This document shows positions 1 to 64,000 of a stretch of DNA of 64,000 nucleotides, in pieces (position 1 is the first letter of the stretch; every line of letters begins with the position of its first letter). Source of the stretch: Chitinophaga niabensis (GTDB lineage: Bacteria; Bacteroidota; Bacteroidia; Chitinophagales; Chitinophagaceae); the NCBI RefSeq assembly GCF_039545795.1, contig NZ_CP154260.1, positions 2,361,001 to 2,425,000 on the forward strand. Direction: 5' to 3'. A program made the position numbers and the translations under genes. The notes beneath the pieces are model-generated. The model was not told where the DNA came from. It did not search any database and worked only from the letters and a program-made list of their open reading frames with translations.

Positions 1-68
1 CATGCATAGAATGACGTGACAACAAAAGCGAAAAAGAAGAGTGTAAAAAATATCTTATTCATGATCAT
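1..68 (-). CDS. N-terminus of a secreted protein (partial, cut by window edge)
   Basis: Reading leftwards, an open frame starts at position 68 or, in the same frame, at 62 and runs off the window. From the second ATG it reads MNKIFFTLFFFAFVVTSFYA, a typical signal peptide: one Lys, then a long hydrophobic stretch. The ATG at 68 overlaps the TAA stop of the TonB receptor gene upstream (TAATG), so the two genes are probably translationally coupled and belong to one operon. A secreted or surface partner of the receptor is the natural guess, but nothing of the mature protein is visible, so no function can be given. Confidence 0.6.
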   Translation of the reverse strand, partial: MIMNKIFFTLFFFAFVVTSFYA

Positions 69-3000
69 TAAAAATTGTAAGTGATGTTTAAGCTCACATT
101 TCTGCCTTTGAACCATTTATGATAAACGAAGTCCAGATCTTTATTGAAGGACGTTCCTTTGGGATCATGGTTGGGGTTTGGATTTTTTGCCTGATCTTCC
201 GCGGAATCAAACAGAAAACGCCCTCCCTCGTAACCTGCTGATGGGGTTGCTTTTACGTTTTGATAGATGATGAAGTCCTGCTGAAGCAGATCACTGATAT
301 TGAGCCTGATCTGCATTTTATTCTTCAGCAATGTGGTACTTAACTGCAGGTCTATTACATCGCGTGCATTTTCGTACTGATCCTGCCAGGGATTAAAACC
401 GGCGTTCGATATTCTCTTCCCGAAGCGGTTGTATGTTACATTTATACTGAGCAGGTTATCGAAATAACCGATCCCTCCGTTTACGACATAGGGAGAAAGC
501 CCCTGTAACGGACGGTCGCGGTTTCCCGATGGTGCCTGCCCCGGAGCTGACCCTGCATCTGCTGCGGCCTTTAACAAAGACTGTGCATCATACACTACAT
601 TCGCTTTCATCCATGAGCCATTCCCGCTGATATATAACTTTTTTAACCAGGCTGCGGAAGGCTTCATAAAACCAAGCGACTTCCTGAAGTCTACTTCAAC
701 CCCTATGTTCGTTGACTTTTCCAGGTTGAAATAGAATAAGTTTAATTGCCCCCCGGCAGGCGAAGCCACTACTTCTACAGGATGTTTGAATTTTTTGTAG
801 AATCCGGATACGGAGATAACCTCTCCAGGCCCTGGATAATACTCATACCTGATATCCATATTGGTGATGCCGGCATCTTTTAAATTACCCGCTCCCCTGT
901 AAGAAGTTCTGTCCCTGAAATCATAGTAGATAAAAGGAGCTCTTTCCCTGAAATCAGACCTGGCAACTGTGTTTGAATATGCTGCTCTCAGGTTCATTTT
1001 TTTAGTGAGGCTATAGACCAGGTTGAAGGAGGGCAGCCAATCTGTTTTACGGTATTTCACCAAAGTATCCACCGGATTACCTGTTGCTTTATTGTAAGAA
1101 ATACCGTTCACATCCATGGCATTATTTTCCATACGCAAACCACCAATAAAGCGGAATTTTTTCAGGAAATTGATGTCTGCCATTACATAAGCGGCATGCA
1201 ACTGCTGATCACCCTGGTAATCCTCTCCGTCATCGCCGGCGCTAATGGAAACAAAACGGTACGTGAGGTACCCTGGTTTCAGTAAGCTTTGTAGTTCGTA
1301 ATCTGGCATTCCAAATACCGCCTCATCAATAGCAGCTCTGTTACCCTTCTGATCATAGAACATCCTCATGGCTAAGGACTTGAAGTCCGCCTTACGGAAA
1401 GCGCCCGCATAACCCGCTTTGATCAGCTGACTGGCTTCTCCTACCTTGAACGGAACCGTAAAATTCGCTGCTACGTTTTGTCTTTTTTCTTCAAGGGCGG
1501 AGTTAAAGATTGCGTTACCCCTGTTAATAAAACCAGTTACTTCATTCAACATATACTCATGGTACCCTTTGGGGCCATACGCCTGGTATCCCAGTACGGA
1601 ACGGGTATCCGGCTGGTCCCTGTGCACGGAGATATAATCAGCAGACCAATCCATTTTCAGGTGCTTGTGCAGCTGATGTTCACCTTCCAGCCTGCTCTGC
1701 CACAGATCATTGATCAGCACCATGTCTGAATAATACAATACATCATCGCCTTCTATATTAGTAGTTACCTTGAAGTTGAATTCCTTTCCATAGCTGACGG
1801 CAGATTCATGGCTGAATCTCCTGTTAAAAAGATTCTTCAGCACTACTTTATGGTTTTTGTTTTGAAATCCTATGTTTGCCAGGGCGCCTACCGCGGTATT
1901 AAAAGTATATGTATTCGCACTGTCATAATAGTAATAAGAAGGTTGATAGCGCTGATCGTCTATTACGTTTTCCTCATGCCGGTAAGTCCCGGCCAATGTC
2001 ACACCCAGGGAAGCGGCATCCCTGAGATGGATCTTTCTGCCAATTGCCAGCTGGTAGTTCTGTACCGGAGAATAACCATATTTATTCAATCCCCAGTTAT
2101 TGGGAATGCGGGCGTTCATTGCGCTGGTGCTCACATTATCTCCTGCTGAAAAAGCTTTCCTGTACGCATCGCGGGACCAGTCTTTTTCCCACCATGTGCG
2201 CCTGCCGTCGTCCATGCCAAGATATTCTTTATTCCCTCTCTGTGTTGAATACAGGGACTTTCCCGTACTATTGGTATTTATTCCACTTCCTACGGTAATG
2301 GTGGCAAAGTTTTCTGCAGGAATATCTTTTGTGTTCACCTGTACTAATCCTCCTGCAAATTCTGCCGGCATATCCGGGGTAGCCGTTTTATTTACAATAA
2401 CGTTGTCGATAAGGCTGCTTGGAATAATGTCGAATGAAAAGTTTCTGCGGTTGGGTTCTGTACTGGGCAGGTTGGATCCATTCAGGATCATGCTGTTGTA
2501 CCGTTCACTCAGGCCACGCACCGTAACGAATTTGTCGTCCTGCACCGTGAGGCCGCTTACACGTTTCAATACCTGCGCTGCGTTGTTATCCGGTGTAGCC
2601 CTGATCTGCTCGGCGCTGATGCCATCGCTCACAGCAGCATTATTTTTCTGCCTGAGATACAAGGCGGTTGCGCTTTCCTTTTTGGCTGAGGCCGTTACCA
2701 CTACGGTTTCCAGTTGTCCTTTTTTCCATTCCAGCGTGGCATTCAGCTGAAAGGTCTGGTTGCTCTTCACTACCACATCCGTGATCACCTTGGTGCCATA
2801 TCCAACGTAACTGACAGTAGCTGTATAGTTACCTGCGGGAAGCGGAACAGTGAAAGCGCCGTTTATGTTTGTAGTGGTTCCCTTGTCAGCGATCCTTACA
2901 GTAGCGCCGGCAACAGGCTGTCCGTTTTCTCCATCGATGATCTTACCGGTTACCATGCCGTTTTTTTGAGCAGGGCTGGAGCTGGCTGGTTTATAATCCG

Positions 3001-3349
3001 GATGCAGAGAAAGAAAGATCAGGTTTCCTTTGATGCTGTAAACCAGCGGGCTTTTCTCAAAGATCTGGTTCAGCACAGTGGTTAATGCAGCATCCTGTAA
3101 GGAGAATGTAATGTTTTTACCATAAGCCAGTAGCGTGTTTTCTGAATAGGAAAAATTTAAGCCCGTTTGTTTTTCAATGCTGTTGCAGGCTTCCCGGAGA
3201 GGTGTGTTTTTAAATTGTACAGATATTTTTTTGTTTACTTGCTGCGCCCAGAGGCCAGTGCTGAATAACAGCAGACATCCCAGGCAGAGGGCATAGATCA
3301 TTTTTTCAGGCAATGGGATGCCACAATACCTCTTTCGCTTTTTTTTCAT
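68..3349 (-). CDS. TonB-dependent outer-membrane receptor with STN domain
   Basis: This is an outer-membrane receptor for energy-dependent uptake of an unknown ligand. The start at 3349 (MKKKRKRYCG) is preferred to one 12 codons upstream because it begins a clean signal peptide ending near GLWAQQ. After it come an STN domain (about residues 35-100, starting near KKISVQFKNTPL), a carboxypeptidase-regulatory-like beta-sandwich (about 130-205), a plug domain (about 240-340, with VRGLSERYNSMILNG and EFAGGLVQVNTKD), and a long beta-barrel ending in the aromatic residue of NITYNF. It lacks the SusC signature and no SusD follows, so it resembles FecA-like receptors more than glycan importers. STN receptors pass a signal to a FecR protein, and the sigma and FecR genes lie just upstream on the same strand. 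Confidence 0.9.
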   Translation of the reverse strand: MKKKRKRYCGIPLPEKMIYALCLGCLLLFSTGLWAQQVNKKISVQFKNTPLREACNSIEKQTGLNFSYSENTLLAYGKNITFSLQDAALTTVLNQIFEKSPLVYSIKGNLIFLSLHPDYKPASSSPAQKNGMVTGKIIDGENGQPVAGATVRIADKGTTTNINGAFTVPLPAGNYTATVSYVGYGTKVITDVVVKSNQTFQLNATLEWKKGQLETVVVTASAKKESATALYLRQKNNAAVSDGISAEQIRATPDNNAAQVLKRVSGLTVQDDKFVTVRGLSERYNSMILNGSNLPSTEPNRRNFSFDIIPSSLIDNVIVNKTATPDMPAEFAGGLVQVNTKDIPAENFATITVGSGINTNSTGKSLYSTQRGNKEYLGMDDGRRTWWEKDWSRDAYRKAFSAGDNVSTSAMNARIPNNWGLNKYGYSPVQNYQLAIGRKIHLRDAASLGVTLAGTYRHEENVIDDQRYQPSYYYYDSANTYTFNTAVGALANIGFQNKNHKVVLKNLFNRRFSHESAVSYGKEFNFKVTTNIEGDDVLYYSDMVLINDLWQSRLEGEHQLHKHLKMDWSADYISVHRDQPDTRSVLGYQAYGPKGYHEYMLNEVTGFINRGNAIFNSALEEKRQNVAANFTVPFKVGEASQLIKAGYAGAFRKADFKSLAMRMFYDQKGNRAAIDEAVFGMPDYELQSLLKPGYLTYRFVSISAGDDGEDYQGDQQLHAAYVMADINFLKKFRFIGGLRMENNAMDVNGISYNKATGNPVDTLVKYRKTDWLPSFNLVYSLTKKMNLRAAYSNTVARSDFRERAPFIYYDFRDRTSYRGAGNLKDAGITNMDIRYEYYPGPGEVISVSGFYKKFKHPVEVVASPAGGQLNLFYFNLEKSTNIGVEVDFRKSLGFMKPSAAWLKKLYISGNGSWMKANVVYDAQSLLKAAADAGSAPGQAPSGNRDRPLQGLSPYVVNGGIGYFDNLLSINVTYNRFGKRISNAGFNPWQDQYENARDVIDLQLSTTLLKNKMQIRLNISDLLQQDFIIYQNVKATPSAGYEGGRFLFDSAEDQAKNPNPNHDPKGTSFNKDLDFVYHKWFKGRNVSLNITYNF

Positions 3350-3379
3350 ACTTTTAATTGTTGTTTGTGTTATTGAAAT

Positions 3380-3410
3380 AACCACCTTTGGATTCCCGTC
3401 CCCGGTGGTT
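3380..3410 (-). promoter_or_regulatory. Hairpin in the leader of the TonB receptor gene
   Basis: AACCACC (3380-3386) and GGTGGTT (3404-3410) form a 7-bp inverted repeat 30 bases before the receptor start. A second inverted repeat (TCCGCT/AGCGGA, near 3436-3458) lies just after the FecR stop. Either could set the ratio of receptor to FecR by mRNA folding or stability. Function is inferred from position only. Confidence 0.35.
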
Positions 3411-3459
3411 TTGATCTAATACATACTTTATTTCCGCTTCTGTTACAGGAGCGGATTTT

Positions 3460-4461
3460 TTATTTTATCAATACTTCTTTTCCTGAATTTTTTAGCGTAA
3501 CACCCGCAGTGATGGAAATAATGTCCAGCGCTTCTGCTGCCGTTGCATTATCGATAACAGTAGTGATCAATATATCGGCTGTTTGTGGTTGGGAAAACCG
3601 GATGGTGATGCCATAATACTGCTCTAACTCCCTTGCAACATCTCCTAACCTTTGCTTATGGAATGTAAGGATGCCTTGCCGCCATCCACCGATCGGTGCT
3701 GTATCAGGGAGCGTTTGAACGTTTGATCTTTTGTCAGCAATAGTAAAGTTTAACTCCTGCTGCTGAGTGAGGGAAGCGATAACACTATCCTTTGGATGGT
3801 CATGTTCTACTACATTTACTGCTCCTTCGGCAACAGCTACTTTGACAACTGGTTCAGTGATACGGTAGCGGACATTAAACACGGTACCTATATCCACCGT
3901 GGTAAGGGAGCCGGTCTGAACATTGAACGGATGTGCTCCGCCGTGTTTTACGATAAAATAGGCTTCACCTTCCAGGATAATGTTCCGGTTAGTAATACCA
4001 TAATTTTTATTGTACCGGAGATCGCTGGCTGCGTTGAGGTATACCTGAGAGCTGTCCGGCAATACAATTTCCGTTCTTTTCCCGGCTTCATTATGCAGGT
4101 ACACCCATTCATTTTCCAGCTTTACCTGTTGCTGGTGTTGCCAGCCTGCCCAGGCTATGGCCCCAACGAATATAGCAGCAGCTGCTGCCTGCCACCAGCG
4201 GGGGCTTATGATCCGTTTTACAGGAGCCGGTGCAGCAGGCTGAACGAGTGTCAGAAATTGCCGGTATTTACCGGCGGCTCCAGGTTCCGGTTCAAAGGTT
4301 TCCGCGGAAACCTGCTGCCAGTCTGCATGAAGCCACTCATCAAGACTTTCCTGGTAAGCAGGGTTGTGCAAATACTGCCGGATAAGATCCAATTGCTCTT
4401 TGGTGCAGTGACCGTCTACATATAACCGGAGTAATTGTTTATCTACAGGTAATGATTGCAT
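3460..4461 (-). CDS. FecR-family anti-sigma factor
   Basis: FecR-type inner-membrane regulator that binds an ECF sigma factor and releases or activates it when the outer-membrane receptor is loaded. The N-terminal cytoplasmic part (about 1-85) is rich in charged and aromatic residues. A single membrane helix follows near residues 87-107 (WWQAAAAAIFVGAIAWAGW). The periplasmic FecR domain covers about 125-235, with the usual sequence for high-level matching: KRTEIVLPDSSQVYLNA, LEGEAYFIVKH and FNVQTGSLTTVDIGTVFNV. A DUF4974-like C-terminal domain follows (about 260-333). Length is normal for the family. It lies 87 bases after the sigma gene and 110 bases before the receptor gene, the standard order. 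Confidence 0.92.
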   Translation of the reverse strand: MQSLPVDKQLLRLYVDGHCTKEQLDLIRQYLHNPAYQESLDEWLHADWQQVSAETFEPEPGAAGKYRQFLTLVQPAAPAPVKRIISPRWWQAAAAAIFVGAIAWAGWQHQQQVKLENEWVYLHNEAGKRTEIVLPDSSQVYLNAASDLRYNKNYGITNRNIILEGEAYFIVKHGGAHPFNVQTGSLTTVDIGTVFNVRYRITEPVVKVAVAEGAVNVVEHDHPKDSVIASLTQQQELNFTIADKRSNVQTLPDTAPIGGWRQGILTFHKQRLGDVARELEQYYGITIRFSQPQTADILITTVIDNATAAEALDIISITAGVTLKNSGKEVLIK

Positions 4462-4548
4462 ACAGGTAAAGTTTATAACACTTACCTATACATATCCTGT
4501 TTTTGTAAAACACCCCTATGGCGTAACAATTTGTTAATACGGAACCGG

Positions 4549-5103
4549 TTATAAAATAAGGGAGGCCAGGTATTGGGCGAGTTGAGCGCGTAATTGTTTT
4601 AGTGTGGCGGCAATCTGGTTTTCAACTGTTTTCGGGGAGATATTTAGTTGTTCGGCTATTTCCCGGTAGCTAAGATTTTGCTCCCGGTGGAGCAGGAAGA
4701 TCCGGCGGCGTTGTTCCGGCAGCTTGCTGAGGCTTTCCTGGTAATGCTGCACTAATTCCTTGTATAAAACAGGATCATTAGCCCCGGTTGGGTCGGAGAG
4801 TTCTCCCGCTGCATCCAGGCCAAGCAAACCATCCATCTTTTTGTACCAGGCTTTTATCAAACGGTGACGGGCAATGGTAAACAGGTAATTTTCAAACGTG
4901 GCAGGGTTAGTAATGGAACGTTTGTTTTGCCAGACTTTTACCAACACTTCTGTGGTAATATCTTCTGCTGCAGCTTCATTTTTGAGATAGCGGAAAGTAT
5001 AACGCAGCAATCTTGGCTGGAAATAATAAAACACCGCTTCAAAAGCAGTGTCATCCCCTTGCAGCCATCGCTCAACAAAACCTGAAATACCCTCTTGAAG
5101 CAT
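4549..5103 (-). CDS. ECF RNA polymerase sigma factor (RpoE/FecI type)
   Basis: Alternative sigma factor of the extracytoplasmic function class, 184 residues. Region 2 is visible in the first half (FEAVFYYFQPRLLRYTFRYL, then AAAEDITTEVLVKVWQNK), and region 4 with its helix-turn-helix in the second half (LPEQRRRIFLLHREQNLSYREIAEQLNISPKTVENQI). It is first in a minus-strand unit with FecR and the TonB receptor and probably drives transcription of the receptor. Its start lies about 156 bases from that of a second, divergent sigma factor. Confidence 0.93.
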   Translation of the reverse strand: MLQEGISGFVERWLQGDDTAFEAVFYYFQPRLLRYTFRYLKNEAAAEDITTEVLVKVWQNKRSITNPATFENYLFTIARHRLIKAWYKKMDGLLGLDAAGELSDPTGANDPVLYKELVQHYQESLSKLPEQRRRIFLLHREQNLSYREIAEQLNISPKTVENQIAATLKQLRAQLAQYLASLIL

Positions 5104-5259
5104 ATTGCGGTTACACTATTAACTGCGCAAAGAAAAGAACTTTTATTATATCCTGGCAAAAAAGAACGTTATCCTGATATTATACTATTTGGTTGGATTT
5201 AAGGAAAACTATACCTTGTATCAATAAATACCAACTTTTTGATCAACAGTGAACACGAT

Positions 5260-5802
5260 ATGGAATGGAGCCGTATGAAAAACGGTGATCCAGCCGCCCT
5301 TGAAGCTATTTACAGGGCTCACATCAGATCGTTGGTGCGGTATGGCTTAAAACTCACTCATGATCTTGACCTGATCAGGGATAGTATCCAGGACCTCTTC
5401 CTGGAGATCTGGCGCAACCGGGAGAACCTCGCAGATACTTCCCATCCTAAATTCTATCTTTTCAGGGCTTTACGGAACAAACTATCCAAAGCGCAAACAA
5501 AGCAATCCTTTGTGAGCGAAAATGAGCTGCGTCTTGCTTCAGACAGTCTCCTGGAAGAATATGTGGAATTAACCATCACCGCCAGGGAAACAGAGGCCGA
5601 GAACCGGCAGGCCCTGAAACAATTGTTACATAAACTACCCCAGCGGCAGCAGGAAGCCGTTTATCTCCGCTTTTACCAGAACATCCCCTACGAACGCATT
5701 GCGGAACTGATGAGTATGAATTACCAGTCCGTTTTAAACCTCATGCAGCGGGCCCTGAGGGCTTTAAGGAAAGAATATACCCCCCGTTCCTCCAAAGACT
5801 AA
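5260..5802 (+). CDS. ECF RNA polymerase sigma factor (second, divergent)
   Basis: A second ECF sigma factor. ATG at 5260 (MEWSRMKNGDPAALEAIY) is preferred to an in-frame TTG at 5239 because the conserved part begins there. Region 2 contains LIRDSIQDLFLEIWRNRENL, and region 4 contains LPQRQQEAVYLRFYQNIPYERIAELMSMNYQSVLNL. It is first in a plus-strand set with FecR, SusC and SusD, and probably controls that set. The protein is clearly different from the sigma factor transcribed in the opposite direction, so the two systems are not a simple duplication. No clear TTTG/TAnnTTTG promoter pair could be fixed between them. Confidence 0.92.
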   Translation: MEWSRMKNGDPAALEAIYRAHIRSLVRYGLKLTHDLDLIRDSIQDLFLEIWRNRENLADTSHPKFYLFRALRNKLSKAQTKQSFVSENELRLASDSLLEEYVELTITARETEAENRQALKQLLHKLPQRQQEAVYLRFYQNIPYERIAELMSMNYQSVLNLMQRALRALRKEYTPRSSKD

Positions 5803-5872
5803 AAAAAACTTTTCCAAAAGTGAGTATCCAGGTAAGAAAACAGACATTACCTTATATAGACCTTGCTATTTC

Positions 5873-6934
5873 ATGGACCATCAGGAGGAGAAAATACATG
5901 CATTATTACTGGATAACCGGTTCGTAGACTGGGTGATCAATCCGCAAAGCCCCTATGCCGGCTACTGGCTGCACTGGGCTGCAACGGACCCGGAACATGC
6001 ATGGTTGCTGGAAGAAGCAAAACATTTTCTCCTGGAAATGAGGCTGGCAGAAGAAGAGGGGCAGCAGGAACTGAGTGAGGTACAGCTGGAACAAATGCTG
6101 GACCGTATCCGTGAAGAGATAAGGCCGGCCCCTCAAAAGAGAAACATCGCAAAATACTGGTACATGGCCGCGGCTATGCTGGCAGGAGCCATTGCATTGA
6201 CCCTGTTTATGTATGCTCCCAAACAGAACACCATCACAGGCACAGATAAAAAAGAGGCCTATTCCACAGATGTGATCCGGTACAATGGCAACAAAGAAGA
6301 TGAACTGCTCTTTCTGCCGGATGGTTCCAAAGTAGTGCTGGCAAAAGGCGCAAGGATCTCTTATAATATGCTCATGAATGGCAGCAAAAGGGAAGTAACC
6401 CTGTCCGGCGAAGCATTCTTTGATGTGGCTAAAAATGCAGAACAACCTTTTTATATCTATACACAGAACGTTGTGGTAAAGGTACTCGGTACCAGTTTTA
6501 AAGTAACGGCATCCGGCAACCAGGAGTCAGTAGCAGTTAAAACAGGTAAAGTATCCGTTTACCTCAAAGGGCAGGACCTTGAGCAGTCTGCCGCCCGGAT
6601 TGTACTGCCACAGCAGGTATGCAGGTACCCGGGAAGCGGTAAGGAACTGATCACAGAAACATTTACAGATAAATTGCAGATTGCCGGCGGGCTGGAAAAA
6701 GCCAGGAGCTATAATTTTGAAGATGCCCCGCTGGACTCCGTTATCAATACCCTGGAGAAAATGTATGCTATCCCCATACAATATAATGCAGATACCTTTG
6801 CAGGCTGCTTTATAACAATATCATTGGGCGATGAAAGCCTCGAAGAGATCTTAAAAGTTATTACAAGAACAGTGGACGCATCTTATAGTTACAGCGGCTA
6901 TGGCATAACGTTAAAGGGAAAAGGATGCCGCTAA
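5873..6934 (+). CDS. FecR-family anti-sigma factor (partner of the second sigma)
   Basis: Membrane anti-sigma regulator, 353 residues. The cytoplasmic N-terminal part (about 1-90) contains NPQSPYAGYWLHWAATDPEH. One transmembrane helix lies near 94-113 (YWYMAAAMLAGAIALTLFMY). The periplasmic FecR domain follows (about 140-235), with DELLFLPDGSKVVLAKGARI, TLSGEAFFDVAKN and VVVKVLGTSFKV. The C-terminal DUF4974-like domain includes YNFEDAPLDSVINTLEKMY. It should receive the signal from the STN domain of the SusC protein encoded next. Confidence 0.92.
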   Translation: MDHQEEKIHALLLDNRFVDWVINPQSPYAGYWLHWAATDPEHAWLLEEAKHFLLEMRLAEEEGQQELSEVQLEQMLDRIREEIRPAPQKRNIAKYWYMAAAMLAGAIALTLFMYAPKQNTITGTDKKEAYSTDVIRYNGNKEDELLFLPDGSKVVLAKGARISYNMLMNGSKREVTLSGEAFFDVAKNAEQPFYIYTQNVVVKVLGTSFKVTASGNQESVAVKTGKVSVYLKGQDLEQSAARIVLPQQVCRYPGSGKELITETFTDKLQIAGGLEKARSYNFEDAPLDSVINTLEKMYAIPIQYNADTFAGCFITISLGDESLEEILKVITRTVDASYSYSGYGITLKGKGCR

Positions 6935-7131
6935 GAATTTAGTTTTACAGACAGGAATGAGCACGTTTATTAAACATCAGTAACAGCTAACGTTAACAAA
7001 CTCAGAAACTAAACAACAAGTATGGATTAACAACCAAAATCAGGGCGCCCGCTCTTGAAAGGGCCTCCTATGCACTATTCCATAGGTGTTCCCGCACCTT
7101 ATTAAATCACGCTACTAAATCGTTTTATGTT
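6935..7131 (+). promoter_or_regulatory. Structured leader before susC
   Basis: About 200 bases separate fecR from susC. Near the end lie CCTATG (7067-7072) with CATAGG (7081-7086), a 6-bp stem, and AGGTG (7084-7088) with CACCT (7095-7099). The two stems share bases 7084-7086, so they cannot fully form together. A GC-rich stretch (GGGCGCCCGCTCTTGAAAGG) precedes them. This looks like an mRNA leader that could adjust susC expression. The role is inferred. Confidence 0.4.
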
Positions 7132-10100
7132 ATGAAGAAAATTGGATTGTGTACTTACTCAGCTTCTTTTTTTATGAAAGCAGCCCTCATACATTATTTC
7201 CTGACCCTTGCATTCTTCGTAGGGGTACAGGCCGCGCCTGCAAACGGGCAGGGCATCCTGGATAAACGCATCTCCATCACTGTGGAGCGCGAATCCTTCA
7301 AAACCGTATTACAGAAAATAAGCCTCAAAGCCGGCGTGAAATTTTCCTATACACGCAATACACTTCCTGAAAAGGAAAAAGTAAGCGTGCTGGCAAAAGA
7401 TGAAACCCTGGAGAAAGTATTTACCAACCTGTTTGATCCCTTCGATATCGACTTTGAAGCCATTGGCAGCCAGGTAGTATTGCGGAAGCAAAAGCTCATG
7501 AGTGTACTGATGAACCAGGCACAAGGAAGCATTGCCACAGAGATCAATTTCAAACAGGTAAGAGGCACCATCAAAGATGTTAGCGGCAGCCCCATTCCTG
7601 GTGTAACAGTGAGCATTAAAGGAACTACAAAAGGTACTAACACAGATGGGAATGGTGATTTTCAGATAGAGGCGAATGAAGGAGATGTGCTGGTATTCTC
7701 TGCTATAGGCTTTAAACGCATTGAAATGAAAGTTGGGAGCGAAAGCTCGTACTCCGTGGTACTGGAAACCGATGAAAAAGCTCTAAGCGAAGTAGTGGTA
7801 ACGGCGATGGGCGTTAAACGTTCCCCGCGTTCACTCGGTTATTCGGTACAGAAAGTGGATGGCAGTAACATTACCATCGCACAGGCACCTACCATTGCCC
7901 AGGGGCTGATGGGAAAAGTAGCCGGTCTGAATATCAGCCAGGCATCCGGTGGGGTGGAAGGCGGTTCTTCCCGTCTCGTGATCCGTGGTAATACTACACT
8001 TACAGGTGATAACCGCGCACTCATTATTGTAGATGGTGTGGCACTTAATAATGACCCTGTTAATAACAATGCGAACAATGGTGGCGGTGGAGCCGTTGGT
8101 ACCCAGCAGGGTGCTGACGTCTCTGGTTATAACGACTGGGGTACCGGTCTGAATTTCATCAACCCGGAAGATATTGAAAATGTTACGGTGTTGAAAGGAC
8201 CCGCAGCAGCTGCTTTGTATGGCGCCAGGGGTGCAAACGGTGTGATCCTCGTTACCCGTAAGAAAGGGGAGAGAAGAAAAGGCCTGGGCGTGGATTACTC
8301 TTATTCCAGCCGCGCAACAAAAGTGTATGAATACCTGGATTTCCAGAATGACTTTGGTTCCGGCCTGGTGGGCGCTTTGTGGACAGCAGATCAGGGAAAA
8401 CAATTCCCTGTGAACGGTGCTGGTAAACGTTATCAGATAGGCACTTATTCCGGCAGTTATGCTGCAGGTGATTACAAAACAGGTGCTTACGGCATGCTGC
8501 CTTATGATAACAGCACGCAGGCATGGGACCTTTTTTCCTTCCCCAGCGGATTATCCTGGGGCCCTAAGTTCGACAATCAACCGGTGCTCTGGTATGATGG
8601 TGTAGAAAGACCTTACTCCGCACAGCCCAATAACTGGAAAGATTATTTTCCCAACGGTTCTGTAAACCAGCATAACGTGTCTATCTCCGGTGGCGGTGAT
8701 TTTGGTACCATCCGTGCTTCTTATACCAGGGATGATAGCAAAGCCAATATCCTGAACAGTAACTATAAGAGCAATATCTTCAATATCGGTTCCAGCATCA
8801 AGATCAGCAAAATGCTGAGTGCGGATATCACGGGTAGTTACGTTAACTACGAACGTTTGAATGCGCCACCGGTAGGAGCCGGAGCTTTTATGGCCGGTAT
8901 GTCTTATGCCGCAACAAGAGACTATCGCCCGGATGTGGAGAAGCTGAACAACTTTGCACCGGATGGTTCACAAAGGGACGTCACCAACTCCAGCAATTTC
9001 CCTGCTGGTTCTCCGCCATACCCTTATTATTCTTACATGGCCAATTCTTATTGGAACATCTATAAGAACAATACCGTTTTCAATCGTAATCAATTGTTAG
9101 GTAGCATCAAACTCACTGCCAACCTCACGGACTTTTTAACATTGATCACACAGGGAAGTATTGATAACTCAAATGATGGTACGGAGATCAGGGAGTATCC
9201 CAGGAACGTTCAGGGAACACAAGGTGCTTACAGGCAGGCCAATGCCCGCAATATGAGCCGTAACCTGAATGCGATGCTGAGATTGTACAAGGACAACCTC
9301 TTCGATAAACAATTTAATGCCAGTATCACCGGTGGTGTGGAATCTTACTACAGGAACGATTATACCGTGAGCAACAAAACAAAAGGTAACTTCATCAGTC
9401 CTTTTATTTTTGCATTGAATAACGGATCAGAAGCTCCTGAAGCAGCGCAGGAGATCCGGTATGCCAAGAAGATCAATTCAGGATTCGGATTTATAGACCT
9501 GTCTTTCAGGAATTATCTTTTCCTGCAGTTAACAGGTAGGAACGACTGGTCTTCCACACTTACAGATGGTACCAATTCTTACTTCTATCCATCCGTTAAT
9601 GCGAGTTATGTATTCTCGGATGGTATTCCGGGTGTACAGACCGCGCTGCCCTGGCTGAACTTTGGTAAATTAAGTCTCTCTTATGCGGAAACAGGTAGTG
9701 ATACAGACCCCTATTCTATCTTTAACGTATTAAATACAGCGGCATACAATCAACAGGCTGCACAAACCTTTCCCAGTAATTTAAAATTCCCCGGTGTTGC
9801 ACCGCAAAGGACCCGCCAGTATGAAGCCGGTTTAAGCCTGGGCATGTTCAATAATCGTGTGAACCTGGAGGTAACAGCGTACTCCATGAAAACGTTCAAC
9901 CAGATCCTTTCCAACAGTTTGCCGATGTCTTCCGGATTTACTTCGGTACAGCTCAACAAGGGATCTTTAGGTAATAAAGGCATTGAATTCATCATCAGCG
10001 CCAATCCCGTAAGTACCAATGATTTTTCCTGGAATATTTCATTGAATGGTGCACATGCACAGAACAAAGTGCTGGCACTGGATGAAGGTACAGATGCTAT

Positions 10101-10920
10101 TTCACTGGGTACTTTCTTTGGCGGAAGCGGTGTTTCACAACGTGTGAAAGTAGGAGAGAACTACGGTACCCTTTATGGCCGTGATTTCACTTACCTGAAT
10201 GGTAAAAAAGTAGTGAAGAGGGCCGTGAACCCGCAAAACCAGCAGTTACTAAGTTATATGGTGAATGGACAGCCACAGGCAGCAGGTACACAATGGGTAT
10301 TAACACCCAATGAAGTACCCATTGGTAATTCCCAGCCATTTATGACTGGCGGTATTGCCAATACTTTGCGCTACAAGAGCATCTCCTTATACTTCATGGT
10401 AGATGGTAAGTTCGGTGGCGATACTTATTTCGGTACTTATGCCGCAGCCATGGGTAACGGCCTGTTGCAGGAAACTACCAAAGAACGTAACGGCGGCGGT
10501 CTTCCCATGACCTATCCTGATGGTACCACCGCTAATACAGGTATCATTTTCGATGGTGTGTTCGCAGATGGCAAGCCTAATACAGATGTGGTAGCCTATC
10601 CCTGGTATTACCTGGGTACCTATACTTCCTGGAATCACCTGGGTGTTCCAAGATCCGCTTCTGTATTTGAGAATACCTGGATGAAATTAAGAGAGGTGGC
10701 ATTGACCTACCAGGTGCCGCAAAGCGTGGTAAGACAAACAAAGATCTTCCAGAACCTGAGCCTTTCCCTGATCGGACGGGACCTTTTTTACCTCTTCACC
10801 ACTATACCCAAAGGGCTTAATCCTGAAGGCGTGAATGGTATTGGTAATATGCAGGGGATTGAATATTCCTCTATGCCAAGGATCCGGTCTTTTGGTTTTA
10901 CTGTGAAAGCTGCTTTATAA
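7132..10920 (+). CDS. SusC/RagA-family TonB-linked outer-membrane protein with STN domain
   Basis: Outer-membrane importer of the SusC type, 1262 residues, paired with the SusD protein that follows. Order of parts: signal peptide to about residue 40; STN domain (about 48-115, from RISITVERESFKTVLQKISL); carboxypeptidase-regulatory-like domain (about 145-220, from VRGTIKDVSGSPIPGVTVSI); SusC linker (LSEVVVTAMGVKRSPRSLGYS); plug (about 245-365, with NPEDIENVTVLKGPAAAALY and GARGANGVILVTRKKG); then the barrel. The STN domain is the extra part that lets a SusC receptor signal to FecR, which fits the sigma and FecR genes just upstream. No glycoside hydrolase lies beside it, so the substrate cannot be told. 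Confidence 0.95.
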   Translation: MKKIGLCTYSASFFMKAALIHYFLTLAFFVGVQAAPANGQGILDKRISITVERESFKTVLQKISLKAGVKFSYTRNTLPEKEKVSVLAKDETLEKVFTNLFDPFDIDFEAIGSQVVLRKQKLMSVLMNQAQGSIATEINFKQVRGTIKDVSGSPIPGVTVSIKGTTKGTNTDGNGDFQIEANEGDVLVFSAIGFKRIEMKVGSESSYSVVLETDEKALSEVVVTAMGVKRSPRSLGYSVQKVDGSNITIAQAPTIAQGLMGKVAGLNISQASGGVEGGSSRLVIRGNTTLTGDNRALIIVDGVALNNDPVNNNANNGGGGAVGTQQGADVSGYNDWGTGLNFINPEDIENVTVLKGPAAAALYGARGANGVILVTRKKGERRKGLGVDYSYSSRATKVYEYLDFQNDFGSGLVGALWTADQGKQFPVNGAGKRYQIGTYSGSYAAGDYKTGAYGMLPYDNSTQAWDLFSFPSGLSWGPKFDNQPVLWYDGVERPYSAQPNNWKDYFPNGSVNQHNVSISGGGDFGTIRASYTRDDSKANILNSNYKSNIFNIGSSIKISKMLSADITGSYVNYERLNAPPVGAGAFMAGMSYAATRDYRPDVEKLNNFAPDGSQRDVTNSSNFPAGSPPYPYYSYMANSYWNIYKNNTVFNRNQLLGSIKLTANLTDFLTLITQGSIDNSNDGTEIREYPRNVQGTQGAYRQANARNMSRNLNAMLRLYKDNLFDKQFNASITGGVESYYRNDYTVSNKTKGNFISPFIFALNNGSEAPEAAQEIRYAKKINSGFGFIDLSFRNYLFLQLTGRNDWSSTLTDGTNSYFYPSVNASYVFSDGIPGVQTALPWLNFGKLSLSYAETGSDTDPYSIFNVLNTAAYNQQAAQTFPSNLKFPGVAPQRTRQYEAGLSLGMFNNRVNLEVTAYSMKTFNQILSNSLPMSSGFTSVQLNKGSLGNKGIEFIISANPVSTNDFSWNISLNGAHAQNKVLALDEGTDAISLGTFFGGSGVSQRVKVGENYGTLYGRDFTYLNGKKVVKRAVNPQNQQLLSYMVNGQPQAAGTQWVLTPNEVPIGNSQPFMTGGIANTLRYKSISLYFMVDGKFGGDTYFGTYAAAMGNGLLQETTKERNGGGLPMTYPDGTTANTGIIFDGVFADGKPNTDVVAYPWYYLGTYTSWNHLGVPRSASVFENTWMKLREVALTYQVPQSVVRQTKIFQNLSLSLIGRDLFYLFTTIPKGLNPEGVNGIGNMQGIEYSSMPRIRSFGFTVKAAL

Positions 10921-10938
10921 TTTAAAAACTGTTGAATC

Positions 10939-12561
10939 ATGAAGATCATACAAAAATCAATATACAGTTTACTCATCTGCGGGGCATTATGTGGCGCAGG
11001 TGCATGTGAGAAAGGATTTGAAGAGATCAATACACCATACAAAGATGCCAGTGAGAATACGGCATCCATATCCGGTCTGTTCAATGGCCTTGTATCTTCA
11101 CTGGGTAAATACGGGGATGATGCGCTGAATGTGAGCTTACTATATCCCATCACCAATCAGCAGGCCTATCAGAATACGGTAGCGCCTTACCTGAACTATA
11201 GCGTAACATACTGGAGCCAGTACTATCCTGATCTGCTGGTGTACAAAACCATCCTTAGAAAGATCGGCGAACAGGCTAATCCGCAATCCTTCAATAACAT
11301 CAAATACATGGCCAGCGTACTGATGGCCAATAAAACCCTCAGGATGCTGGATTACTATGGAGACATTCCATACAGCCAGGCTTCATTGGCTAAAGAAGGA
11401 AATCAGTTTTTCCGCCCGCCATATGATGCGCAACCGGAAGTCTACAAAAGCGTATTGGCAGACCTGAAGGCTGCTGCCGATGGACTGGGAACAGAAACAG
11501 GCCAGGTGAACCTGGGTTCTTCAGAATCTTTCCTGAACAGTGATTTCACTGCCTGGAAGAAGTTCGCCAACGCCTTACGTTTAAGATATGCCGTAAGGTT
11601 ATACGCTAAGGAAAAGGCATTGGCAGACGGGATCATTACAGATATCATCGGCGGTAACAAACCCTTACCCGCTAATCAGAACCTCACCAGCCTGTACCTG
11701 GACAATTTCGGATTATGGCCCAGCCGTGTAACGGTAACTGGTCAGACGCTGGGTGCCCTGGACAGCAAATGGGATTCCTATCGCGAGTTATCCATTTCCA
11801 ACATCCGCATGAGCAGCAATGTATGGCAGCAAATGTCTTCCACCAATGCAACAGACGGTTCCGGCATCTTTGATCCGCGCTGTTATGTTTACTTTATGAC
11901 CAATAATGCGGACCAATGGGTGCCACAGCCCCAGAACGGCTCTCAGCCTGAAGGTGGCCGTCCTTATGATGTGGGTACGGAAAGAAAAGCTATCGGCAGC
12001 GACCCTGCCAATAAGTTTGCCTGCGTGAATTACCTGATGGCATACGACAGGGTGTTTTATCCCATACTCATTGTAACGGAGGCAGATGTGCATTTCCTGA
12101 AAGCAGAGATCTATCAGCGTGGAATGGGCGTTGCCAAGGATATAGTAAAAGCTAAAACAGAATATGAAGCGGGGATCACTGCCTCTGTGAACTTCTGGTA
12201 TGCCTATACCCAGCTTTCTCCCACCTGGGCGCCTGCAAGGCCGGTTGCGCCTACAGCGGGTCAAATGACGGCTTTCCTCACGAATCCTGCGGTGCTGTAT
12301 AACGGTGCCAACGATGCGGATGCACTGAAAAAGATTGCCACACAATCCTGGCTGGCTACAATGTTTCAGCCGGCGGAATCCTGGGCTACAGTGCGGAGAA
12401 CGGGGTTAACGCCTAAGGATCCAACCTATAATCCTTCGGTGGTGAATAAGTTGCCTTATCCTGATGATGAGAATGTGAATAACCATGAGAACTGGCAGAA
12501 GGCTACGAATGGGGAGAATCCTACACTGCAGGTACAGAAGAAAGTGTACTGGATGCAATAA
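10939..12561 (+). CDS. SusD/RagB-family substrate-binding lipoprotein
   Basis: Surface lipoprotein that acts as the lid and ligand-binding partner of the SusC channel encoded 18 bases upstream. The lipobox ends at Cys in LCGAGACEKGFEEINTPY. The TPR-like helices typical of SusD appear around residues 95-160 (KYMASVLMANKTLRMLDYYGDIPYSQ). Near the C-terminus, FLKAEIYQRGMG and WATVRRTG are family hallmarks. The sequence style is closer to the SusD-like-2 subgroup, found in many Chitinophaga loci, than to classical SusD. It is the last gene of its unit; a terminator hairpin follows. Confidence 0.93.
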   Translation: MKIIQKSIYSLLICGALCGAGACEKGFEEINTPYKDASENTASISGLFNGLVSSLGKYGDDALNVSLLYPITNQQAYQNTVAPYLNYSVTYWSQYYPDLLVYKTILRKIGEQANPQSFNNIKYMASVLMANKTLRMLDYYGDIPYSQASLAKEGNQFFRPPYDAQPEVYKSVLADLKAAADGLGTETGQVNLGSSESFLNSDFTAWKKFANALRLRYAVRLYAKEKALADGIITDIIGGNKPLPANQNLTSLYLDNFGLWPSRVTVTGQTLGALDSKWDSYRELSISNIRMSSNVWQQMSSTNATDGSGIFDPRCYVYFMTNNADQWVPQPQNGSQPEGGRPYDVGTERKAIGSDPANKFACVNYLMAYDRVFYPILIVTEADVHFLKAEIYQRGMGVAKDIVKAKTEYEAGITASVNFWYAYTQLSPTWAPARPVAPTAGQMTAFLTNPAVLYNGANDADALKKIATQSWLATMFQPAESWATVRRTGLTPKDPTYNPSVVNKLPYPDDENVNNHENWQKATNGENPTLQVQKKVYWMQ

Positions 12562-12591
12562 ACAGGGGTATATTGGTTGACTATAAAGAAG

Positions 12592-12631
12592 AATGGAGCT
12601 CGTTGTGATGACGGGCTCCATTTGATTTTTT
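12592..12631 (+). terminator. Intrinsic terminator after susD
   Basis: AATGGAGC (12592-12599) pairs with GCTCCATT (12615-12622), followed by a run of T to about 12631. It ends the sigma/FecR/SusC/SusD unit. Confidence 0.75.
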
Positions 12632-12646
12632 TAGGGTATCTCTTTT

Positions 12647-13078
12647 TCATGTTTCAGTACGAGGCCACTTCCATGCATAACGGATAATCAGGCAAAGAAG
12701 AACGACCTCAATAACAGCGCCAAACACCATGTGTATCCAAGCCTCTCCTGCCAAATTAAACAACGTAAAGGGAATAAACACTGCGGCAATAATGATATTT
12801 GCGCAGCGATTTACTTTAGCCGGCAGGGCAACAGAAAGAAAGATCATTAACACCGGAATCGTCAAAATAGCGAGTACCACCAAAAGGAATGCTTGCGTAA
12901 TTTCAAATAAAAATACCTTTCCTGCTAAAAGATCTTCTAGTGCACCCGGCATAAATAGGTGGAAATAATCTACATAGATGTAGAGAAACATAAAACTCGC
13001 CCACAGGGCTGCAAGCTTCAATTTCAAACTGACTTTGACGTCTTTCAGTTCGTTTTGTGGTGTTTTTTGTGTATTCAT
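12647..13078 (-). CDS. Small membrane protein, DUF6326-like
   Basis: A 143-residue integral membrane protein with four predicted helices (about 24-44, 53-75, 84-104 and 115-135) and a short charged N-terminus. YIYVDYFHLFMPG after helix 1 recalls the DUF6326 family of uncharacterised bacterial membrane proteins; this assignment is from memory. It lies 10 bases after the outer-membrane protein gene and is probably co-transcribed with it. The codon use is more AT-rich than in the SusCD genes next door. Function unknown. Confidence 0.7.
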   Translation of the reverse strand: MNTQKTPQNELKDVKVSLKLKLAALWASFMFLYIYVDYFHLFMPGALEDLLAGKVFLFEITQAFLLVVLAILTIPVLMIFLSVALPAKVNRCANIIIAAVFIPFTLFNLAGEAWIHMVFGAVIEVVLLCLIIRYAWKWPRTET

Positions 13079-13088
13079 AAAATATCAA

Positions 13089-13715
13089 CTAAAAATTAAA
13101 TCCAAAATGAAATCCTGGTTCTCCGAAGACAAATTTCGACCATTTATCGTCTAGCCGTTTAAACTCATCAGGCATTTTGGTGTGGTAAGGACGGTGAGTA
13201 ATTGCTAATGATGGTTGAATAAAAAATCTGTCTTTAAAAAGTTTGATGTGATAACCAACGCGGTAAGTATTGAAAAACTGAAATCCATTATCAATTTTTT
13301 TGCCGCCAACATTCACAAATGTTTGCCAGGTAGGCATTACATTAAGCTCGGCATATAAACCTTCCCACAAAAATCTTTGGTAAGCCACTGATAAACCATA
13401 CTCACGAATATACCCCGGAAATTCTTCTTCCGGCTTTCCGTATGATTTGTTAAAAAATGGGTGAATACCATTCGGCCAGGCATATTTCCAGGTTTTTAGT
13501 TCTAATGTAATTACATCTTTTCCTGTAATACGATAGCCTAAATTGAGTTGAATGAAGCCGGGATTGTTTGTAGAAGCCAGATTACCCAATAAAAACATAG
13601 TACTACCAACGAACCACCGTTTGTAAGTACTGTCTTGTTTGGCATATTGGGCTTTGAGGTGGAGCGTGCTTGTCATCATTACGACAAGACAAATGAACAA
13701 AATTTTCTTTTGCAT
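13089..13715 (-). CDS. Secreted, probably outer-membrane, protein of unknown function
   Basis: 208 residues with a signal peptide ending near HLKAQ. The rest alternates hydrophobic and polar residues in short strands rich in Tyr, Phe and Gly (for example GFIQLNLGYRITGKDVITLEL and YIREYGLSVAYQRFLWEG) and ends in aromatic FHFGFNF. This is the look of an 8- to 10-strand outer-membrane beta-barrel. No named family was recognised. It sits between a Crp/Fnr regulator gene (83 bases upstream) and the DUF6326-like gene (10 bases downstream), all on the minus strand, so the regulator may control it. Confidence 0.75.
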   Translation of the reverse strand: MQKKILFICLVVMMTSTLHLKAQYAKQDSTYKRWFVGSTMFLLGNLASTNNPGFIQLNLGYRITGKDVITLELKTWKYAWPNGIHPFFNKSYGKPEEEFPGYIREYGLSVAYQRFLWEGLYAELNVMPTWQTFVNVGGKKIDNGFQFFNTYRVGYHIKLFKDRFFIQPSLAITHRPYHTKMPDEFKRLDDKWSKFVFGEPGFHFGFNF

Positions 13716-13798
13716 ATCAATATACTGGTTGTTAAATGATATGCAAAGGTAGATTGGCGGGATGCTATAACTCGTTCACTTAGGTTAAGAAATGAACC

Positions 13799-14380
13799 TT
13801 ACCCTTTATTTTTCTCTGTAATCCTTGCTCTTAACCTGCTTAAAGATTCGGGTTTGATACCTAAATAGCTCGCTAATTGATACTGTGGCACACGTTGGAT
13901 AAGGTCCGGTCTTTTCTGTAATAAATTTAAGTATCGTTGTTCAGGGGAAGAAGTCTTAAACTCGTCAAAGTTTATTTGTTGCTTAGCTAAGTTTTCTTCG
14001 GATAATATTCTGCATAGGGTTTCAAACTTTGGAAATTTACTGTTTACTTCTACTTCCATATCAGAACTTGAAACTGTAAGTATAGTGTCTTCTATACAAC
14101 TTATATAATATTTGGACGGAGTTTTGGTTATTACACAAGGAGGTGTCAAAGCTTCCATTTCTGTGTAGAAAGCAGTAGTTTTTTCTTCACTATCTAAAAC
14201 ATAATATGTCCGAATACAACCTTTTAGAACAAAGTAGCTATTTTTCGATTTTTGTCCTGCTTTGAGTAAAGTAGTTCCTTTCTTAATAGAACGAAATATG
14301 TCAAACGAAAGTATTGCGTTCTTCTCATCTTCTGTTAGAGAAATATATTTTGATATAAAGTCAAATAGTATGTCTTCCAT
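13799..14380 (-). CDS. Crp/Fnr-family transcriptional regulator
   Basis: 193 residues. The N-terminal cyclic-nucleotide-binding-like beta-roll covers about 20-115 (IFRSIKKGTTLLKAGQKSKN, SYFVLKGCIRTYYVLD). A long helix follows, then a C-terminal helix-turn-helix near 160-185 (YQLASYLGIKPESLSRLRAR). It has no Cys cluster like Fnr, and the phosphate-binding Arg of true cAMP receptors is not evident, so the effector is unknown. Such short Crp-like proteins are very common in Bacteroidota. Its position suggests control of the two genes downstream or of itself. Confidence 0.88.
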   Translation of the reverse strand: MEDILFDFISKYISLTEDEKNAILSFDIFRSIKKGTTLLKAGQKSKNSYFVLKGCIRTYYVLDSEEKTTAFYTEMEALTPPCVITKTPSKYYISCIEDTILTVSSSDMEVEVNSKFPKFETLCRILSEENLAKQQINFDEFKTSSPEQRYLNLLQKRPDLIQRVPQYQLASYLGIKPESLSRLRARITEKNKG

Positions 14381-14465
14381 TTTCTGCCTTTCTTTATCTG
14401 TACCAGTAGTAAGATTATCTACAATCCTTAAATATATGAAGATTTGTAATTGCCCAATTCATCTT

Positions 14466-14690
14466 TTAAATATACTTTATACTCTTTACCACCAATGGTT
14501 TCTTTTTGATAGGAATCTCCTTCTGAATGATCTCCGGAATAAGCGTTGGAGGAACAATTGGATGGAACATATGTAACATACCAAATAACGCATCATAGAT
14601 CTCCTGATCTGTAAAGCCTTTCATGTGGACAGGATTGGGTAGTAAAAAAATAGTGTTCAGGGTTAGATTGGGGCGTATTAGGTAGAGCAC
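14466..14690 (-). pseudogene. Short unrecognised reading frame, possible remnant
   Basis: A 74-codon frame with a Lys/Pro/Ile-rich end (PIKKKPLVVKSIKYI) and a possible helical stretch FTDQEIYDALFGMLHMFHP. It resembles no family I know and has no membrane segment or signal peptide. It could be a small protein or part of a decayed gene. It is kept because this stretch has nothing else and the amino-acid make-up is not obviously out of frame. Confidence 0.2.
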
Positions 14691-14729
14691 AATTCATATC
14701 TGTTTTGATGATCATCGCCATTTCCTGGT

Positions 14730-14918
14730 TTAACCTGCGTACCAGGAAGGAATCTTCATCTCCTTAATGATGGAGGCAAAAGCTGTGCGGATGTACTTCG
14801 CACCAAGGGCTGCGCGGGCAAATTCCTGCATATTCTCCCTGGTTCGATAACTCTTCGAAACCCTGGAGGATGCTTTTTGCCGTACTAAATACCCGTCTTT
14901 ACTTTTATAGAAAGTCAT
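14730..14918 (-). pseudogene. Truncated small Bacteroidota protein (VRQK family) remnant
   Basis: A 62-codon frame starting MTFYKSKDGYLVRQK and continuing SYRTRENMQEFARAALGAKY. This pattern (Y..KDGY.VRQK, then a TREN..EF.RA helix and an RTAF segment) matches my memory of a small protein family, usually above 100 residues, that recurs in Chitinophagaceae and Sphingobacteria. Here the frame stops shortly after IRTAFASIIKEM, so the C-terminal half is missing. It is probably a remnant. Function of the family is unknown to me. Confidence 0.35.
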
Positions 14919-15240
14919 ATTTCCGGCTCCCTTTGGCCTTTCTTACACGGAAAACTGGTGACGTCTTCCCTGAATCCCGTGTATTCGGTACCGATAGAGC
15001 AAAGCTATCCCGCCCTTAAGCCTTGCCAAAATCAACGTGCCGTTTATGCCGAAATAGGTCACTGGAGCCCCACTTTTCCGCTGGCAGGAGTACAGAAGGG
15101 AATGAACGCTGGTGGGAAAATAAGGTACTGGATTTTTGATGGTAACAAGAAAAGAATCAGGGCGATTTAACAGAACTTTTCGGGAAGGTGATATCCAGTA
15201 ACCTTAAACAAGGTGTATTTTTAAGTAAACCTCTACCACT

Positions 15241-15711
15241 ATGAAATCAATCGCTCTTCTGACACTGACCCTTTTATTATCATTCGGAACATTGTTTGCG
15301 CAACAAATGGGCGGCGAACCATTTAAAGGTGCAGAGAAAATAATTGCCAGATATGATATTGCATCGGATTCCCTTTTTAACATGCTTCTAAAGCAGATCA
15401 CCCAACATGGCTATGCAATAGACAGGTTGGAAAAGGATTCTATGCTGATCGTTACAGAGATGAGGCCTGTGATCAAAAAGGATAAATATAAAGCTACAAT
15501 TAGCAAATATGCCATGCGGCTTGCCATTGTGGATAATACCTTAACCCTGTCATCAGCCTGTATGTATCCGGATCTTAAGATTAAGTTTCATAATGCGCAG
15601 GTTGTACCGCTGGTTTATTATCCTAAAGGATACCCCGCAAAACCTACTTTTAATGAAGTGTTGGCTTTTGTTAGAGCAACGAACCCTGCTTCTATAGCTT
15701 ATGCCAAATAG
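15241..15711 (+). CDS. Secreted protein of unknown function
   Basis: 156 residues with a clear signal peptide (KSIALLTLTLLLSFGTLFAQ). The mature part is a small mixed alpha/beta domain: a helix around SDSLFNMLLKQITQHGYAI, then strands with KDSMLIVTEMRPV, ISKYAMRLAIVDNTLTLSSA and a final helix FNEVLAFVRA. This layout (helix followed by paired strands) recalls small periplasmic domains, but I recognise no family. It stands alone, with the tandem repeat array just downstream. Confidence 0.75.
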   Translation: MKSIALLTLTLLLSFGTLFAQQMGGEPFKGAEKIIARYDIASDSLFNMLLKQITQHGYAIDRLEKDSMLIVTEMRPVIKKDKYKATISKYAMRLAIVDNTLTLSSACMYPDLKIKFHNAQVVPLVYYPKGYPAKPTFNEVLAFVRATNPASIAYAK

Positions 15712-15749
15712 CCCATCGAGAGGCCAAAATGACAGGTACCCCACCTTAA

Positions 15750-15826
15750 TACGGGATGGATACGGGAATGATACGGGATTGATACGGGAATGATACGGGA
15801 ATGATACGGGAATGATACGGGATTGG
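15750..15826 (+). repeat. Tandem array of seven 11-bp repeats
   Basis: Seven units of 11 bp with consensus TACGGGAATGA, varying only in the last four bases (ATGGA, AATGA, ATTGA, ATTGG endings). CAGGTACC (15733-15740) lies before and GGTACCTG (15825-15832, sharing two bases with the last unit) after the array, as an 8-bp inverted repeat. The array lies between the secreted-protein gene and the SDR gene. The period is about one helical turn, so all units face the same side of DNA. Confidence 0.9.
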
Positions 15827-15938
15827 TACCTGATTATATCGCAATTGACCCGTAAAACAAACAACATTCGACCCTTTAAACAAAGTCCCCCAATGTTAAC
15901 CCTCCTAGCTTTGCAGTAGAAAATAAAGCATAGGAACA

Positions 15939-16928
15939 ATGAACACACTACAAAAACCCATTCACTCCGGCTTCTCAGCTGCTTCTACCGCAGAAGACGT
16001 GATCAAAGGCATCGATCTCACCGGCAAGGTAGCCATCGTTACAGGCGGTTATTCAGGCATCGGCCTGGAAACAGCAAGGGTATTAAGGAATGCAGGTGCT
16101 CAGGTGATAGTACCCGCAAGAGACCTGAAAAAGGCTGCAACCACGCTGATGGGTATGGATGTAACCATAGAAGAATTAGATCTGATGAACCCTGCATCCA
16201 TCAACGCCTTCGTAGACCGCTTTCTGGCCTCCAACCGCCCGCTGCACATCCTGGTGAACAGCGCAGGCATCATGGCCAATCCTTTCACGAAAGATACCCG
16301 CGGCTACGAGTCCCAGTTCGCCACCAACCACCTGGGCCACTTCCAGCTGGTAAACAAACTGTGGCCGGCTTTGCAAAAAGCAAACGGCGCCCGGGTGATC
16401 TCCGTATCCTCCCGGGGTCACTGTTATTCCCCGGTTATACTGGAGGACCCCAACTTCGAAAACAGGGAATACGAACGCTGGGCCGCTTATGGTCAGTCAA
16501 AAACAGCGAACGTGCTGTTTGCAGTAGAACTGGACAAACGTGGCAGGAACGAAGGGATAAGGGCCTTTTCCCTTCATCCGGGTAGTATCCTGGGTACAGG
16601 GTTAGCGGTGCATCTTACCAAAGAGGAATTGCTGACAGCAGGGGTAATAGATGAAAATGGCAAACCCATCCGTGATGCAGAAAGAGGACTCAAAACAATT
16701 GAACAGGGCGCTTCCACCAGTGTATGGTGTGCTACAAGCCCTCAGCTCGATGATATCGGTGGCCTTTATTGTGAGGATAACGATGTTTCGCCACTGATGT
16801 CAACGGATATTACAATGAGTTTGAATATTGGTGCCTCAGCGAGGTTTGCAGGTGTAATGCCATATGCAATAGATCAGGAAATAGCAGCAAAGCTTTGGAG
16901 CCTGAGTGAAAAGTTATTGAAAGCATAG
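15939..16928 (+). CDS. Short-chain dehydrogenase/reductase
   Basis: NAD(P)-dependent oxidoreductase of the SDR superfamily, 329 residues. The nucleotide-binding glycine motif is TGGYSGIG (35-42), the NSAG motif is at 107-110, and the catalytic residues are Ser near 158 (ISVSSRG) with Tyr184 and Lys188 in YGQSK. The extra length and the LHPGSILGTGL segment resemble the retinol-dehydrogenase-like subgroup. The substrate cannot be deduced. It is followed by a terminator and then an AraC regulator on the same strand that may control it. Confidence 0.93.
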   Translation: MNTLQKPIHSGFSAASTAEDVIKGIDLTGKVAIVTGGYSGIGLETARVLRNAGAQVIVPARDLKKAATTLMGMDVTIEELDLMNPASINAFVDRFLASNRPLHILVNSAGIMANPFTKDTRGYESQFATNHLGHFQLVNKLWPALQKANGARVISVSSRGHCYSPVILEDPNFENREYERWAAYGQSKTANVLFAVELDKRGRNEGIRAFSLHPGSILGTGLAVHLTKEELLTAGVIDENGKPIRDAERGLKTIEQGASTSVWCATSPQLDDIGGLYCEDNDVSPLMSTDITMSLNIGASARFAGVMPYAIDQEIAAKLWSLSEKLLKA

Positions 16929-16933
16929 CACAG

Positions 16934-16980
16934 ATTGTTGGTGCCAGGGCATGTAACCGGCACCAACAATTTTATTTAAT
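16934..16980 (+). terminator. Intrinsic terminator after the SDR gene
   Basis: ATTGTTGGTGCC (16934-16945) and GGCACCAACAAT (16959-16970) form a perfect 12-bp stem followed by a T-rich tail (TTTATTTAATTTT). It ends 9 bases before the AraC gene start. Confidence 0.88.
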
Positions 16981-16988
16981 TTTAGGAA

Positions 16989-17798
16989 ATGGAAACGCCG
17001 CAATTGTTATCCACCGGTAAAGTGTTTTTTTCTGTTGTGATAGAAAAATACTACAGCCGTGAAATGGTGATCAAAGAGCATACGCTGTTAAGGATCATTT
17101 CCGGAGAAATGAAAATGATCCAGTCGGAGAACACTTATTTTTTTCATGCAGGGGATACTTTGTTATTCCCGCGCAATGAATTAGCCATGACCACCAAATT
17201 ACCGTTGAACGGAGAGCCTTACAAGGCTGTCTCAATTTCTTTTCCGCAGGAGGTGTTGAGGAAATATTATGTGGCGCATAACATCACCCCTCCGCAGCAG
17301 CGGGAAATGCCCCGCATCAGGATACTGGACCAGCATCCATTACTGGAAAGCTTATTTGGCTCTATGCTGCCTTACTTCACCATGTCTGAAGAATTACCCG
17401 CGGATATTGTTGCCGTTAAAGTAGAAGAAGCTATTTCTATCCTGCGTTCTATTGACAGAAGTGTGGATGTTATCCTGTCCCATTTTGAAGAACCGGGTAA
17501 AATAGACCTGGTAGATTTTATGGAGAAGAACTTTATGTTCAATATGCCCATGGAAAAATTCGGATATCTCACCGGCAGGAGCCTTTCTACTTTCAAAAGA
17601 GATTTTAAGAAAAAGTTTAACACCACGCCACAGAAATGGCTAACGCAGAAACGCCTGGAACTGGCCCATCACCAGATCTTTGAACAAAAGCGGAAACCTT
17701 CGGATGTGTATTTCGAAGCGGGCTTTGAAAACCTCTCACATTTCTCGTTCGCGTTTAAAAAACAGTTCGGGTACAATCCCTCATACGCCCTGCACTGA
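16989..17798 (+). CDS. AraC-family transcriptional regulator
   Basis: 269 residues. An N-terminal cupin-like sensing region (about 1-130; HTLLRIISGEMKMIQ, FHAGDTLLFPRNEL) precedes a C-terminal double helix-turn-helix (about 170-268; MEKFGYLTGRSLSTFKRDFK and PSDVYFEAGFENLSHFSFAFKKQFGYNPS). The second HTH is the most conserved part of the family. Its 3' end overlaps the convergent propeller/LuxR gene by 18 bases. The SDR gene just upstream is the obvious candidate target. Confidence 0.92.
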   Translation: METPQLLSTGKVFFSVVIEKYYSREMVIKEHTLLRIISGEMKMIQSENTYFFHAGDTLLFPRNELAMTTKLPLNGEPYKAVSISFPQEVLRKYYVAHNITPPQQREMPRIRILDQHPLLESLFGSMLPYFTMSEELPADIVAVKVEEAISILRSIDRSVDVILSHFEEPGKIDLVDFMEKNFMFNMPMEKFGYLTGRSLSTFKRDFKKKFNTTPQKWLTQKRLELAHHQIFEQKRKPSDVYFEAGFENLSHFSFAFKKQFGYNPSYALH

Positions 17799-20600
17799 CA
17801 ACAGGAAATCATATAAAGAAACATCTGCGGGTACTTCCAGTTTCTTTCTCAGCCGGTAACGGCTCGTTTCCACACCTCTCACAGATATTCCCATAGACTG
17901 TGCTATCTCTTTCGTAGTGAGGTTGATGCGCAGATAAGCGCAGAGTTTCATATCCGTGGTGCTCAGGTCACTGCAGCGCTTCTTAAGGATAGACAGGAAA
18001 TTGTTATGCACTTCATCAAAATGCCGGGAGAATTGTTCCCAGTCTTCTGCATTCTCATCTGCTTCATCAAAGAGGCGTAATACTTTTTTGAAGGAAGGCA
18101 GGGGAGAAGGAGTGATCTTCTGAATGGTCTGTAACAGTTCTTCTTTTATATTGAACAGTAGTTTGCCCCTTTGCACCAGGTGCATGGTAGTAATGGCCAG
18201 TTCTTTGTTCTTGAACTGGATGTCCGCTGCCAGTTTATCATTCTGTAAACGTTCCTTTTCATATTCATGATGCAGGATCAGGCGTGCCTGTTCCTTCTTA
18301 TGTCTCTGCTGCTGCGCTACAAACAGCCTGTAGCAGCACCAGATCAGTATCAATCCCAGTAATACGGCAATACTTTTTGCAAATGTTGTCTGATGCCATG
18401 CCGGTAGTATCTGGAAGGCATAACTGGCTGCCTTTGATATATTCCCTAAATTATCCCGGGCCTTTACAGAAAAAGCATACTTCCCATGAGGCAGGTTTGT
18501 ATAATCTTTCTCTGTACGGGCAGACCATTCGCTCCATTCCCCGTCAAAGCCTTCCAGTTTGTAACTGAATTCCATGTTATTGCCGAATGAAGGTGCCGCA
18601 TATTCAAAGTGAAAACTGGCAAATGCATTCGGTAGTTTTTTGAGTATAGTGGCTGAAGCGGGGATGTATCCGCTGAACAGCAGGCTGTCCCGCGCATTCA
18701 CCTGGCTGATCATTACGGTGGGGTTTGTTTTTGGTTGTTTATATTTCTTATAATTGATGTGATACATGCCTTTCTCCCCGCCAATAAAAATGTTCTCTTC
18801 GTTGTAAGGATAAATGCATTCATATCCGCTCACGATCATTCCTTTTAATTCCGAGAACTGTACAATGCTGTAGGGTTTTTGCAGAGAAGGTTGATGAAAG
18901 TCCACCACACCGGGCATTTTCCCGGATACGAACCAGATATTACCGGTGGCATCTTCCGTCAGGTATTTAACAGCGGCATTTCCGAGGATGGGATACAGCC
19001 AGGGAGAAGGTGCAAAGCGCTGGTGAATGGGATCGAATTCATAAACACCGGCAGTTGTGGCTACTACCATTCTCCCCCGGATCCTGAATACAAAATTGTT
19101 ATTGCCGGAAGGAAGCCCGTGCTGCTGTGTGTACAGGGTATACCGCAGCGTGGTGTCCTTTTCCAGCACTATCCTGTAAACGCCACGGTAAGGATGTGAG
19201 GCCCATATCACACTATCCTGTTCTGCGGTCATGAAACGAAGGGATTCATAGAGTTTGTTCACCTGCCTCACAGGTGCGTACTCCGGGCTCATGGTACGAA
19301 GGCCGTTATAACAACCGATCAGCGTTCTGGCCTGCTGCGGCAGAAATAACCAGCAGCCGGTCCCTTTGAACAGGGGAAGGGCAGTAGGCCCGCTGATACG
19401 GAAAGCACCTTCGTGATGGGTCATTAAAAGTTCTTCTCTCACAGCAGCCAGGCCCCATACCTGCCCGTCTGAAGATGTTACTTTCCGGAATTGATTGTCC
19501 TGGAAGCTAAGGTCTGTATGATCCTGCAGCGGGGTAACAAACAGGCCGTCTGATGTGCCGATGTATAAATGCCGGTTGAATACCCTGGCAGCATATGTGG
19601 TAAGGCATCGATGCTGGTCCGGATGGATCTGTTTAATGGCAGAATTATACCTGATCATGTCTATGCCATTATCCAGCGCCAGCCAGATGTTTCGGTTGTT
19701 ATCCGGAAGTATCTTCCGCACGCTGTTATGCTGCAGGCCTTCGCGGATGCTGAATTGCTGGATCACTGCACCGCTGTTTTTATCCAGGATATAACAACCG
19801 CCTTCCGCAGTACCCAGCAGCAATTGATTATTATCCCATTCTTTTGCGCAGTAGATACGATCTTTTTGCAGGGCATTGTCCACCGGTGTTGAAAAGGGGA
19901 AAAGCTGCCGGTTATGCAGTTTAAAAATGCCGTTCTTCAGGGTGAAGAGCAACAAGGTATCTTGCTTCCCTTCGAGTACGGCAGAGACCAGCAGGTTTTG
20001 GGGAGTGATGGCTGGTACCAGCGGATGCCAGTTGCCGGAAACATATTTCATCAGTCCCTGCCCTGCATCCTGTGCATATAATCCATGTGCCGTGCTGCAG
20101 AGCAAACGCCATTCTCCCGCGGCAGGATATACACGGATGGAATTGTTCCTGTAGCAGAAGATCTTGTTATTACTGCGGAAGAATACAGCACCTTCATACA
20201 AAACAATATTCCAGATATCTGCAAACTCTCGTTCCCCGGAAGGGATCAGGGTTTTAAGGGAGGTATAACGCAGCAGCCCGTTCTCATCCGGCAGGTAATA
20301 CCCGAAATCGTCCTGCGCACCAACATAGATCCTGTTGTCTTTATCCACCTTTACGGAACGTAAATAGGTGTGGTTGGATGAGGGGTGTATCTTCCAGTGC
20401 CGGCCATTGAAAGTTAGCAGTCCTTCGTTATTGGCAAAATAGAGGATCCCATGCCGGTCCATATCCACATCCCAGGTCTGGCCGCCTCCGGCATATTGCT
20501 GTTTAGTGTAATGAAGTATGGATGGGGCGCCGATCAGTTGCCGCGCCTGGGTAATGGCTGCCATCAGCAGGGGCAGCACAAACAATACAAGGCTTTTCAT
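17781..20600 (-). CDS. Propeller/Y_Y_Y membrane regulator with LuxR-type DNA-binding end
   Basis: One-component-like regulator, 939 residues. A signal peptide is followed by periplasmic two-component-regulator propeller repeats (about 25-620), a Y_Y_Y domain (about 640-720; FEYAAPSFGNNMEFSYKLEGFDGEWSEWS, ending FSVKARDNLGN), one membrane helix (about 733-752), a cytoplasmic coiled coil (about 755-830) and a LuxR-type helix-turn-helix (about 880-930; LSTTDMKLCAYLRINLTTKEIAQSMGISVRG). There is no kinase, so signal reaches the DNA-binding domain across one membrane helix. It is divergent from the GH16 gene, which it may control. Confidence 0.9.
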   Translation of the reverse strand: MKSLVLFVLPLLMAAITQARQLIGAPSILHYTKQQYAGGGQTWDVDMDRHGILYFANNEGLLTFNGRHWKIHPSSNHTYLRSVKVDKDNRIYVGAQDDFGYYLPDENGLLRYTSLKTLIPSGEREFADIWNIVLYEGAVFFRSNNKIFCYRNNSIRVYPAAGEWRLLCSTAHGLYAQDAGQGLMKYVSGNWHPLVPAITPQNLLVSAVLEGKQDTLLLFTLKNGIFKLHNRQLFPFSTPVDNALQKDRIYCAKEWDNNQLLLGTAEGGCYILDKNSGAVIQQFSIREGLQHNSVRKILPDNNRNIWLALDNGIDMIRYNSAIKQIHPDQHRCLTTYAARVFNRHLYIGTSDGLFVTPLQDHTDLSFQDNQFRKVTSSDGQVWGLAAVREELLMTHHEGAFRISGPTALPLFKGTGCWLFLPQQARTLIGCYNGLRTMSPEYAPVRQVNKLYESLRFMTAEQDSVIWASHPYRGVYRIVLEKDTTLRYTLYTQQHGLPSGNNNFVFRIRGRMVVATTAGVYEFDPIHQRFAPSPWLYPILGNAAVKYLTEDATGNIWFVSGKMPGVVDFHQPSLQKPYSIVQFSELKGMIVSGYECIYPYNEENIFIGGEKGMYHINYKKYKQPKTNPTVMISQVNARDSLLFSGYIPASATILKKLPNAFASFHFEYAAPSFGNNMEFSYKLEGFDGEWSEWSARTEKDYTNLPHGKYAFSVKARDNLGNISKAASYAFQILPAWHQTTFAKSIAVLLGLILIWCCYRLFVAQQQRHKKEQARLILHHEYEKERLQNDKLAADIQFKNKELAITTMHLVQRGKLLFNIKEELLQTIQKITPSPLPSFKKVLRLFDEADENAEDWEQFSRHFDEVHNNFLSILKKRCSDLSTTDMKLCAYLRINLTTKEIAQSMGISVRGVETSRYRLRKKLEVPADVSLYDFLLSVQGV

Positions 20601-20693
20601 TCATAACGTTTCACTAAAAATAAAGAAAACAGCTTGAAGTAGTTGTGGCGTATTAAAGGCTGATTGATTTACAGGCAGATAGAAAATGATGAC

Positions 20694-20722
20694 GTAGAAT
20701 TGACGTACTGTTGAAATTCTAC
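20694..20722. promoter_or_regulatory. Inverted repeat in the divergent LuxR-regulator/GH16 promoter region
   Basis: GTAGAATT (20694-20701) and AATTCTAC (20715-20722) form a perfect 8-bp inverted repeat with centres 21 bp apart. GACGTA also occurs twice, at 20691 and 20702, spaced one helical turn. The site is 94 bases before the regulator start and about 133 bases before the GH16 start, a fitting place for an operator. Binding is inferred only from position. Confidence 0.45.
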
Positions 20723-20854
20723 TTGCTGTAATTATTCTGGATATTTGACCCCGTTACCCAGGTATATTATCCACGTTCTTACCGCCCTTTCCACACCCGG
20801 GGAGAAAGGAGCAGAGCACTAAACCCGGATTAATTCACACGTTAAAGAAAAACT

Positions 20855-22069
20855 ATGAGACTTCACTCCTTATTTTTACCAGCTACTGCTATGCTGGTAA
20901 CCTTCCTGTTTACCACAGGGTGTAAAAAAGACACGCAAGCATCCAGATCTGTTCAGCTTGACAACGAGCAAGCTGCCGTATCAGCCCAGGCATTACAACT
21001 GGTATGGTCCGATGAATTTGATGGTACCAGCCTCAATACGGGCAAATGGAATTATGAGAACGGGAACCTGAACGTAAATAACGAGCAGCAGTATTATCAG
21101 ACCTCGAATGTAAGCGTGAGCAACGGTAACCTGGTGATCACGGCCAGGAAGCAAAGCGTGGGCGGAAAACCTTATACCTCCGGCCGCATCAATACCAATG
21201 GAAAGTTCTCGCAGAAATACGGGCGTATAGAGGCCAGTATTAAATTACCTGCCGTGCAGGGTTTATGGCCTGCCTTCTGGATGCTGGGCACCAATATTGG
21301 CGAACCGAACGTAGGCTGGCCTAAATGCGGGGAGATAGACATTATGGAACACGTGAACACCGGCAGCACGGTGCTGGGCACCATTCACTGGTTTAATACG
21401 GCCTATACCTACTATGGTGGCAATACCACTACTTCCCCCAGCAATTACCATTTGTATGCGGTAGAATGGGATGCCAGTTCTATCAGGTGGTATGTGGATG
21501 GTGTGCAATTCCACACGGCCAACATCCTGAATAACATCAATGGCACAGATGAATTCCACAAGAACTTCTTCATTATCCTGAACGTAGCGGTAGGTGGTAA
21601 CCTGCCCGGGCAGGTTATCAACGACAATGCATTGCCTGCCTCCATGCTGGTGGATTATGTGCGGGTGTACAATATCACCAGTACGCCCAACACGGCACCT
21701 ATTGGTGCTACCATTGCTATCAGGGGGAACAACAATCTTTTTGCCAGCGGAGAGAACGGCACACAGGCCATGCGATGCACGCGTACCACCGCACAGGCCT
21801 GGGAACAGTTCACGGTTGTGGATGCCGGTGGCGGCAAAGTGGCTTTAAGGAGCATGAACAAATATGTATCCTCAGAGAATGGTGCGAGCGCTATTACCTG
21901 CAGCAGGGCCACTATTGGCGACTGGGAGAAATTCGACTGGGTATCCAACACAGATGGTACCTTTTCTTTAAGAGGAAATAACGGACTTTATATATCCAGC
22001 GAAAACGGCGCGCAGGCCATGACCTGTACCCGCCCCACCATTGGCGGCTGGGAGAAATTTACTTATTGA
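20855..22069 (+). CDS. GH16 family beta-glucanase lipoprotein with C-terminal beta-trefoil
   Basis: Lipoprotein (lipobox LFTTGC, Cys23), probably surface- or periplasm-exposed. The GH16 catalytic domain spans about 48-275, with the signature GEIDIMEH holding the nucleophile Glu160, Asp162 and acid/base Glu165. This motif form with an extra Met is that of laminarinase-type (beta-1,3-glucan) members. [15 protein letters not shown] opens the domain. The C-terminal part (about 283-404) is three repeats of about 40 residues ([37 protein letters not shown]), a fascin-like beta-trefoil that may bind sugar. The PL14-like lipoprotein gene follows by 39 bases, probably in one operon. Confidence 0.93.
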
Positions 22070-22108
22070 TCGCTTTTCTTTTTTTAATCACGTTAATGAA
22101 AACAAACT

Positions 22109-22972
22109 ATGAAAAAAATGCGCATTACGGGTACATGCATTGTATCCATCTGTCTTTTGATGACAGCCTGTTCCAAACCAGCGGTAGAAGAAGCCGCCGC
22201 TCCGGTACAACTGGATAACACGCTTTCAGCCACGGTTGGCATCGCCGCTATCAACAGTTCTTTCTCTGAGAACTGGAACAGTTACACACACGGTAACCAA
22301 TACACGCAGGCACAGGCCGCTGCGGATTTTGGGAACGTAAGCGGGTGGAATGCTTCCCGCACCATGATCTCTAACGGTAATCTTCGTGTAACGCTGTTGG
22401 CTAATGCGCTTTCCGGCGCCGGTGGCCTGATCAGCAATACGGATATCTCCGATGGCTCAGAATACCAGTTGTCTTTCACCATCCGTTTTCACAGCGCGTT
22501 CGACTGGAGCCGTGGTGGTAAAGTTGGTTTCGGTTTCCTGATCGGAGAGGGCAATACCGGTGGTGATCCAGGAACAGATGGCAATGGCGGCAGCTTAAGG
22601 TTGATGTGGTATAACAACAATGGCCGTATTTATTTCCATCCCTACGTGTATCACCGCGATCAGGGTGGTCAGTATGGCGATAATTTCGGTGTATCCTATC
22701 CTTCTTCCGGCAGCCTGAGCAAGGGCACTACCTACAGCGTAACCATGTATGCCAAGAGCAATACCGGCTCCAGTACCAATGGCCGCGCAAGGATCATTAT
22801 CAACGGTACTACTGTGCTTGACAGGGCAATGCGCTGGACTACCAACGATGCGCAAAGGCTGATCAGGAACATGTCTTTCCATACTTTCCGCGGTGGCAGC
22901 CAGAGTTACTGGATGTCTCCCACGGAAGGTTACATTTACTACGATGATTTAGTGGTGACAAAACTACAATAG
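22109..22972 (+). CDS. Polysaccharide lyase 14-like lipoprotein
   Basis: 287 residues with lipobox LLMTAC. The mature domain (about 55-287) is a jelly-roll-like beta sandwich. GKVGFGFLIGEGNTGGDPG, RLMWYNNNGRIYFHPYVYH, and the end FHTFRGGSQSYWMSPTEGYIYYDDL match the pattern of the polysaccharide lyase 14 fold (the FxGGxxxxW...YxYxD ending). PL14 enzymes cut alginate, glucuronan or related uronates, but catalytic residues cannot be verified here, so a binding role is also possible. Close to the GH16 gene; both share the short sequence VQLDN after the lipidated Cys. Its terminator has been split by an IS element. Confidence 0.75.
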   Translation: MKKMRITGTCIVSICLLMTACSKPAVEEAAAPVQLDNTLSATVGIAAINSSFSENWNSYTHGNQYTQAQAAADFGNVSGWNASRTMISNGNLRVTLLANALSGAGGLISNTDISDGSEYQLSFTIRFHSAFDWSRGGKVGFGFLIGEGNTGGDPGTDGNGGSLRLMWYNNNGRIYFHPYVYHRDQGGQYGDNFGVSYPSSGSLSKGTTYSVTMYAKSNTGSSTNGRARIIINGTTVLDRAMRWTTNDAQRLIRNMSFHTFRGGSQSYWMSPTEGYIYYDDLVVTKLQ

Positions 22973-22994
22973 AAAAAAAGCCCTCATACATTGT
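22973..22994. terminator. Left half of a terminator disrupted by the IS
   Basis: A-run plus GCCCTCATACA before the IS, and TGTATGAGGGC plus T-run (24432-24448) after it. Removing the IS and one copy of TGT gives an 11-bp stem GCCCTCATACA/TGTATGAGGGC flanked by A7 and T6, a bidirectional terminator between two convergent genes. Confidence 0.85.
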
Positions 22995-23036
22995 TGGAGT
23001 GCCCCCAAAAAGTTAGACACTATTGGGGGCATTTTT

Positions 23037-23567
23037 ATGAGTAGACAACAAAAGTATAGTTTGGCCTATAAGCTTGATGCGGTCAGGCAGGTGGTCGCAG
23101 GTAGATCATCAGTACGCCAAAAGGCAGATCTGCTGCAGATCAATATTGATATGCTACGCAGGTGGGTCAGCTACTACCGGGCATTCGGCACAGCCGGGCT
23201 TGAGCGGCAGAACAACCGTTACCCTGCTTCTTTTAAAATGGAGGTGATAAGGACTTATTTGCAGGAAAGCTTATCTTTAAAAGCAACCTGCCTACGTTTC
23301 CATATTCCTTGTACGGCTGTACTGAGCAGATGGCTTCGTATATACGAACAGGAAGGTAATGTAGGGTTAAAGCAGGAGAAAAGAGGTAAACGTAAGTCTA
23401 TGGCACCGAAGAAGCCTGCAACAAAAGGCGCAAAAGTTAAAACAAGGGAACAGGAACTGGAAGAAGAGCTTGCTTATCTTCGGCTTGAAAATCAATACCT
23501 AAAAAAGCTTCAGGCCTTAATTCAAAAGAAACAGGAGGAGAAAGCCAAAGAGAAAAAGCGCTCATAG
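23037..23567 (+). CDS. IS3-family transposase OrfA (DNA-binding part)
   Basis: 176 residues. Two helix-turn-helix units recognise the IS ends: RQQKYSLAYKLDAVRQVVAG then DLLQINIDMLRRWVSYY (first), and YPASFKMEVIRTYLQESLSL then CLRFHIPCTAVLSRWLRIYE (second). A leucine-rich coiled coil closes the protein (about 137-165; ELEEELAYLRLENQYLKKLQ), used in IS3-family proteins for multimer formation. The stop codon TAG overlaps the GTG that could start orfB. A -1 frameshift near GAAAAAG (23552-23558) would fuse the two frames. Confidence 0.95.
   Translation: MSRQQKYSLAYKLDAVRQVVAGRSSVRQKADLLQINIDMLRRWVSYYRAFGTAGLERQNNRYPASFKMEVIRTYLQESLSLKATCLRFHIPCTAVLSRWLRIYEQEGNVGLKQEKRGKRKSMAPKKPATKGAKVKTREQELEEELAYLRLENQYLKKLQALIQKKQEEKAKEKKRS
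23552..23558 (+). promoter_or_regulatory. Candidate -1 frameshift site of the IS
   Basis: G AAA AAG lies just before the orfA stop in the orfA frame. Slipping back one base continues as EKALIVLELRQKGN, which matches the joint seen in IS150-type OrfAB fusion proteins. GAAAAAG is not the classical A AAA AAG, so efficiency is uncertain. Alternatively orfB starts at the overlapping GTG. Confidence 0.6.
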
Positions 23568-24403
23568 TGCTTGAATTAAGGCAAAAAGGGAATTTAGCGC
23601 AACTACTGCATATAGCCTCCATGGCCCGCAGTTCTTTCTACTATTACATCAACCACAAGCCCGTTGCAGACCGGTATGAGGTTATAAAATGCCGGATTGT
23701 CCAACTCTATCAACGTCATAAAGGGCTTTTGGGCTACCGGCGGATACTGCTGGCCTTACGCTCAAAAGGACTTAAGATCAATCACAAAACGGTACTAAAG
23801 CTCATGCAACAGCTCCGGCTTAAAAGCGTGATCCGACGGAAGAAATACCGGTCATACAAAGGGGAAGTAGGGAAAACTACGCCGAATTTGCTGCAGCGGA
23901 AGTTTAAAGCAGACCGGCCTATGCAAAAATTGGCTACCGACATTACCGAGTTCAAAGTAAAAGATCAGAAACTATATCTTTCCCCGGTAATCGACCTGTT
24001 TAATGGTGAGATCATTAGCTATAAGCTATCTGAGCGTCCTAACTTCGAGCAAATAACACAGATGTTAAAAGGCACTATCAGGCGGCTTACCAGCGATCTT
24101 AAACCCATTCTGCATTCTGATCAGGGATGGCAATACCAAATGAAACAATACCAGCAAATATTGCTGGAAAACAACATCTCTCCCAGCATGTCCAGGAAAG
24201 GTAATTGCCTGGACAATGCCATCATTGAGAACTTTTTCGGCACAATCAAAGCAGAAATGTTTTACCTGAAAAAGTATCAATCCATCCAGGAGTTAGCCAG
24301 TGACATCAAAGAATACATTCATTATTACAATCATACCAGGATTAGAATTAACCTAAAAGGAAAGAGCCCGGTACAATACCGAGCTCAATACTTAAAAAAT
24401 TAA
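23567..24403 (+). CDS. IS3-family transposase OrfB (DDE integrase part)
   Basis: 278 residues if started at GTG 23567, otherwise expressed as the second half of OrfAB. The HTH_21-like segment (about 37-95, RYEVIKCRIVQLYQRHKG) precedes the rve integrase core. Catalytic acidic residues are visible as Asp in LATDITEFK, Asp in LHSDQGWQYQ and Glu in DNAIIENFFGTIKAE. The frame is intact to its stop near 24403, 28 bases before the right end. It cuts and joins the ends of this IS. Confidence 0.95.
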   Translation: MLELRQKGNLAQLLHIASMARSSFYYYINHKPVADRYEVIKCRIVQLYQRHKGLLGYRRILLALRSKGLKINHKTVLKLMQQLRLKSVIRRKKYRSYKGEVGKTTPNLLQRKFKADRPMQKLATDITEFKVKDQKLYLSPVIDLFNGEIISYKLSERPNFEQITQMLKGTIRRLTSDLKPILHSDQGWQYQMKQYQQILLENNISPSMSRKGNCLDNAIIENFFGTIKAEMFYLKKYQSIQELASDIKEYIHYYNHTRIRINLKGKSPVQYRAQYLKN

Positions 24404-24449
24404 AAAAGTCCAACTATTGGGGGCTAGTCCATGTATGAGGGCTTTTTTA

Positions 24450-25361
24450 TTAGAAAGGTATCGGATCACCATTGTCATCCCACTGATCATTTACACTTAT
24501 CTTAAAGCCCGAGGTATCACTATTGGAAAACATATTCCCTGATAAAACAACCTTCTTATTCCGGTAGCAGCTCACGTTGTAAACTGTTTTGACGCGGGCT
24601 GCTCCTGTGGTACGGTCAAGTGCTGTAATAATTACAGTAGAAGGGATCTCTGTGAAAAGTACATAATCACCATAGGTTTTTGCATCTTTTTTGCTGAGAT
24701 ACCTGATATCATACCCATCTGAAGACTGATCCCTGTTAAAAAAGAACCTGGTGGCCTGATGGGATACAGAAACATTAATACTGTCAGCAGGCAGGGCATC
24801 TGCAATACGCACTTCAATGCTGCTGATGACGCGTTGGAGCAGGATACTTGAATCCGGCAGCTTACTATTGGGACCTACCATTGTGGTCACACGTTTATAG
24901 TAGGTGTCCGGGATCTTCAATAACTGCCCGTTGCTATCCTTGAAATCCAACCTTGCCTGTCCGAAATCACTGGCTGAGTAAAAGATGGTTGCCGGGACCG
25001 GAGATGAACCTATCAATACAATAGAATACACACCGGCAGGCAACGAATCAGTGATATGCCCAAATTCCACATTATTAGTGGCCAGGGACTGGTATTTAGT
25101 ACTGACAAGGTTTCCGCTGCTATTATATGCTATATAATGCAGGTGTTGGATGGCGTTGCCTAAAGAATCCCTCGCGTTACTAAGATCCTGACCTCCTGCC
25201 TTCCTGGAATCGAGATCGGTGACCTGACGGTCGAAATCAGTAACAGAAAATCTAACAGGGAATTTTTCGGCTTCAGGAGGGGTTGAAGGGGAATTACCAT
25301 CTTTTTGACAGCTAACAAAAAACAGGCTAAGGGCAATAGCCGAATAAAACAATGTTTTCAT
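24450..25361 (-). CDS. Lipoprotein of unknown function, fimbrillin-like look
   Basis: 303 residues with lipobox LFFVSC followed by QKDGNSP. The mature part is strand-rich: HLHYIAYNSSGNLVSTKYQS, ITDSLPAGVYSIVLIGSS, then a second region ISSIEVRIADALPADSINVSV ending with YRNKKVVLSGNMF. The two successive beta-sandwich-like halves, with an aromatic line of the LPAGVYSIVLIG type in the first, resemble FimB/Mfa2-type minor fimbrial or fimbrillin-like proteins of Bacteroidota. This is a pattern impression, not a firm family call. No fimbrial neighbours are present. A structured RNA candidate lies in its leader. Confidence 0.6.
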   Translation of the reverse strand: MKTLFYSAIALSLFFVSCQKDGNSPSTPPEAEKFPVRFSVTDFDRQVTDLDSRKAGGQDLSNARDSLGNAIQHLHYIAYNSSGNLVSTKYQSLATNNVEFGHITDSLPAGVYSIVLIGSSPVPATIFYSASDFGQARLDFKDSNGQLLKIPDTYYKRVTTMVGPNSKLPDSSILLQRVISSIEVRIADALPADSINVSVSHQATRFFFNRDQSSDGYDIRYLSKKDAKTYGDYVLFTEIPSTVIITALDRTTGAARVKTVYNVSCYRNKKVVLSGNMFSNSDTSGFKISVNDQWDDNGDPIPF

Positions 25362-25453
25362 AAGGGTTTAATTTTTAAGATAAGGGTTAACGAATAACTG
25401 ACAGATCAAAGGTATACGGGGTGTACGCATTCAATCAGCGTAAGCATAAAAAA

Positions 25454-25550
25454 GGGGCCGATAGAAAACGGCCCCCGATTGTTAACCTACAACTGTCACT
25501 AAATATTTTTTGATTGGAGAATGATGTAAAAGTAGTGCACTAACAATCGG
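25454..25550 (-). ncRNA. Candidate minus-strand small RNA or attenuator
   Basis: On the minus strand, CCGATTGTTA (from 25550) pairs with TAACAATCGG (25484-25475), then directly GGGGCCG/CGGCCCC (25475-25454) with six T residues follows as an intrinsic terminator. The unit starts and ends within noncoding DNA upstream of the lipoprotein gene on the same strand. It could be a separate small RNA of about 100 bases or a leader attenuator that stops transcription before the lipoprotein gene. The structures are visible; transcription is inferred. Confidence 0.45.
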
Positions 25551-25670
25551 TGAGCAATGGACAATTACAGGAATAAGTTGTACTTTTTGATCTGGCATTA
25601 TGCAAATCAATCATATATAGTTTAACAAAGTTTTTGGATTAATTCCCGTAAATTCATTGTTCATCAAATA

Positions 25671-25810
25671 AAAAGGAGGTATTCATGCAATCTACAGGAT
25701 ATTCGTGGAAACCTTCGGTTGGTATCGCCTAACCGGGTTGCTCCGCAAAAGAAAACTGTGACGCTTTGGCGTCGAATATAACCTCCCTGGTAAATCCGGG
25801 GAGGTTTTTT
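25671..25810 (+). ncRNA. Strong-SD mini-gene or regulatory RNA with own terminator
   Basis: AAAAGGAGGT (25671-25680) is an almost complete complement of the 16S rRNA tail, exceptional in a phylum that seldom uses Shine-Dalgarno pairing. It is followed 4 bases later by ATG and a 15-codon frame, MQSTGYSWKPSVGIA, stop TAA (25685-25732). A hairpin GACGC/GCGTC (25760-25773) comes next. Then AACCTCCC (25780-25787) pairs with GGGAGGTT (25799-25806) plus a T-run as terminator. The same ACCTCC could instead pair with GGAGGT of the Shine-Dalgarno site, so two exclusive folds exist. No gene follows on this strand. Confidence 0.5.
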
Positions 25811-25856
25811 ATAAAATGAAACGCTCCGGAAATAGTCCCGGAGCGTTTCATTTTAT
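25811..25856. terminator. Terminator of proBA (19-bp stem)
   Basis: ATAAAATGAAACGCTCCGG (25811-25829) and its exact complement (25838-25856) form a 19-bp stem with an 8-base loop just past the proA stop. Runs of A and T on both sides let it work in either direction. Confidence 0.9.
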
Positions 25857-25867
25857 GATGTCTGTTT

Positions 25868-27115
25868 TTATCTTACCTGGCCATCACCATACACTACCCA
25901 TTTCTCTGTTACCAGTTTCTCCAGGGCAAAAGGCCCGCGTGCATGCAGTTTCTGAGTGGAAATACCGATCTCTGCACCCAATCCGAATACGCCACCATCC
26001 GTGAACCGCGTAGAGGCGTTCACGTATACTGCAGCAGCATCCACTTCCTGCAGGAACCTGTCGCTCAAAGCGGTATTATTGGAGATGATCGCTTCTGAGT
26101 GTTTGGAGGAATACCGGCGGATGTGTTCCAAAGCTTCTTCTGCGTCTTTCACCACTTTCACGGAACATTTAAAGTCCAGGAACTCGCGCCCGAAATCTTC
26201 CGGCTGCGCAGCCACCAGTTGGGGATAGCCACCGGCTTTTAAAATGCCGTATGCGGTTTCATCCGCAAAGATCTCTACATTATAGGCTGCCAGGGAAGGA
26301 GCCAGTAAAGAGAGGAAAGGAGAAGCAACAGCTGCATCTACCAATACCGTATCGAGCGCATTACATACGGATGGCCGGGATACTTTGGCATTGGTAACGA
26401 TCTTACTGGCTTTATCCAGGTCTGCCGTACTTTCCACATAAGTATGGCAAACCCCTGCGCCGGTTTCTATTACCGGAACACGGGAGTTCTCCCGTACAAA
26501 GTCTATCAGTTGCTGGGAACCGCGGGGGATCAGGATGTCTATGTATTTCACAGCCGTTAGCATCTCATTGATGAGGTTACGGTCTGTTGGCAGTAATTGT
26601 ACAGCATTTGGATCAGCACCGGATTCCTGCAAGGTTTCCTTAATGAGGGCAACCAGGCATTGGTTGGTATGAAAGGCATCCGTGCCACCTCTTAACACAC
26701 AGGCATTGCCGGAACGGAGGCACAAGGCAGCCACGTCTACCGTTACATTGGGGCGGGATTCGTAGATAACACCCACCACACCGAGGGGAACGGTGAGTTT
26801 GCGCACCCGTAATCCATTCTCCAGTTTCTTTTCAGAAAGCACCTGGTTGGCGGGGTCGGGCAGGAGGGCAATATCTTCCAGGCTGGCGGCGAGGCTGGCG
26901 ATACGTTCTTTATTCAGTAGTAAACGGTCCTTTTTTGGATCTGTATCGGGCATCTTATCCAGGTCCTTCCGGTTTTCGCGGATGATCTCGTCTGTATGTA
27001 ACAATAACCTGGCCGCCAGGTCACGCAGCAATTGCTGTTTTCCTTCGTCGGCCAGGGCTTTGATGGAACGGGTGGCATTTTGTGCCTGTTCCAGTAATGG
27101 TAAGATCGATCCCAT
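25868..27115 (-). CDS. proA: Glutamate-5-semialdehyde dehydrogenase (gamma-glutamyl phosphate reductase)
   Basis: Second enzyme of proline synthesis: reduces gamma-glutamyl phosphate to glutamate-5-semialdehyde with NADPH in the cytoplasm. 415 residues, the usual length. Family features: LGVVGVIYESRPNVTVDVAA (111-130), LRSGNACVLRGG (133-144), ILIPRGSQQLIDFVREN (194-210), and the catalytic Cys251 in VSRPSVCNALDTVLVD. FTDGGVFGLGAEIGISTQKLHARGP near the C-terminus is also diagnostic. It follows proB by 28 bases and shares its transcript. Confidence 0.98.
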   Translation of the reverse strand: MGSILPLLEQAQNATRSIKALADEGKQQLLRDLAARLLLHTDEIIRENRKDLDKMPDTDPKKDRLLLNKERIASLAASLEDIALLPDPANQVLSEKKLENGLRVRKLTVPLGVVGVIYESRPNVTVDVAALCLRSGNACVLRGGTDAFHTNQCLVALIKETLQESGADPNAVQLLPTDRNLINEMLTAVKYIDILIPRGSQQLIDFVRENSRVPVIETGAGVCHTYVESTADLDKASKIVTNAKVSRPSVCNALDTVLVDAAVASPFLSLLAPSLAAYNVEIFADETAYGILKAGGYPQLVAAQPEDFGREFLDFKCSVKVVKDAEEALEHIRRYSSKHSEAIISNNTALSDRFLQEVDAAAVYVNASTRFTDGGVFGLGAEIGISTQKLHARGPFALEKLVTEKWVVYGDGQVR

Positions 27116-27143
27116 GTCTTTTGTCTTTCAGTTTCAAATATTT

Positions 27144-28181
27144 CTAGAGCAAAACAATATCATCTGCATGCGCCACTTCTATATTCTGCGCTTTATTCCC
27201 AGAAGCCAGTACCTCTGAAGATACCTTGGCCCTGGCTACGGCTATTACCTGCTCATTTTCGTCTACAATTTCAAACACTTCACCGCATTCAAACTTCTCC
27301 AATATGCCTATCACTCCAACAGCCAGCAGGCTGCGCCGTTTTTTCAGCGCCTGTTCTGCTCCGGCATCCACCTGCAAGCGCCCTGTAACCAGGCTGCCGC
27401 TGGCCAGCCATTTCTTCCGGGCCGGCATATTACTGCGGGCCTGTGCCAGGCAGCGGGTACCTGTTTTCCCTGCTATGGCCAGGGAAATGCCATCAGGCGT
27501 GCTGATGCCAAAGATCACCACACCAATACCCATCCGGGTGGCCAGACGCGCAAAGGTGAGTTTGGATACCATGCCTCCCAGGCCCAGGGAAGACTTCTTC
27601 CTGTCTGCCAGCGCAAAGGCTGCTTCGTCTATTTCATCGATCTGCGGCACTATTTTCCCTTCCTTGTCCAGCACACCCGCCACGGAGGTGCTGAAAAGCA
27701 GGAGGGATGCCCCAAAGCCCACGGCAATAAGGGTAGCCAGTTCATCATTGTCAGAGAATTTCAGCTCTACATCACTCACCACATCGTTTTCATTCGCAAT
27801 GGGAATAATGCCGCTGGCCCATAACTCTTCGTAGGTTTTCTTTAATTGCAGGAACTGGTTCCTGTTAGAGAAATGCTGCCGCTCACAAAGACTTTGGGCG
27901 ATGGCAATACCATAAGCCGAGAAGTAATGGGAATACCGGTTCAATAATACCGGGTTGCCGATGGCCGCCGCAGCTTTCCGTTCACTGATGGTGCCGCTAT
28001 AGGCCTTCAGGTGTTTCTTGCCTGCCGCCACTGCCCCGGAGGACACCAGCACCACATTGTAATCCGCATGCACAGCAGCCACCTGCTCCGCAATAGCGGC
28101 TATTACACTTTCATCCAGCTCGCCGTTATCATGGGTAATGGATGCCGTTCCAAATTTTATAACAAGTATCGGTTTAGTCAA
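27144..28181 (-). CDS. proB: Glutamate 5-kinase
   Basis: First enzyme of proline synthesis: phosphorylates glutamate on the gamma carboxylate with ATP. 345 residues. The amino-acid-kinase domain (about 1-245) shows VIKFGTASIT, NVVLVSSGAVAAGK, IPIANENDVVS and SDNDELATLIA. A C-terminal PUA domain follows (about 260-345; KKRRSLLAVGVIGILEKFECGE). Products are unstable, and tight proB-proA linkage is typical. In most bacteria this enzyme is inhibited by proline; the inhibitory loop was not checked residue by residue. Confidence 0.97.
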   Translation of the reverse strand: MTKPILVIKFGTASITHDNGELDESVIAAIAEQVAAVHADYNVVLVSSGAVAAGKKHLKAYSGTISERKAAAAIGNPVLLNRYSHYFSAYGIAIAQSLCERQHFSNRNQFLQLKKTYEELWASGIIPIANENDVVSDVELKFSDNDELATLIAVGFGASLLLFSTSVAGVLDKEGKIVPQIDEIDEAAFALADRKKSSLGLGGMVSKLTFARLATRMGIGVVIFGISTPDGISLAIAGKTGTRCLAQARSNMPARKKWLASGSLVTGRLQVDAGAEQALKKRRSLLAVGVIGILEKFECGEVFEIVDENEQVIAVARAKVSSEVLASGNKAQNIEVAHADDIVLL

Positions 28182-28325
28182 TTTCCAGTCTTTTATGGGC
28201 TAAAATTATTAAAATAGCATCGCATTTCTTAGTGATTGCCGAATCAGAGGTATCGCACACAAACAAAATTGTGTCGTAATAACCTGCATCTTATTTACTG
28301 GCAAGGCTTTCAGGACGAATATTAA

Positions 28326-30293
28326 TTGTATATTCATCCTACGCATTTATATATCCCCGGTTTGAGAATCATACTATCATATGTAATTTTTACAGTCCTA
28401 TTCGCAGTTCAGTCTTCTGCTGCACCTGTAGTGAAGCTGTCAACCCAACAATCCTACCAAAGGATAGGCAGGCTGTGCGGCTGGTATACGGATAAGGATG
28501 CGCAGCTTACGCTGAACGATGTGATGCAGCCTGCATTCCAGGCAAATTTTAAGCCTTACATACATGATATGCGCAGCTATGGCATCACCAACGCTGCTAT
28601 ATGGATCCATGCCACCTACAATAGCAAAGAAAGAACTTACCTGGTAGCGGAGTTCGCGAATATAGACAGCATTTTCCTGTATTACTTTGACAGCGGACGG
28701 CTTAAAACAATCGTTTCCGGCAGTCATTTACCGCTTAAGAACAAACGCTTTAAGGTACCCGGGTTTAGTTTTGAACTACCGGCTTCCAACGGGCAGCCCA
28801 AAGAATTCTGGGTACGCGTCCGTTCCGGTAATGCCGTGATCATCCCATTGGCCCTGACCACGCCGGAGGGCTTGCAGCGTTCCTTTATGGGTTTGTTTGT
28901 GATAGAACTGGTATACGCGGGTGTGGTACTGGCTTTATTCGCCTACAATCTTTTCCTGTATATCAGCCTGGGTACCCGCAACTACCTGTATTATCTCTGT
29001 TACCTGATCTGCTTCGTGGGCTTTGTATTGTTTTACCTGCGCGGGTTTCACGTGTTCCTGGGGCAAGCGTTATCCTACTTCATCAACATGAACGGGATCA
29101 GTTTTGTAGCCGTTACCTATATGTTCGCCATCCTGTTTTCCGTTTCTTTCCTGGATGGGAAAAAGCATGCACCCAGGCTGAGGAAAGCTTTATTCATACT
29201 CATCGGGCTGTTGTGGATCCCGGTTGTTTTCAACCTGGCCGGATACAGGCCGGGAGCCATCAAGATCCTGGAACTTTGCAGTTTCCTGCTGCCTTTTGCT
29301 TTTATCTACATGGCCGTTAAAGCCCTTAAGCAGCGCTACAAGCCTGCCCGGTATTTTTTAGCGGCCTGGAGTGTATTGCTGGTGAGTATGATGTTGTTTG
29401 CTACTGCCAATACAGGATTACTGCCTTTCCTGCCTTTCAGTTTCTGGACCTTTTACATCCTGCCGATTGCCTCTGCTATTGAAATGAGCCTGCTCTCCTT
29501 AGCACTTGGCAGTCATTATACAGAAATGAAAAGGGAAAAGATAGCGATGCAGGAGGCCATGCTGGCAGCCGTGGAAAAAGAAGTTACAGAAAGAACAAAA
29601 GAACTGAAAGAGAGCAATCATGTGAAAGATAAAATGCTGGGGATTATTTCGCATGACCTGAGAAAACCGCTCAACAACCTGTCCGGCATGCTGGACCTGG
29701 TGGAGCTGAAAGCCCTGTCTGCCGGGGAAATACAGGATTTCTCCCTCACCGTACGGCAGAACATCAAACATATTACAGGCACCATGAACAATATGCTCAA
29801 CTGGTCCCTTTCCCAGATGAACCGCATAGAAACACGGCCTCAGAAGATCATCTTATATCCCTTCGTATTACAGATCATCGAAACCTACTGGTATGCCACG
29901 GATCAGAAGAACATTCACCTGAAGGCAGACATTCCTGAAGGCATAATGGTATTGGCTGACTTCAACCAGCTGAACCTGGTTGTGCGCAACCTGCTGGACA
30001 ATGCGATCAAATTCACCCCCAAAGGAGGGATGATCCTCGTAGGTTGCAGAACTAGCGCTAAAACAGTGGAGCTGTATGTACAGGATAATGGCATGGGCAT
30101 GCATCCGGAAGAAGTAGAAAGACTGCTCTCAGAGAACAGCTTCTATTCCACAGAGGGTACGGAAGAAGAAAAGGGAACCGGTTTGGGTTTACAGCTTTGT
30201 AAGGAATTCATTGTACGTAATGGCGGGGTATTGCAGGTGAAAACCGCGCCCGGTGAAGGTGCTGAGTTTTCTTTCTGCGTTCCGAGAGTATAA
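28326..30293 (+). CDS. 7TM-DISM sensor histidine kinase (orphan)
   Basis: Membrane histidine kinase, about 650 residues. No ATG opens the frame: a TTG at 28326 or, better placed before the signal peptide (RIILSYVIFTVLFAVQSSAA), a TTG at 28362 must serve. A periplasmic 7TMR-DISMED2 domain (about 45-175), seven membrane helices (about 190-390), a coiled coil (about 395-430), HisKA with His443 (IISHDLRKPLNNLSGM), and HATPase with NLLDNAIKFTPKGG, DNGMGM and GTGLGLQLCKEF follow. DISM domains are thought to sense carbohydrates or similar small molecules. No response regulator gene adjoins it. It is divergent from proB. Confidence 0.9.
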   Translation: MYIHPTHLYIPGLRIILSYVIFTVLFAVQSSAAPVVKLSTQQSYQRIGRLCGWYTDKDAQLTLNDVMQPAFQANFKPYIHDMRSYGITNAAIWIHATYNSKERTYLVAEFANIDSIFLYYFDSGRLKTIVSGSHLPLKNKRFKVPGFSFELPASNGQPKEFWVRVRSGNAVIIPLALTTPEGLQRSFMGLFVIELVYAGVVLALFAYNLFLYISLGTRNYLYYLCYLICFVGFVLFYLRGFHVFLGQALSYFINMNGISFVAVTYMFAILFSVSFLDGKKHAPRLRKALFILIGLLWIPVVFNLAGYRPGAIKILELCSFLLPFAFIYMAVKALKQRYKPARYFLAAWSVLLVSMMLFATANTGLLPFLPFSFWTFYILPIASAIEMSLLSLALGSHYTEMKREKIAMQEAMLAAVEKEVTERTKELKESNHVKDKMLGIISHDLRKPLNNLSGMLDLVELKALSAGEIQDFSLTVRQNIKHITGTMNNMLNWSLSQMNRIETRPQKIILYPFVLQIIETYWYATDQKNIHLKADIPEGIMVLADFNQLNLVVRNLLDNAIKFTPKGGMILVGCRTSAKTVELYVQDNGMGMHPEEVERLLSENSFYSTEGTEEEKGTGLGLQLCKEFIVRNGGVLQVKTAPGEGAEFSFCVPRV

Positions 30294-30306
30294 TTAACTT
30301 TGCGGC

Positions 30307-30540
30307 ATGCAAACATCCAAAGACCCTTTACATGGGATCACGCTTGAAATGATGGTTACACAACTTGCGGAGAGTTATGGATGGGCGGAGCTGGGGTACC
30401 AGATCCGTATCAACTGCTTTATCAGCAATCCCTCTGTTCAATCCAGCCTGAAGTTCTTACGCAAAACGCCCTGGGCACGTGCCAAAGTGGAGGAATTCTA
30501 TAAGTATTCCCTGCTGGAAGGGAAACTGAAACAGCATTAA
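30307..30540 (+). CDS. VF530-family (DUF2132) small protein
   Basis: 77 residues. DPLHGITLEMMVTQLAESYGW, INCFISNPSVQSSLKFLRKT and PWARAKVEEFY are the signature of the VF530/DUF2132 family, a compact helical fold suggested to bind DNA. It lies 13 bases after the histidine kinase gene and is probably co-transcribed. Its stop overlaps the convergent AraC gene by four bases. The cellular role is unknown. Confidence 0.9.
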   Translation: MQTSKDPLHGITLEMMVTQLAESYGWAELGYQIRINCFISNPSVQSSLKFLRKTPWARAKVEEFYKYSLLEGKLKQH

Positions 30541-31361
30541 TGTACGGCCTGGTTCTGCAGTGCTTCATGCGCCAGCCTGTTCTTTATAAACGCCCGCGGG
30601 GTTTTTCCGGTAACACTTTTAACACTGGTATTCAGGTGACTGGGGTGCACCTCCAGCAGATCTGCCAGCTGCTTTACTGTTTTCATGCGCAATTCCTGTC
30701 CCCGCATCACTTTGTCAGCTTCTTCTGCCAGCAATTGCAGAAAACGTTCTGTCACATGTGCCGCATCAGCAGTCGTTTTTAATTGCGCCATCTGATATTT
30801 GTAAGCCCTGTCTGCTTCTATCAGCATCATGTGCAGGTATAACCGCAACATCTCGGTATTATACTGAATGATATCATTGAATTCCTGGTGCAGTTTAATA
30901 AACAGGTCGCGGAAGATGGTTGCCTGTGCCGGGCTCAGCTGGAGTACCGGGTTGTTGAACAGCATATTATCCTGTAGTGCTTTGAGGTGTACAGCATTAA
31001 AAGCATAAAAAGAAGGATTGAAGATACAGTAGTAACCTTCCCGTTCTGCTGTAGTATCCTTCCATGAACTGACCTCTGCAGGTTTCAGGAACAGGATGCA
31101 ATCCGCAACAGCGCGATAAGATTGCTCATGATAATGAAACTGGCTGCGCCCTTTGGTCAGCAGCAGTACCTTGTACAGATCGTTCCTGTTTGCCTCAAAT
31201 GCCTGGTTGCCGGGGTATTCATCCAGCCGGAACACACTGAAATGTGCAGGCTCCGCAACTCTGATCTGCTCTGTATAAGAAAGCGGCAGATTGTGAGAAG
31301 GCGGTAAATAGGAGTTTCCTAAGTCAGCTAATTGGTATAAAGCCACCATTTGGGATTTCAT
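30537..31361 (-). CDS. AraC-family transcriptional regulator
   Basis: 274 residues. The N-terminal cupin-like part (about 25-160; FSVFRLDEYPGNQAFEANRN, KVLLLTKGRSQFHYHEQSY) senses an unknown ligand, and the C-terminal AraC domain (about 195-270; MKTVKQLADLLEVHPSHLNTSVKSVTGKTPRAFIKNRL) binds DNA. The second HTH is short and the protein ends soon after RLAHEAL, so the DNA-binding domain may be slightly truncated at its C-terminus. It is divergent from the DinB gene, with the second strong-SD element in between. Confidence 0.85.
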   Translation of the reverse strand: MKSQMVALYQLADLGNSYLPPSHNLPLSYTEQIRVAEPAHFSVFRLDEYPGNQAFEANRNDLYKVLLLTKGRSQFHYHEQSYRAVADCILFLKPAEVSSWKDTTAEREGYYCIFNPSFYAFNAVHLKALQDNMLFNNPVLQLSPAQATIFRDLFIKLHQEFNDIIQYNTEMLRLYLHMMLIEADRAYKYQMAQLKTTADAAHVTERFLQLLAEEADKVMRGQELRMKTVKQLADLLEVHPSHLNTSVKSVTGKTPRAFIKNRLAHEALQNQAVH

Positions 31362-31420
31362 AATGACTAAAGATAATTAATTATACTTTGAATTTATATT
31401 ATCTTGCGGGCGTATCTGAA

Positions 31421-31520
31421 GAAAAAGGAGGTGTAATATGACCCATTGCAAACACACCCGGCAGGCTCTTTAGGAGCCTATACACCAAAGCGTCCCGGCG
31501 CTTTAATCACAACCTATTTA
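31421..31520 (+). ncRNA. Strong-SD mini-frame leader upstream of the DinB gene
   Basis: AAAAAGGAGGTGTAAT precedes an 11-codon frame MTHCKHTRQAL ending in TAG (31438-31473). The stop lies in the loop of a 6-bp hairpin AGGCTC/GAGCCT (31463-31479). AAAGCG/CGCTTT (31487-31504) forms the next hairpin. GGTGTA of the Shine-Dalgarno region (31430-31435) can pair with TACACC (31481-31486). It lies 72 bases before the DinB start, so it may be its leader. Same plan as the element at 25671: long SD, tiny frame, GC hairpin, then AATnnnAACCT. Function is inferred. Confidence 0.45.
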
Positions 31521-31544
31521 TTGTAGTATTTAATTATTTTCCGC

Positions 31545-32033
31545 ATGGATCTTAATTCAGCAAAGCTATGCCGTTACAACAACTGGGCTAACGGCAGGGT
31601 CTGTATGCATCTGAAAAGCCTGCCGGAGGGGCTGGTCTTTCAACAGGTGCAGAGTGTATTCCCTTCCATCTTCGATACACTGGTGCATATGTATGTAGTT
31701 GATACTGGATGGTTTGAAGTACTGGTTACACCGGATTATCAACCCTCAAAAGAGCGCATAGATCAACTGGTGGAAACCACAAAAGGATGCAGCCTCGAAG
31801 AAATGGAGGCACTGCTTGCCGGTATACAGGCTAAGTTCCTGGCCTTTGTGGAAACACAGGACATGAACAGCACTGTCTTTTATTGGGGAATGGATTTCCG
31901 CTATGGAGATATCATACAGCATGTAGTGAACCACGGCACGTACCACCGCGGCAATATTACCGCCATGTTACGCCAATTGGGGCATACGGGTATTCAGCAG
32001 GATTACTCGTTGTATCTGTATACGTTTAAATGA
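31545..32033 (+). CDS. DinB-family protein
   Basis: 162 residues. Four-helix-bundle metalloprotein of the DinB/YfiT group, often transferases that use thiols such as bacillithiol. Three His for metal binding are in place: His48 (TLVHMYVVD), His130 and His134 (VVNHGTYHRGNI). The LCRYNNWANGRV start is typical. The sequence ends with TGIQQDYSLYLYTFK, also usual. Substrate not known. It has its own terminator downstream and probably is transcribed alone, possibly under the divergent AraC regulator. Confidence 0.92.
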   Translation: MDLNSAKLCRYNNWANGRVCMHLKSLPEGLVFQQVQSVFPSIFDTLVHMYVVDTGWFEVLVTPDYQPSKERIDQLVETTKGCSLEEMEALLAGIQAKFLAFVETQDMNSTVFYWGMDFRYGDIIQHVVNHGTYHRGNITAMLRQLGHTGIQQDYSLYLYTFK

Positions 32034-32034
32034 G

Positions 32035-32065
32035 AAAAGGCCCCCATTGTACAGGGGGCCTTTTT
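32035..32065. terminator. Bidirectional terminator after the DinB gene
   Basis: AAAAGGCCCCC (32035-32045) and GGGGGCCTTTTT (32054-32065) form a strong stem with A and T tails on both sides, between the convergent DinB and response regulator genes. The last bases touch the response regulator stop codon. Confidence 0.9.
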
Positions 32066-32822
32066 ATTTCTTTTGCATAATGTACTGGCTGGGGCTCACG
32101 CCAAACTGTTTAATAAAATTCTTCCCAAAATGCGTTTGTGATTTGTAACCCGTCATCATAGCCACCTCGTAGATCTTGTATTGCTGGGTGGATAATAATT
32201 CCGCGGCTTTCTTCAACCGTGTGATATTGATCAGCTCATGCGGGGTAAGATCGGATATTGCTTTAATCTTCCTGTACAAACTGATCCTGCTCATGTTCAC
32301 GTATTTGCAGAGATGCTCCACATCCAGTTCCGTATTTTCAATCTCTTCCAGGATGCAGTTGTAGATTTTTTCCAGGAAGGCTTCATCCTCGCGTGTGTGT
32401 GCAATGGTATTAATATGTACCAGGGGAGTATTGGCAAAATATTGCCGCACTTTATGCCGGTTACTGAGCAGGTTGGCGATCTGTACCTTCAGGTAGGCAG
32501 GAGAGAAGGGCTTTTCAATGTATGCGTCTGCCCCGATCTCCAATCCCTCTATTTTTGATTGTAAGGTATTTTTAGCTGTCAGGAGTATTACGGGTATATG
32601 GCTGATCTCAAAAGTGGTTTTAATGCGTTTACAAAGCTCAAAACCATCCATTACGGGCATCATCACATCACTGATCACAAGGTCCACCATTTCATGGTGC
32701 AGTTTAGCAATAGCCTCTTCTCCATTTTCTGCAGAGAGGATCATGTATTCTGCCTGTAAAATGGAGGAAACGAATTCTATGATCTCTTCATTGTCGTCGA
32801 CTAATAAAATAACAGGTTGCAT
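32064..32822 (-). CDS. Response regulator with AraC-type output
   Basis: 252 residues. The receiver domain (about 3-118) has its acidic pair at 9-10 (LLVDDNEE), the phosphorylation site Asp52 (VISDVMMPVMDGF) and Lys in VILLTAKN. The C-terminal AraC helix-turn-helix covers about 150-250 (VDFLCKYVNMSR-like first HTH; KIYEVAMMTGYKSQTHFGKNF second HTH). It lies only 9 bases after the histidine kinase gene. Together the two equal a hybrid two-component system of Bacteroidota that is normally one polypeptide. It most likely activates the sugar locus starting at 36288. Confidence 0.93.
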   Translation of the reverse strand: MQPVILLVDDNEEIIEFVSSILQAEYMILSAENGEEAIAKLHHEMVDLVISDVMMPVMDGFELCKRIKTTFEISHIPVILLTAKNTLQSKIEGLEIGADAYIEKPFSPAYLKVQIANLLSNRHKVRQYFANTPLVHINTIAHTREDEAFLEKIYNCILEEIENTELDVEHLCKYVNMSRISLYRKIKAISDLTPHELINITRLKKAAELLSTQQYKIYEVAMMTGYKSQTHFGKNFIKQFGVSPSQYIMQKK

Positions 32823-32831
32823 GGCGTTTCT

Positions 32832-35800
32832 TTAGTGGTTTTCGGTAATGCCCGGGATAGTAAGTATAAATGTGTTCAAGCCATCGTTCCGGTCAGCCAC
32901 ATATAATGCTCCTTTATGCAGCGTAGTGAGGGAGCGGCAGATAGATAAGCCGATGCCGGTGCCTTTCTGCTTCTCATTATTTTTCAGCCGCACAAAGGGT
33001 GCAAATATCTTTTCTTTCATTTCATCCGGTATCAGGTTCCCGTCATTGGAAACTTCCAGCGTGATCATGCCGTTATCGTTATCCCACAACCGGATCTTTA
33101 TGAGCTTATCTGCATATTTCACGGCGTTGCTGAAAAGGTTGCTGAATATCTTATTGAGGCCTTCTTCATCCGCAAAGGCAAACACCGGCTGGTCTGGCAC
33201 GGTAAGCTGGTACTGCAATTTTTTCTGTGCGGCAGGGATCTTAAAGTTCTCATAAGTGTCTTCCAGGATCTCTGTGATGTTCAGCCTGGAGAAATAGAGG
33301 CTGAAGCCGGTGGATTCTGTCTGCCGGAAGTCCAGCAACTGATTGGTGAGCTGCACCAGGCGGTTGGTATTCCTTTCCATGACCTGCAGGTGGTTCCTGT
33401 TGGCGATGATCTCTTCAGGGTTTTCAATGACCTGTTCCAATGGTCCTTTGATCAGTGTTAAAGGCGTATTGATCTCATGCGCTACATTCGTAAGAAAATC
33501 AACTTTAGCCTGGTAAAGTTCTTTCTCTTTTTTATGCTGCAATTCCTCCAGTTTACGTTTATGTTTCAGGGTCTGCCGTACATGGTAACGGTTGATGAAA
33601 TAGTAACAACCGGATATCAATAGTAAGGCATACAGGAGGTAAGCCCAGGACGTAGCCCAGAAAGGCGGCTGGATCTCTATTTCAAGTGCGGCAGGATGTT
33701 CTCCCCGTTTATTGTTGTTGTCTGTGGTGGTCACCAGGAACTTGTACCTGCCGGGTTTCAGGTCTGTAAAATAAACAACCCTGTTGGTTTCCAGGTGGGT
33801 CCATTCCTTATCCAGCCCTTCCATTTTATAAGCATAGGAAATGGTTTCCGGTGCAGTGAAACTTAATGCGGCAAAGTCTATACTAAAAGACGCTTCATCA
33901 TGTGGCAGTATCACCCGCTTTGCCAGCATGATCGCTTTTTTATCTTCCAGTGTAATGGCTTTGTTCTTTACATTAAACCCGGTGATGTAAACAGGTGCCA
34001 CAAAAGTATCTTTAATGAAGGTATCCGGGTTGAAACTGATCATGCCTTTTACACTGCCTATATACATCTTCCCGTTCTTATCCTTGTAGCCGGAATTATA
34101 ATTGAACTGATCGTTCAGAAGACCATTGATGCTGGTAAACACCTTGACTTCTTTAGTGACCGGATTCATGCACACCAGGCCTCTTGATGTGGTGATCCAC
34201 ATATTGCGGCTGTTATCCTGTAATACCTTAAAGATATAATCGCTGGGTAATCCATTGCGGGTGGTGTAACGGGAGAAGGTTTTTTTATCCGGGTTGAGTT
34301 TGCAAACGCCCTGGCCTTCTGTGCTGGCCCAGATGTTCTGGTCTGCATCCACCATTACACTATTCAAACTATTGCCGGCAAGGGAAGTAGAATCTTTTTC
34401 ATCATACTGGTAATTCCCTTTTGCGCCGGTATGCGGATTATAATAGAATAGCCCCCTGTCTGAAGTGGCTACCCATATAGTGCCTTCCTTGTCCTCCGTA
34501 ATACTGCGTTTATTGCTGAAGGGCACTTCATCTATGTTTGAGAAGTTATTAGCGGCCCTGTTGTATTTCACAAGATCGCGCCCTGTGCCCACCAGTATAT
34601 CGCCTGTGCTTGTTTTGAAAAACGCTACAACAAAATTACTGGAGAAAGTGTTGGGGCCTGATTCAAAATGATTGATCAGCCTGCCGCTGGGGATGTCTAC
34701 CACATCCACGCCTTTATCCCAGGTGCCTATCCATAGCTCATTGTCAATAGCCAGTAACCCGTGCACATTGGTATGGGATATTTTGCCGGGTTTAAGATGG
34801 GTGATCTTACCGGTGGCCAGTTCCATTTTACTGACTCCATTATCTTCGGTACCCACCCAGAGGTTGCCGTACTTATCCTCACAGATCTCCCGTACGGCAT
34901 TACCGGTGATTGTATTATTGCTGTTGTCCGGGAAGTATTTCTGGAAGTAAGTGTATTGTTTGGGATAATAGTTCATACCACCAAAATAGGTACCTGCCCA
35001 TATGCCACCTTCCTGGTCCCTGCGGAGGCAGTACACGGCATTGTCCGTAATGGAGTAAGGGTTATTGTATTCCTTGCGCAGGTTAATGATCCGCTTTGTC
35101 TGAAGGTTGTAGATGTAAATGCCGGATTCTGAAGCGATCCAGTATTCACTGCCGGTATTATGGATAATATCCCGCACATAAAGACTAACATTGCTGGGGT
35201 TACTGGTTACAACATCTTCATAAGTGTCTGTTTGCTCATCCAGTATTTTTAGTCCCTGTGCAGATGTGCCTATCAGTAGCCTGCCATCATGGGCAGCGTA
35301 CAGCACATTGATGTCTCTTGTGCCTGCTTTGGGGGAGTGTTTATAAACATCATATTTCTTCAGGGCACCTGTGGCAGGATCAAACCTGAACAGGTCACCA
35401 TTATATAAGGAGATCCAGAGGATATTGCTGTTGGTGATATGGAAAACGTCCACATTGTTCAGGTCTATAGGAGGAGTATAGTCCCGGGTGCTATCCTGCG
35501 CATGGTCATAACGGTATAGTTTTCCGCTGCTGATATACCATAATATACCCTGCGTATCGGCAGTAAGCCTGGAAGCAGTGGGAGGGATGGCTGCTGTGTC
35601 TGATTCAAAGCTCACGGTAGACGCATTGTATTTCTGGTAACCCCTGCCGGTACCTACCCACATCTGTCCTTTATTATCCTCCCGGAGGGTATACACGAAG
35701 TTGCTGGCTATGCTGCTGGGATCAGTTTCCACATGGCGGAACACTTTCCATACATGCCCGTCAAAACGGTTCAGGCCGTCTTTTGTTCCCATCCATATAA

Positions 35801-35975
35801 AACCACGATGGTCCTGCAGCACACAGAACACGGTGTTGTGAGAGAGACCATTCTCTACCTGGTAATGCCGGAAGTAATATTGCTGGGCCTTACTGTATTC
35901 GCTTGTCAGAAGAACGGCCAATAAGAATAACAGGTGTTTGAATTTCAACGTGGTTGATTTATTTGCGCTGCTCAA
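32832..35975 (-). CDS. Propeller-type sensor histidine kinase (sensor half of a split hybrid system)
   Basis: 1047 residues. A signal peptide (LKFKHLLFLLAVLLTSEYSKAQ) precedes about 14 two-component propeller repeats (about 35-690), starting YQVENGLSHNTVFCVLQDHR. The Y_Y_Y domain is at about 700-770 (YAYKMEGLDKEWTHLETNRV), a membrane helix at about 778-798, HisKA at about 825-890 (FLTNVAHEINTPLTLIKGPL), and HATPase (IFSNLFSNAVKYAD, GTGIGLSICRSL). It ends right after the ATPase domain without receiver or AraC parts, which are encoded by the next gene. The sensor should bind an oligosaccharide in the periplasm. Confidence 0.94.
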   Translation of the reverse strand: MSSANKSTTLKFKHLLFLLAVLLTSEYSKAQQYYFRHYQVENGLSHNTVFCVLQDHRGFIWMGTKDGLNRFDGHVWKVFRHVETDPSSIASNFVYTLREDNKGQMWVGTGRGYQKYNASTVSFESDTAAIPPTASRLTADTQGILWYISSGKLYRYDHAQDSTRDYTPPIDLNNVDVFHITNSNILWISLYNGDLFRFDPATGALKKYDVYKHSPKAGTRDINVLYAAHDGRLLIGTSAQGLKILDEQTDTYEDVVTSNPSNVSLYVRDIIHNTGSEYWIASESGIYIYNLQTKRIINLRKEYNNPYSITDNAVYCLRRDQEGGIWAGTYFGGMNYYPKQYTYFQKYFPDNSNNTITGNAVREICEDKYGNLWVGTEDNGVSKMELATGKITHLKPGKISHTNVHGLLAIDNELWIGTWDKGVDVVDIPSGRLINHFESGPNTFSSNFVVAFFKTSTGDILVGTGRDLVKYNRAANNFSNIDEVPFSNKRSITEDKEGTIWVATSDRGLFYYNPHTGAKGNYQYDEKDSTSLAGNSLNSVMVDADQNIWASTEGQGVCKLNPDKKTFSRYTTRNGLPSDYIFKVLQDNSRNMWITTSRGLVCMNPVTKEVKVFTSINGLLNDQFNYNSGYKDKNGKMYIGSVKGMISFNPDTFIKDTFVAPVYITGFNVKNKAITLEDKKAIMLAKRVILPHDEASFSIDFAALSFTAPETISYAYKMEGLDKEWTHLETNRVVYFTDLKPGRYKFLVTTTDNNNKRGEHPAALEIEIQPPFWATSWAYLLYALLLISGCYYFINRYHVRQTLKHKRKLEELQHKKEKELYQAKVDFLTNVAHEINTPLTLIKGPLEQVIENPEEIIANRNHLQVMERNTNRLVQLTNQLLDFRQTESTGFSLYFSRLNITEILEDTYENFKIPAAQKKLQYQLTVPDQPVFAFADEEGLNKIFSNLFSNAVKYADKLIKIRLWDNDNGMITLEVSNDGNLIPDEMKEKIFAPFVRLKNNEKQKGTGIGLSICRSLTTLHKGALYVADRNDGLNTFILTIPGITENH

Positions 35976-36287
35976 ATATAATCTGTTGCGAACAATAATG
36001 TTACGTTTTGGCTAAAAAATGAAATAAATCGGCTAATGCTTCTGAAATGATTTTTATTTCTTTGGATAACGTTAATGAACTGATCTATACACAAACCAGA
36101 ATCCATGATAGTAAAAGGATTGGCTGGGTACTATCCTTTTGTATTATGCCAAAAAAAATCGATGTCCACGTGATGAGGGATTGACCATAATTCCTGATGT
36201 TTTAATCTGACTATTTGATGAGCGTTTCCACGAACGGCTTAACCGGATGGCTATTGCTTCCACTAATCACCAAAATCAGTTTCACTT
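35976..36287. promoter_or_regulatory. 312-base divergent control region of the sugar locus
   Basis: It lies between the sensor kinase gene (leftwards) and susC (rightwards). It holds two overlapping hairpins that exclude each other: GATAGTA (36107-36113) with TACTATC (36129-36135), and AAAAGGAT (36113-36120) with ATCCTTTT (36133-36140). They share bases 36113 and 36133-36135. No other gene or clear TTTG/TAnnTTTG promoter could be fixed. It is the expected binding region for the AraC-type response regulator. Confidence 0.5.
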
Positions 36288-39200
36288 ATGAACAACACTA
36301 CACTAAAACCTTTACTCAACCCACTTCGTAGCAGTATGCTCTTACTGTTACTGGTACTCGCATCGCCTGTATTTTCACAGACCGGCCCCATCAAAATAAC
36401 GGGTACTGTGAAGGACAGCACCGGCAGCCCGCTGCCGAATGTAACCATTTATGAAAAAGGCAGAACGAATGGAACTTTATCTACACCGGAAGGGAATTAT
36501 ACGATCAATGTGAGGGCCGGTGCAACGCTGGTGTTCACCATGGTAGGATTCCGAACACTGGAAGTGCCAATAGGAGAAAAAACAAATATACCGGTGCTGT
36601 TAAGTACATCCGCAACAGAACTCACCGATGTAGTGATTGTGGGATATGGCGCCACCAAGCGTAAATCCCTTACCAATGCCATCTCTACCATATCCGCTGC
36701 AGATATCGGCAACGTAAGGGGTGGTTCCACCACAAGTTCCACACTGGCAGGTAAAGTGCCAGGTGTGTCTTTCCGTATGCCGGATGGCCGCCCCGGTGCA
36801 TCTGCCAACATACAGATCCGTAACCTGGGTAACCCTTTATACGTTATCGATGGGGTGCAGCAGGACGCCGGCCAGTTCAATAACATTGCATCAAACGACA
36901 TTGAAAGCATCTCTTTCCTGAAAGATGCCGCAGCAGCCATTTACGGTGTGCGCGCAGCAAACGGTGTGGTAGTGGTGCAAACAAAAAGAGGCCGTGCAGG
37001 AGCACGCAGCTCCATTAACCTGGATGCCAGCACTGGTTTGCAGAACTGGACGCGCTTTATTAATCCGCTGACGAATTCATATGATTACATGAGCCTTAAA
37101 GCGGAAGCGGAAATGAACAAGGTGCTGCCTGTTGGTGCTAATCCCATTACCACCAATATCACACCCGCAGAACTGGAGAAATACAAGGCCGGAACAGAAT
37201 ATGGCTATCAGAGCTTTAACTGGAGGGATTTCATTGTACAGGGCAATGCACCGCTGAATGTATATAACCTCAACTTCACAGGGGGAACGGAAAACGTGAC
37301 CTATTATGTTTCTGCTACACGTACTTTCCAGAATTCCGTATTGGGAAGGGAATATAAATTTACCAGAACTAACATTCAATCCAATGTTTCCGCTAAAGTG
37401 GCCAACGGGTTAAAGGTAGGCGCCAACGTGAACGGCAGGATAGAAACAAGGGAAAACCCCGGCGTACCAACAGGAGATGACTACTGGCAGGCACGTTTTG
37501 CCATTATCCGCAATACGCCGCTGGAAAGGCCTTATGCCAATGATAACCCCAATTACCTGAATGATATCAAACATAATGAAACCAACTGGGGATACCTCAA
37601 TTATAAATATGCAGGCCGGTATAAAGACGACTGGCGTGTAATGCAGATCAACCTGGATGCAGACTGGGATATACCAGGCATAAAAGGCCTTAAACTTACA
37701 GGTTTGTATTCCTACTACCTGGCTGATCAGTTGCTTAATAACCATGAATACACTTACGACACGTATACTTATAATCCTGTTGATGAAAAGTATACAAGGA
37801 CCGGGGGAAGTATTAATCCCTGGAGGGAACGGCGGCAGCGTAAAGTGATCAATCAGACTTCACAGATAAGACTGTCCTACGACCGGGATTTTGGAAAACA
37901 CAGTGTGTCTGCCATGATCGTATCCGAACGTTTGCAGAGCCAGAACCTGGAGAACTGGATCCATGCGGTGCCTACTTCCAACCTGCTGCCGTTGATCTAT
38001 TTTGCCACATCAGATACTTATACTGATATTGACACCAGGCAGGCCAGAACAGGTATTGCCGCCAGGATAAACTACACTTATGGTAACAAATATTTCCTGG
38101 AAGGTATCATGCGCAGAGATGCCTCTTATCTCTTTGCGCCTGGTTACCGCATAGGTTATTTCCCCAGCGTGTCTGCAGGCTGGAGGATCACGGAAGAGCC
38201 TTTCATGAAAAACCTGCTCGGTAATAATAAAGTACTGTCAGACCTGAAATTCCGTGGTTCTTACGGAATACTGGGTGATGATGGCGATGCGCTTGGCCTG
38301 GCTGCCTTTTCCTACGTAGGTGGTTATAACTACAACGTAGGTATGTCCATATTGGACGGCGTACCTGTGATAGGGGCTGAGGACAGGGGAGTGCCCTTTA
38401 CCAATATTACCTGGCTGAAAAGCTCCATGTTTGATGTAGGTTTTGATTTCAGCCTGTTCAATGGTAAGGTTTCCGGTACTTATGATTACTTCTACAGGAA
38501 ACGCACGGGACTGCGTGATACAAAAATAGACAGGCTGATACCATCAGAGTTGGGTTATAGCCTGCCAAATGAAAACCTCAACAGCGATGCCCGTTTCGGA
38601 CATGAGTTTTCTCTCGGGTATAACGGAGATGCCGGCGAAGTGAAATACAGGATAGGCGGTAACATTTCCTATTCCCGCGAAAAATTCCTCACCGCTTACA
38701 GGCGTGTTTTCTTTAACTCCGTAGACCAGTATTATACTTCTGACCTGAACCGGCTGAGGGGGTTTGTATTTGGATTTGAAAACATCGGGCAGTTCACTTC
38801 CCAGGAGCAGATCAATAGCTATCCCGTGAATATAGACGGGCAGGGCAACAGAACATTACTGCCCGGAGACCTGATCTTTAAAGATGTAGATGGCGATGGC
38901 AGGATCACGGACAATGACCGCCGCCCGATAGGATGGGCTACCGGCTCACAACCGAATATCAGCATCGGCCTCCAGTTTGGCGCTACCTGGAAGGGATTTG
39001 ACTTCACCGCTGATTTCTCCGGCGCTACACAATACACCTGGTTCCAGGAAAATGAGCTGAAGAATCCGTTTCAGAATGATGGTAACGTAAGCAAGATCTT
39101 TTTAGACCGCTGGCACCGTGCAGATCCGTTTGACCGGAACAGCGCCTGGATACCGGGTAAATATCCTGCTATCCGTTACAACGAAGGCGGTCACAGCAAT

Positions 39201-39455
39201 ACCCGCCCATCTTCTTTCTGGGCACATAATATCACTTATATAAGGGCAAGAACGATAGAGCTGGGATATACGATCCCTGTTTCGCTGGTGAGCCGAGCAA
39301 AGATGCAAAGAGCACGTTTCTATGTGAACACCTTCAACCTGTTCTCTATTGACAATGTGAGGGAATACGATATTGATCCGGAGGTGAATGATACGAACGG
39401 TCTGCAATACCCGCAGAATAAAGTGATCAACTTCGGTGTGAACCTGTCCTTTTAA
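36288..39455 (+). CDS. SusC/RagA-family TonB-linked outer-membrane protein
   Basis: 1055 residues, the outer-membrane channel of the main sugar locus. The signal peptide ends near SPVFSQ. A carboxypeptidase-regulatory-like domain (about 35-110; KITGTVKDSTGSPLPNVTIY) comes next, then the SusC linker (LTDVVIVGYGATKRKSLTNA), the plug (about 135-235, with NDIESISFLKDAAAAIYGVR and AANGVVVVQTKRGR) and the barrel. Unlike the other SusC in this window it lacks an STN domain, consistent with control by the two-component pair instead of FecR. The SusD gene follows by 21 bases. Confidence 0.95.
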   Translation: MNNTTLKPLLNPLRSSMLLLLLVLASPVFSQTGPIKITGTVKDSTGSPLPNVTIYEKGRTNGTLSTPEGNYTINVRAGATLVFTMVGFRTLEVPIGEKTNIPVLLSTSATELTDVVIVGYGATKRKSLTNAISTISAADIGNVRGGSTTSSTLAGKVPGVSFRMPDGRPGASANIQIRNLGNPLYVIDGVQQDAGQFNNIASNDIESISFLKDAAAAIYGVRAANGVVVVQTKRGRAGARSSINLDASTGLQNWTRFINPLTNSYDYMSLKAEAEMNKVLPVGANPITTNITPAELEKYKAGTEYGYQSFNWRDFIVQGNAPLNVYNLNFTGGTENVTYYVSATRTFQNSVLGREYKFTRTNIQSNVSAKVANGLKVGANVNGRIETRENPGVPTGDDYWQARFAIIRNTPLERPYANDNPNYLNDIKHNETNWGYLNYKYAGRYKDDWRVMQINLDADWDIPGIKGLKLTGLYSYYLADQLLNNHEYTYDTYTYNPVDEKYTRTGGSINPWRERRQRKVINQTSQIRLSYDRDFGKHSVSAMIVSERLQSQNLENWIHAVPTSNLLPLIYFATSDTYTDIDTRQARTGIAARINYTYGNKYFLEGIMRRDASYLFAPGYRIGYFPSVSAGWRITEEPFMKNLLGNNKVLSDLKFRGSYGILGDDGDALGLAAFSYVGGYNYNVGMSILDGVPVIGAEDRGVPFTNITWLKSSMFDVGFDFSLFNGKVSGTYDYFYRKRTGLRDTKIDRLIPSELGYSLPNENLNSDARFGHEFSLGYNGDAGEVKYRIGGNISYSREKFLTAYRRVFFNSVDQYYTSDLNRLRGFVFGFENIGQFTSQEQINSYPVNIDGQGNRTLLPGDLIFKDVDGDGRITDNDRRPIGWATGSQPNISIGLQFGATWKGFDFTADFSGATQYTWFQENELKNPFQNDGNVSKIFLDRWHRADPFDRNSAWIPGKYPAIRYNEGGHSNTRPSSFWAHNITYIRARTIELGYTIPVSLVSRAKMQRARFYVNTFNLFSIDNVREYDIDPEVNDTNGLQYPQNKVINFGVNLSF

Positions 39456-39476
39456 CGAAAACTTATTACTATCATC

Positions 39477-41375
39477 ATGAGAAAGATATTATCCGTTACG
39501 ATACTTACCGCCACCCTGCTGGGTTCTGGCGGTTGCAAAAAGGAAAGCGAATTCCTGAATGTACAGCCAACATCTATCCTCAGTAATGAGCAGGCTTTTT
39601 CTGATCCGGCAATAGTACTGTCTATCCTGGCCAACCTGTATAACCGCCAGCTGGATATTGCCACCATTAAAAACTGGGTGACAATGGCTGATTTCGGGGA
39701 AGCCTTTCCTTCTGCGAATGGGAACAAAAATATAGTTGAACGTACTGACTGGGGATATGGGGATTGGTCTAACTGGGACTACGGTTACATCCGCCAGCTG
39801 AATCTATTCATTGAAAGATGTAATGCCGCAACAGCCCTGTCTGAAGCCAACAAAAAACGTTTCCTGGCAGAAGCCCGTTTCCTGCGTGCGTATCATTATT
39901 TTGAAATGACGAAGCGGATGGGCGGCGTACCGCTGATCCTGGAATCCATGCAGTATGACTATAAAGGCGATCCCACCTATTTGCAACATCCGCGTGCCAA
40001 AGAATCAGCGATGTACGATTTTGTGATAGCTGAAGCGGAAGCTATCAAAGCAGACCTGCCGGCGGATGTAAATGTAAAATCAAGGGCCTCAAGAGGCGCC
40101 GCGCTTGCTATGCTTACACGCGCTGCATTATATGCCGGTTCTATTGCCAGGTATGGTGTGAATACACCACAACTGAGTTTACCTGGCGGGGAAACAGGGA
40201 TCCCTGCTGAACAGGCCAATGCCTATTATACCAAAGCATTGCAGGCCGCCCAGGAATTGATGGGAGGTACTGCAGGGGCTTATGGCCTGTATCAAAAGAA
40301 ACAGGACCTGGGAGAGAATTTTGCTTCCATCTTCTTTGATAAGGGTAATAACCCTGAAACGATCTTTATGGAAGACTTCAAGCTGAAGAGCGGAAAAGTA
40401 CATGGTTTTACAACTGCCAACCAGCCAAGGTTCGGCGCGGAAGAAGAGGAAGGCGGCCGTACCAATCCATCCCTGAACCTTGTACATTCCTTCGAGAAGC
40501 TGGATAATACATTTGGCCCTCTGCCTGTAACAGATGCCGGTGGTAACCCCATCTACTATACGAATCAGCAGGACATCTTTGCCGGCCGGGATGCCCGCCT
40601 GGCGGGAACTGTTATGCTCCCTGGCACCAGCTTTAAAGGCAGGGCAGTAGATATCTGGGCCGGTTATATCCTGGCAGATGGCAGTATTGTTTCCGGCGAT
40701 CAGCGGGGACAGTTCAAAACATTGCCGGGGACTACAACACCCGTGCAGGTGATAGGGTACGATGGCCCTATCAATGGCATGGAGTTTACCGCGCAATCCG
40801 GTTTCTATATCCGCAAGTACATTGATCCGGCCATCGGTTCCGGCTCAAGGGGTACAGGCAGTGAAGTGCCATTTGTGCGTTATCGTTTTGCAGAAGTATT
40901 GCTGAACGCAGCAGAAGCAGCCTTTGAGCTGGGGCAAACAGGTGTTGCCGCAGGTTATATGAACCAGGTGCGCGCACGTGCAGGCCTCATCATACCACTG
41001 GGAGCAGGAGATATCACGCTCGCGCGGATCATGCATGAACGCCGTGCAGAACTGGCTTTTGAAGGGCATATACTCTTCGATAACAAGCGCTGGAGAAGGG
41101 CACACATTGTCTGGGACGGCCAGGCAATGAACCAGGCAGATCTGCTCAATAATATAGGTACCGCCATGCAGAGGAATACACAGCCCTGGTCTTTATGGTC
41201 TTATAAGCTGCACAATCCAGGCAATCCCAATCACGGTAAATGGGTATACAGGATGCAAAGATCACCGGTGGTGACCGGCGCAAACCGCTTCCGCTTTGGT
41301 AATTACTATTCTAACATCAACAACGATATCCTGTCCAACAATCCCAAGATCGTTAGACAACCGAACCAGGACTAA
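39477..41375 (+). CDS. SusD/RagB-family substrate-binding lipoprotein
   Basis: 632 residues. Lipobox LGSGGC (about residue 19) is followed by KKESEFLNVQPTSILSNEQA, the classical SusD N-terminus. TPR-like helices lie around 100-160 (NLFIERCNAATALSEANKKR, AEARFLRAYHYFEMTKRMGGVPL). Near the C-terminus come EVLLNAAEAAFELGQTG, MNQVRARAGLI and IMHERRAELAFEGHILFDNKRW, all hallmarks of RagB/SusD. It caps the SusC channel and binds the incoming glycan. Confidence 0.95.
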   Translation: MRKILSVTILTATLLGSGGCKKESEFLNVQPTSILSNEQAFSDPAIVLSILANLYNRQLDIATIKNWVTMADFGEAFPSANGNKNIVERTDWGYGDWSNWDYGYIRQLNLFIERCNAATALSEANKKRFLAEARFLRAYHYFEMTKRMGGVPLILESMQYDYKGDPTYLQHPRAKESAMYDFVIAEAEAIKADLPADVNVKSRASRGAALAMLTRAALYAGSIARYGVNTPQLSLPGGETGIPAEQANAYYTKALQAAQELMGGTAGAYGLYQKKQDLGENFASIFFDKGNNPETIFMEDFKLKSGKVHGFTTANQPRFGAEEEEGGRTNPSLNLVHSFEKLDNTFGPLPVTDAGGNPIYYTNQQDIFAGRDARLAGTVMLPGTSFKGRAVDIWAGYILADGSIVSGDQRGQFKTLPGTTTPVQVIGYDGPINGMEFTAQSGFYIRKYIDPAIGSGSRGTGSEVPFVRYRFAEVLLNAAEAAFELGQTGVAAGYMNQVRARAGLIIPLGAGDITLARIMHERRAELAFEGHILFDNKRWRRAHIVWDGQAMNQADLLNNIGTAMQRNTQPWSLWSYKLHNPGNPNHGKWVYRMQRSPVVTGANRFRFGNYYSNINNDILSNNPKIVRQPNQD

Positions 41376-41393
41376 ACCGTAAAAAGCAACATC

Positions 41394-42095
41394 ATGAAAA
41401 TCATCATAGCCATACTCAGTTTTTCTCTTTTTCTATGCGCCTGCGACAAGGATAACTACGATCCTCCAACTGCCCAGCTGAGCGGAAAGCTTGTATACCA
41501 GGGAGAGGCGATTAACGTAGAATTCAACCAGGTGCCTTACCAGCTCTACCAGTTTGGTTTTGGTAAAACAGGCGCTGTAAGTAATACCTCCTTTACCCAG
41601 GAAGGTACTTACTCCGTACTGTTGTTCAATGGTACTTATAAGCTCCTGATCCCTAACGGACAGGGGCCCTTCATCTGGAAAAAACTACCCAGCGGTGCAC
41701 CTGATTCCATTACGGTAACAATGAATGGCAGTCAGCAGCTGGACCTTGAAGTAACGCCGTATTACATGATCAGAACACCACAGATCACAGCGGCGGGTAA
41801 CAATGTTACGGCTACTTTCAAAGCGGAAAAGGTGATCACAGATGCTAATGCAAGGAACATTGAGCGCGTGAACCTTTATCTCAATAAAACAACTTTTGTA
41901 TCCGGTAACGGTAATTACAATGTAGCGCAGGTAAGCAGAACAGGCGCGAACATTACTGATCCGAACAATATTTCTTTAACAGTTGCAGTTCCTGCAATTG
42001 TACCTGCACAGAATTATATTTTCGCCCGCATCGGTTTAAAGGTAGCCGGTGTGGAAGACATGATCTTTTCACCCGTTGTTAAGCTGACACTGTAA
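41394..42095 (+). CDS. DUF3823-type lipoprotein
   Basis: 233 residues with lipobox LFLCAC. The mature part has a beta-sandwich N-terminal half (AQLSGKLVYQGEAINVEFNQ, YSVLLFNGTYKLLIPNGQGP) and a second beta domain (ITAAGNNVTATFKAEKVITD). This arrangement is that of DUF3823, a family found almost only after SusC/SusD pairs in Bacteroidota and thought to be a surface glycan-binding or assembly protein. It lies 18 bases after susD. A hairpin terminator follows 7 bases after its stop. Confidence 0.88.
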   Translation: MKIIIAILSFSLFLCACDKDNYDPPTAQLSGKLVYQGEAINVEFNQVPYQLYQFGFGKTGAVSNTSFTQEGTYSVLLFNGTYKLLIPNGQGPFIWKKLPSGAPDSITVTMNGSQQLDLEVTPYYMIRTPQITAAGNNVTATFKAEKVITDANARNIERVNLYLNKTTFVSGNGNYNVAQVSRTGANITDPNNISLTVAVPAIVPAQNYIFARIGLKVAGVEDMIFSPVVKLTL

Positions 42096-42102
42096 TACAA
42101 CA

Positions 42103-42134
42103 GCGCATTATCTCTCGGGAGGTAATGCGCTTTT
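42103..42134 (+). terminator. Terminator or attenuator inside the sugar locus
   Basis: GCGCATTA (42103-42110) pairs with TAATGCGC (42123-42130), then TTTT. It separates the outer-membrane genes from the enzyme genes and may lower expression of the latter rather than end the unit. Confidence 0.75.
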
Positions 42135-42176
42135 ATTCTCTATATTCTAATTGACTAATTAAAAAAGACGGAACGA

Positions 42177-43214
42177 ATGAAAAAACAGTTTATGTTATTG
42201 ATGGTGCTGGCGGCAGCATTACAGGCCTCAGCACAAAAATGGACAAAAGAAAAGGCAAACGCGTGGTACAGTAAAGTAGCCTGGGGCGCAGGTGCAGATT
42301 TTCTGCCCGCTACAGCTATTAACCAGCTGGAGATGTGGCAGAAAGAATCGTTTGATCCCGCTACCATTGACCGTGACCTTGGTTATGCAGCAGGGATAGG
42401 TATGACCTATATGCGGGTATACCTGCATCACCTTGCCTGGGAAATAGACAAGGAAGGATTTAAAGACCGCATGAAGCAATACCTCACTATTGCGAACAAA
42501 CACAAGATCAAAACCATCTTCGTGTTCTTTGATGACTGCTGGAATGATACCTACAAAGCAGGTACCCAGCCAGCTCCCAAACCGGGCATCCACAATTCAG
42601 GCTGGGTGCAGGATCCCGGCGTAGTACAGGTAGATCACGCTTTACTGGAAACATACGTGAAAGATATCCTCACTACTTTCAAAAGTGATAAACGCATTTT
42701 ACTGTGGGACCTGTACAATGAACCCGGTAATTCAAAACATGGCAATAAAAGCATGCCACTGTTGCAAAAAGTGTTCAGCTGGGGTTGGGCAGTAAGACCT
42801 GATCAACCGCTTTCTGTGGGTGTATGGAAATTTGATCTGAAAGAGCTGAGCCAATACCAGTTAGACAACTCAGATGTGATCACTTACCATGATTACCAGA
42901 CCGATAAAAAACATTTTAAAGTCATTGATTCTATACTGGCGCCAAGAGGCCTGCCGGTCATTTGTACAGAATACATGGCCAGAACGAACGACAGCCGCTT
43001 TGAGAATATTCTTCCGGAGCTGAAAAAGAGAAAGATCATTGCGATCAACTGGGGGCTTGTGGCCGGTAAATCCAATACCATTTATGCATGGAACACACCT
43101 ATTAAAGATGGCAGTGAGCCACCGGTTTGGTTCCATGATATCTTCCGCCAGGACGGTACGCCCTACAGGCCTGCGGAAACGGCGTTAATTAAATCACTAA
43201 CCACGGGGAAATGA
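42177..43214 (+). CDS. Glycoside hydrolase, clan GH-A (GH5-like)
   Basis: 345 residues with a signal peptide ending ALQASAQ. It is a TIM-barrel hydrolase: DLYNEPGNS carries the acid/base Glu182 after strand 4, and VICTEYMA the nucleophile Glu265 after strand 7, the clan GH-A pattern. TYMRVYLHHLAWEIDKEGF and IFVFFDDCWN fit early strands. Similar Bacteroidota proteins are usually labelled cellulase-family or 1,4-beta-xylanase, but substrate cannot be read from the sequence. It overlaps the MFS gene by four bases (ATGA), so the two are translationally coupled. Confidence 0.85.
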   Translation: MKKQFMLLMVLAAALQASAQKWTKEKANAWYSKVAWGAGADFLPATAINQLEMWQKESFDPATIDRDLGYAAGIGMTYMRVYLHHLAWEIDKEGFKDRMKQYLTIANKHKIKTIFVFFDDCWNDTYKAGTQPAPKPGIHNSGWVQDPGVVQVDHALLETYVKDILTTFKSDKRILLWDLYNEPGNSKHGNKSMPLLQKVFSWGWAVRPDQPLSVGVWKFDLKELSQYQLDNSDVITYHDYQTDKKHFKVIDSILAPRGLPVICTEYMARTNDSRFENILPELKKRKIIAINWGLVAGKSNTIYAWNTPIKDGSEPPVWFHDIFRQDGTPYRPAETALIKSLTTGK

Positions 43215-44713
43215 ACGATAACAAGAAACTATTCTGGGGTTGTTTTACCGTATTAGTAGCTTCTGCATTTGGCTTTGTATTCCGCTCCTTTCTGATGGAC
43301 GGGTGGGGGATACAGTTCGGGCTCAGTAAAACACAACAGGGAGAGATCTTTGGTGTGAGTTTCTGGCCATTCGGTATCAGCATTGTATTGTTTAGCCTGA
43401 TCATAGATAAGGTAGGATATAAAAGCGCCATGATCTTTGCTTTTGCCTGCCATTGTGCTTCCGTAATACTCACCATACTGGCTGATGGTTACTGGATGTT
43501 ATATATCGGTACGCTGTTATTTGCCTTAGGCAATGGCGCTGCTGAAGCGGTGGTGAACCCGGTTGTTGCCACCATGTATCCTAATGAAAAAACCAAGTGG
43601 CTCAACATCCTGCATGCCGGCTGGCCTGCAGGGATGGTGCTGGCTGGTTTATGCGGCATCTTTATGATGCACTATACTTTCCCATGGGAAGCCATCATCG
43701 GCGTTATTCTTTTGCCTGTGTTGGTATATGGTTTTCTCATTTTCAAACAGCAATTTCCTGTAAGCGAGCGCGTGGAAGCAGGGGTCAGTTATCTTGAAAT
43801 GGTGAAGGAAGTAGGTATTGTGGGGATCTTCATTATCGTATCTCTCTGCACCTTCCAGGTAGGCAGCCTGCTGGAATGGTCGCTTACCGGCAAGATTGTG
43901 ATCACCCTGGCCATCACAGGCATACTGGCCTTTTTCGTAAGGTCATTAGGCCGCCCGATGTTCATTCTGCTGTTACTGATCATGATCCTGCTGGCTACCA
44001 CGGAACTGGGAACAGACAGCTGGATCACAGACCTGATGACGCCTGAAATGGCGAAGGTGGGTTTGAAAGGAGGATGGGTATTGATCTATACTTCCCTGAT
44101 CATGGCCATACTAAGATTTTATTCAGGGCCCTTTGTACATCGTTTTTCTCCATTGGGTTTACTGGCAGCCAGTGCATGCATCGCATGCATTGGCTTACAG
44201 TTCCTTTCTTATTCAACAGGTTTACTCATCATAGTTGCCGCCACCGTATATGCGCTGGGCAAAACATTCCTTTGGGGTACCATGCTGGGCGTGGTGGCAG
44301 AACAATTCCCCAAAGGCGGTGTGCTTACCCTGAATTTTACAGGGGCTGTAGGGCAGGTAGGCGTTGGGGTGATCGGCGCAGTGATACTGGGATTTGTGCA
44401 GGATAAACAACTGGATGCCAACCTGGCCATGTACGATCAAAAGAACAGCACCGCTTTGCACAGTACCTATGTTACAGAGCAAAAGACCAGTTTATTCGGT
44501 ATTTACAAAGTGATCGATCCCGTGAGGATCCTGGATGCTTCCCCTGAAACCCTGCGGACCATTAAGGACGTAAAGGAAGAGGCAAAGAAAGATGCACTGA
44601 GAACAGTATCCCTGTTCCCGGTGATCATGCTGGCCGGCTATGTTTTTATGATCCTCTGGTTCAGATCAAAAGGCGGATATAAGGCGGTGCTACTGCGACC
44701 GGTAAATAAGTAA
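43211..44713 (+). CDS. Major facilitator superfamily permease
   Basis: 500 residues with about 12 membrane helices. Helix 2 is followed by a loop with the signature position IIDKVGYKSAM, and NGAAEAVVNPVVATMYPNEK lies near helix 4. The sugar-porter-like half repeats. A long cytoplasmic stretch before the last helix (PVRILDASPETLRTIKDVKE) is charged. It probably carries the mono- or disaccharide released by the hydrolase into the cytoplasm. The start codon overlaps the hydrolase stop codon. Confidence 0.88.
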   Translation: MNDNKKLFWGCFTVLVASAFGFVFRSFLMDGWGIQFGLSKTQQGEIFGVSFWPFGISIVLFSLIIDKVGYKSAMIFAFACHCASVILTILADGYWMLYIGTLLFALGNGAAEAVVNPVVATMYPNEKTKWLNILHAGWPAGMVLAGLCGIFMMHYTFPWEAIIGVILLPVLVYGFLIFKQQFPVSERVEAGVSYLEMVKEVGIVGIFIIVSLCTFQVGSLLEWSLTGKIVITLAITGILAFFVRSLGRPMFILLLLIMILLATTELGTDSWITDLMTPEMAKVGLKGGWVLIYTSLIMAILRFYSGPFVHRFSPLGLLAASACIACIGLQFLSYSTGLLIIVAATVYALGKTFLWGTMLGVVAEQFPKGGVLTLNFTGAVGQVGVGVIGAVILGFVQDKQLDANLAMYDQKNSTALHSTYVTEQKTSLFGIYKVIDPVRILDASPETLRTIKDVKEEAKKDALRTVSLFPVIMLAGYVFMILWFRSKGGYKAVLLRPVNK

Positions 44714-44723
44714 AATAAAAGAC

Positions 44724-47700
44724 ATGAAGAAAGTAATTGTTTTATTGATCACAGGATTGTTGTGCGCTTTTTCCCGGGACGAAGGCAGGAGAGCGGAGGT
44801 ATTGTTCTTTGGAAAGGAGAATAAAACCCAGCATGCATCCTGGCTGGCCACCAAGTTATTCAAGAGCGGGATCAATCTCACTTATTCTGAAAAACTGGAT
44901 AACCTGGAACTATACGATGGATTGATCATTAATGCACCCTTAACACCTGTGCAGGAACAGAAAGTGAGGGCTTTTGCAGAAAGCGGCAAAGGGCTGGTAT
45001 TACTGGATGTTGCAGGCAAAAGTTACAAAGGCCGCGTATTCCGCGCTGGTAAAGCGGAGGAAAGTGATTGGAAAACCAATACCTTTCTCAACAAAATGAG
45101 GGATAGCATCCTCTGGACATTAGGAGACGGTGTAAAGCAAAAGATCCTTGCAGCCAACATTCCGGACGTGGATATCTATAACTCGGATACCATTGCGGAT
45201 TATACCCAAAGATACCTCGTTCCCAAAATGCAGGAAGCCCTGCAGCCCGCGCAATCCAATAAGCTCACACAAGTGCCCGCCGGTTTTGAGATGCAGCTAT
45301 TTGCACAGGAACCGGATATCACCAAACCCATTGCCATGGCATGGGATGAAAGAGGCCGCCTGTGGATCGTTGAAACAGTTGACTATCCTAATGCATTTAC
45401 GGAAGTAGACAGCGTGGCAAATGACCGCATCAAGATCTGTGAGGACACAGACGGTGACGGCAAAGCAGATAAGTTCACCATCTTTGCGGACAGCCTGAAC
45501 ATCCCCACCAGCATCACTTTTGCAAATGGCGGTGTGATCCTCGCCATGGCGCCTAATTTCCTGTTCCTGAAAGATACTAACGGAGATGATAAAGCAGATG
45601 TGCGTACCGTGATGTTCACCGGCTGGGCTAAACAGGATACGCATTCCGGCCCATCCAACCTGCAGTATGGTTTTGATAACAAGATCTGGGGTGTAGTGGG
45701 TTACTCCGGCTTCAACGGCACCATCGATGGTAAACCACAACGTTTTCCGCAGGGTGTATATCATTTCAAATCAGACGGAACAGACTTTGAATTCCTGGGC
45801 CGCACTTCCAATAACACCTGGGGGCTGGGCATCTCTGAAGATAACAACGTATTTATTTCCACCGCCAATAACACACACAGCGCATACTATTCACTCCCTT
45901 CCTGGCATATGCTGAGAAAGGTAGCAGGGCAGCCTTCCGTAGACCCCGTTCAGAAAATTGACGGGCACTATGATGTGCATGCCATGACGCCCAATCTCCG
46001 CCAGGTGGATGTGATGGGCGGTTTTACCTCTGCCACAGGGCATCACCTGTATACCGCACGTAACTTCCCTAAAGAATACTGGAACCGTATTGCTTTTATC
46101 TGCGAACCAACCGTCCGCCTCGTACACCAGGCCATTATGGAGCCGGATGGGGCAGGATTTAAAGAGAAAGATGGCTGGAACCTCTTAGCCAGTTCTGATG
46201 AATGGTTTGCGCCTGTACAGGCACAGGTAGGGCCTGATGGAGCAGTATGGATAGCAGACTGGTACAATTTCATCATTCAGCATAATGTGTTTGTAAAAGA
46301 ACAGGCACCTCGGGAAACCGTATTGCCTTTTACAGATCAACCGCATGGTAAAGGCAACGCTTTCGAGAGCAAATTGCGTGATTCTGTACACGGAAGGATC
46401 TACAGGATCGTACATAAAGATGCAAAGCCCTACAAACCTCTGCAACTATCCGTACAGGATGTGCCGGGGCTTGTAGCCGCTTTGTCCAACGACAACATGT
46501 TCTGGCGCATGCACGCACAACGCCTGCTGGTAGAATCCAGGGCAATAAGTGCCATCCCTTCCCTGTATAAGATCATCAACGATCAAAAGGTGGATGAAGT
46601 TGGCCTGAACAGCCCTGCTGTACATGCTTTATGGACCCTGCAGGGCCTGGGAGAACTGAATGCTGCTTCTCTGGTGGTAGTGAACAAAGCGCTGAAACAC
46701 CCTGCTGCCGGCGTACGCAAGGCGGCGCTGGAAGTATTGCCACACAACAATAAAAGCGTTGCTGCCATTTCACAAAGCGGTGTACTGAACGATCGTAACC
46801 TGCAAACAAGGCTTGCTGCATTCCGTGCGCTGGCAGATTATCCTGCTTCTCCGCAGATTGGTGCACTCCTTTACAAAGCTTCACAGGTGGCGCAGAACAG
46901 GAAGGATCCCTGGCTGGCCCGCGCGCTTTTTGCAGCGGTGATCACCCATGAACAGGGATTTTTAGCTGTAGCTGATCCCGCTTCTCCCTACGTGAAAGCA
47001 TTGCAACAGGCTACCTATTCCCTGGAGCGTGGCAGCATGCCTTTAACGCTGGATGTTACCGGCAAAGAGATCACTATAGAAGCATTGCTCAATAAAAGAG
47101 AGAACCGCGCCGGCCTGGAAGGTCCGATCGTAGCACATGGCGATAAAGAGAATGGATATGCACTGTTTGTTTCCCAGGATAAGCTTACAATGGTGCTGAA
47201 CCAGAAAGGGATTGCTTATAGCGCAACTACTACGGAGCCACTTCCTGAAAAGATGGAAATAAAGGCACAGTTGCTGAAAACAGGGCAGATCCGTATTGCC
47301 ATCAACGATGTAGTAGCTGCTACCGGCAAAGCACCCGGTTTATTCACCACAGCTTTAACTGTACCTGTACGCACAGGAGAAGATCTGCCGGAGCAACAGC
47401 GTGTGGCAGCATATTCCGGCAGGTTGAGGGGAGATCTGCGCAATGTATCGCTGTCCCTGAATAAGTCTGGCAACGAAGGCACTACCGCCGCCATTCCTTC
47501 TGTTGTAATAGATCTGAAAGTAGTGAAGGATATTATGCAGTATGATAAAAAACGTATTACGGTAAAAGCCGGGCAGCAGGTAACCATCCGACTGGAAAAC
47601 CCGGATGGCATGCAGCATAACCTGCTCATCATTAAACCCGGTACACTACCTGTTGTGGGCGCTGCGGCGGATGCCATGGTGAGAGATCCCAAAGCATCGC

Positions 47701-47876
47701 AAATGCAGTATGTGCCCAAAGTATCGCAGGTATTACATGCAACCAGGTTATTAAATCCAGGAGAAACCGTGAGCCTGAAATTCACCGCACCCAAAACACC
47801 GGGAGAATACCCCTTCGTATGTACGTTCCCGGGGCATTGGAGAGGTATGAATGGTATTATGGTCGTAACTAAATAA
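44724..47876 (+). CDS. ThuA-like/propeller dehydrogenase/HEAT/azurin fusion protein
   Basis: 1050 residues, probably periplasmic, with signal peptide KKVIVLLITGLLCAFS. The first part (about 25-120) looks like a degraded ThuA domain (VLFFGKENKTQHASWLATKL, YDGLIINAPLTP). Then a six-bladed propeller of the membrane-bound dehydrogenase (TIGR02604) type (about 175-570; VPAGFEMQLFAQEPDITKPI), HEAT-like repeats (about 590-740), a beta-sandwich region (about 760-910), and an azurin-type copper domain (about 925-1050) with ligands His965, Cys1033, His1038 and Met1042. No CxxCH heme site is present. The family often carries cytochrome c instead; here copper may take the electrons. Confidence 0.85.
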   Translation: MKKVIVLLITGLLCAFSRDEGRRAEVLFFGKENKTQHASWLATKLFKSGINLTYSEKLDNLELYDGLIINAPLTPVQEQKVRAFAESGKGLVLLDVAGKSYKGRVFRAGKAEESDWKTNTFLNKMRDSILWTLGDGVKQKILAANIPDVDIYNSDTIADYTQRYLVPKMQEALQPAQSNKLTQVPAGFEMQLFAQEPDITKPIAMAWDERGRLWIVETVDYPNAFTEVDSVANDRIKICEDTDGDGKADKFTIFADSLNIPTSITFANGGVILAMAPNFLFLKDTNGDDKADVRTVMFTGWAKQDTHSGPSNLQYGFDNKIWGVVGYSGFNGTIDGKPQRFPQGVYHFKSDGTDFEFLGRTSNNTWGLGISEDNNVFISTANNTHSAYYSLPSWHMLRKVAGQPSVDPVQKIDGHYDVHAMTPNLRQVDVMGGFTSATGHHLYTARNFPKEYWNRIAFICEPTVRLVHQAIMEPDGAGFKEKDGWNLLASSDEWFAPVQAQVGPDGAVWIADWYNFIIQHNVFVKEQAPRETVLPFTDQPHGKGNAFESKLRDSVHGRIYRIVHKDAKPYKPLQLSVQDVPGLVAALSNDNMFWRMHAQRLLVESRAISAIPSLYKIINDQKVDEVGLNSPAVHALWTLQGLGELNAASLVVVNKALKHPAAGVRKAALEVLPHNNKSVAAISQSGVLNDRNLQTRLAAFRALADYPASPQIGALLYKASQVAQNRKDPWLARALFAAVITHEQGFLAVADPASPYVKALQQATYSLERGSMPLTLDVTGKEITIEALLNKRENRAGLEGPIVAHGDKENGYALFVSQDKLTMVLNQKGIAYSATTTEPLPEKMEIKAQLLKTGQIRIAINDVVAATGKAPGLFTTALTVPVRTGEDLPEQQRVAAYSGRLRGDLRNVSLSLNKSGNEGTTAAIPSVVIDLKVVKDIMQYDKKRITVKAGQQVTIRLENPDGMQHNLLIIKPGTLPVVGAAADAMVRDPKASQMQYVPKVSQVLHATRLLNPGETVSLKFTAPKTPGEYPFVCTFPGHWRGMNGIMVVTK

Positions 47877-47889
47877 ACACCCTTCTTTT

Positions 47890-48585
47890 ATGAAACTATT
47901 GAAACTCGTTACATTATTGCTGCTGCTTGGCAGCGCTTCATTTGCCCAGATCCGCGTATTGATGGTGGGCGGTGGAAGCTCTCATGATTTTGACAAATGG
48001 TATAAAGGAGCAGATGCCGCTACGCTGGAGCGCGATGGACTTGCTACAGTTACTTATACTGACAAGCCGGAAGAGATCCTGCCGCAGCTGAAGAACATAG
48101 ATGTGCTTTTCCTTTGCAATAACCAGCCGTTGAAAGATACCCTGCTGCGCCAGGGCATCTTTGATTTTGTGAATGCAGGAAAAGGACTGATCCTCGCGCA
48201 TGCCGCACTATGGTATAACTGGCAGGACTGGCCGATGTATAACTTCAAACTGGTAAGCGGCGGCAGCCGCGGGCATGCCAGGTATGGAGAGTTTACGGTA
48301 AATATCAAGGACGCCAAACATCCTGTAACAAAAGGTGCGGTTAAGAAATTCAGCCTGAAGGATGAACGTTATTATTACATACCAGACCCTGCCGGCCCTG
48401 GTATTAAAGTACTCGCTTCCACAGAGCCGGATAGCGAAGGCAAAGTGTTCCCCTCTTTATTTGTGGTGAAACATCCCAAAGCACGTATTGTGGGTTTTGC
48501 TTTGGGGCATGATGCCGCATCACATGAATTACCGGTGTACCAGACGATTCTCCGTAACGCCGTTAAATGGACTGCTAAAAAATAA
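47890..48585 (+). CDS. ThuA-domain protein
   Basis: 231 residues, signal peptide ending GSASFAQ, hence probably periplasmic. The ThuA fold, a class I glutamine-amidotransferase-like alpha/beta domain, is clear: IRVLMVGGGSSHDFDKWYKG, IDVLFLCNNQPL, GKGLILAHAALWYNWQDWPM, GHARYGEFTVNIKDAKHPVT and GFALGHDAASHELP. ThuA proteins of rhizobia act with ThuB in 3-keto breakdown of trehalose. Here an oxidoreductase and an isomerase gene follow. It may handle a keto-sugar intermediate, but this is inference. Confidence 0.92.
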   Translation: MKLLKLVTLLLLLGSASFAQIRVLMVGGGSSHDFDKWYKGADAATLERDGLATVTYTDKPEEILPQLKNIDVLFLCNNQPLKDTLLRQGIFDFVNAGKGLILAHAALWYNWQDWPMYNFKLVSGGSRGHARYGEFTVNIKDAKHPVTKGAVKKFSLKDERYYYIPDPAGPGIKVLASTEPDSEGKVFPSLFVVKHPKARIVGFALGHDAASHELPVYQTILRNAVKWTAKK

Positions 48586-48610
48586 TCTCTAATAATAAAT
48601 CAGCATTGCA

Positions 48611-49723
48611 ATGAAACAGATCACTGTAGTTATCGTAGGCATGGGCTTTGGAAAGGAATTTATACCTATCTATCAACGTCATCCTGCCATTAAAAGAGTA
48701 GGCATTTGTACGCGTAACCGTAAAACGCTGGATGAACTGAAGGCTAAATTCAACCTTGATGAAGATTTGTTATTTACGAATTATGAGGATGTGCCTAAAC
48801 GGGAAGATGTGGATGCTATTCACATTGTAACACCTGTTCCGGAACATGCAAAGATGACGCTGGCTTCCCTGAATGCCGGCAAACATACCGCCTGCACCAT
48901 TCCCATGGCCATGACGGTGGAAGATTGCGCCGCCATTGTAGCTGCCAAAAGAAAAGCAAACAAAGTATACATGATGATGGAAACCGCACTGTATACCCGT
49001 GAGTTCCTGTATGGCCTGCACCTTGCAGAAACAGGGCAATTGGGCCGTATCCAGTTTGTACGTGGTTCACATATACAGGATATGAGTATGGACGGATGGG
49101 ATGAATACTGGAAAGGTTTTCCGCCAATGCTGAATGGCACCCATGCTATTTCGCCTTTGCTGCGTATCAATAACACTAAAGCAGAATCCGTGGTTTGCCA
49201 TGGCTCCGGCAGGTTAAGCGATGACCTCGCCAAAAGATATAATGCACCTTTTGCAGTGGAAACAGCCACTTTCACCTTAAAAAACTCAGACGTTGTAGCT
49301 GAAGCTACCCGTTCTCTTTTTGATGTGGTGCGCCAGTACCGTGAGAGCTATGATGTATACGGCACTAAAATGTCTTTCGAATGGGAGCAGTTGCAGGATG
49401 AAGAACATGTAATATTTGATGGGGGAGAGAATGCCAGCAGGATAAATGTACCCGATACGGATGCTATGCTGATACCTGAAATAGCCCACTTCACCAAACG
49501 GGAAAAAATAGACGATCCTAATCACGTATCCTTCTTACAGGGTGCAGGTCATGGAGGATCACATCCGCACCTGGTACAGGAGTTCCTGGCGGCTATTGTG
49601 GAAGGAAGAGATTCTGCCGTTGATGCCCATATCGCAGCGAATTATACCTGTGCGGGCATTTGCGCCCACGAGTCTGCCATGAACAATGGGAAACGCATCC
49701 ATATTCCTGATTTTGAAAAATAG
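48611..49723 (+). CDS. Gfo/Idh/MocA-family oxidoreductase
   Basis: 370 residues, no signal peptide, cytoplasmic. The Rossmann domain opens with ITVVIVGMGFGKEFIPIYQR (GxGxxG in the form GMGFGKE), then HIVTPVPEHAKMTLASLNAGKHT and TIPMAMTVEDC in place of the usual EKP. The C-terminal alpha/beta domain (about 125-370) has FVRGSHIQDMSMDGWDEYWK. Such enzymes oxidise or reduce sugars at C-1 to C-3 with NAD(P). ThuB, which makes 3-keto sugars, is in this family. The next gene starts 4 bases after the stop. Confidence 0.93.
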   Translation: MKQITVVIVGMGFGKEFIPIYQRHPAIKRVGICTRNRKTLDELKAKFNLDEDLLFTNYEDVPKREDVDAIHIVTPVPEHAKMTLASLNAGKHTACTIPMAMTVEDCAAIVAAKRKANKVYMMMETALYTREFLYGLHLAETGQLGRIQFVRGSHIQDMSMDGWDEYWKGFPPMLNGTHAISPLLRINNTKAESVVCHGSGRLSDDLAKRYNAPFAVETATFTLKNSDVVAEATRSLFDVVRQYRESYDVYGTKMSFEWEQLQDEEHVIFDGGENASRINVPDTDAMLIPEIAHFTKREKIDDPNHVSFLQGAGHGGSHPHLVQEFLAAIVEGRDSAVDAHIAANYTCAGICAHESAMNNGKRIHIPDFEK

Positions 49724-49727
49724 AGCT

Positions 49728-50576
49728 ATGCTGTTTGGCGCGAGTACATTTATATGGGTTTCTCCTTTTTCCACTGCTTCTTTTCACCTGCTGCCAAAGA
49801 TCAAAGATGCCGGTTACGACATCATTGAAGTAGCGGTAGAAGATGCAGCGATCATTGACTGGGATGAATTGATGGTAAGAGCAAAAGACCTTGGCCTGAA
49901 GATCACTATCAGTGGTGCTTTTGGGGAGGACAGGGATATCTCCGGTACAGATTCCCGCATCCGCTACCAGGGCCTCCGGTATATTGCCGATTGCGTAGCC
50001 ATTGCCGCCAAAGTAGGCAGCCCCGTGTTTAGCGGGCCTGTTTATTCAGCTGTTGGTAAAACAAGGATCGTTTCCCCGGAGCAAAAGAAACAGGAAAGGG
50101 AATGGTGCATTGAGGGCTTAAAAGAGTCCGCCAAAGTAGCCGCAGATCATGGTGTGGTAATTGGCCTGGAACCGCTCAACCGCTTTGAAACGGATATGAT
50201 CAATACCGTGGACCAGGCGCTGGAGCTGGTGAAAGAAGTGAATAACCCGCACCTGCAGGTCTCGCTGGATACTTTTCATGCGAATATTGAAGAAAAGAAT
50301 ATACCCGCCGCTATCAGAAGGATTGGTAAAGACCTGCTTTGCCATATCCAGGGAAATGAAAGCGACCGGGGTACGCCGGGCACTGGTCATCTGGACTGGG
50401 CCGGCATCAAAGAAGCGCTGGTAGAAATAGGGTACGAAGGGGCTATTGTGCTGGAAACATTCGGCGCACCCTCCGAAGCCCTTGCAAAAGCAGCCTGCAT
50501 CTGGCGGCCGCTTGCCAATAGTGCAGATGAGCTGGCGATTGAAGGCGCGAAGTTTTACAGAGCAATGTATTCGTGA
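49728..50576 (+). CDS. Sugar isomerase/epimerase, D-tagatose 3-epimerase-like
   Basis: 282 residues from ATG 49728 (MLFGASTFIWVSPF), which lies 4 bases after the oxidoreductase stop; an upstream in-frame ATG would overlap that gene. TIM barrel of the xylose-isomerase-like AP_endonuclease_2 family. Metal ligands fit the 3-epimerase pattern: Glu in VIGLEPLNRFETD, Asp in VSLDTFHANIEEK, His in DLLCHIQGNESDRGTPG and Glu in AIVLETFG. It probably interconverts keto-sugar intermediates made by the neighbouring oxidoreductase. It is the last gene of the sugar locus, and a terminator follows. Confidence 0.92.
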   Translation: MLFGASTFIWVSPFSTASFHLLPKIKDAGYDIIEVAVEDAAIIDWDELMVRAKDLGLKITISGAFGEDRDISGTDSRIRYQGLRYIADCVAIAAKVGSPVFSGPVYSAVGKTRIVSPEQKKQEREWCIEGLKESAKVAADHGVVIGLEPLNRFETDMINTVDQALELVKEVNNPHLQVSLDTFHANIEEKNIPAAIRRIGKDLLCHIQGNESDRGTPGTGHLDWAGIKEALVEIGYEGAIVLETFGAPSEALAKAACIWRPLANSADELAIEGAKFYRAMYS

Positions 50577-50598
50577 ATCAATAGTCAATTAGAATGAA

Positions 50599-50626
50599 AA
50601 AAGCCTCCGGTTCTCCGGAGGCTTTT
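50599..50626. terminator. Bidirectional terminator at the end of the sugar locus
   Basis: AAAAGCCTCCGG (50599-50610), loop TTCT, CCGGAGGCTTTT (50615-50626): perfect 12-bp stem ending both the sugar locus and the convergent DUF2207 gene. Confidence 0.93.
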
Positions 50627-50668
50627 CTTATAGGTTGGCATCATCGGCGCGCTTGTTATAGCAGGCAA

Positions 50669-52567
50669 TTACCAGCCGCCACCACCGCCGCCGCCGCCAC
50701 CACCACCGGAAGATCCGCTGCTGCTGCTTCCTGAACTCCAACTGGAGCTGCCGCTACTGCCACTGCTGCTGCCTGAGCTGCTGGAAGGAGGTGTAGGATC
50801 AATCTGCGCATGTGATACGGAAGAAACAAAAGCAGTGGAGAAACGGTTGTAATTATGGATCTCGTTACCTGCATACCATTCCGGTGTATAGTTGGCCTGC
50901 GTTAGTACGTCCTTGAATTTTTCTCCCCATGCGTTTTCCAGTCCTAAGGCAATGGCATAAGGCAATAGCCTTTCAAACAGTTCCGGTGTTTTTTCTGGTG
51001 GCGTAAGCATGTCCAGCCTGTCTTCCTCCGCTGTTTCCATATACATTTTAAATCCTTCGATCGCTGCTGATTTTTCCGCACCCAAAGGAGTAGGGGCTTT
51101 GATCAGATAGATGTATGCTACATATCCTGTTACAACCGCACCAAGGAACACCAGCGATAACGGGGAAAATCCCGCCAGGAACTGTACCAGGAAGATCAAT
51201 GGTGCAAACAGGAATAATCCGCCCCCTATCAGAAATGCATAGCCGGCGCAACCTTCCTTTATCATTTTTACACCGGTAAAGAGCAGCACGCTTCCTACGG
51301 CCAGAAAAGGTACAATGAAAAGAATGGGGAATGCATCTTCTCCATTGCTGAGGAACAGGTAGAGTGCCAGAACTGCCAGTAACATTAAACCACCATATAC
51401 AATAAGCCTGATATTGGAGCGGTAATAGGATTTGATATTGAATTGCCCGGTAATGGAGCTGGTGAACGCCGAACGCGCTGCAGAAAACTTTGCATGGTTC
51501 TTATTATTCACCCTGATATTCTCTTTGTTGCGCAATAATTCTGAATAGATCTTCTGCTCTTCTACCGGCAGGATGGTGTGTGCCGTTTTGCCTTTTTCAA
51601 TCACGTAATCCTCTTTGTCTTCATCTTTGATGTGGATCACTTTTTTCACCGCCATGTCTACCAGTGCTGCCGTAAATGACTTGTTGCCGGTCTGCCGGGT
51701 ATAGAGGTAAGCGATCGCAGCAGGAGAGAGGTTATCCGGTGGCTCGAATGTTGGTACTACCACAGGTTTGCGCGGGTCTACACCATATCTGCGCCAGGTA
51801 TAAAAGAAGAAGCCGAACAGGATGGCCAGGAAGGGTATTTCTTTGTAGTCATTGAGAAAACCTAATACACGCTCACCAATGCCGGGCGGCGGTGGTCTTT
51901 TTATCAATCCCATGGGAAAAGCTACCGCAATGGTGAAACCATCTCCGGGGTTCAACACCTGGTTGCAGGTGAAGGTTGGTTTACCCAACGAGTCATATGC
52001 TACAGAACAGTTTGTTTCCTTTGAACCAAACGGGCCGGTATAACAGGCGGTGCGTTTGATGCCGGCGCCGGAAGGTAAGGTTACAGATGCAGAAGCTTTG
52101 ATAATAGGCAGGCTCCAGTCGTTCCCGGTTACATTCCAGTAAAGTTCATCAAAGTCCTCAAAGAACCCGATGTGGCCCCTGGTTTCATAGTGAATGGCAT
52201 ATTCGTATACGCCGGGATCCAGGTCAACATCTTTATCACCGATCCTGATCTTTGTGTTTTCGCCTTCATTTAACGTTACATAAGGTTCCTGCTGGCCGTT
52301 TTTAGTGACCTCATGAACGGTAATGTCTACCCGTTTTTTATGGCCATAAATATCTTTCCGGTAAACGGGGATGGTTCTGAAAATGCCTTTCCTGATCTGA
52401 TCCCCTGCAGCAAATACTTTGATATGCTCCGTGATCGTAATGAGGCCGGTAGTATCGATAGTGATGGCTGCATGAAAGGAGAGGATCTCTTCTGCATGGT
52501 ATTCCTCCTGGGCCTGCGCACAAGCAGTGGCAGCAAGCATTGCCAGGAATAAAAAGAATTTCTTCAT
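50669..52567 (-). CDS. DUF2207-domain membrane protein
   Basis: About 632 residues from MKKFFLFLAM at 52567, which starts the signal peptide ending CAQAQEE. The DUF2207 N-terminal beta domain (about 20-230; YHAEEILSFHAAITIDTTGL, ITEHIKVFAAGDQIRKGIFR) is extracytoplasmic, followed by membrane helices near 245-265, 400-420, 427-447 and 457-500 in the C-terminal half. The C-terminus is low-complexity Ser/Gly ending in eleven Gly and Trp. It directly follows lemA (7 bases). DUF2207 and LemA genes occur together widely; the function of the pair is unknown. Confidence 0.92.
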   Translation of the reverse strand: MKKFFLFLAMLAATACAQAQEEYHAEEILSFHAAITIDTTGLITITEHIKVFAAGDQIRKGIFRTIPVYRKDIYGHKKRVDITVHEVTKNGQQEPYVTLNEGENTKIRIGDKDVDLDPGVYEYAIHYETRGHIGFFEDFDELYWNVTGNDWSLPIIKASASVTLPSGAGIKRTACYTGPFGSKETNCSVAYDSLGKPTFTCNQVLNPGDGFTIAVAFPMGLIKRPPPPGIGERVLGFLNDYKEIPFLAILFGFFFYTWRRYGVDPRKPVVVPTFEPPDNLSPAAIAYLYTRQTGNKSFTAALVDMAVKKVIHIKDEDKEDYVIEKGKTAHTILPVEEQKIYSELLRNKENIRVNNKNHAKFSAARSAFTSSITGQFNIKSYYRSNIRLIVYGGLMLLAVLALYLFLSNGEDAFPILFIVPFLAVGSVLLFTGVKMIKEGCAGYAFLIGGGLFLFAPLIFLVQFLAGFSPLSLVFLGAVVTGYVAYIYLIKAPTPLGAEKSAAIEGFKMYMETAEEDRLDMLTPPEKTPELFERLLPYAIALGLENAWGEKFKDVLTQANYTPEWYAGNEIHNYNRFSTAFVSSVSHAQIDPTPPSSSSGSSSGSSGSSSWSSGSSSSGSSGGGGGGGGGGGW

Positions 52568-52574
52568 AAGCGGG

Positions 52575-53135
52575 TTATTGGAAAGAAACAAGGGGTCTTT
52601 CCCGATGGGAGTTATCTTCTATTTCAAAGAATTCGCTTTTCTCAAACTTGAACATGCCGGCAACAATATTGGAAGGGAAACTTTCTACGAGGATGTTATT
52701 CTCCCTCACCGTGCCATTATAGTAGCGGCGGGCAGATTCCAGGTTATTCTCTATGGCAGACAGTTCTGCCTGTAATTCCCGGAAGTTTTCACTGGCTTTC
52801 AGATCAGGATAATTCTCCGCTATGGCAAATAAGGAACCCAGCGCACGGGTGAGCCCGCTTTCAGCCTGTGCTTTTTCAGCGGTGGAGCCTGCATTCATGG
52901 AAGCAGTACGGTAACGTGTCACTTCCTCCAGGGTGCTCTTTTCATGTGCAGCATATCCTTTTACTGTTTCCACCAGGTTCGGCAGCAGGTCGTACCTCTT
53001 TTTGAGGCTAACGTCAATGCCGCTCCAGGCTTCCTTTACAAGCGTTCTTTTACTAACCAGCTTGTTGTAGAGAGATACTGCCCATAGCCCGATGATAACA
53101 ACAACGGCCAGTATGACAATTGTAGAAGTACCCAT
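52575..53135 (-). CDS. lemA: LemA-family membrane protein
   Basis: 186 residues. One N-terminal membrane helix (TSTIVILAVVVIIGLWAVSLYNK) is followed by a long helical hairpin region with the family motif VKEAWSGIDVSLKKRYDLLPNLVETVKGYAAHE and AENYPDLKASENFRELQAEL, and the end SIENNLESARRYYNGTVREN. LemA proteins are found in many bacteria. Role uncertain; co-transcribed with the DUF2207 gene. Confidence 0.95.
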   Translation of the reverse strand: MGTSTIVILAVVVIIGLWAVSLYNKLVSKRTLVKEAWSGIDVSLKKRYDLLPNLVETVKGYAAHEKSTLEEVTRYRTASMNAGSTAEKAQAESGLTRALGSLFAIAENYPDLKASENFRELQAELSAIENNLESARRYYNGTVRENNILVESFPSNIVAGMFKFEKSEFFEIEDNSHRERPLVSFQ

Positions 53136-53213
53136 AGTGAAAATTTACCGGGAAATTAATCGAAATATTTGATTCGCGGTACCCGAATTCATTTCCCTAC
53201 ATTTGTGGATCGT

Positions 53214-54239
53214 ATGTCTTTATTCATCACATCACTTAATTCAGGGAGTAACGGAAACTGCTACTATGTCGGAAACGACAACGAGGCCGTGCTGATCGAT
53301 GCAGGAATATCCTGCCGCGAAACGGAGCGGCGCATGCAGCGGCTGGGGCTGTCCATGCAAAAGGTGAAGGCGGTGTTTATTTCACATGAACATATAGACC
53401 ATATTCGCGGGGTGACCGTGCTTTCCAATAAATACCAGCTGCCGGTTTACATTACGTCAGATACATTAAAACATGGCGGCCTGCAATTAAAGGACCACCT
53501 GGTTTCACCTTTTAGTATACAGGACCCCGTTAATATTGGGAAACTCAGTGTGAAGGCGTTCGCCAAAGAACACGATGCCGCAGAACCACATAGCTTTACC
53601 ATCACACAGGAAGCTGTCACCGTAGGCGTATTCACGGATATCGGCGTGCCCTGTAATAACCTCGTTCATCATTTCCGGCAATGCCATGCCGCATTCCTGG
53701 AAGCAAATTATGATGAGGTGATGTTGGAAAAAGGCAGGTATCCTGTTTTTCTGAAGAACCGGATCCGCGGAGGCAAAGGCCACTTGTCCAACACACAGGC
53801 ACTCACACTTTTTACCAATTGCCGCCCGGAATTTATGAGCCATCTGTTATTATCCCATCTTTCCAGGGATAATAATGATCCGCAGCTGGTGCAGTCTTTG
53901 TTCGATCAGCATGCAAATGGTACGCAGATCATTGTGGCTTCCCGCTACCAGGAAACAGCGGTATACCATGTTACGGGCGCTCCGGTGGAAAGGGCGGAAC
54001 CTGTTACCCTCCAGGTTACCAGTGCTCCGGTGGAAAGGTCGGAACCTGTTACCCTCCAGGTTACCAATGCTCCGGTGGAAAGGGTGGAACCTGTTACCCT
54101 CCAGGTTACCAGTGCCCCGGTGGAAAAGTCGGTACCCATTGCCAACAGGATAAAAGCCCTCCCGGAATCCAAGGCCAACCGCAGCCGCAGATCAGCATCC
54201 CGGAACGATGGTATTTCACAATTAGAATTATTTCATTAA
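53214..54239 (+). CDS. YycJ-type metallo-beta-lactamase nuclease with repeat tail
   Basis: 341 residues from ATG 53214 (MSLFITSLNSGSNGNC). The metal site motif HEHIDH is at 58-63 (VFISHEHIDHIRGVTV), later FTDIGVPCNNLVHHF, EANYDEVM and MSHLLLSHLSRDNN match the YycJ/WalJ subfamily, which are DNA 5'-3' exonucleases. The core ends near residue 260, as usual for the family. A 45-bp repeat adds about 60 residues (four units of VTxAPVERxEPVTLQ), then a basic stretch (NRSRRSASRNDG) and the very end SQLELFH. QLELF fits the consensus of beta-clamp-binding peptides. Confidence 0.9.
   Translation: MSLFITSLNSGSNGNCYYVGNDNEAVLIDAGISCRETERRMQRLGLSMQKVKAVFISHEHIDHIRGVTVLSNKYQLPVYITSDTLKHGGLQLKDHLVSPFSIQDPVNIGKLSVKAFAKEHDAAEPHSFTITQEAVTVGVFTDIGVPCNNLVHHFRQCHAAFLEANYDEVMLEKGRYPVFLKNRIRGGKGHLSNTQALTLFTNCRPEFMSHLLLSHLSRDNNDPQLVQSLFDQHANGTQIIVASRYQETAVYHVTGAPVERAEPVTLQVTSAPVERSEPVTLQVTNAPVERVEPVTLQVTSAPVEKSVPIANRIKALPESKANRSRRSASRNDGISQLELFH
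53970..54149 (+). repeat. 45-bp coding tandem repeat in the nuclease tail
   Basis: Units at 53970-54014, 54015-54059, 54060-54104 are nearly identical; a fourth (54105-54149) diverges in its second half. Each encodes 15 residues. Because 45 is a multiple of 3, other frames and the opposite strand stay open here, so the neighbouring open frames are artefacts. Confidence 0.95.
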
Positions 54240-54254
54240 TTTAGTCCCATAAAC

Positions 54255-54350
54255 AGGAAATGGTGTCTTCCTGACCCAACCGCTTCTCCGAAGCTAATGG
54301 CGCCTACAAATTAACACTGGCCCCTGCCGGTTAAAAAAGTTATTTGTAGG
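54255..54350 (+). promoter_or_regulatory. Fluoride riboswitch (crcB motif)
   Basis: The aptamer fits the known fluoride-sensing fold. Stem AGGAA/TTCCT (54255-54259 with 54268-54272) brackets ATGGTGTC. A second hairpin GCTTC/GAAGC (54282-54294) follows ACC. The conserved TAATGGCGCCTAC ends the aptamer (54295-54307). GGTGTC (54262-54267) can pair with GGCGCC (54299-54304) as the pseudoknot. The aptamer end CCTACAAATTAAC (54303-54315) also pairs, with one bulge, with GTTATTTGTAGG (54339-54350) that touches the start codon at 54352. Fluoride binding would free the start, so control is probably at translation. Confidence 0.92.
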
Positions 54351-54351
54351 T

Positions 54352-55608
54352 ATGAAAAAATCCTTTGAACATTTCTTAATCGCACGTCATCTCCTGTACT
54401 GGACGGTATTGGCAATTCCTGTATCCATAGTAGCCGGCTCACTCGTAGCCTTATTCCTCTGGTTGCTGGACCTGGTTACCCGGTTCCGCTGGGAACATGA
54501 ATGGTTACTTTATCTATTGCCCCTTGCAGGGATCGCGATCCATTTCCTTTACAAGTTATGGGGCAAAAATGCAGAAGCAGGGAATAACCTCATTATGGAG
54601 GAGATCCATGAACCGGGTGGTGGTGTACCGGCCCGCATGGCACCATTGGTACTTATCACCACATTGATCACGCATTTATTCGGAGGTTCTGCCGGAAGGG
54701 AAGGAACCGCAGTGCAGATCGGCGGCAGCATGGCGCAGTTATTAGGCAAATGGTTCCGCCTCTCTAAAGAAGATATCCGCATTATACTGATGATGGGTAT
54801 TGCCGCAGGCTTCGGTGCTGTATTTGGCACCCCGCTCACCGGTGCCATCTTTGCCCTGGAAGTGATCGCAACCGGAAGGATCAAATACAACGCCCTGGTG
54901 CCCTGCCTCATCGCCAGTTTGTTTGCAGACATTGTTTGCAGTGCCTGGGGCATTCATCATACCATCTACCATATCAATAGCACAGCGTTTAGCCGCTTTG
55001 ATTATGTATTAATAGCAAAAGTGGTGCTGGCGGGTGTAGCCTTTGGACTGGCCGGTTACTTATTTGCAGAAGCTTCTCATGGGGTGAAAACATTGGCCAA
55101 CCGCAGCATTAAAAGCCATAAATGGATGATCCCCGTAGTGGGAGGAGTAATGATCATAGCCCTCACGTTTATTGCAGGGACCAACGATTATCTCGGTCTG
55201 GGCGTTACCGCTAAGTCGCCGGATGGCATTTCTATCGTGAATGCTTTTCAAAAAAACGGCGTTACCTCCTGGAGCTGGCTCTGGAAGCTGGTATTTACGG
55301 CGGTTACTTTGGGGATGGGATTTAAAGGGGGAGAAGTAACACCCCTGTTCTTCATAGGTGCAGCACTGGGCAACACCCTGGCCATTTTAACCGGTGCACC
55401 GGTAGATCTCTTTGCCGGCTTAGGTTTTATTGCCGTATTCGCCGCTGCTACCAATACCCCCATCGCCTGTACGATCATGGGAGCAGAACTATTCGGCACG
55501 GATCATATCCTGTATTTCGCCATCGCCTGCTTCACTGCCTATTATTTCAGCGGGCGTTCAGGGATCTATTCCGCACAGCGGGTAGCCGTTACCAAACTGG
55601 GAAAATAA
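54352..55608 (+). CDS. CLC-type fluoride/proton antiporter (CLC-F)
   Basis: 418 residues, CLC channel/antiporter fold with about 10-12 membrane helices and no CBS domains. The canonical GSGIP ion-binding motif is replaced by GNNLI (77-81), and GREGP by GREGT (115-119, with gating Glu117), the changes described for CLC-F antiporters that expel fluoride in exchange for protons. [17 protein letters not shown] and [19 protein letters not shown] are further conserved segments. The fluoride riboswitch directly upstream supports this over a chloride transporter. It protects the cell from fluoride. Confidence 0.93.
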
Positions 55609-55669
55609 CTTAATAATAGGGTAACATTACATGTAGGATATTTACAGATTCCCAATAAAATCCGGATAA

Positions 55670-58117
55670 ATGAAACACCTGGCATCCTTTATTTTTTGTT
55701 TAAGCACACTAGTGACAACAGCTCAGCAGGTTAAGCTGGATGATCAATTGAACCAGGGCCGGGTAAGGCTTCCTAACGGATGGCATCTTTCTCCCGCCGG
55801 CCGTTCCCTGAAACTGGGAGATCTGCCTTTGAACATGGCGGTTTCTCCGTCAAAGAAATGGATAGCGGTGACCAATAACGGGCAAAGTGTGCAAAGCATT
55901 CAGTTAATCGATACTAAAACCGAAACCGTGCTGGATAATGTGGTGATTCCCAAATCATGGTATGGCCTTAAATTCAGCGCCAATGAAAAATACATCTATG
56001 CTTCCGGTGGCAATGATAACAGGATACTTCAGTACGAGATCATTCAACATAAACTGCGTTTAAAAGACAGTATTATCCTGGGTGAAAAGTGGCCAGTGAA
56101 AATATCTCCGGCAGGAATTGAAATAGATGATGCGGCGCAGTTGATGTATGTGGTGACGAAAGAAGATAATGCGTTGTACGTGATCAGTCTCATTGATAAA
56201 AAGACCCTGTACCGGCAGGAACTGGGTGCCGAAGCCTATACCTGCTTACTATCCCCCAAAAAGAATGAGCTATATATTTCTTTGTGGGGAGGAGATAAGC
56301 TATTGGTACTTGATACCAGGCAGAGAAAGACCATTGCCACTATAGCCGTAGGCGATAATCCGAATGAACTGCTGCTTAATAAAAAGGGCAATTATTTGTT
56401 TGTTGCCAATGCGAATGATAATAGTGTTTCCGTGATAGATATAAGATCACGTAAAATAAAGGAGGTGCTGAATGCAGCATTATACCCTGATGCTCCTGCT
56501 GGCTCAACTTCTAACGGACTTGCATTGTCCACTAATGAAAAGACCTTATATGTAGCTAATGCAGACAATAATTGCCTCGCTGTATTTGATGTGGCGGAGC
56601 CGGGGCGAAGCAGATCAAAGGGGTTTATACCAGTAGGATGGTATCCCACCAACATTAAAGTGATCGGTAAAAGGATCTTTGTTTCCAATGGAAAAGGCTT
56701 TTCTTCTTTTGCAAATCCTAACGGCCCCAATCCTGTGAAGCCACAGCAAAGGGTCACCCGCCATGAGGGCGATGCTGTTGCACCAAAGCAGGTGGAATAT
56801 ATCGGTGGCCTGCTAAAAGGCACGATGTCTGTGATCGATGAACCGTCAGATGCAGACCTGGCAATATATTCCGGGGCTGTGTATATGAACACGCCTTATT
56901 CTAAGGAAAAAGAAACCGTTTCTTCCGGTGAGGCAGGTAATCCCATTCCTATGAAGATCGGTGATCCCTCACCTATAAAACATGTTTTCTATGTCATCAA
57001 GGAAAACAGAACGTATGACCAGGTATTGGGTGATATGCCGGAAGGGAACGGCGATACCAGCTTAGTGTTGTTCGGAGAAAAGATCACCCCCAATCAACAT
57101 AAGCTGGCCCGGGAGTTTGTGCTGCTGGACAATTTTTATGTAGATGGAGAAGTAAGTGCAGACGGGCATAACTGGAGTACTTCAGCACATGCCACAGATT
57201 TCCTGGAAAAGAACTGGCCAACCAGTTATGGTGGCCGTGGAGGTACTTACCCGGGGGAAGGGCAGCGTGAAGTAGCGAACCCCAAAAAAGGCTTTATCTG
57301 GGACTATTGTAAACGTGCCGGTGTGAGCTATCGCACTTACGGAGAGTTCGCGGATGATGGGAAGCCCAATATCCCTGCACTGGCAGGGCATTTTTGTCCT
57401 TATTACACGAGTTATGGCCTTACTACGAGAGATACTACCCGTTTTCACCAATGGAAGCAGGAATTTGATTCACTGGTGGCTGTTAATGCGCTGCCGCAGT
57501 TCAATACGGTCCGTTTTGGCAATAACCATACAGAAGGCCTGAAAAAAGGCCGTCCTACACCTTTTGCACATGTTGCGGATAACGACTGGGCACTGGGTAT
57601 GTTCATAGAACATTTATCAAAGAGCAGTGTATGGAAAGAAAGTGTTGTATTTGTAGTGGAAGATGATGCGCAGAATGGACCGGACCATGTGGATGCACAT
57701 CGTACAACTGCATTTGTGGCCGGCCCCTATGTTAAAAGAGGGTTTGTGGATCATACTATGTATTCCACTTCTTCCATGTTAAGAACAATGGAACTCATTC
57801 TGGGATTGCCACCGATGAGCCAGTACGACGCAGCTGCCACTCCCATGTGGAAAAGTTTTATGGCAATACCTGACCTGGCGCCTTTCAGGGCGCTTAAGGC
57901 AAATGTGGACCTCAATGAGCGCAATACTGCTACTACAGCCAGTGCAAAACTAAGTGAGCAATTCGATTTCAGTAAAGAAGACCGGATACCAGACCTGCTC
58001 TTTAGTGAGGTGATCTGGAAGGCGGTGAAAGGAGAGTGGAGCGAAATGCCCGCTCCCCGGCGCAGCGCCTTTTTAAAGAATACCGGAAAAGAGGAGGACG
58101 AAGATGAAGACGATTAA
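55670..58117 (+). CDS. YncE-like propeller/alkaline-phosphatase-superfamily phosphoesterase fusion
   Basis: 815 residues, signal peptide ending VTTAQQ, hence periplasmic or surface. The N-terminal seven-bladed propeller (about 40-370) has YVTN repeats (KTIATIAVGDNPNELLLNKK, FVANANDNSVSVIDI). The C-terminal phosphoesterase domain (about 430-770) starts HVFYVIKENRTYDQVLGDMP and has DGHNWSTSAHATDFLEKNWP and SVVFVVEDDAQNGPDHVDAH, the metal-binding phosphatase-fold segments. Enzyme substrate unknown. The end KEEDEDEDD is very acidic. Its 3' end overlaps the convergent barrel gene by 4 bases. Confidence 0.92.
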   Translation: MKHLASFIFCLSTLVTTAQQVKLDDQLNQGRVRLPNGWHLSPAGRSLKLGDLPLNMAVSPSKKWIAVTNNGQSVQSIQLIDTKTETVLDNVVIPKSWYGLKFSANEKYIYASGGNDNRILQYEIIQHKLRLKDSIILGEKWPVKISPAGIEIDDAAQLMYVVTKEDNALYVISLIDKKTLYRQELGAEAYTCLLSPKKNELYISLWGGDKLLVLDTRQRKTIATIAVGDNPNELLLNKKGNYLFVANANDNSVSVIDIRSRKIKEVLNAALYPDAPAGSTSNGLALSTNEKTLYVANADNNCLAVFDVAEPGRSRSKGFIPVGWYPTNIKVIGKRIFVSNGKGFSSFANPNGPNPVKPQQRVTRHEGDAVAPKQVEYIGGLLKGTMSVIDEPSDADLAIYSGAVYMNTPYSKEKETVSSGEAGNPIPMKIGDPSPIKHVFYVIKENRTYDQVLGDMPEGNGDTSLVLFGEKITPNQHKLAREFVLLDNFYVDGEVSADGHNWSTSAHATDFLEKNWPTSYGGRGGTYPGEGQREVANPKKGFIWDYCKRAGVSYRTYGEFADDGKPNIPALAGHFCPYYTSYGLTTRDTTRFHQWKQEFDSLVAVNALPQFNTVRFGNNHTEGLKKGRPTPFAHVADNDWALGMFIEHLSKSSVWKESVVFVVEDDAQNGPDHVDAHRTTAFVAGPYVKRGFVDHTMYSTSSMLRTMELILGLPPMSQYDAAATPMWKSFMAIPDLAPFRALKANVDLNERNTATTASAKLSEQFDFSKEDRIPDLLFSEVIWKAVKGEWSEMPAPRRSAFLKNTGKEEDEDEDD

Positions 58118-58659
58118 TAAAGTATATAGCCGAATTTAAGCCCTATGGCCGGCGTTGCGCTTCCTTCTTCAGCGCGACTGTCGTACCGGAAGGAATAGCC
58201 CAGCAACAGCTCAAAACTGAATCGTTTGCCTATGCCGCGTTGCATACCCCAGGAAGGAGTGATGGCAACAGCCGGGTTATTGTACATATTATCGTAAGCA
58301 ATAGGGGTAAAGCTATAACCCAGTTCCACACTCAGAAAGTTCCCGGAGTTATTGGTGATGGATTTGCCCTTACTCACCCTTTTATCCAGGTTATAATAAT
58401 GGCGGCCTTCTGCGGAGAGCGTAGGCGCTAATGTATAACCGAAACTTTCACCCGCAAAGCTACTATAGGCATAAAAGAAACCATAGTTCAGGCTGGCTTC
58501 AAAGTTTAAGGAAGTACGCCGGGAGATGCTTTTTTCATAATTAACAGAAGCACCGATTAAGAGAAGATTTGCTTTTACCTGGGAAGGCTTCAGGCCTTCC
58601 TGGCTAATGGCCTGCAGAGCGATAAGGATAAATAGCTGCAATAAAATGATACGTTTCAA
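58114..58659 (-). CDS. Outer-membrane beta-barrel protein, unknown function
   Basis: 181 residues. Signal peptide ending AISQEG; then strand-like segments with alternating polarity (SQVKANLLLIGASVNYEKSI, LNFEASLNYGFFYAYS, SFELLLGYSFRYDSRA) and a terminal aromatic IGLKFGYILY. It fits a small 8-stranded barrel. No family recognised. Converges with the propeller/phosphoesterase gene. Confidence 0.8.
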   Translation of the reverse strand: MKRIILLQLFILIALQAISQEGLKPSQVKANLLLIGASVNYEKSISRRTSLNFEASLNYGFFYAYSSFAGESFGYTLAPTLSAEGRHYYNLDKRVSKGKSITNNSGNFLSVELGYSFTPIAYDNMYNNPAVAITPSWGMQRGIGKRFSFELLLGYSFRYDSRAEEGSATPAIGLKFGYILY

Positions 58660-58815
58660 GCGTTGAATTTTAATAAAGGTATAGGCGAAGGGTGTTTAAA
58701 TGCCAAAATAGCGATTGAAATGTAAGAAAAGTATCCTGAAATGCGATTTCTCCATCAATTCCCCGATTGTGCGGTTGAGAACTCTTCCTTATCTTGCCCT
58801 TCTGATAAACTGATC

Positions 58816-61269
58816 ATGCAAATTAAAAAGTACTTATTACTGGCTATTGCGCTGGTAGGTGCCTGCTCCACACAGGCCCAGCAAAAATCAAGACTAAATA
58901 ACGGTTGGGAATTCCTGCGGTCGGACCTGGGAGGCATCTGGGAAGCCGTACGCCCTGTGGGCAAAGGCGCACCGGAGGCATCTCCTTTATGGGAAGCGAT
59001 CTCTCTTCCGCATTGCGTTAATGCAAACGATTGCGTAGATCCGGATCTCAACTATTACCAGGGCCCCGCATGGTACCGTACACAGCTGAAGATCAGCAAC
59101 CCTTATGCAAACGGCAGAACGCTCCTTCACTTTGAAGGTGCCGGTCAGAAAACGGACGTGTATGTATACACGACCAAAGTTGGCAGCCATATCGGCGGTT
59201 ATGATGAATGGACGGTAGACATCACGGATGCAGTAGCTGCTTTCCGGAAGACCCCTGCCTATAAGCAGCAGTTCAAGGAAAATATTCCCATATCCATCAG
59301 AACAGATAATAGCCGTGACCTGGAAATGATCCCTTCCAGCTTATCTGACTTTAATGTATATGGCGGCATTTACCGTTACCTGAACCTGGTGTATGCACCG
59401 GCTTTGTCTATTCAAAGACTGCAGGTGGTAACGGAAGCATCAGGTAATATGGCGGTGGAAGTTTATCCGTACAACAAGTACGGATTCAATAAAGCGTTGT
59501 TTAAAACGGTATTGAAAGACCCCGCCGGTAAAGTAATTGATCAGGCTTCCTATGAGATTGATGGCCTGGACATCAAAGCGCATGTACCTGTTGCTGCATT
59601 CAAAGTAAAAGAGCCCAAATTATGGAGCACCACATCTCCTGCATTGTACACGGTGGAAACATCGGTTACTGCAGGGAATGGTACCTATACACAGATCGAA
59701 AAGATTGGTTTTCGCTCTTTTAAATTCGAAAAGCAGGGACCTTTCTTCCTGAACGGCCAAAGACTTTTGCTGAATGGTACCCACCGTCATGAAGATCATG
59801 CAGGTGTAGCTGCTGCTATGACCGATGATATGATGCGCAGGGAAATGATCCTCATGAAAGACATGGGCGTGAATTTCATCCGCCTGGGCCATTACCAACA
59901 ATCCCGCACTATCCTGCAGTTGTGCGATAGTCTTGGTATTGTAGTATGGGAAGAGATCCCCTGGTGCCGTGGCGGACTGGGTGGCAAAACCTATAAGGAG
60001 CAGGCTAAACGTATGCTCACGAATATGATCGAGCAACATCACAATCATCCTTCCGTGATCATCTGGGGCCTCGGGAATGAGAACGACTGGCCCGGCGACT
60101 TCCCTGAATTCGATAAAGAAAAGATTCGCACGTTCATGAAAGAACTGAATGATCTTTCTCATAAACTGGATCCTTCCCGCAAAACGGCCATCCGCCGTTG
60201 TGATTTCTGTAAGGATATTGTAGATGTATATTCTCCCTCTATCTGGGCAGGCTGGTACCGCGGTATTTACACAGAGTATAAACAAACATCGGAAGACGAA
60301 TTCAAAAAAGTAGATCGCTTCCTGCACGTAGAGTGGGGTGGTGACAGCCATGCAGGCCGCCATTCTGAAACACCGGATAAAGCGCTGCAGAACGTCAAAA
60401 CAGGCAATGGTACAGATGAACGTGCAGGTGATGCTTCTTTATATGGTGGCGCAGCACGCGTATCAAAAGACGGAGACTGGAGTGAAAGTTATATCTGCAA
60501 TCTCATGGACTGGCACCTGAAAGAACAGGAAACCATGCCATGGCTCACAGGTACCGCGCAATGGGTGTTCAAAGATTTCTCTACACCTATACGGCCGGAT
60601 AACCCTGTGCCCTATATGAATCAGAAAGGCCTGGTGGAAAGAGACCTCACACCCAAGGATGCATATTATGTGTTTCAGTCGTATTGGGCAACCAAACCCA
60701 TGGCACGTATCTATGGCCATTCCTGGCCGGTAAGATGGGGGAGTGAAGGAGAAAGTAAAATGGTGAAAGTATATTCCAATTGTGAAGAAGCAGAGTTGTT
60801 TGTAAACGGAAAGAGCCTTGGTAAAAAGAAACGCAACAGCCAGGATTTCCCTGCAGCAGGTTTACGCTGGGAGGTAGTGTTCAATAAAGGAAAGAACGAA
60901 GTGAAAGTAGTGGCGCGCAAAGGAAAAGAAACTACACAGGACCAGGTTTCTTTTGAATACCAAACAGCGAAATGGAGCAAACCTGCAAAGATGACCCTGC
61001 AGCAGATTGCATTGGAGAAAGGTATTGCCACACTGGAAGTAAAAGTATTTGACAGTAATAATGTGTATTGCCCCGATGCTGCTAACTGGGTAAGATTCTC
61101 GCTGGCAGGAGATGGTAAACTGATAGACAACCAGGGTACTTCCTCCGGATCCAGATTTGTGCAGTTATACAGCGGTAGAGCCATCATTCGTGTGGATACT
61201 AAAAATGGAAAGAACGTAGCTGCGGTGAAAAGTGAAGGCATGGAAACAGTTACATTAAACTTAAAATAA
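58816..61269 (+). CDS. Glycoside hydrolase family 2 protein
   Basis: 817 residues from ATG 58816 (MQIKKYLLLAIALVGACSTQ); a possible lipobox LVGAC suggests a lipoprotein. Domains in order: jelly-roll sugar-binding domain (to about 190), immunoglobulin-like domain (to about 295), TIM barrel with acid/base Glu422 (IIWGLGNENDWPGD) and nucleophile Glu506 (FLHVEWGGDSHAGR), then a C-terminal beta domain (about 620-817, DUF4982-like). Beta-galactosidase is the usual label; related enzymes act on other beta-glycosides. No susC/D partner adjoins it. Confidence 0.92.
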   Translation: MQIKKYLLLAIALVGACSTQAQQKSRLNNGWEFLRSDLGGIWEAVRPVGKGAPEASPLWEAISLPHCVNANDCVDPDLNYYQGPAWYRTQLKISNPYANGRTLLHFEGAGQKTDVYVYTTKVGSHIGGYDEWTVDITDAVAAFRKTPAYKQQFKENIPISIRTDNSRDLEMIPSSLSDFNVYGGIYRYLNLVYAPALSIQRLQVVTEASGNMAVEVYPYNKYGFNKALFKTVLKDPAGKVIDQASYEIDGLDIKAHVPVAAFKVKEPKLWSTTSPALYTVETSVTAGNGTYTQIEKIGFRSFKFEKQGPFFLNGQRLLLNGTHRHEDHAGVAAAMTDDMMRREMILMKDMGVNFIRLGHYQQSRTILQLCDSLGIVVWEEIPWCRGGLGGKTYKEQAKRMLTNMIEQHHNHPSVIIWGLGNENDWPGDFPEFDKEKIRTFMKELNDLSHKLDPSRKTAIRRCDFCKDIVDVYSPSIWAGWYRGIYTEYKQTSEDEFKKVDRFLHVEWGGDSHAGRHSETPDKALQNVKTGNGTDERAGDASLYGGAARVSKDGDWSESYICNLMDWHLKEQETMPWLTGTAQWVFKDFSTPIRPDNPVPYMNQKGLVERDLTPKDAYYVFQSYWATKPMARIYGHSWPVRWGSEGESKMVKVYSNCEEAELFVNGKSLGKKKRNSQDFPAAGLRWEVVFNKGKNEVKVVARKGKETTQDQVSFEYQTAKWSKPAKMTLQQIALEKGIATLEVKVFDSNNVYCPDAANWVRFSLAGDGKLIDNQGTSSGSRFVQLYSGRAIIRVDTKNGKNVAAVKSEGMETVTLNLK

Positions 61270-61296
61270 AAAGATGACGGTGTTGGGTTAATACCC

Positions 61297-61351
61297 CTCA
61301 TATCTACTAATTTAATTAGCTAGGTTTGCTAAATAAATTAGTAGATATGAG
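61297..61351 (+). promoter_or_regulatory. 18-bp perfect inverted repeat over the umuD-like start
   Basis: CTCATATCTACTAATTTA (61297-61314) and its exact complement (61334-61351) flank a 19-bp spacer that itself contains TTAGC...GCTAA. The right arm covers the ATG at 61347-61349. As DNA it is a strong operator candidate; as RNA it would form a long hairpin that hides the start codon. Confidence 0.7.
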
Positions 61352-61811
61352 AATCGTTGCCCGGCAGGAGAACCTGCAATTTTATACGCTTCAGGAAAGA
61401 GAAACGCTGCCTTTACCCTATGTGAGCACACCTGTTAAAGCCGGCTTCCCCTCTCCGGCACAAGACTTCATGGAAGAAGATATAGACCTCGTTGCATTTT
61501 TAGGCATGAACAAACCCTCCGTATACATTGTACGGGTAGATGGTAATTCTATGCAGGATGAACATATACCAGACAATAGTTACCTGGTGGTAGACAGGTC
61601 CCTGAAACCACAACCACACGATATTGTAGTAGCTGTACTGAATGGAGAGTTCACGGTTAAAACCCTGGTGAAATCTACCGCCGGCTGGATGTTATATCCT
61701 GCCAACGCCGTGTATGATCCTATTATGATCAGGGAGGGAGACGACTTCCAGGTATGGGGTGTGGTAGCCCAGGTGATCATTGACCGCAAAGAAATGAGAA
61801 AGCGGCATTGA
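61347..61811 (+). CDS. UmuD-like S24 (LexA-type) autoprotease
   Basis: 154 residues from ATG 61347. S24 serine protease fold with self-cleavage site Ala32-Gly33 (TPVKAGFPSPAQDF), catalytic Ser68 in VDGNSMQDEHI and Lys105 in EFTVKTLV. Lacks a DNA-binding N-terminal domain, so it is UmuD- rather than LexA-like: cleaved UmuD helps DNA polymerase V in mutagenic repair. No umuC follows; the next gene encodes an outer-membrane protein, so a partner must lie elsewhere or be absent. Expression is probably set by the inverted repeat at its start. Confidence 0.88.
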   Translation: MRIVARQENLQFYTLQERETLPLPYVSTPVKAGFPSPAQDFMEEDIDLVAFLGMNKPSVYIVRVDGNSMQDEHIPDNSYLVVDRSLKPQPHDIVVAVLNGEFTVKTLVKSTAGWMLYPANAVYDPIMIREGDDFQVWGVVAQVIIDRKEMRKRH

Positions 61812-61970
61812 AAAATACCGTAACCTTTAGTTTTGCATTTAACCTCAATACTTATGAGCACTGAAAGGCATTAAGCTATAATGTTAAAATTACCCCAGGC
61901 AGAAACATCCCGGCTCATATTTTGTTACTGTGTTATAGACCATGCTTCTGTAACCAAAACAATGTTTTAT

Positions 61971-62957
61971 ATGAAACGGATGAACCTGCTTATAACAGCC
62001 ATGTTAGCTTTGGCATTTACTACTACTCATGCACAGACAAGTAAGTTTTACATAAAAGCCGCCGGAGGTTATTTCTTCAGTGTTTCCAATGGCCAGTTCC
62101 CGGATGTAGGGCCTTATCCTCCAAGAGATCAGCACGATGTTGTGAACCCCACTACCGGCGGTATCACCACGGTTTCTGAAAAAGTACTGACCGGCTCTTA
62201 TGGAGAAGGTTTCAGGGGTGGTTTAACCCTGGGATATAACTTCAATAGGTACGTAGGTATAGAAGGTACTTTCAACTACTTCCAGAGCGTAAAGAACCTG
62301 ATGACGCGTAATGTTACCACCATCCAGGGAACTACAACAACAGTAGGGAGCGTGGAATCAAGAGGGCATGTGAATGCCATAGATTTTGCACCCAGCCTGG
62401 TGTTCAGCCCCGGTCTTGAAAAATGGAACCCTTATGTGCGTTTTGGTTTTGTAGTACCATTGTGGGGCCGCCTGAATATAGAAACGGAAGCCACCCGTAC
62501 CAGTGCTGTGCCGGGGCAACCGGCAACCGTAGTGGCACAGACGGCCATACACCGTGAGGAAGAAGTGAAGCCAAGCCCTACCATTGGATTCCAGGGAGCG
62601 TTAGGTGTTACTTATGCAGTGGCCAAACGCTTTGATATCTTCCTGGAAACAGAATACAGGAATGTACCGGTGAAGAGCAAAAGCAAAGAAGTGACCGCGT
62701 ATAATGAAGTGACCAATGTGGTGAACACCACTAACGGAACCGTGATCTCAACACAACGGAGAGGGCTGAACGATCTCAGCACTGCTGAAAGGGAAACGGA
62801 TTATGTGACCACACTGGACCAGAATTCCAATACACCCACCGGTACTGCCGGTTCTAAAACAAATTATAAGAATGATAATACACCTGCTAATGACCTGAAG
62901 TCCTATATCAATATAGGTGGTCTTGGTGCCAACCTGGGCGTACGGTTACGTTTCTGA
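61971..62957 (+). CDS. Outer-membrane beta-barrel protein, unknown function
   Basis: 328 residues from ATG 61971 (MKRMNLLITAMLALAFTTTHAQ). Barrel strands such as FYIKAAGGYFFSVSNG, FRGGLTLGYNFNRYVGIEGT, YVRFGFVVPLWGRLNIETEA, FDIFLETEYRNVPVKSKS and the end LGVRLRF form a porin- or OmpA-like barrel. A loop rich in Thr, Asn and Gly (about 270-310) is low complexity. The open frame extends upstream without a sensible start. Function unknown. Confidence 0.85.
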   Translation: MKRMNLLITAMLALAFTTTHAQTSKFYIKAAGGYFFSVSNGQFPDVGPYPPRDQHDVVNPTTGGITTVSEKVLTGSYGEGFRGGLTLGYNFNRYVGIEGTFNYFQSVKNLMTRNVTTIQGTTTTVGSVESRGHVNAIDFAPSLVFSPGLEKWNPYVRFGFVVPLWGRLNIETEATRTSAVPGQPATVVAQTAIHREEEVKPSPTIGFQGALGVTYAVAKRFDIFLETEYRNVPVKSKSKEVTAYNEVTNVVNTTNGTVISTQRRGLNDLSTAERETDYVTTLDQNSNTPTGTAGSKTNYKNDNTPANDLKSYINIGGLGANLGVRLRF

Positions 62958-62962
62958 CCGCA

Positions 62963-63847
62963 TCAGGTGCCTCGCTTGGTACGATAATGATTGGGAGAAA
63001 CACCCATCAGTTTATTGAACATCCGCGAAAAATAATAGGGATCTTCCATCCCCAGTTTATACGCTATTTCTTTCACCCGGAGATCCGTGAATATCAGGTA
63101 TTGGCATGCCTTCTGGATCTTCAGGTGATTGAAGTATTCCATAGGGGCAAAGCCCGTTTTCTTCCGGAAGATGCTGGAATAGTGGGAGGCAGACAGGTTA
63201 ACGGATTGCGCAATATTAGCCAGCGTAAGCATTTTGGACAACTGCTGTTGCATATAGTTGATAGACATTTCCACCACATCCGTACTTTGCTTTTTCTCAG
63301 AGAGGTTGAACTTATCATCATACATAAAAGAAGATAAGAAATGCCATAAACACATATTGGCATAACACAGATTATCATTCCCATAACCCCGTTCCAGGCT
63401 GGCATAGATATCTTCAAAAAGATGCAGGCGCTTTTGCTGAAAAGTAATGGTACCGCTATGCCCGCTGTGTTGCCTGATCATGGCTTCCACGATCGCATTA
63501 GCGGCAGGGCCTTTGAAATGCATCCAATAGATGGTCCAGGAATCATTTTCGTCTGCCGCATAACTATGTGCACTGCCCGCAGGGATCACTACAAAAGTAT
63601 CCGGCCCTAATGAATATTTGCGTTTACCGATCTGCGCAGTTCCCTTTCCTTCCACACAATAGATCAGGATGTTCTGATCAATACCATGAAGCCGCTGGCG
63701 GAAGTGATATTTCGCTTTGGGATAATAACCGATATCCGTCACAAAAGCTCCTTCAATGACCGGGTTGCTGACGCAGAGATCAGTGATGATCTTCCTTGGA
63801 ACAATAATGGCCCGCTGGCCTTCGAATCCTTCTTTTTTTCTTAACAT
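62963..63847 (-). CDS. AraC-family transcriptional regulator
   Basis: 294 residues. The AraC_binding cupin domain (about 35-175; QRLHGIDQNILIYCVEGKGT, YSLGPDTFVVIPAGSAHSYA) senses a ligand, probably a sugar, and the C-terminal HTH pair covers about 195-290 (LTLANIAQSVNLSASHYSSIFRKKTG, RVKEIAYKLGMEDPYYFSRMFNK). HTH2 is the canonical family signature. It converges with the barrel gene, 5 bases apart. Its targets, on the left edge of the next region, are outside the window. Confidence 0.93.
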   Translation of the reverse strand: MLRKKEGFEGQRAIIVPRKIITDLCVSNPVIEGAFVTDIGYYPKAKYHFRQRLHGIDQNILIYCVEGKGTAQIGKRKYSLGPDTFVVIPAGSAHSYAADENDSWTIYWMHFKGPAANAIVEAMIRQHSGHSGTITFQQKRLHLFEDIYASLERGYGNDNLCYANMCLWHFLSSFMYDDKFNLSEKKQSTDVVEMSINYMQQQLSKMLTLANIAQSVNLSASHYSSIFRKKTGFAPMEYFNHLKIQKACQYLIFTDLRVKEIAYKLGMEDPYYFSRMFNKLMGVSPNHYRTKRGT

Positions 63848-64000
63848 GGTCAGCCCAAATTACAATAAAAAAATCCATGAGGGAAGCTTTCATGGTAAGT
63901 TTTTGCTGGTGTAGTAAAATGTCGCCAATAAGATAATCCATCTTTTCAATCAGAATCTCTATTGAAGCGCCGGGTTTATCTTTCAATATTTGTACTCAGT

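Follow-up and report, generated by a model that had tools for sequence, protein, structure and literature searches.

Results

A YycJ/WalJ orthologue outside the walRK locus

The window, the whole 64,000-nucleotide stretch of the Chitinophaga niabensis genome analysed here, encodes a hydrolase whose catalytic core is followed by a long C-terminal tail (Table 1). The start of the gene is placed at the ATG at 53214, which gives a protein of 341 residues; a longer frame from a TTG at 53169 is possible. We take the neighbouring genes to be LemA-like, DUF2207-like and ClC-like. The LemA-like gene (52575-53135, minus strand) lies directly upstream in divergent orientation, and the presumably DUF2207-like gene (50669-52591, minus strand), also upstream, encodes a large membrane protein with a Ser/Gly-rich C-terminus.

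Orthology was assessed using the YycJ of Priestia megaterium, which was identified by its place after yycF-walK-yycH-yycI, an order that also precedes YycJ in Latilactobacillus curvatus. The top match of this protein in the C. niabensis genome was the window gene (1.9e-34, 32% identity over 229 columns), followed by a locus at 2.2e-12. The HEHxDHI, HDAAEP, TDxG, ExNxD and HLSxDNN stretches are common to the window protein and the YycJ/WalJ (VicX) of Bacillota, and metal-ligand and signature residues including H58, H60, D62, H63, H120, D142 and H215 are invariant among 72 aligned relatives. Because it is the best own-genome match of a syntenic YycJ and retains these residues, the window gene is a YycJ/WalJ orthologue, and an earlier sequence-only reading of this DNA had named it correctly. 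Unlike the Priestia and Latilactobacillus genes, it lies outside any walRK-yycHI locus (ORFs at 45000-64000 were inspected); that location was seen in two Bacilli records and is no requirement for YycJ orthology. The two Bacilli proteins also differ from the window protein in having no such tail, as do 120 Clostridia-type homologues.

None of the NCBIfam matches listed (25 of 26) reached its cut-off and none was named YycJ. PF23023 gave no match for the window protein at 1e-3, although its homologues carry precomputed PF23023 labels. A Foldseek search with the predicted structure placed YhfI, Apyc1 and PhnP near the model (Apyc1 and PhnP at 14-20% identity), with no entry named YycJ among the 50 matches listed. 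Solved relatives were considered as a clue to the substrate and set aside as uninformative, since sequence (three weak matches) and fold led only to other metallo-beta-lactamase proteins. Separately, a distant YycJ relative from another class in our phylum sample (L136:961-2304, genome G144) occurs as a fusion, in one open frame with a preceding RNase_T exonuclease domain (PF00929), an arrangement that agrees with a role of this metallo-beta-lactamase group in DNA processing.

Table 1. Features of the yycJ gene in the window, and ORFs of the same genome with a comparable C-terminus
Feature	Position	Strand	Remarks
YycJ/WalJ orthologue, 341 aa (P0001)	53214..54239	+	metallo-beta-lactamase-fold hydrolase with C-terminal tail; PF12706, PF00753
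YycJ folded catalytic core, residues 1-254	53214..53975	+	AlphaFold2; last strand E251-254
45-bp tandem repeat, 15-residue unit APVERxEPVTLQVTS	53979..54126	+	3.3 copies, 94% matches; lengthens linker
Distal linker with basic block (LPESKANRSRRSASRNDGIS)	54159..54218	+	similar in nearest relatives L090, L091, P0002-P0007
Putative beta-clamp-binding motif QLELF, one residue (H) before stop	54219..54233	+	consensus QL[S/D]LF, QxxLF or Q-phi-x-[L/M]-[F/L]
YycJ			one of ten own-genome ORFs with terminal Q[LF]x[LF]F
DNA polymerase IV	own genome		C-terminal QLSLF; one of ten ORFs
DUF763 protein, PF05559, function unknown (L352)	G000:C1:4778714-4778731	-	ends QLRLF
PA0069-family radical SAM protein, NF033668 (L355)	G000:C1:5814664-5814681	-	ends QLSLF
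269-aa ORF with hydrophobic segments			ends QLKLFS; one of ten
L362, L373, L374, L384, L389			ORFs of 101-190 aa; membrane or spurious frames by eye; five of ten

The tail is predicted to be disordered and ends in a short motif

The gene closes with CAA TTA GAA TTA TTT CAT TAA (54219-54239, plus strand), which reads Q-L-E-L-F-H-stop and completes the SQLELFH C-terminus that the sequence-only reading had picked out. The description of the tail in that reading as flexible, repeat-rich and basic also holds, given the 45-bp repeat, an NRSRRSASR block and predicted disorder. AlphaFold2 pLDDT means over ten residues are 88-98 for the core up to residue 250 and 39-52 for residues 261-341, the latter being a prediction of disorder and not a measurement. 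The motif is thereby predicted to sit in an accessible, flexible end.

The repeat lengthens the linker of the window protein; different linkers are present in its nearest relatives. Within its clade, about 25 terminal residues are similar (roughly PESxxNRxRRxxxxNxxISQLELF, with changes), while the linker preceding them differs. A terminal QLELF, QLELFH or QLELFQ is shared by the orthologues from the three window-clade genomes (L089, L090 and L091) and by the six nearest proteins (P0002-P0007), on tails that vary in length and sequence. An end kept while the tail varies, the pattern that the sequence-only reading had proposed to look for, is thus found among close homologues, and most sampled Chitinophagaceae and Sphingobacteriaceae orthologues also carry a motif.

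The motif recurs across orthologues from related genera

To classify C-termini, the last 12 residues of each orthologue were scored as containing a five-residue form (QxxLF or the relaxed Qxx[LMI][FWY]), a six-residue form (Qxx[LMF]x[FL]), or neither. In the family sample, 145 of 194 genomes searched had a match at E 0.001; 124 of these were strong orthologues, and 21 with weak matches only were left out. Four of the strong orthologues were from Chitinophaga. The remaining 120, from other genera of Chitinophagaceae and all with distinct cores, comprised 98 with the five-residue form (85 QxxLF and 13 relaxed), 13 with the six-residue form and nine with neither. When the last 20 residues are considered, eight of the 120 have neither form (L269 has QLSLF 16 residues before its end), and either form occurs in one or more members of 60 of the 63 genera represented.

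Four further samples were scored in the same way. Named genomes, for which 80 of 187 relatives were kept, gave 47 five-residue, 10 six-residue and 23 motif-less proteins; by NCBI rank, these numbers (five/six/none) are 15/2/12 for Chitinophagaceae, 15/8/5 for Sphingobacteriaceae, 3/0/4 for Cytophagales, 0/0/1 for Bacteroidales and 14/0/1 for unranked assemblies. Across 79 genomes of the genus Chitinophaga, our own included, 28 proteins have the five-residue form, 17 the six-residue form and 34 neither. The relatives agree with placement of the window in this genus, with Chitinophaga supplying 13 of the 16 best named loci (L009-L024). The 120 homologous proteins listed (of 7999) divide into 73, 6 and 41. 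A match at E 0.001 was found in 101 of the 247 genomes of the phylum sample, mostly to distant paralogues that did not enter the YycJ counts; its 11 strong orthologues besides our own (two of which are also in the family sample) include seven with the five-residue form, two with the six-residue form and two with neither. The family, named, genus, protein and phylum sets overlap and their counts are not additive.

Under the strict revised clamp consensus (Q-phi-x-[L/M]-[F/L] or Q-phi-x-[L/M]-x-[F/L]; PMC13254535), the counts fall to 80 of 120 in the family sample (81 in the last 20 residues), 43 of 80 named genomes and 13 of 79 Chitinophaga genomes, and we therefore treat the six-residue and non-aliphatic forms as weaker evidence. 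Overall, these comparisons point to a terminal motif that is conserved under selection, with frequent loss in Chitinophaga.

The motif extends less far than the enzyme. It is absent from distant YycJ relatives (L130-L138) and from the YycJ proteins of Priestia, Latilactobacillus and Bacteroides finegoldii, and L130-L138 and B. finegoldii indicate that Bacteroidota YycJ proteins do not all have it. A further comparison started from L132, a YycJ belonging to a different class of the phylum: its 120 nearest homologues, of which the few with names are from Clostridia, all lack every form of the motif. This rules out the motif as a general feature of all YycJ proteins.

Control sequences and coding diversity argue against chance

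The window gene does have a repetitive tail, so the terminal motif could in principle be a chance or low-complexity residue of such a tail. Against this, only two of 340 control ORFs flanking yycJ in 80 named loci end in the five-residue form (both QxxLF; by eye, one is DinB-like, ending QLSLFEGLL (L083), and the other helicase-like), compared with 98 of 120 orthologues (Fisher p = 2e-75, with sequences treated as independent though they are not). Among 1643 internal 12-residue segments of 80 YycJ proteins, none has QxxLF and one has the relaxed form. The six-residue form is looser, occurring in one of 340 control ORFs and nine of 1643 internal segments. The 31 rows that end exactly in QLSLF encode it with 29 distinct 15-mers that use six Leu and six Ser codons, which argues for conservation at the protein level or repeated gain and not for recent copying of DNA. 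Together with the spread across 60 of 63 genera, these controls rule out a chance origin as far as we can judge, and we give it almost no credence.

A total of 172 distinct rows have the five-residue form in their last 20 residues. As the choice of rows fixed motif positions 1, 4 and 5, free variation is confined to positions 2 and 3 and to how far the motif lies from the end. Position 2 is L in 110 rows and position 3 is S in 99; 125 rows have no residue after the motif and 33 have one. The commonest residues thus spell QLSLF, with QLELF-H-stop in the window protein. The preferences for L and S agree with the published clamp consensus, given as QL[S/D]LF or QxxLF (PMC12309361). The 15 columns preceding the motif are near random (entropy 3.4-3.9 bits), and the linker between core and motif ranges from 10 to 84 residues in 150 measurable rows (median 21), the window protein having the longest. 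A conserved structural C-terminal strand was ruled out, given this range and the predicted disorder of the tail.

The motif has been lost and regained repeatedly

A FastTree tree of 266 core sequences was used to trace the motif, scoring either form in the last 20 residues. Parsimony requires at least 19 changes of state, 13-14 losses and 5-6 gains, suggesting that a tether of this kind would be inessential and regainable. Losses are largest in two places, Chitinophaga and a group that includes Spirosoma and some members of Pedobacter. The 34 motif-less proteins among 79 Chitinophaga genomes likewise suggest that it is dispensable; 24 of them end at residue 251-266, just past the core, and six end in xxLF with the first Gln replaced. 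One of the 34 (L235, genome G064) has a broken yycJ frame in a 65%-complete genome, maybe an assembly error. Proteins that stop just after the core, together with repeated loss, suggest that the tether would be an accessory outside catalysis.

The sliding clamp and other candidate clients in the same genome

C. niabensis has its own DnaN (255.9 bits), of which residues 1-369 (of 372) can be aligned with 8dt6, the best match among solved clamps. Its TDAHRL and C-terminal VMPLLL segments resemble what we take to be the peptide-pocket segments of the clamp. The genome's MutL has QQSLFP at ORF residue 525, presumably near the position of the motif in E. coli MutL. No clear match was found in the C-terminal part of its DnaE1 by the patterns used.

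DNA encoding Q[LF]x[LF]F with a stop-like codon behind it occurs at 34 places in the genome when that codon follows directly and at 33 when one more codon intervenes, compared with 23 and 32 places, respectively, for a reversed-pattern control; the pattern is thus hardly more frequent in the DNA than its control, and most places are not gene ends. Ten ORFs of at least 100 aa (stop to stop) end in this pattern with at most one residue after it (Table 1). A terminal QxxLF is present in 119 of the 120 DUF763 homologues listed, which are 72-97% identical overall, making their shared terminus less independent evidence than that of YycJ. These sequences make the DUF763 proteins of the phylum a second candidate for a clamp partner. 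In a different genome, that of Mucilaginibacter oryzae, a 671-aa ORF near yycJ (L030, helicase-like by eye) ends in QVSLF and is possibly another clamp client.

The conserved end of YycJ could also be a short linear motif for another partner, such as a protease degron or another hub, that only looks clamp-like. Its repeated loss and regain would suit such a motif, as short motifs behave in this way, but the L and S preferences at the free positions match the clamp consensus, and the same terminus is found in the genome's own DNA polymerase IV, of a family of known clamp clients, as it is in the DinB-like control L083. We consider another partner improbable.

Discussion

The best reading of these sequence comparisons is, in our view, a lineage-specific clamp tether on YycJ that works like the eukaryotic EXO1-PCNA pair, and we hold it to be probable. 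On this reading, the tail would act as a flexible tether with a bacterial clamp-binding motif at its end. By docking into the hydrophobic pocket of DnaN, the sliding clamp, this motif would keep the nuclease at replication forks, or at clamps that remain on newly synthesised DNA. The comparisons thus support the interpretation given in the sequence-only reading, which had seen a possible beta-clamp-binding motif here. We have good confidence that the tail binds DnaN. Docking on the clamp is strongly suggested, and a mismatch-repair pathway is what we infer from work on Bacillus.

EXO1 has 5'-3' polarity and a role in mismatch repair, and its fold, like that of RecBCD, is unrelated to the YycJ fold. 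In the parts of the literature covered here, EXO1 resembles a tethered YycJ in being an exonuclease bound to a sliding clamp by a short peptide (cited in PMC13254535), but its motif is of the PIP type and the likeness would be convergent. The nuclease RecBCD of E. coli is likewise held on the clamp through a motif of the same class (QVEMEF), but this one is internal to RecB and the setting is double-strand-break repair (PMC13254535). PolC, DinB/Pol IV and some transposases carry the same type of pentapeptide at the C-terminus (PMC12309361, PMC4549789); the C-terminal QLSLF peptide of B. subtilis PolC binds DnaN with a KD of 3.8 uM (PMC12309361), and C-terminal QLxLF ends are known in transposases (PMC4549789). 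These are polymerases and transposases, whereas YycJ is a nuclease.

An exonuclease activity and a mismatch-repair role for YycJ in this organism, as extrapolated from Bacillus work cited by other papers, stand at about even chances. We know of no nuclease assay of a Bacteroidota YycJ. In the parts of the sources available, the YycJ of B. anthracis is described as an exonuclease that digests dsDNA 5'-3' in mismatch repair (PMC4801191), and degradation of the nicked strand in MutH-less mismatch repair is ascribed to the exonuclease WalJ (PMC8034640). MutH is confined to a subset of Gammaproteobacteria, the MutL endonuclease of B. subtilis is clamp-dependent, and the helicase acting in strand removal in MutH-less bacteria is unclear (PMC8034640). 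The reports on YycJ and WalJ speak against a reading in which YycJ, though bound to the clamp through its tail, does not serve as the excision nuclease of mismatch repair and would instead have a different clamp-linked function (processing of Okazaki fragments or forks, trimming of gaps or ends) or act on another substrate. That reading is a serious competitor, if somewhat less than evenly likely. It draws on the nucleotide phosphodiesterases PhnP and Apyc1, which share the fold and were found with YhfI near our model where no listed match bore the name YycJ; on the walJ null of B. subtilis, which like recJ showed increased survival of replication arrest (PMC9836290); and on the ORFs at 45000-64000, among which no mismatch-repair gene was recognised by eye.

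If the tethered YycJ does act in mismatch repair, the most likely step is that MutL nicks the new strand and the clamp-tethered YycJ then degrades that strand 5'-3' past the mismatch. If a long leash anchored YycJ in one clamp pocket, beside clamp-licensed MutL, excision would start at the MutL nick on the new strand. In its widest form, the proposal is that Bacteroidota convergently built a counterpart of EXO1-PCNA, in which a QLxLF-tailed YycJ with an evolvable leash would confine MutH-less mismatch-repair excision to clamp-marked new DNA, and in which the same peptide code would mark DUF763 and PA0069-family radical SAM clients. We offer this tentatively, at slightly under even odds.

Both the enzyme and the motif are known; their combination was not met in the literature searched. 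We found no report of YycJ together with 'clamp' or 'sliding clamp' in the open-licence PMC literature, which was the scope of the search, and the portions covered name no YycJ-type nuclease as a clamp client. The term 'clamp-binding' is absent from the available part of PMC8034640.

A C-terminal QLxLF suggests a simple rule for scanning genomes for further clients such as DUF763. If the reading proposed here is true, a nuclease of another family joins the clamp interactome, which a 2026 paper, in the part covered, calls incompletely defined (PMC13254535), and a clamp tether on a WalJ-type exonuclease would provide a physical link between excision and the replisome.
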